Assembly (NCBI GenBank): GCA_902779865.1
Contig: CACZDG010000011.1
Coordinates: 1 to 41,509, forward strand
Direction: 5' to 3'
Origin: an uncultured bacterium
Lineage (GTDB): Bacteria > Verrucomicrobiota > Kiritimatiellia > RFP12 > UBA1067
Length of the DNA: 41,509 bases
Shown: positions 1 through 41,509 of the stretch, in pieces
How positions within the stretch are numbered: position 1 is the stretch's first letter
Layout of the letters: every line of letters starts with the position of its first letter
The notes under the pieces: model-generated
What the model saw: only the letters and a program-made list of their open reading frames with translations
Told to the model about the DNA's origin: nothing
The model's database searches: none
Translations under genes and position numbers: made by a program

Positions 1-464
1 AGGGATTCAAGTTCATCGTCCTCGACGGATGCTTCCGAGCGGATCGCAAGCCGTACTGCTGCGGGAACTTCAACTGGACGAAGGCGTTCTTCCCGGACGC
101 TGAACTTGATTGGCTAGATGCCGAACTTGCTTCGGCGACGACGCCGGTTTTCGTTTTCTGCCACCAGCTCATCGACGGTTTCTCCAAGATAAGCCGCTCG
201 CTCGTGATCGGGAACTGGCAGCGTGCCGTTGAGTTGTTCGAGCGGCGCGGAAACGTGCTTTGCGTGTTCCAGGGCCACCACCACGACGGATTGTACGGCT
301 TCAGGAAGGGAATCCACTACTGGACGATGAAGGGGATGATAACGGGCCCGTACCCGGAACACAACAGCTTCGCCCTGGTGGACGTCTCTAAATCCGGCGA
401 CGTATTCGTGAGAGGCTTTGCCGACAGCCTCAGTCGCTACCTCCCCGCGCACCGTGCGCCGTAG
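1..464 (+). CDS. metallophosphoesterase, C-terminal part (5' end outside window)
   Basis: The frame is open from the first full codon at position 3 to the TAG at 462-464, so about 153 C-terminal residues are visible. Two calcineurin-like phosphoesterase motifs can be read: a late His motif in FVFCHQ, following the strand that carries VLDG, and the terminal GHHHDG metal-ligand motif (family GHxH). The N-terminal DxH, GD and GNHD motifs must lie upstream. The family hydrolyses phosphoester bonds with a dinuclear metal centre; the substrate cannot be told. A second, complete phosphoesterase gene with a Tat signal starts at 13136, on the other side of the giant gene, so the two may be related secreted enzymes. 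The call is firm at family level only. Confidence 0.8.
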   Translation, partial: GFKFIVLDGCFRADRKPYCCGNFNWTKAFFPDAELDWLDAELASATTPVFVFCHQLIDGFSKISRSLVIGNWQRAVELFERRGNVLCVFQGHHHDGLYGFRKGIHYWTMKGMITGPYPEHNSFALVDVSKSGDVFVRGFADSLSRYLPAHRAP

Positions 465-733
465 CGTCCGGCCTGCTTCGTGGGTTCTGCGGTGTAGAGC
501 GTGGAGTGTCTGTCGGCGGGCTTCTGCAATGCGCTGGGGCACTGGACGGCGCTTGGCGTGTTCGCGCTGGTGCGCCGGACGAAAAAACCGTGGATTGCGG
601 CGCTCGTCGCGGCGGCGCTCCCCGCGCTTGTGGCGGCGGCGCTTGTGTCGGCCGCGCTGGTTGCGAGGCCGAGCCCGGACCTTCGCGGACAGCTCGCGCA
701 TGCGTACACGCGCAAGGAACGCGCCCGGCCAAC

Positions 734-769
734 GGTTCCGGTTCGGGTTCGGGTTCCGGTTCGGGTACG
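734..769. repeat. hexanucleotide tandem repeat
   Basis: Six consecutive six-base units read GGTTCC, GGTTCG, GGTTCG, GGTTCC, GGTTCG, GGTACG. The array lies between the phosphoesterase gene and the promoter of the giant gene. It is imperfect and short, so it may be a relic. No coding role is evident. Confidence 0.7.
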
Positions 770-807
770 GCGGTGCGCTTCTGGTGAAAATTTGGTGAAG
801 TTTAGGC

Positions 808-836
808 TTGCATTTGGCGGCGGGTTTTGGTATTAT
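808..836 (+). promoter_or_regulatory. sigma-70-type promoter of the giant gene
   Basis: TTGCAT at 808-813 and TATTAT at 831-836 are separated by exactly 17 bases, with a TGG just before the -10. The predicted start is near 843, which leaves a leader of about 287 nt before the ATG at 1130. The same TTGCAT -35 and 17-base spacer recur at 12694, 12893 and 41341. Confidence 0.65.
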
Positions 837-842
837 TGCGCC

Positions 843-1129
843 CATGACTGATGGCGCATTGTATCTTGAGACGGCGATGTGCTCCAAGACATCGCGTTTT
901 AGCGCGGTTAAAAGCCGCGTAGTGCGCGTTTACAACGTAAGTACCCCCCCCCCCCCTCATGGCATAGGACGCGCTGTAGCGCGGCCAGGGCGGCGCGCTT
1001 GCCGTCGTACACTTGCCTCCCCTTTGCTTGTTGCAGAGGCGGAGACAGCAAGCGTACAACAGCAAGTTTTTGCGGTGGGGTCACTTATCCCTCTGCCATT
1101 TACAATCTAACTAACCAAGGAGAACAAGC
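843..1129 (+). other. long structured 5' leader of the giant gene
   Basis: No convincing gene lies between 465 and 1129. The transcribed part contains a 7-bp hairpin (GCGATGT at 874-880 with ACATCGC at 889-895) followed by a few T, a second GC-rich hairpin near 901-920, and the poly-C run at 944-956. A Shine-Dalgarno AAGGAG sits at 1117-1122, seven bases before the ATG. The leader is much longer than others in the window, so regulation at RNA level is plausible but unproven. Confidence 0.45.
944..956. repeat. homopolymer run of 13 C in the leader
   Basis: Thirteen consecutive C lie between the promoter (808-836) and start codon (1130) of the giant surface-protein gene. Runs of this length are prone to slipped-strand length change. 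Because it is outside the reading frame, a length change would alter the leader and not the frame. Read or assembly error in the run length is possible. Confidence 0.8.
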
Positions 1130-4100
1130 ATGAGCAAAATACGCATATCGACACTTACGCTCGCGGCGATGGTCGCGGCTAGTGCGGCATTCCCGTTCGC
1201 GGCGCGAGCGGACGAGACGAAGACGACGGCGGCGGCGCTGACGCACCGCTGGACGTTCAACACCGACCTGAAGGATTCGGTGTCGGGGCGTGCGGCCGTG
1301 AAGATCGGCTCGAGCGTCGCCGTCGCGGACGGCGTCGTGAAGATGACCGGCGCAGGCAACAGCACCGGTTCTCTCAACCTCGGCATGGACGTCATGCCGC
1401 CCGGTGCCGCCACAATCGAAATCTGGGCCAAGCAGACTGCCACCAAGAACTACGCACGCATCTTCGACTACGGCCCGAACAACCAGAACTATTTCACTCT
1501 GTGCTGGTCAACCGGCACGGACATCAACAAGGACCTCCAGGAAATCAAGCATGCCAACGCCGCGATCCTGCGCGCGGACAACACGCTCTACCCGTATACG
1601 CTCGGCACGCAATACCACATTTCTGTCGTCTTCACGCCGAAGGCCGATGGCTCGTGCGACGTCCGCTGGGCGAAGCGTAACGTAACGACGGGCGCGATTG
1701 AGAAATCCGGTTCCAAGAACGCCCCGAACTGGGCGCTCGGCGCGTTATACCGGCCTTACTTCTACCTCGGCCATTCGCAGTACTCTGGTGACCATGACGC
1801 CAACGCAGAGTACGACGAAGTGCGAATCTGGAACGGCGCGCTCACCGACGCGCAGCTAAACGCGAACGCGGCGGCCGGCCCGGACACCCTGCCGGAGACG
1901 GTCGCGGTCGCACCGTCCGTTGACAACGCCTACGTCCACCTTCGCCAGCGCTGGAGCTTCAACGGCAACTACAACAACGCGCTTCCCGGCCGTCCCGCCG
2001 CCGCAGGCAAGGGCAAGAAGCTCGCCTGGGCCGACAGTAACACGACCATCGAGATGAGCGGCACGAAGAACCAGATGAAAGACAACAACAATGGTGGCTA
2101 CGTGGAGCTTGGCACCGGCGGCAACATCCTGCCCTCCGACAGCATGACGATCGAAATCTGGGCGACGCCGACCGCCGCGCAGAACTATTCCCGCGTGTTC
2201 GACATGGGCGGCGGCGAGACGGACGGCATCCTTCTCAGCTGGGTGCGCGGCACAAACACCGGACAGGACGCCTTCCAGGTCAAGAGGGGCGGATCCACGC
2301 TCCTTTCCGTCAACGACTCGTTCGGCGGCTTCGCGCTCAACACGAAATGGCACATCGCGGTGTCGTACCGCGACATGGGCAACGGCGACACGATGGTCCA
2401 CTGGACGAAGCGCAACGCCTCGACGGGTCGCATCGTCCGCAACCGTTGGTCGATCGTGAAGGGCTGGACGATCGCGGAACTCCGCACCTACACGCTCAAC
2501 ATCGGCCACTCGTTCTACGAGAACGACATCGACGCGAAGGCGAAGTACGACGAAGTGCGTATCTGGAACGGCGCGCTTTCCGACGCGACGCTCGCCGAGA
2601 GCGCGAAACTTGGCCCCGACACGCTCCCGGGCGTTGTCCGCCTCTACGAGCCGCCGCGCACGGTGTGCGTGACGGAGAAGACGGCGGACAGCGTGACGCT
2701 CGCGTTCGGTAACCCGAACGGACGCAGCCATGCGCTCTTCCTCGCGAGTGGCGCGACGGACGGCGACGACGACAAGTACGCCTGGGACAGCTTCGAGAAG
2801 GTCGCCGACATCGCCGACGGACAGGAGACGTACACCTACACCGTTCCCGCCGCGCTGCGCGACGGGCGTCCGCTCCGCTTCTTCCTCCTCCAGACGACGG
2901 GCCTCGCCATGGCGAAGGAGCTCGACAAGGTCCACTCCACCGGCGCACAGTGGGTGAACGCCGATCTCGTCCCCGACGGCCGCACCGTCACGGACTTCCG
3001 CTTCGGCAACGTCACGTATGTTGCTTCGACAGCCTTCTTCGGCCAGAACTGGACCGGCAGCCGCTACCTCTTCAACCAGCAGGGCGACAAGTTCAACTTC
3101 CACGCAAGCGGCTCTGCCTTCGGCGCAAAGCCCGCGCTCAACACCAACTACCGCTTCATCGTCGATGACGACAACCGCGTGAGTCTCTTCACCGAAGGAG
3201 TGGAAACGCGCGTGGGGCCTTCAAACACGCGCAGTGTTGACGGCAACAACCCGATGGGCATTTTCGCCTGCAACAACAACGCCAACTTTGCCACGTTCGA
3301 CTTCTACCGCATGAAGATCGCGAACGGCGGATGGTACGATCCGTACCAGATGCAGCGCGACTACATCCCCGCGCTCGACGCGAACGACGTGCCGGGCCTC
3401 TACGACCAGGTGAACGACACGTTCCAGCCGAGCGCGACGGCGACGGCGCTCGTCGCCGGCACGGAACGGGACGCCGCGCGCTTCGGGCGCGTGACGGACA
3501 CGACCCCGACGTTCCGTTTCCTCCCAACCGTCACCGTGACGGAGCAGACAGCCACCACCGCCACGCTCGCGTTCGGCACAATCCCCGAGACGGCGACGAA
3601 CAACCTCTATCTCGCATACGGCGCGACGGACGGCGGCGCGGACAAGAACGCGTGGACGAACTTCGAGGACCTGGGCACAATCGCCCCGGAAACGGTCACG
3701 ACGAACGTGACGCTCCCCGCCGCGCTCCAGGCGACGGGACTCAAGTACCGCTTCTTCCTGATGAAGACCACCGACCTCCCCTACGCGAGCGAAGTGGCGA
3801 GCCTCATCTCCACCGGCGGGCAGACCGTGCGCACGGGGTACATCCCCGACATCAACACCACGTTCGACTTCCACATCGGCGGGCTTACGTACGCCAACGG
3901 TGCAACACTCTTCGGCCAGTCCTGGCAGGGCGCCGCGTACATGCTTGACATCCAGAGCGACAAGTACTACTGGCACGGCAGGGGCACGGCTCTCGATTCG
4001 TCTCCGACGACGTCGGATTCCTATCGCTTCCAGATGACTGACGAAGACATCATTAAGATCGATCACGGCGGTTCCCGTAAAACATACGCAGTTGAGCGCA

Positions 4101-7100
4101 AGCCAAATCCGATACTTGACCTTGCCGTGTTTGGCACGTGGTCCGTCACGAAGGGGTCGAAATACACCTTCAACTCCCTGTCGCTGAAGGACGCCGGCTT
4201 GGTCGTGCGCGACCTCGTGCCCGTCGTCAAGGCGAACGGCAAGGGCGCGCTCTTCGACCAGGCGAACGGCATCCTCTACTCGAACGAGCTTGAATCTAGC
4301 GGAGACTTCACGCATGGCGCCACGCTCACGCGCACGGGCTGGGTGCAGGACTCGACGGAGAGCCTCAACTCCTTCGCGGCGGCGGACGCCGGAAGGGCGG
4401 CGACGGCGCACTGGATCGGCGGCGGCGACGTGACGGACCTTGCCGACCCCGCCAACTGGAAGTGCTGGGACGCGACGGGCGCGGAACTGCCAGCGACGAC
4501 GCTTCCAGACTCGGACACGGCTGTTGACATCGACGGCGCGGCGTCGTTCTCGTTCCCCGTCGGCGCCACGCCGTCGTGGGCCTCGATCACGTTCGGCGCG
4601 CGCACAGGTCGCGTGACGCTCACGGCGGACTGCGACTGGCGCGGACTTGGCACGATAAACGTCGTGAGCGATACGGTCATCGACCTGAACGGACACACGC
4701 TCTACCTCGACAACGTCGCGGGCGACGGCAGCGTGAAGATTACGGACTCGATCCTCGAGCGCGCGAACCTCATCACGAACGGCAGCTTCGAGAACTTCGA
4801 CGGAACGTTCTCCGGCTCATACGCCTACTTCACCGTCGGCGGGTTCCAGGCGACGGGGTGGGACGGCACGACGTCGTGCGGCCTTTCTAAAAACAACACC
4901 ACCTGGGTGGCGAACACGCCGATCGACGGAACATTTGTCTGCTGGCTCCAGAACGCTGCAAGCATCTTTCAGTATGTCACGGTGCCGGAGTCAGGCGAAT
5001 ACACGCTTACGTTCAAGCTCGCCGGGCGTCCCAATCTCGCAGGCTCAAAGCTGACCGTCGCTTTTGACGATACGATTGTGCGGACATGGGGTGCGGTGAA
5101 CGATCCCGTGTTCGCGGAACAGACCGTCACGCTCAACCTGACGGCGGGGACGCACACGCTCACATTCCAGGGCTACTACCTTGGTTCGGACTCGACGTCG
5201 TTGATCGACGATGTGAAGCTAGTGAAGAACGGCGTCACGGCCGGCGAGCTGTACATCGACGTGCCGTCCGGCGAGACGAAGAACAACACGGCATTCACCA
5301 TCGAGGGCGCGGTGACGCTCGTCAAGACCGGCGCGGGCACGTTCACTGCGAAGAACAAACTCAGGAACTCCGGCGGCACTGTGGTGAACGCGGGAACGCT
5401 TGCGATGGGCGCAACCTCGCTTGTCCCCAACAAGTACCCGATTCGCATCGTTGCCGGCGGTGCTTACGACATGGCGGGCAACGGCAACGGAAACTGTCCG
5501 GTGCTGACGATGGAGGGCACCGGACCCGACGGCAACGGATGCTTCCGCAACAGCGGCGGCAACGTGACCAGCGGCTCCGCGCAGTTGGCCGGAATCATCA
5601 TGACGGGCGACGCCACGGCGTATTCATCGAACGGCGACTTCGGCCTTCTCAACAGCGGCTACGGGGCGACGGACTTCAACATGAACGGCCACACCCTCAC
5701 GATCAACGTCCCGACCGGAAAGCACTTCTGGATGTGCAACGCCGTGAGTTCGTGCGAAGGACTGATCCATGTGACGAACGGAAGTCTGTATTTCCACAAC
5801 AGCACCGTCAACCTGCCTAATGTCGACGCGATCATCGACGGCGTGAATTCGAAGGTCGAGGTGCCGGCCGTTAACGTCTATCTGCGTGACCTCGTGATGG
5901 ACGGCGGCTCCACCTACGTGCAGACCAGCAACAGGCTGCACCTGAGGAACCTTGTCTTCAACGACGCCACGAAGGTTTCCTCCTCGGTCAGCTGGATCTA
6001 CATCTCGGACACGTTCATCGTCTCCAACGAGACGACGAAAATCACCTGCCCTGCGCCGATTACCGGCAACGGCACGTATCCGAAGCTCGTGAAGTACGGC
6101 GCTGCCGATTTCCACATCACGAACAACCACACCGACCAGCAGATGCACAACGGCGCGGAGATCTTCGGCGGCACGGTGATCATGGACTCCACGGCCTCGA
6201 CGGTCAATCCCTCGATCGCCATCTCCTCCGCCGCAGTGCCGGTGACGATCCACGCGGGCGGCACGCTCGACATGCGCGCGTGCGAGAAGCCGGTGAAGTT
6301 CACCACGCTTGAGGTCGAGGCAGGCGGGACAATCCTCGCGAACGCGGCGAACGTCATCCAGTGCTCCGGGGACATGACGTTCACGGGGGCGCAGCCGTTC
6401 ACGTTCGCGGGCACGCTCGACTGCTCCGGCAAGGCGTCCTTCGACCTGACGGGCGCGGCGGCCCCGGCGGGCGACGCGAACATCACGCTGCTCTCGGCGG
6501 GCACGATCTTGGGGCTTGAGGCGGCGGACGTCGAGGTGGCGGGCGCTCCGGCGGGCTACGAAGTCGTCGTGACAACGAAGGGCATCTTCCTCACAAAGGA
6601 CACCTCCTCCATCGTGGTGGCGCCGGAGACCAAGATCTGGACGCTCGGCGGCAGCTACGTCTATGGCAGCACGTACTGCTTCCGCGCCCCGCTCGCGCAG
6701 TCGCTTTCCGCCGAGGGGTGGAACGTGAAGATGACGGGCTGGCGCACGGCGAACGCCAACGCGGTGTGCGCGGGCGTCGATGCGTGGAAGCACCACGCGG
6801 GCGTGCAGAACCTCGCGCTCAAGACGTCCGCGACGCGCGCCGGCGTGCTGGAAGGGCTTGAAACCTACGCGGCGGCGGCGAACGAGCCGGACTTCACCGT
6901 GTTCCTGTGCGGCGACACGGACGTCGCCGACGGCGTGGCCGACGTGGCGATCCTCGCGAACTACAAGGAGGCCGTCACGCGCATCAAGGCGGCGCTCCCG
7001 ATGACAACCGTGATCGCCTGCACGATCCCCGGCGGCTCGGCTGAGCTCAACGCCGACATCGCGTCGTGGTGCGGTACGGAGGCGGACGTGGAGTGCGTTG

Positions 7101-10100
7101 ACATCGCGTCGCTCATCACCGCCTCGCAGACCCAGGCGGAGTGCGAGGCCGTGGCCGCCGCGATCAAGACGAAGCTGATGACGCTCGCGACGGCGGCGGG
7201 CAAGAACACGCCGTCCACGTGGACGCCCCCGGCGGTCGTCCTCGACGCGACGAACAACGTGCCCGCCGCGTACCTCGCGGGCTTCACGCGCGTGCGTACC
7301 ATCGAGCCGACGCCCACGCTCGGCTACGCGCAGAACCTCTACGCCATACCCTACACCTACGCGCCTGCCATGCAGGAGACGGGCATCGCGAAGGTGGGCT
7401 ACTACATCGAGCTCGTGCGCAAGGACACGGGCGCCCTCCAGGCGCTGTGGGTCGACATGGACGCGCCCGGCTCCACGTGGGCGGACGTGGCGCTCCCCGT
7501 CACGCACGCGCAGCGCAAGCAGAAGACCGTGACGAAGCTCCACGTGTGGAGCAACTTCGGCGGCGTGAAGCAGGTCGCGGCGGACGACGATTCCGTCGAG
7601 GGATACATCGAGTTCAACCCCGTGAACTACGGCGGCGGGGATAGGACGGGAGACGTCCTCGCGGAACCTTGGTCCGGCGGCATCTGCGGCTTCAACGACA
7701 CGCTTGACACGTCCGGGGCGAAGGGCCATGGCTGCTTCCAGCTGATGCGGAAGTTCGCTGAACCGGACGGTGTGTTGCCCGGCGAAATGCTCTTCGTCTA
7801 CAACCGCTGGGGCGACACGACCGCCAATCCGCGCGCAGTCGGCATGGGGACGCTGGCCGACTTCGGCAACCTCGGCCACAGCTCGTCCAAGACGCTGGAC
7901 TGGACGTTCACGTACGGCGCTGACACGGCGGATGTCGCCAACATCTCAGGGAACGCCTACTCCACCATCAAGATCGAGTTCTGGGTGAAGTACGACGGCT
8001 CCACGCCCGACCGCTCCGTCATCGCGGACTACGTCTGGACGGGCGCGACGGATTCGACGTTCAACACCGTCGGCAACTGGGAGAAGGACGGGACGGCGGC
8101 GACGAGCCTCGCCAATGCGTCGATCCTCGTGCCGGAGGGCGCGTCCCCCGCCTTCACGTACATCGGGTGGGACCCGATTTCGCTCACCACCACACGCCTT
8201 TTGGTGGACGGCGCGGCGTCGTTCAACGACGTGGGCGGCTTCTACCTCTCCACGCTCGACGTGGGCGCGACGGGCCGGCTCACCTACGACCCGACGAAGT
8301 TCACCTTCCGCCTTCTCTCGCCGCCCGCGTTCGCGTCCGGCGCGAAGATCGCGCTCGCGCCCAAGTACGCGCAGAACACGAAGGGCCGCTTCCTGCTGAT
8401 GACGTGGGACAACGGCTCGCTGAACATGGACGACGCGGCGCTGACGGCGGTGTTCGACGCGACGAGCGCGAGCGGCAACAACCCGAAGGTGTGGGCGGAG
8501 AACCTCGCGAAGGGCGGCCGCCTGTGGCTCGACCTCGACTACGGCGCGGTGAAGACGCGCGTGAACGTCCTCCCCGTGGGTGACTCCATCACGCACGGCG
8601 GTACGTACGGCAACTGGCGCACGGGCCTCATGAAGAAGCTCGCGGCGGCGGGCTACGAGCCGATCGCGAAGGGCCACCGCTACGACCAGAGCGCCGACAT
8701 CTGCGGCGCGGCGATGCCCGACGAGTGGATCAGCCACTCCGGCATCGGCGGGCAGCGTCTCATCTCGAACGGCGGCGGCGGCACGATCGACGCCATCGAG
8801 AACTTCCTCGACCAGGCGGGCGACGTGGACTTCGTCCTCGTCAAGCTCGGCACGAACGACATCAACGGCAACACCCAGACGCCCAGTACGCTCTTCCCCG
8901 TGTGGAGCAACCTCGTGATGAAGGTAATCACGCAGAAGCCGACGGCGAAGTTCATCGCGGGCGCGGTTGTTGACATCGCCGACGCCGCGAAGAACGCGAA
9001 GGTCGTCACCTACAACACGATGATGCGCGAGGCGATCGAGGGCGGCATGTTCCCGGCGAAGCGCGTGTACTTCGCGGACCTCTACACGCCGTGCTACCGC
9101 TACGACGCGCAGGGCAACTACATCACCGGCAGCTTCCAGAGCGCGACCGACCTCCATCCCGACTGGCCGGGCGAGGACAAGATGGCGGACGTCTATTGCA
9201 AGGCGATCACGGACGCGCTCGCGGACGATCCCGACTTCACGCCGGGACAGGTCGAGACGGGGCTTCCCACGACGACCGGCGCGGAGAACAACGTGCCCGC
9301 CGCGTACCTCGCCGGGTTCACCCGCGCCCGCGTCTTCGACGTTGCGGCGCACAACAGGACGCCGCTCGCCAAGAACGGATTCGTCCCCTACGACGACATC
9401 GGCGAGACCGGCGCGGCGACGGAGAACGTCGGACGCGTGGGCTACTACATCGAGATCAGGCGCAAGGACGACGGGGTGCATCAGTACCACAACCTCACGC
9501 GCTGGCTGTGGGTGTCGATGGACGCCTTCGGCGACAGGTCGATCGACACGCTCGGCGTGCCGATCATCCCGGAGAAGATGTACCAGGGCCCCGCGACGCA
9601 CCTCAAGATCGCGAGCAACATGCCCGGTATCGAACCGACGGCGGTGACGGGCGACGGTGCGGACGGCTGGATCGAGTTCTGGACGCATTCCTACGGTAGC
9701 GGCGCAAGCGGAGTCGCGGGAGCGCCCGCCAAGACCTGGGGTTACGACTGGAACGACCTTTGCAGCTTCGACGGCATTGGACACGGCTCGATGCAGGTCC
9801 ACCGCCTCACGCCCGGCGAGCGCAATCCGGCGCAGGTGCTGTTCGCGTTCAGCGACTGGAGTGCGGGAACGACAGGATATGCGTTCGGCCTCGGCAACAT
9901 GTCGCACCAGTCGCTCGGATCGATGGACTGGACGTTCGCCTATGACACGAGCAAGTTCGGCGGCAGCACCCGGTTGACAGTTGACGCCTACGAGGTCGCG
10001 AAGATCGAAATCTGGACGACGCCCGGCACGGTTGACATGACCGCGCGCTGGACGGGCAACGGCGACGGCACGACGTTGACGAGCGCGGCGAACTGGGAGT

Positions 10101-12664
10101 GCCGCGACGCGGCGGGCAACGTGGTCGAGAACGCCGTTCCGAACGAGCACACCACCGTCATCATCGACGGCACGACGTCGTTCAACGTGCCCGAAGGCAC
10201 GGAGATGAACTGGAAGGGCGTGCAGATCGGCGAGGACGTCCACAAGGCGACGCAGATGGGCTACATCAAGTACCCGAACCGCTCGGCGAAGGGCGACGAC
10301 AACTGGGTCAACGTGCTCCTGAAGCACTACATGACGCAGGGCGTCGGCGACCTCACGGAACTCAACGCCTACGGCGTCCCGTGGTCGGCCACGTACATCA
10401 ACGAGGCGCAGGTGCGCTACGACGGCTGGGTGTACGTCTCTGCGGAGGAGTCGGGCACGTGGAACGTCAACCAGCGCTACGACGACTACTACGGCCTCGC
10501 CATCGACGGCTCGTGGAAACTTCTCAACCACACCTACACGGCGAACAAGATGGTTAATTTCGAGATGACCGAGGGCTGGCACAGGTTCACCATCGTCTGC
10601 GGCGAGACGACGGGCGGCGAGGGCGCGAACGGCGCGTCCAACGGAATGTCCTACAACGGTATGCCGTGGCCGATGCTCGTGAGCGTCAACGGCGGGGAGT
10701 ACGTTCCGTTCACGCCCGACCACTTCACGATGGGCACGGGCCGGAACATCGTCACGCTGAACGCGGACTGCGACTGGCGCGGACTCGGCACGGTCACGAT
10801 CCCGTCCGGTGCCGCCATCGACCTGAACGGCCACACCCTCAAGGTGAAGGGCCTTTCGGCGGACGGCTACCTCGGCGCAGAGGTTACGTCGCCTTGGTTC
10901 GACGGCACGGTTTCGGCACCTTCAATCCTCTCGAGCGCGTGCTTCTGGCTCGACGCCTCCGACACCTCGACGCTTAACATCGATTCGGCCGGCCGCGTCC
11001 TCTCGTGGACTTCGAAGGATTCCAGCCATCGCGTCGCGACGGCCCCTGCGGCAACAGCGCAGGCCGAGAACTTCCCGATCTACGACGCGACGACGTACGG
11101 ACGTCCCACGGTCGATTTCGGCAAGACGAGCAGCCAGCGCGACATGACGTACACGCGCTTTACCAACCTGCGCACCGTGTTCATGGTAATCAAGGTCGAG
11201 GCTACACAGCGGGCCTTCCTGCTGGGCGACAGGAACGGGGGAAGCGGCACCTACAACTTCCACCGCGGCACAGCCGGACAGTATGGTAACAGCAGCCATG
11301 CGAAATTCTCAACCGTGTGGAACGGTACGACCGTGGTCGACTGGAAGAACGACGTGATTCCGGCCGATGACTTCCAGGTGATCTCCATCGTGACATCCCA
11401 GAACTCCGCCTCTGACTCGCTCACCTTTGACCGTAGCAATAGCGTTGATAGTGGCTACCGCAACGGCGGACGTCAGCTCTCCGAGCTCATCTGCTTCAAC
11501 ACGGCGCTGACGGACGCGCAACGCACCGAGGTGGTGCAGTACCTGCAGGCGAAGTGGATGACCGGCAGGACGCAGGGCACGCTGATCATCGACGTGCCTG
11601 AGGGCGTGGATGCCGTGAACGACGGCGTCGCGATCTGCGGCAACGTGAAGGTCGTGAAGGAGGGCGCGGGCGCGTACGAGGCCTCGGCCGGCTCCACCTA
11701 CACGGGCGGCACGGATGTGCGCGAGGGAATGTTCCGTCTCGGAACGCCCACCGCTACCGACGGACGCGACCAGGTGTGCACGGGCACGCTCGGCGCGTTC
11801 GGCACGGACGTGACGGTTCAGCCGGGCGCGACGCTTGACGCCTACGGCGCGATCAACAACTACAAGAACCGCGTGATCCTGAACGGCGGCACGCTCGCGA
11901 GTTCGCTGGCGATTGCGAACGGTTACAACTATTCACTCTGGGGCAACGTCACGCTCACGGCGGATTCGTACATGGACTTCGTGTGCGGCGGCCTCGTGCG
12001 GCGCGACGGCACGCCCATCACGCTCGACCTTGGCGGCTATACGCTCCACTGGAACGGACGCGGATCGAGCGGCAGCGACTGGTGCTGGATGTTCAACACG
12101 GACATCACCGCCGGTACGCTCGAGGTGGACGGTTTCTACACGGTGTACTACCTCACGGATAACACCAAGGGCATCCGCGCGCCTCAGACCACGCTCGTCG
12201 TGAACCGCAGTGGGCTTCTCGCCATCGACCGCGAGCCGATGACGGTGAAGGACTACATCTGCGCGAACACGACGGACGGCGCGCTGTACAGCGCGAACTC
12301 GCTCACCGTGAGCGGCGTCTTCAAGCCCGAGAGCGACCGCCACTGGGGCTGCACGCTCGCCAGCGGCGCGACGCTCGACCTCACCGACTGGGAAGGTCCG
12401 TGGAACGCGACGAGCGTCTCCGGCCGCGCGGTGATCTTCCCGACTGCGGCTGGCGCGACGGTCAACGTGAACCTCGCCAACCGCACCGACCTGAAGGTCA
12501 TCAAGCGCACCGGCAAGAAGTGCGTGGTCGAATGGGCGGCGATGCCTGAGAACACGAGCTTCGTCCTTGATCCCGTTGCCCGCAAGCGCGGCTACCGCAT
12601 CCAGAAGACGGAGGACGGCCTGAAGCTCGGCTACATCGGCGGCACGACAATCTTACTGAAATGA
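1130..12664 (+). CDS. giant secreted multidomain LamG / beta-solenoid / SGNH protein (3,844 aa)
   Basis: A Sec signal peptide is clear (positive MSKIR, hydrophobic stretch, cleavage probably after ARA at 27). Reading along the chain: two LamG-like jelly-rolls (about 37-255 and 270-500, each ending in EVRIWNGAL), two copies of a beta-sandwich plus jelly-roll unit (about 510-1075), a DUF642-like NGSFE module (about 1212-1365), autotransporter-associated repeat (near 1392) and beta-solenoid (to about 1830), a degenerate SGNH domain (1834-2025), an NNVPAAYLAGFTR module (2041-2287), an intact-looking SGNH domain (G2484-D-S2486; G2574-T-N-D2577; D2674-L-H2676), a second NNVPAAYLAGFTR module (2720-2962), a PA14-like region (about 3043-3198), a third LamG-like domain (3264-3478) and a solenoid end. 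No C-terminal beta-barrel, transmembrane anchor or sorting motif is visible. AAGGAG at 1117-1122 supports the start. Likely a surface or secreted carbohydrate-binding esterase or adhesin; substrate unknown. Confidence 0.85.
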   Translation: MSKIRISTLTLAAMVAASAAFPFAARADETKTTAAALTHRWTFNTDLKDSVSGRAAVKIGSSVAVADGVVKMTGAGNSTGSLNLGMDVMPPGAATIEIWAKQTATKNYARIFDYGPNNQNYFTLCWSTGTDINKDLQEIKHANAAILRADNTLYPYTLGTQYHISVVFTPKADGSCDVRWAKRNVTTGAIEKSGSKNAPNWALGALYRPYFYLGHSQYSGDHDANAEYDEVRIWNGALTDAQLNANAAAGPDTLPETVAVAPSVDNAYVHLRQRWSFNGNYNNALPGRPAAAGKGKKLAWADSNTTIEMSGTKNQMKDNNNGGYVELGTGGNILPSDSMTIEIWATPTAAQNYSRVFDMGGGETDGILLSWVRGTNTGQDAFQVKRGGSTLLSVNDSFGGFALNTKWHIAVSYRDMGNGDTMVHWTKRNASTGRIVRNRWSIVKGWTIAELRTYTLNIGHSFYENDIDAKAKYDEVRIWNGALSDATLAESAKLGPDTLPGVVRLYEPPRTVCVTEKTADSVTLAFGNPNGRSHALFLASGATDGDDDKYAWDSFEKVADIADGQETYTYTVPAALRDGRPLRFFLLQTTGLAMAKELDKVHSTGAQWVNADLVPDGRTVTDFRFGNVTYVASTAFFGQNWTGSRYLFNQQGDKFNFHASGSAFGAKPALNTNYRFIVDDDNRVSLFTEGVETRVGPSNTRSVDGNNPMGIFACNNNANFATFDFYRMKIANGGWYDPYQMQRDYIPALDANDVPGLYDQVNDTFQPSATATALVAGTERDAARFGRVTDTTPTFRFLPTVTVTEQTATTATLAFGTIPETATNNLYLAYGATDGGADKNAWTNFEDLGTIAPETVTTNVTLPAALQATGLKYRFFLMKTTDLPYASEVASLISTGGQTVRTGYIPDINTTFDFHIGGLTYANGATLFGQSWQGAAYMLDIQSDKYYWHGRGTALDSSPTTSDSYRFQMTDEDIIKIDHGGSRKTYAVERKPNPILDLAVFGTWSVTKGSKYTFNSLSLKDAGLVVRDLVPVVKANGKGALFDQANGILYSNELESSGDFTHGATLTRTGWVQDSTESLNSFAAADAGRAATAHWIGGGDVTDLADPANWKCWDATGAELPATTLPDSDTAVDIDGAASFSFPVGATPSWASITFGARTGRVTLTADCDWRGLGTINVVSDTVIDLNGHTLYLDNVAGDGSVKITDSILERANLITNGSFENFDGTFSGSYAYFTVGGFQATGWDGTTSCGLSKNNTTWVANTPIDGTFVCWLQNAASIFQYVTVPESGEYTLTFKLAGRPNLAGSKLTVAFDDTIVRTWGAVNDPVFAEQTVTLNLTAGTHTLTFQGYYLGSDSTSLIDDVKLVKNGVTAGELYIDVPSGETKNNTAFTIEGAVTLVKTGAGTFTAKNKLRNSGGTVVNAGTLAMGATSLVPNKYPIRIVAGGAYDMAGNGNGNCPVLTMEGTGPDGNGCFRNSGGNVTSGSAQLAGIIMTGDATAYSSNGDFGLLNSGYGATDFNMNGHTLTINVPTGKHFWMCNAVSSCEGLIHVTNGSLYFHNSTVNLPNVDAIIDGVNSKVEVPAVNVYLRDLVMDGGSTYVQTSNRLHLRNLVFNDATKVSSSVSWIYISDTFIVSNETTKITCPAPITGNGTYPKLVKYGAADFHITNNHTDQQMHNGAEIFGGTVIMDSTASTVNPSIAISSAAVPVTIHAGGTLDMRACEKPVKFTTLEVEAGGTILANAANVIQCSGDMTFTGAQPFTFAGTLDCSGKASFDLTGAAAPAGDANITLLSAGTILGLEAADVEVAGAPAGYEVVVTTKGIFLTKDTSSIVVAPETKIWTLGGSYVYGSTYCFRAPLAQSLSAEGWNVKMTGWRTANANAVCAGVDAWKHHAGVQNLALKTSATRAGVLEGLETYAAAANEPDFTVFLCGDTDVADGVADVAILANYKEAVTRIKAALPMTTVIACTIPGGSAELNADIASWCGTEADVECVDIASLITASQTQAECEAVAAAIKTKLMTLATAAGKNTPSTWTPPAVVLDATNNVPAAYLAGFTRVRTIEPTPTLGYAQNLYAIPYTYAPAMQETGIAKVGYYIELVRKDTGALQALWVDMDAPGSTWADVALPVTHAQRKQKTVTKLHVWSNFGGVKQVAADDDSVEGYIEFNPVNYGGGDRTGDVLAEPWSGGICGFNDTLDTSGAKGHGCFQLMRKFAEPDGVLPGEMLFVYNRWGDTTANPRAVGMGTLADFGNLGHSSSKTLDWTFTYGADTADVANISGNAYSTIKIEFWVKYDGSTPDRSVIADYVWTGATDSTFNTVGNWEKDGTAATSLANASILVPEGASPAFTYIGWDPISLTTTRLLVDGAASFNDVGGFYLSTLDVGATGRLTYDPTKFTFRLLSPPAFASGAKIALAPKYAQNTKGRFLLMTWDNGSLNMDDAALTAVFDATSASGNNPKVWAENLAKGGRLWLDLDYGAVKTRVNVLPVGDSITHGGTYGNWRTGLMKKLAAAGYEPIAKGHRYDQSADICGAAMPDEWISHSGIGGQRLISNGGGGTIDAIENFLDQAGDVDFVLVKLGTNDINGNTQTPSTLFPVWSNLVMKVITQKPTAKFIAGAVVDIADAAKNAKVVTYNTMMREAIEGGMFPAKRVYFADLYTPCYRYDAQGNYITGSFQSATDLHPDWPGEDKMADVYCKAITDALADDPDFTPGQVETGLPTTTGAENNVPAAYLAGFTRARVFDVAAHNRTPLAKNGFVPYDDIGETGAATENVGRVGYYIEIRRKDDGVHQYHNLTRWLWVSMDAFGDRSIDTLGVPIIPEKMYQGPATHLKIASNMPGIEPTAVTGDGADGWIEFWTHSYGSGASGVAGAPAKTWGYDWNDLCSFDGIGHGSMQVHRLTPGERNPAQVLFAFSDWSAGTTGYAFGLGNMSHQSLGSMDWTFAYDTSKFGGSTRLTVDAYEVAKIEIWTTPGTVDMTARWTGNGDGTTLTSAANWECRDAAGNVVENAVPNEHTTVIIDGTTSFNVPEGTEMNWKGVQIGEDVHKATQMGYIKYPNRSAKGDDNWVNVLLKHYMTQGVGDLTELNAYGVPWSATYINEAQVRYDGWVYVSAEESGTWNVNQRYDDYYGLAIDGSWKLLNHTYTANKMVNFEMTEGWHRFTIVCGETTGGEGANGASNGMSYNGMPWPMLVSVNGGEYVPFTPDHFTMGTGRNIVTLNADCDWRGLGTVTIPSGAAIDLNGHTLKVKGLSADGYLGAEVTSPWFDGTVSAPSILSSACFWLDASDTSTLNIDSAGRVLSWTSKDSSHRVATAPAATAQAENFPIYDATTYGRPTVDFGKTSSQRDMTYTRFTNLRTVFMVIKVEATQRAFLLGDRNGGSGTYNFHRGTAGQYGNSSHAKFSTVWNGTTVVDWKNDVIPADDFQVISIVTSQNSASDSLTFDRSNSVDSGYRNGGRQLSELICFNTALTDAQRTEVVQYLQAKWMTGRTQGTLIIDVPEGVDAVNDGVAICGNVKVVKEGAGAYEASAGSTYTGGTDVREGMFRLGTPTATDGRDQVCTGTLGAFGTDVTVQPGATLDAYGAINNYKNRVILNGGTLASSLAIANGYNYSLWGNVTLTADSYMDFVCGGLVRRDGTPITLDLGGYTLHWNGRGSSGSDWCWMFNTDITAGTLEVDGFYTVYYLTDNTKGIRAPQTTLVVNRSGLLAIDREPMTVKDYICANTTDGALYSANSLTVSGVFKPESDRHWGCTLASGATLDLTDWEGPWNATSVSGRAVIFPTAAGATVNVNLANRTDLKVIKRTGKKCVVEWAAMPENTSFVLDPVARKRGYRIQKTEDGLKLGYIGGTTILLK

Positions 12665-12693
12665 TTTGTGACAATAAAGTTGCACAAATTGCA

Positions 12694-12722
12694 TTGCATT
12701 TAAGTTTCAGTTTTGATACACT
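12694..12722 (+). promoter_or_regulatory. promoter of small RNA copy 1
   Basis: TTGCAT at 12694-12699, a 17-base spacer and TACACT at 12717-12722. A second TTGCAT overlaps at 12689. It begins 30 bases after the stop codon of the giant gene. The block TTTGATACACTAT is shared with the promoters at 12893 and 41341. Confidence 0.7.
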
Positions 12723-12728
12723 ATTTCC

Positions 12729-12867
12729 CGTTCCCCGCAATGGGGAATGACCGATTGAAGATTGCGTGTACAGGCGTCCCCCATGCTAGCCTGTATGCGT
12801 AGGCATCCGGCCGGGAGTAACGGTTCCCCCCCCTTTGAGCCGCCCGGTTACGGATGCCATTTTTTTT
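12729..12867 (+). ncRNA. candidate structured small RNA, copy 1
   Basis: This is a unit of about 139 nt between its own promoter and an intrinsic terminator. Hairpin 1 is TTCCCC (12731-12736) with GGGGAA (12742-12747) around a GCAAT loop. An unpaired stretch follows (12748-12763). Hairpin 2 has a 12-bp stem (12764-12775 with 12789-12800, including three G-U pairs) and a 13-nt loop containing CCCCC. Hairpin 3 is the terminator. A second, almost identical unit follows 199 bases downstream. I do not recognise the class; it does not fit 6S, tmRNA, SRP RNA or RNase P. No credible peptide is encoded. Confidence 0.6.
12802..12867 (+). terminator. intrinsic terminator of small RNA copy 1
   Basis: GGCATCCG (12802-12809) pairs with CGGATGCC (12851-12858); inside it CCGGG pairs with CCCGG and CGG with CCG. 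A run of eight T follows (12860-12867). The terminal loop holds a run of eight C (12826-12833). Confidence 0.8.
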
Positions 12868-12892
12868 ATTTCATAAATTCGCTCGGAGGGTA

Positions 12893-12921
12893 TTGCATTT
12901 ATTTTTCGGATTTGATACACT
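12893..12921 (+). promoter_or_regulatory. promoter of small RNA copy 2
   Basis: TTGCAT at 12893-12898, a 17-base spacer and TACACT at 12916-12921. The spacer differs from copy 1 while the -35, the TTTGATACACTAT block and the spacing are kept, which suggests the promoter elements are under selection. Confidence 0.7.
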
Positions 12922-12927
12922 ATACCT

Positions 12928-13062
12928 CGTTCCCTGCAATGGGGAATGACCGATTGAAGATTGCGTGTACAGGCGTCCCCCATGCTAGCCTGTATGCGTA
13001 GGCATCCGGCCGGGAGTAACGGTTCCCCCTTTGAGCCGCCCGGTTACGGATGCCATTTTTTT
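12928..13062 (+). ncRNA. candidate structured small RNA, copy 2
   Basis: Second unit, about 135 nt, nearly identical to copy 1 from the GCAAT loop to the terminator. It differs by a run of five C instead of eight in the terminator loop (13025-13029), and by TTCCCT in hairpin 1 (12930-12935), which still pairs with GGGGAA (12941-12946) through a G-U pair. The 12-bp hairpin 2 is unchanged. The flanking spacers differ more than the unit itself, consistent with a duplication kept for function. Confidence 0.6.
13001..13062 (+). terminator. intrinsic terminator of small RNA copy 2
   Basis: GGCATCCG (13001-13008) pairs with CGGATGCC (13047-13054), with the same inner CCGGG/CCCGG pairing, followed by seven T (13056-13062). 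Confidence 0.8.
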
Positions 13063-13086
13063 ATCCCACAAATCCGCTTGGAAATA

Positions 13087-13095
13087 TGCTATACT
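13087..13095 (+). promoter_or_regulatory. extended -10 promoter of the Tat phosphoesterase
   Basis: TGCTATACT at 13087-13095 is an extended -10 element. No good -35 lies 16-18 bases upstream. It sits just past the terminator of small RNA copy 2 and 40 bases before the ATG at 13136. Confidence 0.5.
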
Positions 13096-13135
13096 TTACC
13101 TGACGGCTAATTGTTGAAAGAAAGGATTAGAAAAA

Positions 13136-14638
13136 ATGTTGATCTCTAGAAGATGGTTCATCGGCGGAATGGCGTCATTAGGCGTGGCACCGGTGCTGCG
13201 TGCGGCGGCGGGGACGTTCTCAGCTGGGAAGCCGAACCTTACGTTCGGCGTGGTGACGGACATCCACCTGTCGATTTACCGCAAGAAAGGCGTACTTGCC
13301 TATCACGGCGAGGAGAAGTTCCGCAAGACGATGGAATGGTTCCGCGACCATGGCGTTGACGGCGTGGTCATCTGCGGCGACATGGCCGACCACGGCCTCG
13401 TGGATGAACTTGACGCCGTGGCTCGCGCGTGGTATGCGGCGTTTCCTGACGGCAAGGCCCCAGACGGGCGCAAGGTGGAAAAGCTGTTCGTGTACGGCAA
13501 CCACGACTGGGAAGGCTACAAGTACGGCAATGTCGCAAAGAAGCACTTTGGCGACAAAGCCTACGACCACGCGATCAACAAGGACCTTGCGGCGGCGTGG
13601 AAACGCAGCTTCCACGAAGACTACGCCCCAATCTGGCACAAGGAGGTCAAGGGTTACTCGTTCATCGGCGCGCACTGGATTGCGGATCATTGCCGGGGAT
13701 GGGACGAAAAGGGCGTTCCGCAGACGCCGGGCTGGTTCGCCGCGAACGGCAAGTCGCTTGATCCGTCCAAGCCGTTCTTCTACATGCAGCACCCGCCGCT
13801 GAAGAACACGTGCCATTGCGACTGGGTGTGGGGACACGACGACGGCAAGTCAACGGCAGCGCTCTCAGCGTTTCGCAACGCCGTGGCGTTCTCCGGGCAC
13901 TCCCACGCCTCGATCAACGACGAACGGGCCATCTGGCAGGGCGCATTCACCTCCATTGGCGCCGGTTCGCTCAAATACATTGGCCTTGAATACGGCGACG
14001 TTGCGCCGTTCGGGCGAGAGAACGACCTCCCGATGCGCGAACAGCGCGGCGAAGATCCGTACAAGGTCATGTGGAAGCTGAACACTCACAAAGACGGGCA
14101 TCAGGGAATGCTCGTGCGTGTGTTCGACGACCGCATCGTGTTCAACCGCCGCGATTGCGTGGACTTCTCCGTCCTCGGCGACGACTGGGTAGTGCCCACG
14201 CCGCTTGCGGATCCGCCGCCGTTCGCGTACGCGAAACGGGCGGCCGCCAGCGTAGCCCCGGAGTTCCAGAATGGTGCCGAGCTCAAGGTGTGCATTGCGA
14301 AGGGCAAGAACCGCGGCGGCAAGAACGTGCCGGTGGTGGAGCAGTCCGTAATGGAGGTGACCATTCCCGCCGCAAGCAATACCATGAACGCGCGCGTGTT
14401 CGACTTCGCGCTGAAGATCACTGACGACCACGGCGGACGTGACGACCGCTATGTGTTCGCGAAGGGTTTCTACCGCTCGGTGTCTGGCGGCAAGGCGAAC
14501 GTTCCGACGACGTGCCGATTCCCCGTCAGCCGGTTGCACGTATCCGGAAAACTGCGCATAGAGGTGTTCCCGCGCAACAGCTTCGGCCGCGCCGGCAAGC
14601 CGATTGCCACGGATTTCACGCTTGCGGTGCCGAGCTGA
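13136..14638 (+). CDS. Tat-exported calcineurin-like metallophosphoesterase (500 aa)
   Basis: The N-terminus has a twin-arginine signal (SRRWFIGG, residues 4-11, then a hydrophobic stretch ending AAA). All phosphoesterase motifs are present: D42-I-H44, G81-D82, G121-N-H-D124, H219 in MQHPP, and G254-H-S-H257. The dinuclear-metal active site should therefore be complete and exported folded. The region after about residue 330 looks like an added beta-rich domain of unknown role. AAAGGA at 13121-13126, nine bases before ATG, supports the start, with an extended -10 promoter at 13087. The 3' end overlaps the convergent DUF2851 gene by 23 bases. Family assignment is strong; substrate (phosphodiester, phosphoglycan or nucleotide) is unknown. 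Confidence 0.9.
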   Translation: MLISRRWFIGGMASLGVAPVLRAAAGTFSAGKPNLTFGVVTDIHLSIYRKKGVLAYHGEEKFRKTMEWFRDHGVDGVVICGDMADHGLVDELDAVARAWYAAFPDGKAPDGRKVEKLFVYGNHDWEGYKYGNVAKKHFGDKAYDHAINKDLAAAWKRSFHEDYAPIWHKEVKGYSFIGAHWIADHCRGWDEKGVPQTPGWFAANGKSLDPSKPFFYMQHPPLKNTCHCDWVWGHDDGKSTAALSAFRNAVAFSGHSHASINDERAIWQGAFTSIGAGSLKYIGLEYGDVAPFGRENDLPMREQRGEDPYKVMWKLNTHKDGHQGMLVRVFDDRIVFNRRDCVDFSVLGDDWVVPTPLADPPPFAYAKRAAASVAPEFQNGAELKVCIAKGKNRGGKNVPVVEQSVMEVTIPAASNTMNARVFDFALKITDDHGGRDDRYVFAKGFYRSVSGGKANVPTTCRFPVSRLHVSGKLRIEVFPRNSFGRAGKPIATDFTLAVPS

Positions 14639-15818
14639 ATCCAAGCGGGCATTCCGAACAGTCGGGGTGGACGGCAAGGCAGCACGTGCGGTGTACGTGG
14701 ATGAGCCCCTGTATCAGCAGCCCGTTCCCCGCGTAGAGCGCGGGGTTGTGGTCGCGTCCGAAGAGACGGAAGGCCATGAGCCGCACTGTCGCGTTGAGTT
14801 CTTCGGGGAATATCCACTCGGGCACGCGAGGGAGGCGTTCTTCGGCGCGCGCGAAGGGAATCAGTACGTTCGTGAGCATTGCGGCCGCACGTCGTGCGCC
14901 AAGGGGACGTGCAGCGAGTAGAATGTCGAGGGCGCAGCGTTGTCCTTCGCGCACGGCGAGGTCGCAGCCGTCAAGCCGCCGGAGGAGTCCGGGGAGGGCA
15001 CCCGCGAAAAGCGCGGCGGCCGTCGATATGCGGCGTCTCGGGGAGTTGGACGGTCGCACGTTCGCGGTGTGCCACGGGACGACCGGGGCCACGCCGAGTT
15101 CAGCAGCGCAGGAAAGGGCGGTGTCTGCGGCGTCTGGACGTGCGGGGAGGTCTCGCCAGGGAAGCGTCTGCGCGAGGGCGCGGAATGGTGCGACGTTGTG
15201 TTTGTAGCCGAAGGCAGCCATCATCTCCTCGTAGAACACCTGTGCGCGGTCGCCCTTTCGCACGAAGAGCGCGGCAATGCGTCGGGCCTTGCCTTCGAGG
15301 CGGCGTTCGCCTGCCGTGCGCAGCATCGCGAGCGCGGCGTCGGTGGAGTGGGTGAACGCGGTCTCGCAGGGGCGCGACGTGGCGGGCAGTTTTGCGTAAG
15401 GGTAGGCGGTGAGGTCGATTTCGTCGGGGGAGAAGTCGGGACGCGTGCGGAGAGGGTCGCCGATGCACACGCGAAGGCAGTGCGGCGGAAGGACGTTCGA
15501 CGCGGGTGGTGGGCTTGGATACCAAGTGACGTGCGCTACGACGTTGGCGTACGCCGGGTCGGATGCGTGTCCGTGCGCAGACCAGTCCGCCGCGCGCAAA
15601 TGGACCTCGACGTCACCGCGCACGCGGCGTCGGTCTGCGCCGATCTCCAGCACGGCGTCGCGGAAGTCCGGTCCCGCTTCGAGGTTCCAGCTACCTGGAT
15701 CGACCACGCGCACCTCCGCACCGCCAGATGTGCGGAGGCCGTCTGGACGCAACGAGGCGTCGTACCAGATGGCCTGCACATGGCGTTCGGACAGTACTTC
15801 TTCGAATCTGCTGCGCAT
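14616..15818 (-). CDS. DUF2851 family protein (400 aa)
   Basis: The sequence carries the family pattern: an N-terminal segment with GPDFRDAVLEIG (about 49-60), GDVEVHLRAADW with a following HGHASDPAYANVVAHV (about 68-96), and a C-terminal part ending in a cysteine cluster (C-C, then C-x2-C-P). DUF2851 proteins occur in Bacteroidetes and PVC bacteria and have no proven function; the N-terminal GDVEVH region recalls nuclease-like folds, but this is only a suggestion. The start is supported by AAGGAG on the minus strand (15825-15830) six bases upstream and by a promoter at 15848-15876. It is transcribed against the phosphoesterase gene and their 3' ends overlap by 23 bases. Confidence 0.8.
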   Translation of the reverse strand: MRSRFEEVLSERHVQAIWYDASLRPDGLRTSGGAEVRVVDPGSWNLEAGPDFRDAVLEIGADRRRVRGDVEVHLRAADWSAHGHASDPAYANVVAHVTWYPSPPPASNVLPPHCLRVCIGDPLRTRPDFSPDEIDLTAYPYAKLPATSRPCETAFTHSTDAALAMLRTAGERRLEGKARRIAALFVRKGDRAQVFYEEMMAAFGYKHNVAPFRALAQTLPWRDLPARPDAADTALSCAAELGVAPVVPWHTANVRPSNSPRRRISTAAALFAGALPGLLRRLDGCDLAVREGQRCALDILLAARPLGARRAAAMLTNVLIPFARAEERLPRVPEWIFPEELNATVRLMAFRLFGRDHNPALYAGNGLLIQGLIHVHRTCCLAVHPDCSECPLGFSSAPQA

Positions 15819-15847
15819 TGCATTCTCCTTCTATTTCCTAGGCCAAC

Positions 15848-15876
15848 ATGATACCACGGCCGGCGCACGAGGTCTA
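15848..15876 (-). promoter_or_regulatory. promoter of the DUF2851 gene
   Basis: Read on the minus strand, TAGACC (complement of 15871-15876) and TATCAT (complement of 15848-15853) are 17 bases apart. The predicted start lies shortly before the Shine-Dalgarno at 15825-15830. Confidence 0.45.
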
Positions 15877-15932
15877 GGGGGTAAACTGTAAAATGATTGT
15901 ATGGAATTTGTATGCGAAATGTAGATTCGGCG

Positions 15933-15961
15933 TTGTGGAAAGGTTCCTTTTGGTGTATAAT
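15933..15961 (+). promoter_or_regulatory. promoter of the oxidoreductase-fucosidase operon
   Basis: TTGTGG at 15933-15938, a 17-base spacer and a consensus TATAAT at 15956-15961. The predicted start near 15968 leaves a leader of about 117 nt and rules out translation starting at 15893, although that frame is open. Confidence 0.6.
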
Positions 15962-16084
15962 TGTGGCGTTGCCTTCGGGAGGGAGTCCTTATTGCCGGTG
16001 GCAGGTCGCCCCGCTCCTCTTGATTGCAACTTGATGCGCCGCATTCGGTGGTCGAACGGGCGCGTGGACGACAAGGAGAAGCAG

Positions 16085-17557
16085 ATGAATGATTGCAGGA
16101 TAAGCAGAAGGGGATTTCTTGGCGGGGTGATCGCGGCGGGTGCCGCGCCCGTGATAGTTCCGTCGAGCGTGTTCGGGGAGACTGCTCCCAGCAACAAGCT
16201 GCAGATTGCGCTCATCGGGTGCGGGCGCATCGGTACGTCGATGGACATCGGCGGCCTCGTGGCCAACAAGGACCTCGCGATGCTCACAACGATCTGCGAC
16301 TGCGACTCCGTGCGCCTCGCCAACATGAAGACCGTGGCCGAGCGCCGCTACGAGTGCAAGATGGACCACCTGAAACTAGAGATGGACTACCGCAAGGTAC
16401 TCGACGACCCCGGCATCGACGGAGTGATGATCTGCACGCAGGACCACTGGCACGCGCGCATGGTCGTGGAGGCGTGTCTCAAGGGCAAGGACGTCTATGT
16501 GCAGAAGCCCATGGCTCTTTCCATTGAGGAGAGCGAGGCGATAGTGGAGGCTGTGCGTCGCACGAAGCGCGTGTTCCACATCGGCACTCAGCAGCGCTGC
16601 GACAGGGGAATCGGCGCCGGATTCGTGAAGGGCGTGGAGTACGTGCGCAGCGGCCGCCTCGGCAAGCTCACGCATATCGACCTCGGCATAATCGACAACT
16701 CTCCAAAGAGCGAATGGCAGGTGCCGTCCGTCGAGCGCACTCCTGACCCGCGCGACTTCGACTTCGACCTCTGGCTCGGCCCGGCGCGGAACGACGTACA
16801 CTATTCGCAGCTGCGCACGCATTGGCGTCCGGTCGATGCGAACGGCAAGCCATACGCGAAGATTCCCGGACAGAACGTCGGCTGGCTCCAGATCAAGGAC
16901 TACTGTACGGGCAACATCTCCGGGTGGGGATCGCACCACGTTGACATAGCCCAGTGGGCGATGGGGAACGCGGGGCCGGTCTCGGTCAAGTGCGAGCACG
17001 TGAAGTTCCTCACGGGACGCCTCTTCAACGTACACGACGACTGCCTCATCACGTACAAGTACGCGAACGGCGTTGTGATGAAGCTCGGAACGCCGCGCCT
17101 CACGGGCTACCGCTGCGGAGTGCAGTTCTTCGGCGAGAACGGCGACTGGATTTCCACGTGCCGCCACACGACGTCGATTCCGGAAGGGAAGCGCGTCGAT
17201 ACCGCTTACAAGGCGAAGGCCGACTTCTGGCGCGCCTGCGAGGCGAACCGCAAGGAACTCATCACCGGCGAACCGGAGGTGAAGGTAGTCCACAATCCGT
17301 TCAATCACCATCGTCCATGGTTCCTCGGAATGCGTACGCGCAAGGATACGAACGTCACGGTGGAGGAGGCGAACGTCTCGACCATCTCCTGCATCCTCGG
17401 CTACCACGCGATGAACAACGCGGGTTATGAGATCAAGTGGAATCCCGAAACGCGCAAGTTCGTGAACCCCGCCGACGCGGCGAAGTTCACCAGCTGCAAC
17501 GAGCGCGCGCCGTACTCCACCATCGATGCACTCAATGAAATACGCAAGCGAGGCTGA
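16085..17557 (+). CDS. Tat-exported Gfo/Idh/MocA family NAD(P)-dependent oxidoreductase (490 aa)
   Basis: A twin-arginine signal (SRRGFLGG, residues 7-14) leads into a Rossmann fold with the dinucleotide motif GCGRIG at 45-50. The family lysine motif appears as QKP near residue 140 (EKP in many members), and a GSHHVDIAQWAMG helix carries the usual substrate-site histidine. Such enzymes oxidise or reduce sugars, inositols or glycosidic substrates, some by NAD-dependent glycoside cleavage. AGGAG at 16074-16078 fixes the ATG at 16085; the open frame upstream is leader. It is the first gene of an operon, two bases before the secreted TIM-barrel gene and upstream of a fucosidase, so a role in glycan breakdown is likely. 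The sugar is not identified. Confidence 0.88.
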   Translation: MNDCRISRRGFLGGVIAAGAAPVIVPSSVFGETAPSNKLQIALIGCGRIGTSMDIGGLVANKDLAMLTTICDCDSVRLANMKTVAERRYECKMDHLKLEMDYRKVLDDPGIDGVMICTQDHWHARMVVEACLKGKDVYVQKPMALSIEESEAIVEAVRRTKRVFHIGTQQRCDRGIGAGFVKGVEYVRSGRLGKLTHIDLGIIDNSPKSEWQVPSVERTPDPRDFDFDLWLGPARNDVHYSQLRTHWRPVDANGKPYAKIPGQNVGWLQIKDYCTGNISGWGSHHVDIAQWAMGNAGPVSVKCEHVKFLTGRLFNVHDDCLITYKYANGVVMKLGTPRLTGYRCGVQFFGENGDWISTCRHTTSIPEGKRVDTAYKAKADFWRACEANRKELITGEPEVKVVHNPFNHHRPWFLGMRTRKDTNVTVEEANVSTISCILGYHAMNNAGYEIKWNPETRKFVNPADAAKFTSCNERAPYSTIDALNEIRKRG

Positions 17558-17558
17558 T

Positions 17559-19559
17559 ATGAAACTGCGTTTCACGCTTTTCGTTTTGCCCTTTTCACTA
17601 TTCTGCGTTGCAGGTGACGCCGTGCCTTTTTCCGCGATACGTCTGCGCAAGCCCCACACCGACAGGGAAGAGGTGTGGAACGGACTGCTTGCGCAGTTTG
17701 AAAAGCACCGCGCCGGCGTTGACGAGGTGTGGTTCTCATCCGGGATAAGCTTCCCGAAGATGGATGAACACCGCGCCGCCGCCGCACGTCTCGCGAGGGA
17801 TGCGGAGCAGTTGCGCAAGATCGGCATTCTGCCGTCGCTCCAGATTCAGGCGACGATCGGGCACGGCGACTCATTCCTTCGTTACGCGGACAACTCCGGG
17901 ATGACGTGGCAGGGGTTCACGTCGGCGGACGGGGCCGTGGCAAAGGGGTGCAACTGTTTCCGCGCACCAGGCTTCATCGCGTACATGAAGGAGATGTCCA
18001 CGCTCTACGCCGCCGCGATGCGTCCCTACTCCGCGTGGATCGACGACGACATCCGCATCGTCAACCACGGCGGACCTGGATGGGGTTGCCACTGTGGATA
18101 CTGCCTTGAACTGTTCGCGAAGAAGGAGGGGAAGTCGCGTACGCGCAAGCAGCTGATTGAGGAAATGAAAACCGATGCCGCGCTCGCCGCGCGTTGGCGC
18201 GCTTTCGCGTTCGAGGGCGAGGCCGAGCTCGTGCGCGTGATCGCCGAGGCCGTCCATGCGGCGTCCCCTGAAACGCGGATGTGTCAGCAGCAGCCGGGAC
18301 GTTGCTTCCCCGAACACCGACTGCTCTACGAGGCGCACCACGCGGCGACGGGTCTGCCCGTGGGGATGCGTCCCGGCGCGGGAGCTTACTTCGACCATGA
18401 CGCTCGCGCCCAGATCGACAAGGCTTACACACTTGCCCTCCAGATCGACACCATCGGGCCGCTTCCGTTCATAGACCGAATCTGTTCGGAGATAGAGTCG
18501 TGTCCTCGTTCGTTCGCCTGCCGTACGGGGCAGGGCGTGCTCCTGGAGGCGCTGGAGGCACTTGCGCAGGGTATGAACTCAATCTCCGCGCTCATCATGG
18601 ACGCTGGATTCGAGACGCCTGAATGGTACGGCGATGAATTGCTTGCGCCGCTCGCACGCAACGCGGCGATGATGAAGCGCTACGTGGCGTTGAGCGAAGG
18701 CGCGGTACGGTGCGGCTACGGGTTTACGGGCGAGCCCCCCGTCCAACTACAGACCGGTTCACTGCCCCTCAAGCCACTCATCACCGGTGCGCGGTCGGAA
18801 CTCGCTCGCATCGTCACCACGACCGCCGCGAAGGACGCAGTCGATGCAGGCAAGGAAGCCGTAGAGCGGCTTCTTTCGGAAGATGTCCTGATCGACGGCG
18901 CGGCGGCGCAAACGCTCTTCAAGGCCGGATATGGTGCGGAGATCGGGATTGTTGGTTGTACCGCTGCAAACGGGAACCTACGCGAACGGTTCTTGTCCGT
19001 ACCCGTGAACGAAGGCTTCAAGGCGCGTGAGACGCCGGTATCAGGTCAGATGCTCTTTTTGAAACCGGCGCCGGGTGCCGTAGCCATTTCCGAATACTAC
19101 AGCGACGCGAACAACGCGCCGTTGAATCTGCCTGGGCATGCGGTGGTGATGTTCGAGACGAAGAATGGACGCCGCCGCGTGGTGTTCGGGACGCATGCGT
19201 TCACGGCGGGGCTCTCTAAAGCGTCAGGCGACCGCGTGATGCAGTTGCATAGGCTCTGCGATTGGGCATCGCACGGCAAGTCGCCGGTGCTTCTTGAAAC
19301 GCCCACGATGTCGTTCGTGCAGCCTCGCGTCCGCAAGGACGGTACTCTCGCCTCGGTCATGTTCGTTAACACGTCGATCGGCCGTTCGCGGCCAGTGCGG
19401 ATGCGGCTTCGGGGCGTACCGGCGAGCGCGACGAAGGCCATGTGGAGCGCTCTCGACGCCGAAGACGTGTTGTTGGAAATCGTTCGCGACGGCAACGACG
19501 CGGTAGTGACGCTGCCGTCCGTTCCGGCGTGGACCGGAGGCTATGTGTTCTTTAAGTAA
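17559..19559 (+). CDS. secreted putative TIM-barrel glycoside hydrolase-like protein (666 aa)
   Basis: A signal peptide spans about residues 1-19. The next 350 residues read like a TIM barrel: VWFSSG at 58-63, a strand ending W160-I-D-D-D164, then the cysteine-rich CHCGYC at 177-182 and a downstream LQIDTIGPLPF strand. The WIDDD segment and the cysteines resemble putative glycosidases common in Verrucomicrobia, Lentisphaerae and Bacteroidetes that I cannot place in a numbered GH family. The C-terminal third resembles the amidotransferase-like and beta-sandwich domains of beta-galactosidase relatives. ATG 17559 is chosen over the upstream in-frame ATG at 17526 because GAGG at 17550-17553 is well placed and the signal peptide begins there. 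It follows the oxidoreductase by one base and precedes the fucosidase by 24. Enzyme activity is inference. Confidence 0.7.
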   Translation: MKLRFTLFVLPFSLFCVAGDAVPFSAIRLRKPHTDREEVWNGLLAQFEKHRAGVDEVWFSSGISFPKMDEHRAAAARLARDAEQLRKIGILPSLQIQATIGHGDSFLRYADNSGMTWQGFTSADGAVAKGCNCFRAPGFIAYMKEMSTLYAAAMRPYSAWIDDDIRIVNHGGPGWGCHCGYCLELFAKKEGKSRTRKQLIEEMKTDAALAARWRAFAFEGEAELVRVIAEAVHAASPETRMCQQQPGRCFPEHRLLYEAHHAATGLPVGMRPGAGAYFDHDARAQIDKAYTLALQIDTIGPLPFIDRICSEIESCPRSFACRTGQGVLLEALEALAQGMNSISALIMDAGFETPEWYGDELLAPLARNAAMMKRYVALSEGAVRCGYGFTGEPPVQLQTGSLPLKPLITGARSELARIVTTTAAKDAVDAGKEAVERLLSEDVLIDGAAAQTLFKAGYGAEIGIVGCTAANGNLRERFLSVPVNEGFKARETPVSGQMLFLKPAPGAVAISEYYSDANNAPLNLPGHAVVMFETKNGRRRVVFGTHAFTAGLSKASGDRVMQLHRLCDWASHGKSPVLLETPTMSFVQPRVRKDGTLASVMFVNTSIGRSRPVRMRLRGVPASATKAMWSALDAEDVLLEIVRDGNDAVVTLPSVPAWTGGYVFFK

Positions 19560-19583
19560 ATCGCAAATGAAAGGAAAATGAAA

Positions 19584-21299
19584 ATGAGAAGTCTTAAGAG
19601 ACGAGTGATATACTTTGCACTTTGCATTTTATCCTTTACACTCTCTGCGGAGTACAAGCCCGAGGCGTGGAATATCGAGGCGCGTGAGAGGTTCGCCGCG
19701 CATCGCTACGGCGTGTTCATCGTGTGGGGGCTCTATGCCAACTACGCGCAGGGCGAGTGGTATCTGCACCATGGGAACCTCGACCGTGACGCATACGAGC
19801 GCATGCTGTACGGCTTCTACCCGTCAAAGTACGACGCGCGCGAATGGGCGCGGATCGTCAGGAAATCCGGCGCGAAGTACATCACGATCACTGCGCGCCA
19901 CCACGACGGCTTCGCGCTCTGGCCGTCGAAGGTGGACGACTACAACATCAAGTCCACGCCGTTCAAGCGCGATATCCTCGGCGAGCTCGCCGAGGCGTGC
20001 AAGGCCGAGGGCGTTGAGCTCTCGCTCTACTATTCGCTCCTCGACTGGCACCGCGCCGACTACACGCCCGGACGGGCCTGGCTGCGCAGCGAAGAATGGC
20101 GCGCGAAGCAGAAGCCCGACTACGCCTCGTACAAGCGCTACATGATGGGACAGATCACGGAGCTGCTCGACAACTACCACCCCATCAACATCTGGTTCGA
20201 CGGCGAGTGGGACCACCTTGACAAGGATCGCGGCGGCACGTTCGACTGGGAGTTCGACGACATATTCGACCTCATTCACTCGCGCAAGGCGCTCGTGGCG
20301 AACAACAACCACCGCGCGTCGCGTCCTAAGGAGGACATCCAGCTCTTCGAGCGCGACCTGCCTGGCGTCGGGACGATGTTCTCGAAAAACCAGCCGCTCC
20401 TCGACGACCGTCCGTCCGAGCAGTGCGACGTGATCCAGTACGGCGTGTGGGGGTACAAGATCGGGCAGAACAAGTTCCGTCCGCCGGAAGAGTGCGTCGC
20501 GCTCATCGCCCGCGCCGCGTCGAAGGGCGCGAACCTTCTCCTCAACATCGGCCCTGACGGTTCGGGGCAGATTCCCGAAAAGGCCGTGGAGGTGTTCGAC
20601 GGGATCGGCAAGTGGTTCGAGAAGAACGGCGACTCGATCTACGGCACGAAGGCGGGCGGTGTCTCGCTTGGCATCAAGGTCGTCACCACGCGCAAGGACG
20701 ATACGCTCTTCATCCACTTCATCGACCCGGAGGTGAAGGAGTTCACGTTTCTGTTGGACGGTAAGAAGACGACGGTGACCTGCAACCGCCCCTGCGGCGA
20801 CGTCTCGGACATCGTGGTGCGCTTCCCGCTCGGCGGCAAGACGCCAACGCAGTACGTCGTGCCAGGGGCACGCGATGCATGGAAGGTCGTCGGCGAGACG
20901 TGCAAGAACCCCGGCAACGCGAAGGCCGCCATCGACGGCAACAAGGATTCGCTGTGGCACTCGCATCCAGAGCCGATGACGAAACACGATCCGCTTCCTC
21001 CGCCGCAGAGCTTCACGGTCGATTGCGGCGCGGTACGCGAGATGCGCGGGTTCAAGTACACGCCGCGTCCGGCGAACTGCAGCGTGGGCGTGGTTGACAA
21101 GTGTGAGTTCTGGGTGTCCGTTGACGGCAAAGACTGGACGAAGGCCGGTGATGGTTCGTTCCCCGACGTGCTGGAGTCGCGCAAGACGCGCGAGGTAAAG
21201 TTCGCGAAACCGGTCAAGGCGCGCTACTTCCGTTTCGTCGCCACGCACGCGCTTCCCGTCAACGACCGCCTCGCCGTCGCCGAAGTTGATGTGATGTAG
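19584..21299 (+). CDS. secreted alpha-L-fucosidase, GH29, with C-terminal F5/8-type domain (571 aa)
   Basis: After a signal peptide (about 1-22) comes a GH29 catalytic domain. GVFIVWGLY, HHDGF (H106-H107-D108) and IWFDGEW with the nucleophile Asp at about 206 are all present, as is the ANLLLNIGPDGSG segment. A retaining mechanism releasing L-fucose from glycans is expected. The last 150 residues (KNPGNAKAAIDGNKDSLWHS onward) look like a discoidin/CBM32-like module for galactose or fucose binding. AAAGGA at 19570-19575 is only two bases from the ATG at 19578 but eight from the one at 19584, so the latter is preferred. It lies 24 bases after the preceding gene, within the operon. Confidence 0.92.
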   Translation: MRSLKRRVIYFALCILSFTLSAEYKPEAWNIEARERFAAHRYGVFIVWGLYANYAQGEWYLHHGNLDRDAYERMLYGFYPSKYDAREWARIVRKSGAKYITITARHHDGFALWPSKVDDYNIKSTPFKRDILGELAEACKAEGVELSLYYSLLDWHRADYTPGRAWLRSEEWRAKQKPDYASYKRYMMGQITELLDNYHPINIWFDGEWDHLDKDRGGTFDWEFDDIFDLIHSRKALVANNNHRASRPKEDIQLFERDLPGVGTMFSKNQPLLDDRPSEQCDVIQYGVWGYKIGQNKFRPPEECVALIARAASKGANLLLNIGPDGSGQIPEKAVEVFDGIGKWFEKNGDSIYGTKAGGVSLGIKVVTTRKDDTLFIHFIDPEVKEFTFLLDGKKTTVTCNRPCGDVSDIVVRFPLGGKTPTQYVVPGARDAWKVVGETCKNPGNAKAAIDGNKDSLWHSHPEPMTKHDPLPPPQSFTVDCGAVREMRGFKYTPRPANCSVGVVDKCEFWVSVDGKDWTKAGDGSFPDVLESRKTREVKFAKPVKARYFRFVATHALPVNDRLAVAEVDVM

Positions 21300-21334
21300 C
21301 CGTCTTGTTGATAGTTGGAGAGGAGGATTGTAAT

Positions 21335-21850
21335 ATGAAAATCGTGTTCATGAGTGACATACACGGTGTACCTTCGACTCTGAAGGCTGCGCTTTCGGCG
21401 GCGGACACGCTTGGCTACGATAGGCTCGTGCTGCTGGGCGACCTCCTCTACCACGGTCCGCGCAACGGTGTGCCGAACTTCTACGACCCGGAGGATGTCG
21501 CGAAGACGCTGAACGGACTGAAGGAGAAAATCGTCGCCGTTCGCGGCAACTGCGATGCGGAGGTTGATCAGTTCATGTTCGAGTTCCCCATGATGGGCGA
21601 CTACGCCGTTCTCGACGCGGGGACTGAGACGTTCTTCCTTACGCACGGGCACCTTTGGAACGAAAACCGCCTGCCGCCGCTTGGCATGTGTACGGTCCTC
21701 GCGCATGGCCACACGCACGTCCCAGAGCTGAAGCGACTCGCATGCGGCCTGACGATATTCAACCCCGGTTCGGTGTCGCTGCCCAAGGGAGGTTCGGAGC
21801 GCTCCTTCGGCTACTTCGACGGCGAACGCCTGAGCCACATCCGGTTTTAG
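21335..21850 (+). CDS. yfcE: YfcE-type metallophosphodiesterase (171 aa)
   Basis: The whole length matches the YfcE/MJ0936 family. Metal ligands are D8, H10, D36, N72 (GNCD), H104, H125 and H127, and the characteristic HGPRN (40-44), GNCDAEVDQ (71-79) and NPGSVSLPKGG (143-153) are present. E. coli YfcE hydrolyses phosphodiester model substrates; its physiological substrate is not settled. No signal peptide, so cytoplasmic. AGGAGG at 21321-21326 eight bases before ATG 21335 fixes the start; the in-frame TTG at 21305 is rejected. It is the last gene of the fucosidase operon, 35 bases after it, but may be a passenger. Confidence 0.92.
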   Translation: MKIVFMSDIHGVPSTLKAALSAADTLGYDRLVLLGDLLYHGPRNGVPNFYDPEDVAKTLNGLKEKIVAVRGNCDAEVDQFMFEFPMMGDYAVLDAGTETFFLTHGHLWNENRLPPLGMCTVLAHGHTHVPELKRLACGLTIFNPGSVSLPKGGSERSFGYFDGERLSHIRF

Positions 21851-22241
21851 GCAAAGGCGAATTTCTCACGCATACTCGTTAGTTGAATGTCTCACGCAGA
21901 GACGCAGAGAGACGGAGAGCGCAGAGAAAAGTCAAAAGAAGGCTCGGCGGTGAATGACGCAGATGCGCCCCTTTGCGGAACTAAACGCAAGTTCGCGGAA
22001 GTGAATGCAAGTTTAGTGCTAAACTTTGGCATTTGACGGTTTGCTGAGAGATGGGGGATGTCATAAAGGCCCACCCCTATCCTGGTTTGTCTGTGCATTT
22101 CGCTTTTCCTGTCTTTGATATGGCGTTGGGCGCTGCGTTTTGGTACAATGCTCCCGCTGCCCGTCCCGCAGGTCGAAATTGCGTTTGTCGCTGCGGGCAG
22201 GCTGTCGTGTTGCCCTCCTGCCGGAGGGCTATTTCATGCCG
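21851..22241. other. intergenic region with hairpins, no gene seen
   Basis: This 391-bp stretch has no credible reading frame. It contains a purine-rich CGCAGAGA-like repeat (21896-21930), CTAAAC/GTTTAG inverted words (21983-22016), an extended -10-like TGGTACAAT at 22141-22149, a 7-bp inverted repeat CTGCCCG/CGGGCAG (22157-22163 and 22194-22200), and a strong hairpin GCCCTCC-TGCC-GGAGGGC (22212-22229) followed by TATTTC. The last may end transcription on the plus strand or be part of the transposon end. Terminal inverted repeats of the element could not be recognised. Confidence 0.4.
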
Positions 22242-23636
22242 TCATTTCCCGGTTGGAGTGCCTTTCTCTTCCCTGATGCCGGCCTTTCTGAGAATGGCCT
22301 TGTCTGCGAGCTTCTGGAACTTCTGGCCCAGCAGGAACGGGTGGAGCGTGACCTCGTTGTTCGGGATCCTGCGCACGCCGAGCTCGTCGAGGAACCGCTT
22401 CCCCTCCTCCCCGTGCTTCTCGACGAACAGGTCGTACGCGCACCTGTTGCCGAGCGTCGGGCGAGTGTAGCTGTTGACGTGCGACATGATGAGGTTCACC
22501 CCGTCCTGCGTGAGCGGGTTGAACGAGACGCCCTTGACGAGGATCCGCCGGAACTCCTCGTGGACGCGCTCGATGTGGGGCTTCTGCGTGGCGCAGTACG
22601 GGTCCGTGAACCAGACCCTGACGCCGCGCGGCTCGATGCGCGTGGGGTTGTGCTCCGGGTCCGGGCGCCAGTTCTCGATCATGTACGGGTCGCTGAACTC
22701 CGGGCCGTTGTCGGTGAGTATGGCCCTGAAGAGCGCGACGAACAGCGCCGGCCCCGCGGCGCCCCACAGCATGTTGAACAGGCGCGTCGTGGTCTGCGCG
22801 GTCCTCCTGTCCCGGAGGAACGCGAGCGCGAGGCCCGTGGCCGGGAAGATCATCGTGTAGAGGACCTTGCCGCTGATGGACCCGATGACGGTGTCGAGCT
22901 CACACGCCACGACCCCGGCATGCTCCTTGAGCCACTCCCACATCTCGCGGATGGTCCGTCCCACGCGGCACTTGGCGTCGGTCTTCGTCTCCTGCGCCTT
23001 CTTCGGCCTGCCGCCGCGCGAGCAGGCGAAGGGCTGGTCGTGCCGCTTCGCATGGAACAGGCCCCCGTTGATCCAGTCGTACACCGTGCGCTCCTTCACG
23101 TCCCCGAACGTGCCGGGGTTGTTCGCGACGATGTTTCGAACGGACTGCCCCCTGCGGATGCAGGGCGACAGGACCGCGTCCATCGCCGCGAGGCTCTCCG
23201 CGCCCACGCGCACGCCGAGGCGGCTGTTGACGAGCGTCCCCTCGTAGTTGGCCTGCGCGCCGGGGGCCAGGTAGTACTTCTTGCGCATCGGGCAGTTGCG
23301 CTCGGACCCGCACCCGTTGCAGACGTACGGGGACTTCGCGAGGCGCGGGCAGTGCGCCTCGAAGAAGTCCGGGCACGTCTCGAAGCAGCGCGGCTGGTTC
23401 TTCCGCAGCCGCTCGCCGAATCCCGTGAACACCTTGCGCATGCACTCGTCGAAGCGCGCGCACAGCCTGTTGGAGCATCCGAGGCGCTTGTCGCTGTCGA
23501 TGCGCCTGGCGATGATCTCGCGCACCACGGTGGAGTCGGGACGCCCGACCTCCACGGCGATCTGCGCGACCTTCATTCCGCATCCGAGCAGGAACTCGAT
23601 GCGCTTCCTTTCGTCAATTCCCATGTGCTTTGCCAT
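22242..23636 (-). CDS. IS30-family-type transposase (464 aa)
   Basis: The N-terminus has the helix-turn-helix region of IS30-like transposases (DERKRIEFLLGCG, then GRPDSTVVREI, about 8-42), followed by paired cysteines (C54, C59, C65, C84, C88, C96, C106, C109, C115) that look zinc-binding. The integrase core shows the DDE residues: D248 in ELDTV, D309 in TDNGPEF, and E356 in PHIERVHEEF. These enzymes cut and join DNA ends of the insertion sequence. AAGGAGG on the minus strand (23643-23649) fixes ATG at 23636; 39 upstream in-frame residues are excluded. The gene is intact and GC-rich. It stands at the junction between the GC-rich operon and the AT-richer glycan locus. Inverted repeats and target duplication were not found by eye. 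Confidence 0.88.
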   Translation of the reverse strand: MAKHMGIDERKRIEFLLGCGMKVAQIAVEVGRPDSTVVREIIARRIDSDKRLGCSNRLCARFDECMRKVFTGFGERLRKNQPRCFETCPDFFEAHCPRLAKSPYVCNGCGSERNCPMRKKYYLAPGAQANYEGTLVNSRLGVRVGAESLAAMDAVLSPCIRRGQSVRNIVANNPGTFGDVKERTVYDWINGGLFHAKRHDQPFACSRGGRPKKAQETKTDAKCRVGRTIREMWEWLKEHAGVVACELDTVIGSISGKVLYTMIFPATGLALAFLRDRRTAQTTTRLFNMLWGAAGPALFVALFRAILTDNGPEFSDPYMIENWRPDPEHNPTRIEPRGVRVWFTDPYCATQKPHIERVHEEFRRILVKGVSFNPLTQDGVNLIMSHVNSYTRPTLGNRCAYDLFVEKHGEEGKRFLDELGVRRIPNNEVTLHPFLLGQKFQKLADKAILRKAGIREEKGTPTGK

Positions 23637-23737
23637 GGTTATCCTCCTTGTTTGGATTGTTGCGGCCTCCGGCGGGGGCACCCGCCCACTGGCCCGAAGG
23701 CTCGACGGCGAATATGATGCATAGTATGAATTAGTAC

Positions 23738-23766
23738 TTGAGATGGGAGCCATAATATGATAATAT
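23738..23766 (+). promoter_or_regulatory. candidate promoter of the InlB-repeat gene
   Basis: TTGAGA at 23738-23743, a 17-base spacer and TAATAT at 23761-23766. The -35 matches consensus well, the -10 less so. The predicted start is about 25 bases before ATG 23797, leaving little room for a ribosome site. Confidence 0.4.
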
Positions 23767-23796
23767 ATTGGGGTCTTTGGTTACTACTGGCTTGAA

Positions 23797-24531
23797 ATGA
23801 AAAAGAAAATCGAAACGACAAAAGATATCTCAAGCGAACCCGCGCAGAAGGTTCCGCTTGAGTATATTTTGACTCTTGACGCCAACGGTGGAACTGTGAG
23901 TGGGCAGGCGTATGTCACTGAGCCGATTGACTATGGAAAGAACACGAGTCAGGCCGCAGGGAACCGAACAGTGGTGCATACGGGTTATGAGCTTGTTGGG
24001 TGGTATGATACTAGTGCGGCAAAAGGTGGTAACATTGTTTTCGACGCTAGGGGTTTCGCGGTGAACGGCAAGTACTGGGACGGGGCGTATTCTCCTGGAA
24101 CTTCTGCTGCGACGTGGAAGTACCTAGGAAGCGTGGTCGCTTATGCACGGTGGGTCGCAAGCCCGCAGCACAGCGTAGTGACGTTTGACGCCAACGGTGG
24201 CGAGATCGGAAACCCGTCCTGCAACTGCGCGGTTGTTGAGAAGGGAAAATATACAAGTCAGGCGGGTGCGTCCGTCACGAAAGTGACTCGCGCGGGATAC
24301 ACGCTGACGGGGTGGTACGACGCGAAGAGAGGCGGTAACATGATTTTTAACGCATTGGGCTTCGCGGTGAACGGCAAGTACTGGAGAGGGGCGTATTCTC
24401 CTGGAACTTCTGCTGCGACGTGGAAGTACGCTGGTAACGTGACGGCATACGCAAGGTGGGCGCAGAAAAAGTCCACGCTGGTGAGTAAAGATAAAATTAC
24501 GAAAACTAAGTTTGGCACTGCTGATGCGTAG
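23797..24531 (+). CDS. two-repeat InlB-B / Listeria-Bacteroides repeat protein (244 aa)
   Basis: The protein is essentially two InlB B-type (Flg_new) repeats: about residues 24-112 and 117-215, each with LDANGG or FDANGG, a GYxLxGWYD centre and a VxAYARW end. Between these the two copies share the block FAVNGKYW...GAYSPGTSAATWKY, identical save one residue. The ends are short and charged. No signal peptide, lipobox, transmembrane helix or sorting signal is visible, which is odd for a repeat usually found on surface proteins. No good ribosome site precedes ATG 23797. The gene may have lost its 5' part to the adjacent transposase gene, or belong to the cytoplasmic repeat set of this locus (see 33935 and 37249). 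Function unknown. Confidence 0.65.
   Translation: MKKKIETTKDISSEPAQKVPLEYILTLDANGGTVSGQAYVTEPIDYGKNTSQAAGNRTVVHTGYELVGWYDTSAAKGGNIVFDARGFAVNGKYWDGAYSPGTSAATWKYLGSVVAYARWVASPQHSVVTFDANGGEIGNPSCNCAVVEKGKYTSQAGASVTKVTRAGYTLTGWYDAKRGGNMIFNALGFAVNGKYWRGAYSPGTSAATWKYAGNVTAYARWAQKKSTLVSKDKITKTKFGTADA
24055..24429 (+). repeat. 69-bp near-identical direct repeat pair inside the InlB-repeat gene
   Basis: Positions 24055-24123 and 24361-24429 match at 66 of 69 bases; the three differences fall together in one stretch, turning Asp into Arg. The flanking parts of the two protein repeats are far more diverged, so this block was recently homogenised or duplicated. Confidence 0.85.
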
Positions 24532-24592
24532 TGAACGTTCGGTGGTTTTATGGTCGCGCCGTGATAGTAAGGTTGTGGATTAAGAAATGTTT

Positions 24593-24622
24593 TTCACAGA
24601 GACGCCTCATTTGTGTTATACA
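24593..24622 (+). promoter_or_regulatory. candidate promoter of the ABC exporter genes
   Basis: TTCACA at 24593-24598 and TATACA at 24617-24622 with an 18-base spacer. It lies within the 118-bp gap before wzm. The elements are moderate matches only. Confidence 0.4.
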
Positions 24623-24649
24623 ATGGGTGGAGTTTTTTAATGAGAGGTA

Positions 24650-25429
24650 ATGCATAAACTCATGTTTGTGGAATTGAAGAGGCGACGGTTCTTGTTTGAG
24701 GAACTCGTGAAGCGCGATTTCAAGAAGAAATACAAGCGTACAATTCTTGGAATGGGGTGGAGTTTGCTCTCACCTCTTTTGATGCTTTTGGTTATGAAGG
24801 TCGCGTTTGAGCAGTTTTTCGGACGTACAGTGGATCATTACACTACCTATCTTTTTTGTGGGCTTTTGACGTTTAACTGGTTTGCAGAATCAACGAATGG
24901 CGGTATGAGGTCTTTGTTATGGAACGCGAGCATTTTCACCAAAGTGAATGTGCCTAAATATATGTTTCTTTTTTCCGTAAATGTTCAGGTGTTGTTAAAC
25001 TTTGCGTTGACTCTTTTGGTTTTTTTTGCCTTTTGCGCGATTGACCATGTGTCGTTTTCATGGCGGTTTCTCTGTCTTGTATTTCCAATAACTACAATGT
25101 TGTTTTTCTCTTTGGGCATTGGCATGGTGCTCTCTGCATTCTTCATTTTTTTCCGGGACATTGACTATATTTGGTCTCTCGCTCTGCAACTTCTCATGTA
25201 TGGATCGGCAATTTTCTACACGGTGGACAAATTCCCGCCATCAATGCAGTTCGCATTTTCTATGAACCCAGTTTATCGGCATATCGCCTATATCCGTGAA
25301 GTTGTTTTGGCAGGAACGATTCCGTCGCTTGAAACTCATCTAACGCTGATAGGATTTGCACTTGCTGCCTTCCTGGCAGGAATCTTTATGTATAGGCACT
25401 ACAACACGGAGTTTTTATATTATGTCTGA
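24650..25429 (+). CDS. wzm: ABC-2 type polysaccharide export permease (Wzm-like, 259 aa)
   Basis: The N-terminus (LFEELVKRDFKKKYKRTILGMGWSLLSPL) is typical of the polysaccharide/polyol-phosphate exporter permeases Wzm, KpsM and TagG: an amphipathic segment, a basic patch and the G-WSLL-P motif leading into about six transmembrane helices. The NPVYRHIAYIREV loop near residue 205 is also family-like. With the ATPase encoded next, it should move a lipid-linked glycan across the inner membrane. The GAGAGG at 24642-24647 is very close to ATG 24650, so initiation at the in-frame ATG 24662 is possible. The gene overlaps the ATPase gene by eight bases. Gene symbol is by family. Confidence 0.88.
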   Translation: MHKLMFVELKRRRFLFEELVKRDFKKKYKRTILGMGWSLLSPLLMLLVMKVAFEQFFGRTVDHYTTYLFCGLLTFNWFAESTNGGMRSLLWNASIFTKVNVPKYMFLFSVNVQVLLNFALTLLVFFAFCAIDHVSFSWRFLCLVFPITTMLFFSLGIGMVLSAFFIFFRDIDYIWSLALQLLMYGSAIFYTVDKFPPSMQFAFSMNPVYRHIAYIREVVLAGTIPSLETHLTLIGFALAAFLAGIFMYRHYNTEFLYYV

Positions 25430-26189
25430 CCAGAATATTATGTTATCGTGTCAAGGGGTGTCTATTCGATATAAGATAGGTGATCTCAAGGACATTGGCT
25501 TGAAGGAATGGGTTACGCGCAGATTGACAGGCCGATACAGCGTGGTTGATTTTTGGGCGGATAAAGATGTCAGTTTCACAATCAATGAAGGTGATATGCT
25601 CGGCATCATCGGTACGAACGGGGCTGGGAAATCTACCCTCCTAAAAGCCGTGTCGGGGATAATGGAGCCAACTGAGGGGTATATTGTCCGCAAAGGAAGA
25701 GTGGTGGCATTACTTGAGCTTGCAAGCGGATTCGATGGCGACTTGACGGTCACGGAAAATGCTTATCTGCGAGGTGCTATGCTCGGATACACACGCACGT
25801 TCATGGACGAGATGTATTCGCGCATAATTGACTTTGCCGAACTGAAGGGTTTTGAGGATCGCCCGTTCAAGCAGCTTTCGTCAGGCATGAAGTCGCGCCT
25901 TGCCTTTTCGATTGCTTCGCTCGTCAAACCTGAGATTCTGATTCTCGACGAAGTTCTTTCCGTTGGTGATGGTTCTTTTCGGGCGAAGAGTGAGGCTAAG
26001 ATGCGTGAAATCATTAAAGGAGGAGCAACGACGATTCTAGTTTCACATTCCATTGGTCAGATTCGGGCTATGTGCAGTAAGGTGCTTTGGTTGGATAAAG
26101 GTCGCCAAATTGAGTTCACCGATGATGTGAAAGGCTGTTGTGATAGATATGAGGCATTTTTGGCAGCACGAAAAAATGCTAAAGTTTAG
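25422..26189 (+). CDS. wzt: ABC transporter ATPase for polysaccharide export (Wzt-like, 255 aa)
   Basis: Walker A GTNGAGKST (64-72), signature SSGMKSR (near 155-161), Walker B ILILDEVLSVGD and a switch histidine in VSHSIGQ identify an ABC ATPase of the polysaccharide export subfamily. It energises transport with the permease encoded just upstream; the ATG at 25422 lies inside that gene's end. At 255 residues it lacks the C-terminal carbohydrate-binding domain of O9a-type Wzt proteins, so chain-terminal modification is probably not read by this protein. It resembles the short KpsT/TagH-like form. An in-frame ATG at 25356 is rejected since it would overlap the permease gene by 74 bases. Confidence 0.9.
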   Translation: MSDQNIMLSCQGVSIRYKIGDLKDIGLKEWVTRRLTGRYSVVDFWADKDVSFTINEGDMLGIIGTNGAGKSTLLKAVSGIMEPTEGYIVRKGRVVALLELASGFDGDLTVTENAYLRGAMLGYTRTFMDEMYSRIIDFAELKGFEDRPFKQLSSGMKSRLAFSIASLVKPEILILDEVLSVGDGSFRAKSEAKMREIIKGGATTILVSHSIGQIRAMCSKVLWLDKGRQIEFTDDVKGCCDRYEAFLAARKNAKV

Positions 26190-26191
26190 TC

Positions 26192-26220
26192 TTGTGTAAC
26201 GACGTTAAATAGGATATACT
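26192..26220 (+). promoter_or_regulatory. promoter of the amino-sugar/acyl-chain operon
   Basis: TTGTGT at 26192-26197, a 17-base spacer and TATACT at 26215-26220, starting three bases after the wzt stop codon. The predicted start near 26227 gives a leader of about 110 nt before ATG 26336. Confidence 0.55.
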
Positions 26221-26277
26221 ACCTCGCGTTATGACAAATATTTTTATATTTTTGAGTGAGTGTTTGTGCGCTGGATT

Positions 26278-26312
26278 CCCCCAAGTGCGGTTGGGGGGCA
26301 TTATTGTTTTTT
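26278..26312 (+). terminator. intrinsic terminator inside the operon leader (possible attenuator)
   Basis: CCCCCAA (26278-26284) pairs with TTGGGGG (26291-26297) around GTGCGG, followed nine bases later by six T (26307-26312). It lies downstream of the promoter at 26192-26220 and upstream of the ribosome site (AGGAG, 26324-26328). It could end read-through from wzt, or attenuate the downstream operon. The gap between stem and T-run weakens it. Confidence 0.45.
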
Positions 26313-26335
26313 AAGAAGGGGATAGGAGAGTTTTG

Positions 26336-27457
26336 ATGAAGAAATTCACAGACCCAATTTTGGTTACACGGCCATATTTCCCTGACTTAGAGAGTTTCAA
26401 GAGGGGGCTTGAGGAGATATGGCAAAATAAATGGCTTTCAAACAACGGTCCGCTTGTGCAGCGGTTGGAGGCGAAACTTGCGGAATATATGGGGACGCGT
26501 ATTAGTAACGTCTCGACGTTTGTAAATGGTACTCTTGCTTTGGAAATCGGTTTTCAGACAATGGGTCTTTTCGGAGCAGATGTCATAACAACGCCTTTTA
26601 CATTCGTTGCCACGGCACATGCCCTGAAGCGCATTGGAGCGACGCCGGTGTTCGCTGATATAGATGCGAAGTCCTTCTGCCTGTCTCCAGCCGAGGCGGA
26701 AAAGCACATTACTCACAGAACGCGGGCGATAGTCCCGGTGCATGTTTATGGACATCCCTGTGATGTGGAAGGATTTGAGCGTCTAGGGCGTAAGTGTGGT
26801 GTCAAAATAATATACGATGCGGCGCATGCTTTTGGTGTCAAAATTGGGGGTAAGGATATATCAGCATTTGGCGACATGTCAATGTTCTCGCTACATCCTA
26901 CGAAGCTATTTCATTCTGCAGAAGGTGGCGTCCTTGTGTTTAAGGATGCGAAGTTGCAGAGGAAAATGACTCAATTGCGCAACTTTGCGATCATGGACGA
27001 GGTGCGTTGCATAGACGTGGGAACGAACGCGAAGATGAACGAGATGTGCGCACTGATGGGGCTGGAATGTTTTTCGGTGATTGACAAACTCATTGCGTCC
27101 CGGGCGGAAATACATGCTGCATACGAGAAGGCGTTTGCAGACTGTCCAGAGGTTTATTTCCCAGATCCGGCAACGTTGCGTGGCGATCTGACTCCCAACT
27201 ACGCATATTGCCCGATCCTCGTGAAAGATTTTGACACGCGGGAGATGCTCTATGCCAAACTCAAGGAATGTAACATTTTTACGCGGCGTTATTTTTATCC
27301 GTTGTTGACCGACTTTGATCCGTACATCTACGGCAAGGACTCCTGCCCGGTGGCAAGGGAGATTGCAGGCAGGGTTCTGACCTTGCCAACGTATTATGGT
27401 CTTAGTGTTGACACGGCAACGGAAATTGCGGAAACTGTCAAGGAGATTCTGCGATGA
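26336..27457 (+). CDS. DegT/DnrJ/EryC1 sugar aminotransferase (373 aa)
   Basis: A PLP-dependent nucleotide-sugar aminotransferase. FVNGTLALE (62-70), TTPFTFVATAHAL (85-97), YDAAHAFG with D161, and the SLHPTKLFHSAEGG segment holding the Schiff-base lysine K190 follow the family order. This form of the lysine motif is like VioA/FdtB-type enzymes that aminate NDP-4-keto or 3-keto-6-deoxyhexoses, so a 4-amino-4,6-dideoxyhexose product is a fair guess. The keto-sugar-forming genes are not in the window. AGGAG at 26324-26328 supports ATG 26336 over TTG 26333. The last four bases overlap the acyltransferase gene, suggesting coupled translation. Confidence 0.9.
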   Translation: MKKFTDPILVTRPYFPDLESFKRGLEEIWQNKWLSNNGPLVQRLEAKLAEYMGTRISNVSTFVNGTLALEIGFQTMGLFGADVITTPFTFVATAHALKRIGATPVFADIDAKSFCLSPAEAEKHITHRTRAIVPVHVYGHPCDVEGFERLGRKCGVKIIYDAAHAFGVKIGGKDISAFGDMSMFSLHPTKLFHSAEGGVLVFKDAKLQRKMTQLRNFAIMDEVRCIDVGTNAKMNEMCALMGLECFSVIDKLIASRAEIHAAYEKAFADCPEVYFPDPATLRGDLTPNYAYCPILVKDFDTREMLYAKLKECNIFTRRYFYPLLTDFDPYIYGKDSCPVAREIAGRVLTLPTYYGLSVDTATEIAETVKEILR

Positions 27458-28104
27458 AGCATTTGATCATCATAGGCGCACGCGGATTCGGGCGCGAGAT
27501 GTTTGATTTCGCACACCATGTTAGGGCATTTCGCGAAGGGGCATTTGATTTTAAAGGCTTTCTCGACGACAAGGCAGATGCATTGGACGGTTATCCTTGC
27601 TCATTTGGCGAATATCCTCCAATCCTCGATTCTGTGGAAGCATACGTTCCCGAAAAGGATGATGTGTTCTTTTGTGCTTTGGGCGATGCCAAATGGCGTC
27701 GCATTTATGCCGATAAGATTCTTGCAAAGGGAGGGCGGTTTATTAGTCTTATTTCTGACGAAGCGCATATTGCGCCTGGTGCAAAGCTTGGACAGGGGGT
27801 TCAGATATGTTCGTGGACTTCTGTGTCCACCAACGTGTCGATAGGCGATTTCAGCGTGGTACACCCATATAGTAGTTTCGGACATGATGCGACGGTTGGT
27901 GCTAATTGCACGATAGAAAGTTATGTTTTCATGGGTGGTTATTCTGCAATTGGGGACGGAACGACAATGCATGTGCGTTCTTCGATTCTTCCCCACAAGA
28001 GGATAGGAAAGAACGTGGTCGTGGGTGTGGGAAGTGCGGTGATGCGGAACTTTGGAGATGGAGTTCATCTCTTCGGAAATCCTGCAAAGAAGATTGAGTT
28101 TTAG
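27454..28104 (+). CDS. PglD/NeuD-like sugar acyltransferase, left-handed beta-helix (216 aa)
   Basis: The N-terminal Rossmann-like part has GARGFGRE (8-15), the usual nucleotide-sugar binding loop of PglD/NeuD. From about residue 105 hexapeptide repeats build a left-handed beta-helix, with the probable catalytic His at 144 (SFGHDATVG) and a C-terminal GNPAKKI. These enzymes acylate the amino group (PglD, PerB) or a hydroxyl (NeuD) of a sugar. Overlapping the aminotransferase gene by ATGA, it most simply acylates that enzyme's amino-sugar product, with acetyl-CoA or with an acyl group made by the ACP/KAS genes that follow. The donor cannot be decided from sequence. Confidence 0.88.
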   Translation: MKHLIIIGARGFGREMFDFAHHVRAFREGAFDFKGFLDDKADALDGYPCSFGEYPPILDSVEAYVPEKDDVFFCALGDAKWRRIYADKILAKGGRFISLISDEAHIAPGAKLGQGVQICSWTSVSTNVSIGDFSVVHPYSSFGHDATVGANCTIESYVFMGGYSAIGDGTTMHVRSSILPHKRIGKNVVVGVGSAVMRNFGDGVHLFGNPAKKIEF

Positions 28105-28107
28105 GTG

Positions 28108-28126
28108 AAACAAAACAAAACAAAAC
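28108..28126. repeat. AAAAC short tandem repeat before the ACP gene
   Basis: Three AAAAC units plus a partial one lie between the acyltransferase stop codon and the ribosome site of the ACP gene at 28142. Length change would alter spacing between these genes. Confidence 0.7.
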
Positions 28127-28141
28127 ATGAAAGGAAAAGAA

Positions 28142-28375
28142 ATGGAAATCAATGAATTCATAGACAACCTTGCCGCTCAGTTTGATGAGACCTCGGCAGA
28201 TCAGCTCAAGCCCGAAACTGAATTTCGCAAGCTTGATGAGTGGAGTTCGCTCATAGCGCTTTCCATCATTGCTATGGCCGATGAAGAATACGGCGTAACG
28301 CTCAAGGGCGACGACATCAAGGGCGCGACAACGGTGCAAGATCTCTTTGACGTTGTAAACGCTAAGAAGGCGTAA
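28142..28375 (+). CDS. acyl carrier protein 1 (77 aa)
   Basis: A small acidic four-helix carrier protein. The phosphopantetheine site is in EWSSL at 33-37, most likely Ser36, where the usual DSL reads SSL. The following IIAMADEEYGVTL and TTVQDLFDVV match helices II to IV of ACPs. AAAGGA at 28130-28135 favours ATG 28142 over the in-frame ATG at 28127. It sits directly before a KAS III gene and is likely the cognate carrier for a short acyl chain. It is not the housekeeping ACP, to judge from the altered site and the context. Confidence 0.85.
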   Translation: MEINEFIDNLAAQFDETSADQLKPETEFRKLDEWSSLIALSIIAMADEEYGVTLKGDDIKGATTVQDLFDVVNAKKA

Positions 28376-28394
28376 CCCATACAGGAAGAACGAA

Positions 28395-29501
28395 ATGGCA
28401 TTCTGCGAATACAAAAACGTGCGTATCGCCGGCGTTGCGGCCGGCGTACCGCGCACGATTGCAAGTAACCTTACGCTCTCGGCTGAAAGAGGTGAAATTT
28501 CCGCCGACTATACACCGGAACAGTTCGTGGAGCTGACTGGTGTCAAGGAGCGTCGTTATTCGGATGTCTTGACGACGAGCGACCTTGGTTTTGCTGCGGC
28601 ATTAAGGCTGTTGGCAGACCTAGGTTGGGAGAAGTCTGATGTCGAGGCGATAATTTTTGTCTCGCAGACTGCCGACTATGCTTTGCCTGCGACCGCGTGT
28701 ATCCTTCAAGATAGGCTCGGCCTTTCCAAGGAATGTTTCGCGATGGACATTGTCCTTGGATGTAGCGGATGGGTTTACGGGCTTTCTGTAGCTGCCGCGA
28801 TGGCATCAAGCGGACAGTTCAAGAAGATTCTTCTTGTCGCAGGTGATGCGAAGCGCAGGGCACCGCAGAAGTTCGACCCTCTTTTTGGTTGTGCTGCGAC
28901 TGCGACGGCCGTAGAATACGCTGAGCGTTCAGATGGATTTCGTTTCCACGTTGGAACCGATGGTAGTGGCTATGACGCAATCATCATTCCTGATAGCGGA
29001 AGTCGTAATCAGGTGAAACCCGAGTCGTTTGAAATGCATGATTGGGAAGGTCGGCCTTACCACAACATGATGACGCACATGAAGGGCATGGACGTATTCT
29101 CATTCGGCATTACCACCGCGCCTAAGACGATAAAGAAGTTAGCAGAGCACTATGCGTTTGATTATCTTTCCTATGACTATTACCTGTTCCATCAAGCAAA
29201 CATGAAGATGAACAACATGATAGTCAAGAAGCTCAAGCTTGATCCGGCAAAGGTGCCGAGCGAGATGTATAATTTTGGCAACACGTCTTCCGCCTCAATT
29301 CCGCTTCTGATGGTGACGCAGATACGTGACCAGATTAATGGTCAGAACAAGAAATTCCTGTGTTGCGGTTTTGGCGTTGGGCTTTCGTGGGGTACCGTTG
29401 TGTTTGAGCAGGCAATTAAGGTTTCACCGCTTGTTGAGGTGGACGATTCCGATGTGAATTATGGGTATAAGCTTCCAGAAGGAGACTTGTCGAATGTCTG
29501 A
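28395..29501 (+). CDS. 3-oxoacyl-ACP synthase III-like enzyme 1 (368 aa)
   Basis: A FabH-like thiolase-fold ketosynthase with the Cys-His-Asn triad: C123 in VLGCSGWVYG, H266 in LFHQAN, and N296 in FGNTSSAS. It would condense an acyl-CoA primer with malonyl-ACP to a 3-oxoacyl-ACP. It is a paralogue of the enzyme at 30260, sharing GMDVFSF and the FHQAN/GN regions. The last 25 residues form an acidic tail absent from the paralogue. GGAAG at 28383-28387 precedes ATG 28395, 19 bases after the ACP gene. The context points to making a glycan acyl substituent, not membrane lipid. Confidence 0.88.
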   Translation: MAFCEYKNVRIAGVAAGVPRTIASNLTLSAERGEISADYTPEQFVELTGVKERRYSDVLTTSDLGFAAALRLLADLGWEKSDVEAIIFVSQTADYALPATACILQDRLGLSKECFAMDIVLGCSGWVYGLSVAAAMASSGQFKKILLVAGDAKRRAPQKFDPLFGCAATATAVEYAERSDGFRFHVGTDGSGYDAIIIPDSGSRNQVKPESFEMHDWEGRPYHNMMTHMKGMDVFSFGITTAPKTIKKLAEHYAFDYLSYDYYLFHQANMKMNNMIVKKLKLDPAKVPSEMYNFGNTSSASIPLLMVTQIRDQINGQNKKFLCCGFGVGLSWGTVVFEQAIKVSPLVEVDDSDVNYGYKLPEGDLSNV

Positions 29502-30249
29502 TTATAATCCTTTTTCGCTTGTGGGCAAGACGATACTAGTCACTGGGGCATCGTCTGGAATTGGGCAAGCCACTGCGGTGGAGTGTTCCCGCCTCGGAGC
29601 AAAACTTGTAGTTACAGGTCGCAACGAGGAAAGGCTCGTGGAAACTTTGAGCCGTCTCGATGGTGACGGCCATGTTTCGATTGCTGCTGAGTTAACGGAC
29701 GCAGAAGCTCTTAAGAGGCTTGTTGACAATTGTCCTTCCCTTGACGGTCTTGTTCTTTGTGCGGGGAGGGGCATGACACTTCCTTTCTTATTTTCCTCTA
29801 TTGACAAGTTCAAGACTGTGTTTGATGTTAATTTCAATTCAACCGTCGAATGTTTTAGGATGTTGGCCAAGGCCAAAAAACTTGGAAGGGGTTCTTCTGT
29901 TGTAATAATAGACTCTACTGGTGGAACTCCTAATGGACGATTCTCACCGGGCAACTGTATATACGGAGCTTCCAAGGCTGCTCTATGGTCTATAATGAAG
30001 TTTGCGGCGTTGGAGCTTGCTCCAAAGGGTATACGTGTCAACACGGTGAATCCTGCGATGGTTGAGACGCCTCTTATAAAGAGCGTTAACATAACAGATG
30101 AGCAGAAGGATCTTGACAGGAAGCGTTATCCGCTCGGTCGCTATGGTCGTCCCGAAGAAGTTGCTTATGGTATAATATATCTTCTTTCGGATGCGGCTGC
30201 ATGGGTCACTGGGCAATCGCTTATTCTTGATGGCGGTGTGACTATATGA
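29494..30249 (+). CDS. SDR-family 3-oxoacyl-ACP reductase-like (251 aa)
   Basis: A classical short-chain dehydrogenase. The cofactor motif TGASSGIG is at 17-24, the active site N113, S141, Y157, K161 is complete, and the end GQSLILDGG is typical of FabG-like members. The usual NNAG strand motif reads CAGRG here. R42-N-E after the second strand suggests NADPH. Between two ketosynthase genes, its likely job is reduction of 3-oxoacyl-ACP to the 3-hydroxyacyl form. AAGGAG at 29479-29484 fixes ATG 29494; the gene overlaps the preceding stop by eight bases. Confidence 0.88.
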   Translation: MSDYNPFSLVGKTILVTGASSGIGQATAVECSRLGAKLVVTGRNEERLVETLSRLDGDGHVSIAAELTDAEALKRLVDNCPSLDGLVLCAGRGMTLPFLFSSIDKFKTVFDVNFNSTVECFRMLAKAKKLGRGSSVVIIDSTGGTPNGRFSPGNCIYGASKAALWSIMKFAALELAPKGIRVNTVNPAMVETPLIKSVNITDEQKDLDRKRYPLGRYGRPEEVAYGIIYLLSDAAAWVTGQSLILDGGVTI

Positions 30250-30259
30250 GAATTGCGAT

Positions 30260-31318
30260 ATGGGCTATCTGACCACACGAAACGTAAAAATCGTAGGTCT
30301 TTCTGCTTGTGTTCCCAAGCGGATCGAGGAGAATATCGATTTGCCGTTCTTTGTCGATCAGGCGGAGGCGGAGAAGGTTGTCGCTTCGACCGGCATTGCC
30401 CGCAAGCGCGTCTGCGAGGATGGTGTTACGGGCAGCGATCTTGCGAAGCCCGCGATTGTACGGCTTCTTGCCGATCTTGGATGGTCGGCGGATTCCGTCG
30501 ATTGTCTCTTCTATGTCAGCATGACGCGCGACTATATCGCGCCGCAAACGGCATGCATTCTTCAACACGAACTTGGTCTGAGTGAAAGTGCATTTGTCAT
30601 GGATCTTCCGCTCGGCTGTTCCGGATGGGTGTACGGCATGAGCGTTGCCGGATCGATGATGCAGACAGGGCAAATGAAGCGGGGACTCGTCATTTGCGCA
30701 GAGACAAATACAAAGAACCGTAACAAGAAGGATCGAGGTGTGCGTCCGCTTTTTGGTGACGCGGCAACTGTCACGGCTCTTGAATATGACGTCTCGGCCA
30801 AGCCGATGAACTTCGTTCTTAACGTTGATGGTAGTGGTTGGAAGGCTGTACACATGCCATACGGCGGTATGCGTAATCCAACGACTCCTGAATGCCTTGT
30901 GGAGGTTGAGATTGAACCGGGAGTCGTCCGAAAAGGTACGGATATGATTGTCAACGGAATGGATGTGTTCTCGTTTGCCATTAAGCGTCCGCCCCAGCAG
31001 TTAAAGGATTTAGTTGAGCATTTCAATGTTGATCTTGCGTCTGTCGATTATTTGCTGTTACATCAGGCAAACAAGTTTATTGACGAGAAGATTCGTCGTT
31101 CACTCAAACTGCCGCCGGAGAAAGTGCCTTACTCCATGCAGGATTTTGGCAATGTCACGAACGCATCGATTCCTCTGGTGATGGTGACGCAGATTGGCGA
31201 GGTATTGCGGAATGGCGCAAAGCATTGTCTCGCTTGTGGATTTGGTGTGGGGCTTGCCTGGGGCAGTGTTGAGTTCTATGTCAAGAATGCGATCGTATCT
31301 GATTTAATGGAGGTGTAA
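30260..31318 (+). CDS. 3-oxoacyl-ACP synthase III-like enzyme 2 (352 aa)
   Basis: Second FabH-like ketosynthase with an intact triad: C120 in PLGCSGWVYG, H268 in LLHQAN, N298 in FGNVTNAS. It is clearly paralogous to the 28395 gene, most strongly in the catalytic core, and less so in the 130-residue middle part that shapes the acyl pocket, so it may use another primer or perform a second condensation. No strong ribosome site precedes ATG 30260; translation may be coupled to the reductase gene ten bases upstream. ACP 2 follows after three bases. Confidence 0.87.
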   Translation: MGYLTTRNVKIVGLSACVPKRIEENIDLPFFVDQAEAEKVVASTGIARKRVCEDGVTGSDLAKPAIVRLLADLGWSADSVDCLFYVSMTRDYIAPQTACILQHELGLSESAFVMDLPLGCSGWVYGMSVAGSMMQTGQMKRGLVICAETNTKNRNKKDRGVRPLFGDAATVTALEYDVSAKPMNFVLNVDGSGWKAVHMPYGGMRNPTTPECLVEVEIEPGVVRKGTDMIVNGMDVFSFAIKRPPQQLKDLVEHFNVDLASVDYLLLHQANKFIDEKIRRSLKLPPEKVPYSMQDFGNVTNASIPLVMVTQIGEVLRNGAKHCLACGFGVGLAWGSVEFYVKNAIVSDLMEV

Positions 31319-31321
31319 TCC

Positions 31322-31546
31322 ATGTCGAACAAGGAAAAACTTATTGATATATTTGTGACAACGTTTGGATTGACGCCGGCGGAAGCCGAAGGCGCGGTTT
31401 TCAAGAATACGCCTGCTTGGGATTCCGTTGGGCATGTGAACCTTATGAATGCCATCGAAGAGGGATTTGGCATTTCTTTGGAACCGGATGACATTCTTGA
31501 TTGTAAGAGTTTTGCGCAGGCAGAAACCATGATTGCCAAATATTGA
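31322..31546 (+). CDS. acyl carrier protein 2 (74 aa)
   Basis: A carrier protein with the canonical motif: W-D34-S35-V, Ser35 being the expected phosphopantetheine site, followed by the helix NLMNAIEEGFGISL. GGAGG at 31309-31313 lies eight bases before ATG 31322. It is different in sequence from ACP 1, so the two ketosynthases may each have their own carrier. The next gene encodes a membrane acyltransferase and the one after that an acyl-activating enzyme, either of which could use this carrier. Confidence 0.87.
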   Translation: MSNKEKLIDIFVTTFGLTPAEAEGAVFKNTPAWDSVGHVNLMNAIEEGFGISLEPDDILDCKSFAQAETMIAKY

Positions 31547-31553
31547 TTTGTCT

Positions 31554-32594
31554 ATGAAGCGTGACACATCAATAGACATAGCTCGCGGCATTGCGATAAT
31601 CGCTGTGGTTGTCGGTCATCTATGGTGTTGGCATCCTGAATATATTTCTATTAGAAAGTATGTCTATTGTTTTCACATGCCGCTATTTTTCATGATAGCA
31701 GGAATGTGTTTGAGAATGGATACTACTGGTTTGAAGCAGTTTGTGTTACGCAAGTGCAAAAGACTTATTGTCCCGTATGTTGTATTTGGAATATCCGCTT
31801 TGATACTTTATACTATTGCCGTCGCTTTTTTGTATAATCAGTCTAGCAGTGCTTTGATGACGTTTGCGACTAAAAGATTCTTTGGGTTTTTATATGGAAC
31901 GACATGTCCAGTTAAACTTAGCGAAAGTTTTACTGTTTGCGAAGCTGGGATGATATGGTTTTTGCTTGCGTTGTTTATTTCCTTTGTTATTGTCGCTACA
32001 TTGGGAAAGAATGTACATGGCTGGATAATTATAACGGTATTGGCAATCTTGGCTGTTGTTTTAAAGTGGATAGGATGTCCTTTACTCCCATTTAGTTTAC
32101 AGGTTGCGTGCATTGGGGCGTTGTTTGTTGGGGTTGGAATGCTATTAAATAAATTGCTTAGTAAGATAAGTGATAGGCTTGTCTGCAAAGTTTTGTTGGT
32201 GTTATTAGGATGTTGTGTATATACATTGGTGGTTCTGTGCGGTTTTAGCCAGAATATTGCCAGAATAGAGTTTGATAGCGCATTAGTCCCTGTTTGTTCG
32301 TTGGTAATTAGTGCTGGTGTCATAGGGCTTTCAGGGTTCTTGAAGTATGTTCCGTGTTTATGCCCGTTATTGTCGTTCATTGGTAGGCATACCCTGATTA
32401 TATATGGGATTCATCATATATATATATCTGGCGGTCTTGCTTCAATTGCTTATCGTTGCGTTAAACAATTCCCAAGCAGTCGCGTTGCATTATTGGTTGT
32501 AGAGTTACTGTTTCCATTTGTGATAGGACTGGCTTGGGGTTTCTTCGCAGAGAAAGTTTACAAGGTAAAAAGGAGTGTAGAATGTACAGACTAG
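31554..32594 (+). CDS. integral membrane acyltransferase, acyltransferase 3 family (346 aa)
   Basis: The start SIDIARGIAIIAVVVGH, with His22 at the end of the first helix, is the hallmark of acyltransferase 3 / OafA-like enzymes. About ten hydrophobic helices follow, with FHMPLFFMIAG and the late GRHTLIIYGIHH segment, both typical. Such enzymes O-acylate membrane-associated glycans, usually from acetyl-CoA or a related donor. ATG 31554 is used, seven bases after the ACP 2 stop; a TTG at 31533 is possible but would only add seven residues. It is among the most AT-rich genes of the window and may come from another source. It overlaps the ligase gene by 13 bases. Confidence 0.87.
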   Translation: MKRDTSIDIARGIAIIAVVVGHLWCWHPEYISIRKYVYCFHMPLFFMIAGMCLRMDTTGLKQFVLRKCKRLIVPYVVFGISALILYTIAVAFLYNQSSSALMTFATKRFFGFLYGTTCPVKLSESFTVCEAGMIWFLLALFISFVIVATLGKNVHGWIIITVLAILAVVLKWIGCPLLPFSLQVACIGALFVGVGMLLNKLLSKISDRLVCKVLLVLLGCCVYTLVVLCGFSQNIARIEFDSALVPVCSLVISAGVIGLSGFLKYVPCLCPLLSFIGRHTLIIYGIHHIYISGGLASIAYRCVKQFPSSRVALLVVELLFPFVIGLAWGFFAEKVYKVKRSVECTD

Positions 32595-33922
32595 ATTTTG
32601 AGGGTATTGCCGTCGTCTCTGATGACGGACGTAAATTAACGTATCCAGAACTCGCGAATGCTTGTGATAAGTGGGCGAGAAATGTCCCTCGTAGATCGCT
32701 TGTGTTTTTGCTGGTTAAGAATAATCTCAATTCTTTGATCGCGTACGTTGGTGCGCTCCGCAATGGCATTGTGCCACTGATGCTTGATGCCGATATCAAC
32801 CGTGATTCGCTTGATCGGTTTCTTGATGCGTATCGTCCGTTGGCTATTTATAACGGGAAAGAAGACAGTTGGACGAAAGTGAACGAAGACAGTCCGCCGT
32901 TAAATGATGAATTGGCGTTGTTGCTGACAACATCCGGCTCGACAGGATCGCCGAAGCTTGTAAGGCAGTCGTATAAGAACATCGAGGCGAATACGGCGTC
33001 AATTATTGAGTATTTAAAACTTGACGCGACGGAAAAGGCGATTACGACTTTGCCAATGAATTATACATACGGGCTTTCAATAATCAACTCGCATTTGAAT
33101 TGTGGTGCAACGATGTTGATGACGGCTCGGGGTATCATGGAGCGAGAGTTCTGGACATTCTTTAACGAACATGGTGCAACGAGTTTCGGCGGAGTTCCTT
33201 ACACGTATGAGATGCTTGACAGGCTTATGTTCTTCCGGCGCAAGTTGCCGACTCTGCGGACGATGACTCAGGCAGGAGGAAAGATTCTTGTGCCGCTTCA
33301 TGAAAAGTTTGCAAAGTATGCCGCAGAAAATGGCAAGAACTTCGTTGTGATGTATGGTCAGTGCGAAGCTACCGCACGTATGTCCTATCTGCCGCCAGAT
33401 AGGGCGCTCGACAAGATCGGTTCCATGGGGATTGTCATTCCTGGCGGAAAATTCTCATTGATAGATGTGGATGGCAAGGAGATTACTGAGCCGGAGGTGA
33501 CAGGTGAACTGGTCTATAAAGGGGATAACGTAACACTCGGTTATGCTGAAAATGCGGGAGATCTCGCCAAGGGAGATGAGCGCGGTGGGGTGTTGGTGAC
33601 CGGGGATATGGCGAAGTTTGACGAAGATGGGTTTTACTATATCGTTGGTCGTAAGAAGCGTTTTCTAAAGATATTCGGAAATCGTGTCAATCTTGATGAG
33701 ACGGAGCGTCTTATCAAGGCGAATTTCCCAAATCTTGACTGCGCTTGCGGCGGTGTCGATGACAAGATGAAGATATTCGTGACCGATGCGTCATTTTCGC
33801 AACAAATTCGTGATTTTGTGGTGGATAAAACACATCTCAATTTCACGGCATTTGAACTTGTCGTGATTCCTGTGATCCCCAAAAACGACAGCGGCAAAAC
33901 GCTTTATTCGGAACTCCACTGA
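32582..33922 (+). CDS. AMP-forming acyl-activating enzyme, ANL superfamily (446 aa)
   Basis: All core adenylation motifs are visible: the P-loop-like TTSGSTGSPK (near 115-125), GQCEATARMS, TGDMAKFDEDG, the hinge GRKKRFLKIFGNRVNLDE and the C-terminal catalytic Lys439 in NDSGKTL. The enzyme should adenylate a carboxylic acid and pass it to CoA or to phosphopantetheine on one of the two ACPs encoded nearby. It is shorter than typical acyl-CoA ligases, with a small N-terminal part. It may load a hydroxy acid or fatty acid starter for the locus. AAGGAG at 32570-32575 supports ATG 32582 inside the end of the acyltransferase gene; the upstream in-frame ATG at 32534 is rejected. Confidence 0.88.
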   Translation: MYRLDFEGIAVVSDDGRKLTYPELANACDKWARNVPRRSLVFLLVKNNLNSLIAYVGALRNGIVPLMLDADINRDSLDRFLDAYRPLAIYNGKEDSWTKVNEDSPPLNDELALLLTTSGSTGSPKLVRQSYKNIEANTASIIEYLKLDATEKAITTLPMNYTYGLSIINSHLNCGATMLMTARGIMEREFWTFFNEHGATSFGGVPYTYEMLDRLMFFRRKLPTLRTMTQAGGKILVPLHEKFAKYAAENGKNFVVMYGQCEATARMSYLPPDRALDKIGSMGIVIPGGKFSLIDVDGKEITEPEVTGELVYKGDNVTLGYAENAGDLAKGDERGGVLVTGDMAKFDEDGFYYIVGRKKRFLKIFGNRVNLDETERLIKANFPNLDCACGGVDDKMKIFVTDASFSQQIRDFVVDKTHLNFTAFELVVIPVIPKNDSGKTLYSELH

Positions 33923-33934
33923 GAGATATCCATT

Positions 33935-36900
33935 ATGCGAATACTTCACCTCATAAGTGACCCTACTGCCGTGGTGCGTCTTTCACGTGCCTGTGACGGA
34001 ATGCATGGGTTTGACAATGCATACGTTCTGTTGTGGCCATCCCTCTATCATGTGTCAGAGTGTGTAAAGACTGAGGGGCGGGTGAGGATTGTGATCCCTG
34101 GTTCTGCAGAGTATCGTTCTCTTTTGCGTGCGCCTGCCGATTTGATATGGGTTCATGGGGCATACGAGCGTGCAATTCGTTTCGTACTGGCGTACAAAGG
34201 TGATGCTAGAATCGCTTGGAGTGCGCTAGGTTCCGATTATGTTGAGTATATTGGGGCTGAAAAACGGAGGATAAAGCCTAGAATCGCGGCTTTATTCGCA
34301 CGCCATAAGCTTGCGTGGTTGTTGCCGTCGGAGCATTTGAGATTTTTTCGCCGAGTAGATTTCTTTTCGGTGAGAAATAGGCGCGACAAGGTCGCATTGA
34401 GACGAATCCTTCCTGCTACCGTCCGTCGCGTGCCATTTTTCTATGATTCCGTGTATGTTAACGAACATGAGGTAAATTTTATAGCAAAAATATTGGACCC
34501 ATGGACTGGTGCCAAGGCGTTGGGTGGGGCAGGAATAATCCGTTTTGATGCCAATGGTGGTGTCGGGACGATGCCGGATATCTATTGTGAAGATGCTGCA
34601 GTACCGCGTTTGCCGGCCAATGCATTTGTACGTGATGGCTATACGTTCGCTGGATGGTCGTTGTTTCGTACAGGGACTGTCATGTGGGGTGACCGTATGG
34701 TTGCTTCGGGCATGCCTTTCGTCAATGGTACGGCTAGATTGTATGCGTGTTGGACAGGTTTTAGGTGTGCTGTTAGGTTTCATGCCAATGGTGGGGTCGG
34801 AACAATACCAGTTTTTTATTTTGTGTATGGTACGCCAACTCCATTACCGGCTAACACTTTTGCCAGGACAGGATTCATATTCAAGGGGTGGTCGCAGATG
34901 GCCAATGGTAAAGTTCAATGGGAAGATAGGGCTTCTATATGTAATCCTGCAGCCCCCAAAAGAAGTGCCGATCTATTTGCCATTTGGTCGAATGAGCTAC
35001 CTGATGGGGCAATGCTTCCTACAGGATGCTATGGTGTGCGCTTCCACAAAAATGATGGTACGGAGCAGGCTGTGGTATATTGTTTCAAGTATAAAGCAGC
35101 TTCAAATATCCCGACTTTGTCCAAGCTGGGGTGGGAGGTTTCTAAGTGTGATTTTCTAGGATGGTCACTCTCTTTGGCTGGTGGTAAAATCGTGTATCAA
35201 GATGGAGATCGAATTTATGCACCAGTGCGGGCTGGCCAGATTATGGATCTGTATGCGATTAGGTGTTTGTCAAATGGTTGTACAGATGAACATGTTGTCA
35301 AGGTCAATTTTGATACTAATGGGGGCAGTGGGGTAATGAAGCCTCTTACGATTGCGGCATGGAAATCCGCAACATTGCCTAAATGCCTTTTTGAGAGACG
35401 ATTCTTTGCTGATTCGTACACGTTTAACGGATGGTCTTTGACTTCTGATGGGAAACCGTTGTGGCACGATGGTGACGAGGTCGTTCTGCCGCCAATAAAA
35501 AGTGGGGAGATTGTTTTCTATGCAACATGGGCGGGTTTCCCTTGTAAGATTATTTTTGATAGAAATGGTGGAATTGGGTTCATGGACGATTTGGAGTTTG
35601 TTTATGGCAAAGCGATGAGACTACCGATGTGTTCTTATACGAAGCAGTTATATGTTTTTGATGGGTGGGCAACTTCGCCTCAGGCAGAAGTAATATGGAA
35701 AGATGGTGGTTGGATCAAGGAACCGCCATTTCGTGAAGGGAAAATTATTCTTTTTGCTAAATGGCGTGGTGCACCTGTGAAAGTTACGTTTGATGCTAAT
35801 GGCGGTGTGGGACAGATGGATGATTTTATCTTTGACTATAATCCCAACATAAAACTTCCTAAAGCGGTCTTTTCTAAGCCGTTGAAAGTTTGTGCTGGAT
35901 GGTCGTATTCACCACGAGGTCCAATAGTAATATCAAATGGTGGGATTATTGGCAATGCTCCGTTCAAACGCAACACTTTGACTTTGTATGCTCAATGGCG
36001 AAATCGAACCGAGGAATTGGGCAGAAATGGTAGGGTTAATAATAAAATCGCAGCCAAAGGGCGTTTAAAAGAAAGAGTTCGCATATTGCACATCGTTGGA
36101 GCTAGGTTGTTTGTAGATGGCATAATAACTACTTTTGAAAGTTTTCCAGAAATAAACAACCATTATATACTTGTGACTGGAGAGACGTTATATTCACCTG
36201 AGGGGATTCGGCAGCGAAATCACCTTGAAGTTGTGCATAGACATAGTTCAAGGCATAAAGAGATATTGAGTACGAGATATGACGTAGTATGGGTGCATGG
36301 AGCAGCTCAGGATCAGATTCGTTATTGTTTGGAATGTAGGCATAATCCCATTGTTGTATGGAGTGTTTGGGGATTTGATTACGTTGATTATGTAAAGAAT
36401 TGGCTTTATGGGCCAAGGACGACTTTGCAGTGGGCAATTCACGAACCTTTCAGGATTGTTTTTAAGCGTTTGGCTCTTTGGATTATTGACTTACTAGGTA
36501 TTAGCAGGCTCTCAAATTCGGAGCATGGTAGATTCTTCCGTAAGGTAGATTTCTTTTCAGTTGTCTTGCCAGAGGAAGAGCAAATTGTACGTAGGCTCAT
36601 TGGCGAAAAACCACGTAGGATATTTTTCGCGTATCTCCAGAATTTTAGAGAATCAGATACTGTTTACAAACCTGTCGACCTCTCCAGCAAGGGGGTTTGG
36701 GTTGGAAATTCTGCCACTCTCACCAACAATTACTGGGATGTTTTTCCGTTGATAGCCAAAACACCAGATCGTGAGGTTGTTGCATCTTTGGTGTATGGAA
36801 CTGACGGACGAACTCGTGGACCGTATGCTGAACCTATAGAGAATTTTGGGCGGCGGATTTTTGGTGATCGTTTCACATCAATCTCTACGTTTCTACCATT

Positions 36901-37246
36901 GTCTGAATATGTAGCGTTGATGGATCGTTGTTCGGCTTTTGTCTTTGGACATCGTCGTCAGCAGTCCATAGGGAACATTTTGTTGGCGTTGCGCCGTGGA
37001 GGATGCGTATTTCTTGATCGTCGTAATCCCGCTTATGCTTTTTGTTTGCGACGGAAGTTCAAAGTGTACACGTTGGAGGACCTTAACAGGGGAATTGATA
37101 CTGTGACTTCTGAGTTTCGACCATTTCAACGTGAGAATATGAAACGAGCGGCATCCTATACAACCGTTAAAGAAACGCTTGCAAAGATACATAAGTCTAT
37201 ACGTCGAGTGCAGAATGAGTGTGAGTTGCGGCGTAAGGAAGTATGA
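33935..37246 (+). CDS. GT56-like glycosyltransferase with six internal InlB-type repeats (1,103 aa)
   Basis: Three parts can be read. Residues 1-190 resemble the N-terminal lobe of a Fuc4NAc transferase (MRILHLI, IWVHGAYERAIRF, ALGSDYVEY, RFFRRVDFFSV). Residues 201-690 are six InlB-B/Flg_new repeats of about 75-90 residues (FDANGG...GW...LYAxW). Residues 715-1103 are a full GT56-type transferase (VRILHIV, VWVHGAAQDQIRY, WGFDYVDY, RFFRKVDFFSV, then GNS at 924-926 with a TNNY, and RRQQSIGN at 1007-1014), about the length of WecF alone. The first part repeats the N-lobe of the third but lacks the donor-binding lobe. No signal peptide or membrane helix is evident, so a cytoplasmic or membrane-face enzyme is likely, transferring a 4-amino-dideoxyhexose to a lipid-linked acceptor. 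This layout is not one I know. Confidence 0.8.
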   Translation: MRILHLISDPTAVVRLSRACDGMHGFDNAYVLLWPSLYHVSECVKTEGRVRIVIPGSAEYRSLLRAPADLIWVHGAYERAIRFVLAYKGDARIAWSALGSDYVEYIGAEKRRIKPRIAALFARHKLAWLLPSEHLRFFRRVDFFSVRNRRDKVALRRILPATVRRVPFFYDSVYVNEHEVNFIAKILDPWTGAKALGGAGIIRFDANGGVGTMPDIYCEDAAVPRLPANAFVRDGYTFAGWSLFRTGTVMWGDRMVASGMPFVNGTARLYACWTGFRCAVRFHANGGVGTIPVFYFVYGTPTPLPANTFARTGFIFKGWSQMANGKVQWEDRASICNPAAPKRSADLFAIWSNELPDGAMLPTGCYGVRFHKNDGTEQAVVYCFKYKAASNIPTLSKLGWEVSKCDFLGWSLSLAGGKIVYQDGDRIYAPVRAGQIMDLYAIRCLSNGCTDEHVVKVNFDTNGGSGVMKPLTIAAWKSATLPKCLFERRFFADSYTFNGWSLTSDGKPLWHDGDEVVLPPIKSGEIVFYATWAGFPCKIIFDRNGGIGFMDDLEFVYGKAMRLPMCSYTKQLYVFDGWATSPQAEVIWKDGGWIKEPPFREGKIILFAKWRGAPVKVTFDANGGVGQMDDFIFDYNPNIKLPKAVFSKPLKVCAGWSYSPRGPIVISNGGIIGNAPFKRNTLTLYAQWRNRTEELGRNGRVNNKIAAKGRLKERVRILHIVGARLFVDGIITTFESFPEINNHYILVTGETLYSPEGIRQRNHLEVVHRHSSRHKEILSTRYDVVWVHGAAQDQIRYCLECRHNPIVVWSVWGFDYVDYVKNWLYGPRTTLQWAIHEPFRIVFKRLALWIIDLLGISRLSNSEHGRFFRKVDFFSVVLPEEEQIVRRLIGEKPRRIFFAYLQNFRESDTVYKPVDLSSKGVWVGNSATLTNNYWDVFPLIAKTPDREVVASLVYGTDGRTRGPYAEPIENFGRRIFGDRFTSISTFLPLSEYVALMDRCSAFVFGHRRQQSIGNILLALRRGGCVFLDRRNPAYAFCLRRKFKVYTLEDLNRGIDTVTSEFRPFQRENMKRAASYTTVKETLAKIHKSIRRVQNECELRRKEV
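34535..36004 (+). repeat. array of six InlB-B-type protein repeats
   Basis: Repeats begin at about residues 201, 277, 355, 444, 534 and 612 of the enzyme. Repeats 1, 2, 5 and 6 share ANGG or RNGG starts. Repeat 3 is a distinct subtype (GCYGVRF, KNDG, FKY, GWE, YQDGD, DLYAI) that also opens the next gene. DNA of the repeats is well diverged, so the array is old. Confidence 0.8.
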
Positions 37247-37248
37247 CA

Positions 37249-38346
37249 ATGGGTGATATTGAACTTACGAATGGCTTCTACGGTATTCGGTTTAACAGTA
37301 ATGACGGGCGTAATCTAGTTAAGATTGTTAGGTTTAAGTATGGTGTCCATACGGCATTACCTACTATTGTTGATGATTTCGGTTGGGAGCGTAGTGGGTA
37401 TGTTTTCGTTGGTTGGTCAGTGGCGAAACAGGGTGTGATTGCATATCGTGATGGGTCGCTGGCTTGTAGAGGTACTGTGCCAGGTAGGATATTTGATGTG
37501 TATGCCATCTGGAATCCAGATGACCCGTCTTACAAACCCCTTGTGAATTATTCGCATATTTCTCCCTATTGGGCTGAGCCGATTTATAAGGTAGAGGGAA
37601 TGAAGTATGTCGGAACCGAAGTGCAGGAGCTTTGTCTTGGCTCTTCGCACGCGCATTATGGGTATTATGCAGAAGATAACTGTTATAATCTTGGCGACCC
37701 GTCTTGTGATGCGTATTATTCATTTGAGATTCTTAAATACTGGGTGCCAAAGTTGACGAAACTTAGACGAATAGTGTATTTTTACGATATATTCACACCT
37801 GGTAATGTCATTGATCGTGGTAGTGAGGGTTTTAGACGCATATGTTGGCTTCATTTCTATAGAATGTGCCCTCAGCTTGCGGACTGTCGACAGGATACGA
37901 CAATTTTGGAGTCATACACCGATTGTGAAGAAGTTTTTTATCGTAGTGTTGATATGCACATGGCTACGGTTCCCATTGGGTATCGTGGCAACGCGATTAA
38001 GAGAAAGCCCATGCCGAACGTTGACCTTGCTAAGCGAGTGGCAATGCACCTTAAGCTTAATCAAGGTGATTGCGATAGGTACGTAAGCGAAATGATAGAT
38101 TATTGTCGTGATCGGAAGTTGGAGCTGATTATTGTTGTACCGCCGCTTCGATCCGATTATGTTCGGGAACTCCCACAGGGATTCAAATTACAGCCTCCGC
38201 AAGGGGCGCGGATAATCAATTACATGGATTCCGGGTTATTCGTCGATGATGATTTCATCGATTGCGATCATCTTACCGAAGACGGAGCAAAGAAGCTTAC
38301 AAGACTATTGCACGAGGAGGTTGGGGAGGTGCGGCCTAATGCCTGA
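37249..38346 (+). CDS. SGNH-hydrolase-like protein with an N-terminal InlB-type repeat (365 aa)
   Basis: Residues 1-90 form one InlB-type repeat (GFYGIRF, NDG, FKYG, GWERSGYVFVGWS, DVYAIW). From about 120 on the protein looks like an SGNH/GDSL-type domain: G131-S-S-H134 as the possible nucleophile motif, LIIVVPPLRSDY near 290-305, and D338-C-D-H341 followed by LTEDGAKKL as the Asp-His motif. Similar proteins occur in glycan loci and may add or remove acyl groups. No signal peptide. AAGGAAG at 37235-37241 is one base from ATG 37243 but seven from ATG 37249, so the latter is preferred. It lies next to the GT56-repeat gene, and overlaps the GT2 gene by eight bases. Confidence 0.7.
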   Translation: MGDIELTNGFYGIRFNSNDGRNLVKIVRFKYGVHTALPTIVDDFGWERSGYVFVGWSVAKQGVIAYRDGSLACRGTVPGRIFDVYAIWNPDDPSYKPLVNYSHISPYWAEPIYKVEGMKYVGTEVQELCLGSSHAHYGYYAEDNCYNLGDPSCDAYYSFEILKYWVPKLTKLRRIVYFYDIFTPGNVIDRGSEGFRRICWLHFYRMCPQLADCRQDTTILESYTDCEEVFYRSVDMHMATVPIGYRGNAIKRKPMPNVDLAKRVAMHLKLNQGDCDRYVSEMIDYCRDRKLELIIVVPPLRSDYVRELPQGFKLQPPQGARIINYMDSGLFVDDDFIDCDHLTEDGAKKLTRLLHEEVGEVRPNA

Positions 38347-39370
38347 AGCTCCCTTGGTCTCAGTTGCGATGCTGGCTTTTCAGCACGAGCGTTTTATTGC
38401 GCAGGCGATTGAGGGTGTATTGTCGCAACAGACGCGATTTCGCTATGAGCTGATTATTGGGGAGGATGGTTCGTCAGATGCGACACTCGCTATTTGTCGC
38501 ATGTATGAAAAACAACATTCGGATTGCGTTATTGTAATCTCAACCGGTGAGAGGATTTCAACCGCAGTGGAGTCACGGAATTTTCTTCGCACATGCTTGC
38601 GGTGTCGAGGTAAGTACGTGGCGTTTTGCGAAGGGGACGATTACTGGACGGATCCTCTTAAATTGCAGAAGCAGGTTGACTACATGGAGTCGCATCCAGA
38701 CTGCACCATTTCTTTCCACCCTGTTCTTGAGCGCTGGGAAGACGGTGGTGGTGTGGATGGTGAAAGTCCCGCCAATTGGCGGCGGTTCTTCGTTAAACCC
38801 CCTTCGTTTGATGAGCTTCTTCATGGTAACTTCATACGAACTTGCAGCGTGATGTACCGCTGGAATCCTGACGGGAAGCTGTTTCTTGAATTCCCGCTGA
38901 AAGAGCTCCCGGGGGACTGGATACTTCACTTAATGCATGCACGGAATGGGGTGATTGGTTTTCTTCCCGAGGTCATGGCGGTATATCGCAGGCATATTGG
39001 TAGTTTGTGGTCGCGTAATTGGGAATCAGAAGAATGGTTTAGAAAGTTTGGGTATAGGGTAGCCCTTTTTTATAGGCGGTTGGAACGCGATTATGGTGTG
39101 GACCGCCATGTTGAAATTCGGCGATTGGTACTGGCATCTCTTGCCGTGGCACCGCAAAAAGAAGAACTGCTCGCCATAATGCGTCCATCTGCTCTATGGG
39201 TTCGATGCGCTTGGCTACTTGCGTTTTGCTATGGCGTTGCAGGTTCGCTTGCGCCCAAACGTTTTCGTGATGGGATCCGTCGTAGGCATTTCACATGGTC
39301 GCTTATCGATAGATGTGGGAAAGACATAGTGAAACATCTTTCTACAGTATCGCCATCCGTGGCGCTGTAA
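38339..39370 (+). CDS. GT2 family glycosyltransferase (343 aa)
   Basis: A GT-A fold transferase. LVSVAMLAFQHERFIAQAI begins the Rossmann-like part, GEDGSSD (41-47) is the nucleotide-site loop, and EGDDYW (98-103) holds the metal-binding DxD-type acids, followed by DPLKLQKQVDYM. It should add a sugar from an NDP donor to the growing glycan on the cytoplasmic side. GGAGG at 38325-38329 supports ATG 38339, inside the end of the SGNH gene; the upstream ATG at 38246 is rejected. It is the last gene of the long operon; the promoter of the next gene follows after ten bases. Confidence 0.9.
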   Translation: MPEAPLVSVAMLAFQHERFIAQAIEGVLSQQTRFRYELIIGEDGSSDATLAICRMYEKQHSDCVIVISTGERISTAVESRNFLRTCLRCRGKYVAFCEGDDYWTDPLKLQKQVDYMESHPDCTISFHPVLERWEDGGGVDGESPANWRRFFVKPPSFDELLHGNFIRTCSVMYRWNPDGKLFLEFPLKELPGDWILHLMHARNGVIGFLPEVMAVYRRHIGSLWSRNWESEEWFRKFGYRVALFYRRLERDYGVDRHVEIRRLVLASLAVAPQKEELLAIMRPSALWVRCAWLLAFCYGVAGSLAPKRFRDGIRRRHFTWSLIDRCGKDIVKHLSTVSPSVAL

Positions 39371-39380
39371 GTTAATCCAA

Positions 39381-39410
39381 TTCAACTTCAACCCATGATT
39401 GTGGTATAAT
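39381..39410 (+). promoter_or_regulatory. promoter of the fixC-fixX fusion gene
   Basis: A consensus TATAAT at 39405-39410 is preceded by TGG (extended -10) and by TTCAAC at 39381-39386, 18 bases away. The predicted leader is about 14 bases, just enough for the AAGGAG ribosome site at 39418-39423. Confidence 0.65.
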
Positions 39411-39430
39411 ATTCCGCAAGGAGATCAAAG

Positions 39431-41281
39431 ATGATTGAACGACAGGAGATGCAGGCGGACATCGTGGTGACTGGTTTCGGTCCTGCGGCCGCTGGCTTTT
39501 TGACGACGCTCGCGCCCGAACTCGCGAAGACGAAGGAGGATGGCACGCCGCTTTACGAGTCGAAGGCGATGCCGGGGTGTCCGTTGCAGGTTATGTGCTA
39601 CGAACGCGCGGACGACACGGGTTTCGGCGTGTCGGGCGTGGTGACGAAGGCGGAGGCGATCCGCGAATCGTTCCCCGATTTCGCGAAGGAGGTGCCGAAC
39701 GCCGTGGAGGTGAAGGCGGAGAAGACCGTGTACCTCTTCGACCATCTGGGCTGCTCGAAGCGGTCGTTCAGCACGAAGTTCGTCGATTGCTGTTTCAAGG
39801 CCGGGTTCTTCATGAAGGGCAAGGAGTGGAAAGCGCGCGAGCTGCCGTTCACGCCGCCGTTCATGGATAAGCGCGGTGGCGTGGTGATGGGCGTGGGCGC
39901 GTTCACCGGCTGGGCCGCGCAGAAGGTGATGGAATCCGGCATGGCGCAGATCTGGCCGGGTTCACCCGTGGCGGGTCCGCTCTTCGACGGCGACCGCGTG
40001 GTGGGCGTGCGTCTTGTTGATCAGGGCGTGGAGAAGGATGGCACTCCCGTGGAGGGCGCGTACATGCCCGGCATGGATGTGAAGGCCGCACTCACCGTGG
40101 TGGCCGATGGCCCCGTCGGTGCCATCGGTCGCGCACTTGACGAGAAGTTCGGGCTGCCCCCTGGACACCACCAGTACGACTGGGGCGTGGGCATGAAGGC
40201 CGTGGTGAAGCTTCCGGACGACTGCGAACTGGAGCCTGGCACGATCATCCACACGATAGGCTTCCCCGAACCGGAGATCTTCGGTTTCTTCTACGTGATG
40301 GCGGACAAAACCGCCTCCCTTGGCGTCTTCGTCGCGCCGTGGCAGGACACGCCCGTGCGCACGACCTATCGCTACCTCCAGCACTGGATGCAGCATCCGT
40401 ACCTGTGGCGTCACCTCAAGGGAGCGAAGCTCCTCAGCTGGGGTGCGAAGTCGATCCAGGAGAGCGGACAGGAAGGCGAGCCGTTCCTTTGCGGCGACGG
40501 CTACGCGCGCATCGGCGAAGGCTCCGGCACGACCGACGTGCTCGCGAACGCGGGAGTCGATGAGGCGTGGGCCTCGGGTGTGATGCTTGCGAAGGCCGTG
40601 TTGAAGTTACTCGCTGAAGGTAAGGACTTCACGAAGGAGAACTTGGAAGCAACCTACGTGGCCGACCGACGCGCCTCAAAACTTGACAAGCGCCTAAAGA
40701 AAGCGGCTGGTGCACGCAACGGGTTCAACAAGAGCTTCTTCTGGGGCATGTTTGGCGAAGGGCTGCGCGGCATGCTCGGTATCGCGCTACCGTTCAAGAG
40801 CCGTCCGGGCGCAGTGCGTACGCCGGAACTGAAGGATGCGCTCAAGGGCCGCAAGTATGACGCCGAGAAACTGAAGGTGGGCATCGAGGCAGCGGAGAAA
40901 GCACGCAAGCCAATCCACGACGCGGTGATGGACGCTTGCGGCTGGCCGGCGATTCCATACGATGGCGAACTGCTCATGCAGCACCAGGATGCGCTGCTAC
41001 TTGGCGGCAAGGTACAGGCTGCGCCGGGTTTCGCAGACCACGTGCGCTTCGCCGATCCAGCGCTTTGCAAGGCGTGTACAAAGCATACGTGCTGGGAAAT
41101 ATGCTCTGCGCAGGCCATTATGCCGCCTGAAGAACCTGGCGATGTTCCGAAGTTCGACAGGGAGAAATGTGTCCACTGTGGAGCGTGCATTTGGAACTGT
41201 GCGATGCTCCAATCTGGTTCTGACAAGGGCAACATCCTCTTTACGGCTGGATCTGGCGGTCTCCATTCCAACGAAAACTGA
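39431..41281 (+). CDS. electron-transfer flavoprotein-quinone oxidoreductase-like, FixC-FixX fusion (616 aa)
   Basis: The N-terminus has an FAD-binding GFGPAAAG (15-22). The middle matches FixC/ETF-QO-like dehydrogenases, with a flavin-contacting GDGYARIGEGSGTTD segment near 355. The C-terminal 75 residues are a ferredoxin-like domain of FixX type: C546-x2-C549-x3-C553-x3-C557 and C580-x2-C583-x2-C586-x3-C590. In nitrogen fixers FixC and FixX are separate; in ETF-QO they are joined, as here. The enzyme should pass electrons between an electron-transfer flavoprotein or another donor and the quinone pool at the membrane. AAGGAG precedes ATG 39431. Codon use is GC-rich, unlike the locus just upstream, so the glycan locus ends here. 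The exact partner is unknown. Confidence 0.85.
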   Translation: MIERQEMQADIVVTGFGPAAAGFLTTLAPELAKTKEDGTPLYESKAMPGCPLQVMCYERADDTGFGVSGVVTKAEAIRESFPDFAKEVPNAVEVKAEKTVYLFDHLGCSKRSFSTKFVDCCFKAGFFMKGKEWKARELPFTPPFMDKRGGVVMGVGAFTGWAAQKVMESGMAQIWPGSPVAGPLFDGDRVVGVRLVDQGVEKDGTPVEGAYMPGMDVKAALTVVADGPVGAIGRALDEKFGLPPGHHQYDWGVGMKAVVKLPDDCELEPGTIIHTIGFPEPEIFGFFYVMADKTASLGVFVAPWQDTPVRTTYRYLQHWMQHPYLWRHLKGAKLLSWGAKSIQESGQEGEPFLCGDGYARIGEGSGTTDVLANAGVDEAWASGVMLAKAVLKLLAEGKDFTKENLEATYVADRRASKLDKRLKKAAGARNGFNKSFFWGMFGEGLRGMLGIALPFKSRPGAVRTPELKDALKGRKYDAEKLKVGIEAAEKARKPIHDAVMDACGWPAIPYDGELLMQHQDALLLGGKVQAAPGFADHVRFADPALCKACTKHTCWEICSAQAIMPPEEPGDVPKFDREKCVHCGACIWNCAMLQSGSDKGNILFTAGSGGLHSNEN

Positions 41282-41308
41282 TGTGACATGGGTTTTTTTT
41301 GCAGTTAA

Positions 41309-41330
41309 AAACTTTTTTTTAAAAAAGTTT
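41309..41330 (+). terminator. A/T palindrome after the fixC-fixX gene (possible terminator)
   Basis: AAACTTTTTT at 41309-41318 is followed directly by its reverse complement AAAAAAGTTT at 41321-41330. A T8 run precedes it at 41293-41300. The stem is long but made almost only of A-T pairs, so termination is uncertain. Confidence 0.35.
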
Positions 41331-41340
41331 AAAAACCCTC

Positions 41341-41369
41341 TTGCATTGGTTCGTTGGATTTGATACACT
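41341..41369 (+). promoter_or_regulatory. promoter with the small-RNA-type core
   Basis: TTGCAT at 41341-41346, a 17-base spacer and TACACT at 41364-41369. The GGATTTGATACACTAT core and the CCTCGTTC that follows match the promoter of small RNA copy 2 (12893-12932) almost base for base. Confidence 0.7.
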
Positions 41370-41375
41370 ATTCCC

Positions 41376-41499
41376 TCGTTCGCCACCCACAGGGGCACGC
41401 CCCGGCGGAGGCGACTCGATCTTTGAAAACCGACGGTGCTGAAGAACGCCGAACTTGGATGGCTCCCCCGGGAGCCGTCGGAAGGGAGGCGGAACACAA
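41376..41499 (+). other. structured 5' leader of the gene at the window end
   Basis: The leader of about 124 nt contains a hairpin GGCTCC-CCCG-GGAGCC (41461-41476) and a competing long pair CCGACGG (41430-41436) with CCGTCGG (41475-41481), which ends at the base before the ribosome site AAGGGAGG (41482-41489). The two pairings share bases and could be alternatives. I do not recognise a known riboswitch. Confidence 0.4.
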
Positions 41500-41509
41500 A
41501 TGGAAGTTT
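41500..41509 (+). CDS. start of an unidentified gene (cut by the window end)
   Basis: ATG at 41500 is preceded by GGGAGG (41484-41489) ten bases upstream and by a promoter and leader. Only Met-Glu-Val can be read, so nothing can be said of its product. Confidence 0.45.

Follow-up and report, generated by a model that had tools for sequence, protein, structure and literature searches.

At positions 33935 to 37246 of the window, by which we mean the whole stretch of 41,509 nucleotides that was analysed, lies a single open reading frame that begins with ATG at 33935, ends with the stop codon at 37244-37246 and encodes a protein of 1103 aa, exactly as delimited in the initial annotation. From the N- to the C-terminus this protein consists of a copy of the N-lobe of a GT56-like glycosyltransferase (GT), six Flg_new/InlB-type repeats and a complete GT56-like enzyme. 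The gene is part of a cluster extending from 24650 to 39370, in which the following features were recognised.

24650..26189, + strand: permease and ATPase of an ABC exporter of the galactan/teichoic acid type (profile matches)
26333..33922, + strand: sugar and acyl genes (DegT, NeuD/PglD-type acyltransferase, two KAS III, SDR, acyl-carrier-like ORFs, acyltransferase 3 and AMP ligase)
33935..37246, + strand: GT56-like glycosyltransferase gene with internal Flg_new array, 1103 aa (orthologue at L066:16091-19258)
33935..34459, + strand: N-terminal copy of the GT N-lobe (N-copy), aa 1-175, probably non-catalytic (self-alignment, Trp replaced by Leu, no donor lobe after it)
34535..34759, + strand: repeat 1, aa 201-275, GT-array clade
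34769..34993, + strand: repeat 2, aa 279-353, without a resolved place in the repeat tree
35033..35269, + strand: repeat 3, aa 367-445, second subtype (FxKNDG), without a counterpart in the relative's array
35300..35536, + strand: repeat 4, aa 456-534, GT-array clade, on a long branch and of unsure place
35546..35770, + strand: repeat 5, aa 538-612, GT-array clade, best match the relative's fourth repeat (53%)
35780..36004, + strand: repeat 6, aa 616-690, GT-array clade, best match the relative's fifth repeat (44%)
36074..37243, + strand: complete GT56-like enzyme, aa 714-1103, with N-lobe at about 714-895 and donor lobe at about 896-1103 (Pfam, NCBIfam, alignment)
37243..38346, + strand: next gene, with one Flg_new-type repeat (aa 14-92) and an SGNH-like domain (Pfam, hydrophobicity scan)
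38246..39370, + strand: family 2 glycosyltransferase, last gene of the cluster (Pfam)

Pfam assigned six stretches of the protein to Flg_new (PF09479, whole-protein E 6e-35) and residues 921-1038 to GT56 (PF07429, E 1e-5). Since the latter match reaches 25.3 bits at a cut-off of 25 and a relative from a second species (G009, see below) scores 11.5, under the cut-off, membership in GT56 is marginal. Both ends of the protein had been assigned to this family, which holds narrowly for the C-terminal enzyme but not in the same way for the N-lobe copy, where the PF07429 profile gave no match and which is recognised as GT56-like because it is similar to the second lobe. The WecF-type NCBIfam models matched with a best E-value of 1.5e-23, below the WecF equivalog cut-off (83.5 vs 457 bits). 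Alignment revealed that the donor-lobe motifs of the window enzyme (VGNSA..NN, YG and RQQ.xGN) are common to it and six standalone relatives, among which the PF07429 match covered both lobes twice, most of the length once and chiefly the donor lobe in the remaining three. Sequence searches detected no relative of the enzyme profile or of the array among solved structures and none of the enzyme among viral contigs, while plasmids contained two distant matches to the enzyme.

An orthologue of 1055 aa is encoded in G009 (RUG14841), a genome of the same genus but another species, the RUG prefix denoting rumen uncultured genomes. Its modules follow the same order, namely N-lobe, five repeats and enzyme, and the two fused enzymes are about 60% identical. 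According to BLAST, 12 of the 14 genes in the window cluster are matched in G009 with their order kept; for acyltransferase 3 and the SGNH-like gene none was found in the G009 cluster stretch examined. The fusion architecture is real: the order of N-lobe, six InlB-B-type repeats and complete enzyme proposed in the initial annotation is confirmed by Pfam and by the orthologue, and an assembly join of two genes is rejected by the same arrangement in a second species.

A search for other proteins combining GT56 with PF09479-type repeats, as the initial annotation had proposed, yielded this one further species. Matches to the enzyme profile occurred in 4 of 162 genomes drawn from the order, 5 of 346 from the class and 7 of 387 from the phylum, G009 being outside the listing of the phylum draw, and the fusion was confined, among all genomes searched, to the window genome and G009. 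Within the genus these are two of 17 genomes listed, and absence from the other 15 is not proven because several of them are incomplete drafts. In the other seven matching genomes the enzyme lies in open frames of 379-636 aa; six of these are standalone enzymes (378-419 aa), and the frame of 636 aa belongs to the seventh (G393). Repeat-rich contigs of other genomes were also considered as sources of further enzyme fusions, of which many had been expected, and were rejected on account of the starts and Pfam content of their ORFs. Of the 34 repeat ORFs at loci L098-L117 that are not truncated at the 5' end, 32 start hydrophobic (score at least 1.7), with ORFs of 626 aa and 165 aa as the two exceptions, and the ten repeat ORFs scanned with Pfam were BspA-type leucine-rich-repeat proteins, peptidases, or repeats alone.

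Flg_new and InlB B-repeats, for which a beta-grasp-like fold would be expected, matched by profile 123 times in the window genome and 41 times in G009. From the extracted set of 159 distinct repeats (at least 50 aligned residues, E <1e-3), the 12 repeats of the two GT genes and the SGNH-like gene plus the best 12 matches of each, 57 in all, were placed in a tree with few columns, in which 23 of 54 branches remain open. Of the 11 GT-array repeats, nine fall into a single clade (100/96), which suggests that the array arose largely by growth inside the GT gene. Repeat 3 and the repeat of the SGNH-like protein, a single copy of the second subtype, belong to another clade (24 rows, 100/99), whose other members are from G008, G010, G080 and G109 and come mostly from signal-bearing ORFs. 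A sister relationship between repeat 3 and the SGNH repeat received a p-AU of 0.4, and each best matches proteins of other genomes. In the relative's array all five repeats are of the first subtype, and one-to-one matching between the two arrays is clear for the last two repeats only. The repeat in the next gene, the array repeat of another subtype and the Trp loss in the N-copy described below are additions to the initial annotation.

At the DNA level no tandem array was found in the gene, and a search of the window genome, at the sensitivity used, gave no further match to the array. For these reasons a recent copying event from another part of the genome is rejected, and the array is not recent. 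Between the two species pN/pS was 0.41-0.55 for the array, 0.29-0.30 for the enzyme and 0.59 for the N-copy, figures that serve as a guide only because silent sites are saturated.

The shared words that had led the initial annotation to propose a duplicated N-lobe with the array between the copies are not due to chance, as the first lobe of the window protein (residues 1 to roughly 175) and the lobe behind the repeats can be aligned at E 2e-21 with 28% identity, and the two copies in the G009 relative align with each other at E 2e-34 (37% identity). In a tree of ten rows the four copies formed one clade (98/99), in which the N-copies were sisters (95/92) and the enzyme copies grouped at 87/86, and the topology pairing the window's own two copies was rejected (p-AU 0.002). 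By this clade structure and test, the N-lobe was duplicated once, before the two species split. Closer examination of the alignment revealed that the Trp of W-G-x-D is present in eight of eight aligned complete enzymes, two of which (L120 and L121) are very distant and unsure in alignment at this place, and is replaced by Leu in both N-copies. Because a Trp kept in the aligned complete enzymes is lost and no donor lobe follows, the N-copy is probably non-catalytic. It is also the fastest-evolving part of the protein and has lost a loop in the window, as decay would predict.

The cell location of the fused enzymes was assessed with a hydrophobicity scan for start-proximal segments of signal strength. 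Only four codons separate the ATG of the GT gene from an in-frame stop upstream, which leaves no room for an upstream signal peptide, and the N-terminus scores 1.04 (cut 1.7). No such segment was found by the scan in either GT protein, nor, with this home-made scan, the N-terminal signal peptide or membrane anchor by which a secreted adhesin would be recognised. A hidden signal peptide is rejected on the grounds of the short upstream stretch and the low hydrophobicity, in agreement with the initial annotation, and we infer a cytoplasmic location. The expectation that such repeats otherwise reside on surface and secreted proteins was examined for all Flg_new-bearing ORFs of the two genomes, with one listed match per ORF (28 in the window genome and 16 in G009, of which four and eight, respectively, were left out as cut 5' by a contig end). 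A start-proximal hydrophobic segment was present in 20 of 24 intact repeat ORFs of the window genome and seven of eight of G009, or 27 of 32, while four of 27 presumed cytosolic control ORFs also passed; the scan errs towards calling signals because any start codon within the first 130 residues was tried and the cut of 1.7 was chosen after the values had been seen. The five ORFs without the segment were both GTs, the SGNH-like protein, a 255-residue frame adjoining an IS30-like gene and a 2545-residue ORF with a score of 1.50.

The composition of the repeats lends some support to this location. Cys occurs in 11 of the 12 repeats of the GT and SGNH-like proteins vs 19 of 49 others from the same two genomes (p 0.001), and the contrast persists against all 147 other repeats (55 of 147, p 0.0003). 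The median net charge was +4 vs -4 in the same two genomes (p 4e-5), a contrast that fades once the repeats of other genomes join (+4 vs +2, p 0.09). In both comparisons several data points come from the same protein and are thus not independent, and the reference repeats include some from 5'-cut ORFs, so that Cys content and positive charge are to be taken as supporting evidence that would suit a non-secreted place.

The genes surrounding the GT gene point to the synthesis and export of a polysaccharide. DegT best matches DesI and other 4-aminotransferases, below their cut-offs, and is followed by the NeuD/PglD-type acyltransferase; two small ORFs that by eye look acyl-carrier-like are both conserved in G009. 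The genes at 26333..33922 would thus likely make an acylated 4-amino-sugar donor, and an ORF that by eye is DegT-like is likewise found near the closest standalone GT56-like gene. The sugar may differ between the species, since DegT is the least conserved of the cluster genes shared by the window and G009 (36% identity vs 46-76% for the others) and the G009 cluster has an additional sugar-phosphate transferase, NDP-hexose 2,3-dehydratase and Gfo/Idh reductase. The exporter ATPase of 277 aa best matches teichoic acid and galactan types and has ABC/AAA-type domains only, and its counterpart in G009 (284 aa) has ABC-type domains only. Neither the length nor the domain matches of the window ATPase gave any sign of a cap-binding extension, the part by which exporter ATPases recognise terminated chains, and no kinase or methyltransferase domain was found among the scanned window cluster proteins.

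The GT gene overlaps the SGNH-like gene by 4 bases. In the latter's product no signal peptide was found by the hydrophobicity scan and Pfam gave no family match for the SGNH-like domain itself, a name that derives from motif reading and from one relative that matched in Pfam below the threshold (E 0.013). The two best relatives of this domain (G124 and G108) lack the repeat, and among the matches listed there was none to it in G009.

Tentatively, and with confidence just short of even, we favour a cytoplasmic transferase, belonging to a cluster for an ABC-exported polysaccharide, that carries an internal spacer or docking arm. The acceptor-side (N) lobe would have been duplicated and the Flg_new/InlB-type array, a module of the lineage's secreted proteins, would have come between the copies. 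The C-terminal enzyme would carry out the chemistry, its donor probably being an N-acylated 4-amino-deoxy sugar, the N-copy would be a probably non-catalytic binding or pairing lobe, and the array would act as an arm that keeps the two apart and whose surfaces may serve partners in the assembly/export complex, perhaps the SGNH-like protein of the next gene. The evolution of the array below the silent rate, the conserved order and the old duplication count for such an arm. The repeat number of six vs five, with only the last two repeats matched, would also suit a loosely constrained linker. The occurrence of the fusion in two species only, among the genomes searched, and the fast evolution of the N-copy with its missing loop count against an arm. 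If recombination simply put repeats into the gene, where they were tolerated as a linker while the N-copy decayed, these features would be expected as well: the repeats are abundant in the window genome, the N-copy is the least constrained part, the repeat number varies and the neighbouring gene gained one repeat too. Such neutral accretion appears unlikely to us, however, as the module order persisted while the enzymes diverged to about 60% identity, no frameshift or stop is present, amino-acid changes in the array stay below silent ones, and the DNA search described above, at its sensitivity, found no second match to the array, hence no recent arrival.

The array might instead bind like repeats on partner proteins, above all the neighbouring SGNH-like protein, and so form a transferase-esterase complex. 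A second-subtype repeat occurs in the overlapping SGNH gene as well as once in the window array, and three-repeat membrane-type proteins occur beside secreted proteins that end in three repeats, an arrangement in keeping with contacts between like repeats. The relative, with five first-subtype repeats and no SGNH counterpart in the cluster stretch examined, can be read in both directions, as the second subtype is missing along with the partner but an array is present without it. With a single co-occurrence in two species and a sisterhood of the two repeats that has a p-AU of 0.4 and best matches elsewhere, we regard this docking as doubtful. It would be similarly improbable that a pseudo-acceptor lobe on a repeat rod positions a glycan under synthesis for the two catalytic lobes, or determines how long it becomes. 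As a molecular ruler proper, the array would fix the distance between an acceptor-holding N-copy and the enzyme and thereby select glycan length, as in WbdD and WbbB. In both species the GT gene has an ABC exporter in its cluster, a folded repeat string could plausibly form a rod between the two related lobes, and in several ABC pathways chain length is fixed by a terminator that sits at the end of a coiled coil, according to the available part of PMC11231755. This explanation is nevertheless weakened by the exporter ATPases, which at 277 and 284 aa have no room for a cap-binding extension, and with no kinase or methyltransferase domain in the scanned window cluster proteins, a repeat number that varies between species and no sequence sign of chain termination by this enzyme, we consider it quite improbable.

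The presence of the array in an enzyme that is apparently cytoplasmic shows that the repeat fold is open to reuse. Should it position or measure the glycan, the array would be a new solution for length or assembly control in ABC-exported polysaccharides, and the number of modules would be adjustable one repeat at a time. The repeat rod would then parallel the coiled-coil rulers, with repeats in place of the coiled coil, and would have been made from a surface-adhesin module moved to the cytoplasm.

Among known systems, the window enzyme resembles GT56 and WecF, the TDP-Fuc4NAc: lipid II Fuc4NAc transferase of that family, in its donor-lobe motifs, its just-over-cut-off Pfam match and the 4-amino-sugar genes nearby. 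It differs in the extra N-lobe copy and the repeat array, in staying far below the WecF equivalog cut-offs and in the NNH-type motif, where the six standalone relatives have His and both fused proteins Tyr. With the coiled-coil-ruler terminators (WbdD, WbbB and K. pneumoniae O4 ORF7 in the portion of PMC11231755 available; the analogy also draws on part of PMC3482155) it shares an ABC-exporter polysaccharide pathway and a catalytic unit separated from another module by an insert. In the window, however, this insert consists of Flg_new repeats instead of a coiled coil, and the cluster is without a recognised capping enzyme and its exporter ATPase without an extension. No description of a GT fused to such repeats was found in the literature on InlB B-repeats, Flg_new and Listeria-Bacteroides repeats, mainly open-access and in part available as excerpts. 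The six stretches of the window protein match the profile of the Flg_new/InlB B-repeat proteins (PF09479, TIGR02543; repeat structure in PMC3083156, as cited in PMC9723798), which the accessible sections of two genome papers treat as adhesin-like (PMC9723798) or as adhesion factors (PMC7883539). In the two genomes the other repeat ORFs with intact starts are mostly signal-bearing, but counting these repeats as adhesion factors can mislead, since the window repeats lie inside an enzyme without a recognisable signal peptide.

Among the repeat-rich loci of the other genomes searched (L098-L117), Flg_new-type repeats, usually three and otherwise two, were located at or near the C-terminus of signal-bearing proteins of unrelated kinds, including BspA-type LRR proteins as well as C10 and M12-like peptidases (L098, L100, L101, L102, L104, L105, L110, L113, L115 and L117; genomes G080, G109 and G010). 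Further repeat proteins of these loci carried a tail beyond the repeats. Four small proteins combined a hydrophobic N-terminal segment with at least three subsequent Flg_new-type repeats:

L098:14918-15943
L104:4666-5775
L106:12238-13107
L049, 835-aa ORF

By eye, residues matching V(L/V)Y(G/A)G(S/T)K ahead of the repeats were common to three of the four, the exception being the L106 protein, whose start was visible only in part. These proteins may be membrane partners for the secreted repeat proteins.

The window itself contained the following features:

1130-12664, ORF of 3844 aa, carrying GDSL-like and laminin-G-like domains
19578-21299, alpha-L-fucosidase gene
22242-23753, minus strand, presumed IS30-like transposase-type ORF (weak helix-turn-helix matches only)
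23797-24531, 244-aa ORF with two Flg_new repeats
26333-33922, DegT, NeuD-type acyltransferase, two KAS III, SDR, two acyl-carrier-like ORFs and AMP ligase

The 3844-aa ORF lies upstream of the fucosidase gene. A home-made hydrophobicity scan detected no signal peptide in the 244-aa ORF, which adjoins the transposase-type ORF and may be what an IS30-like insertion left of the 3' part of a secreted repeat protein. All listed genes of the 26333-33922 block have counterparts in the same-genus genome G009, and this set likely encodes a route by which a 4-amino sugar receives an unusual acyl group.

On the unrelated signal-bearing proteins, the C-terminal repeats appear as if they were a common surface-anchoring tag.
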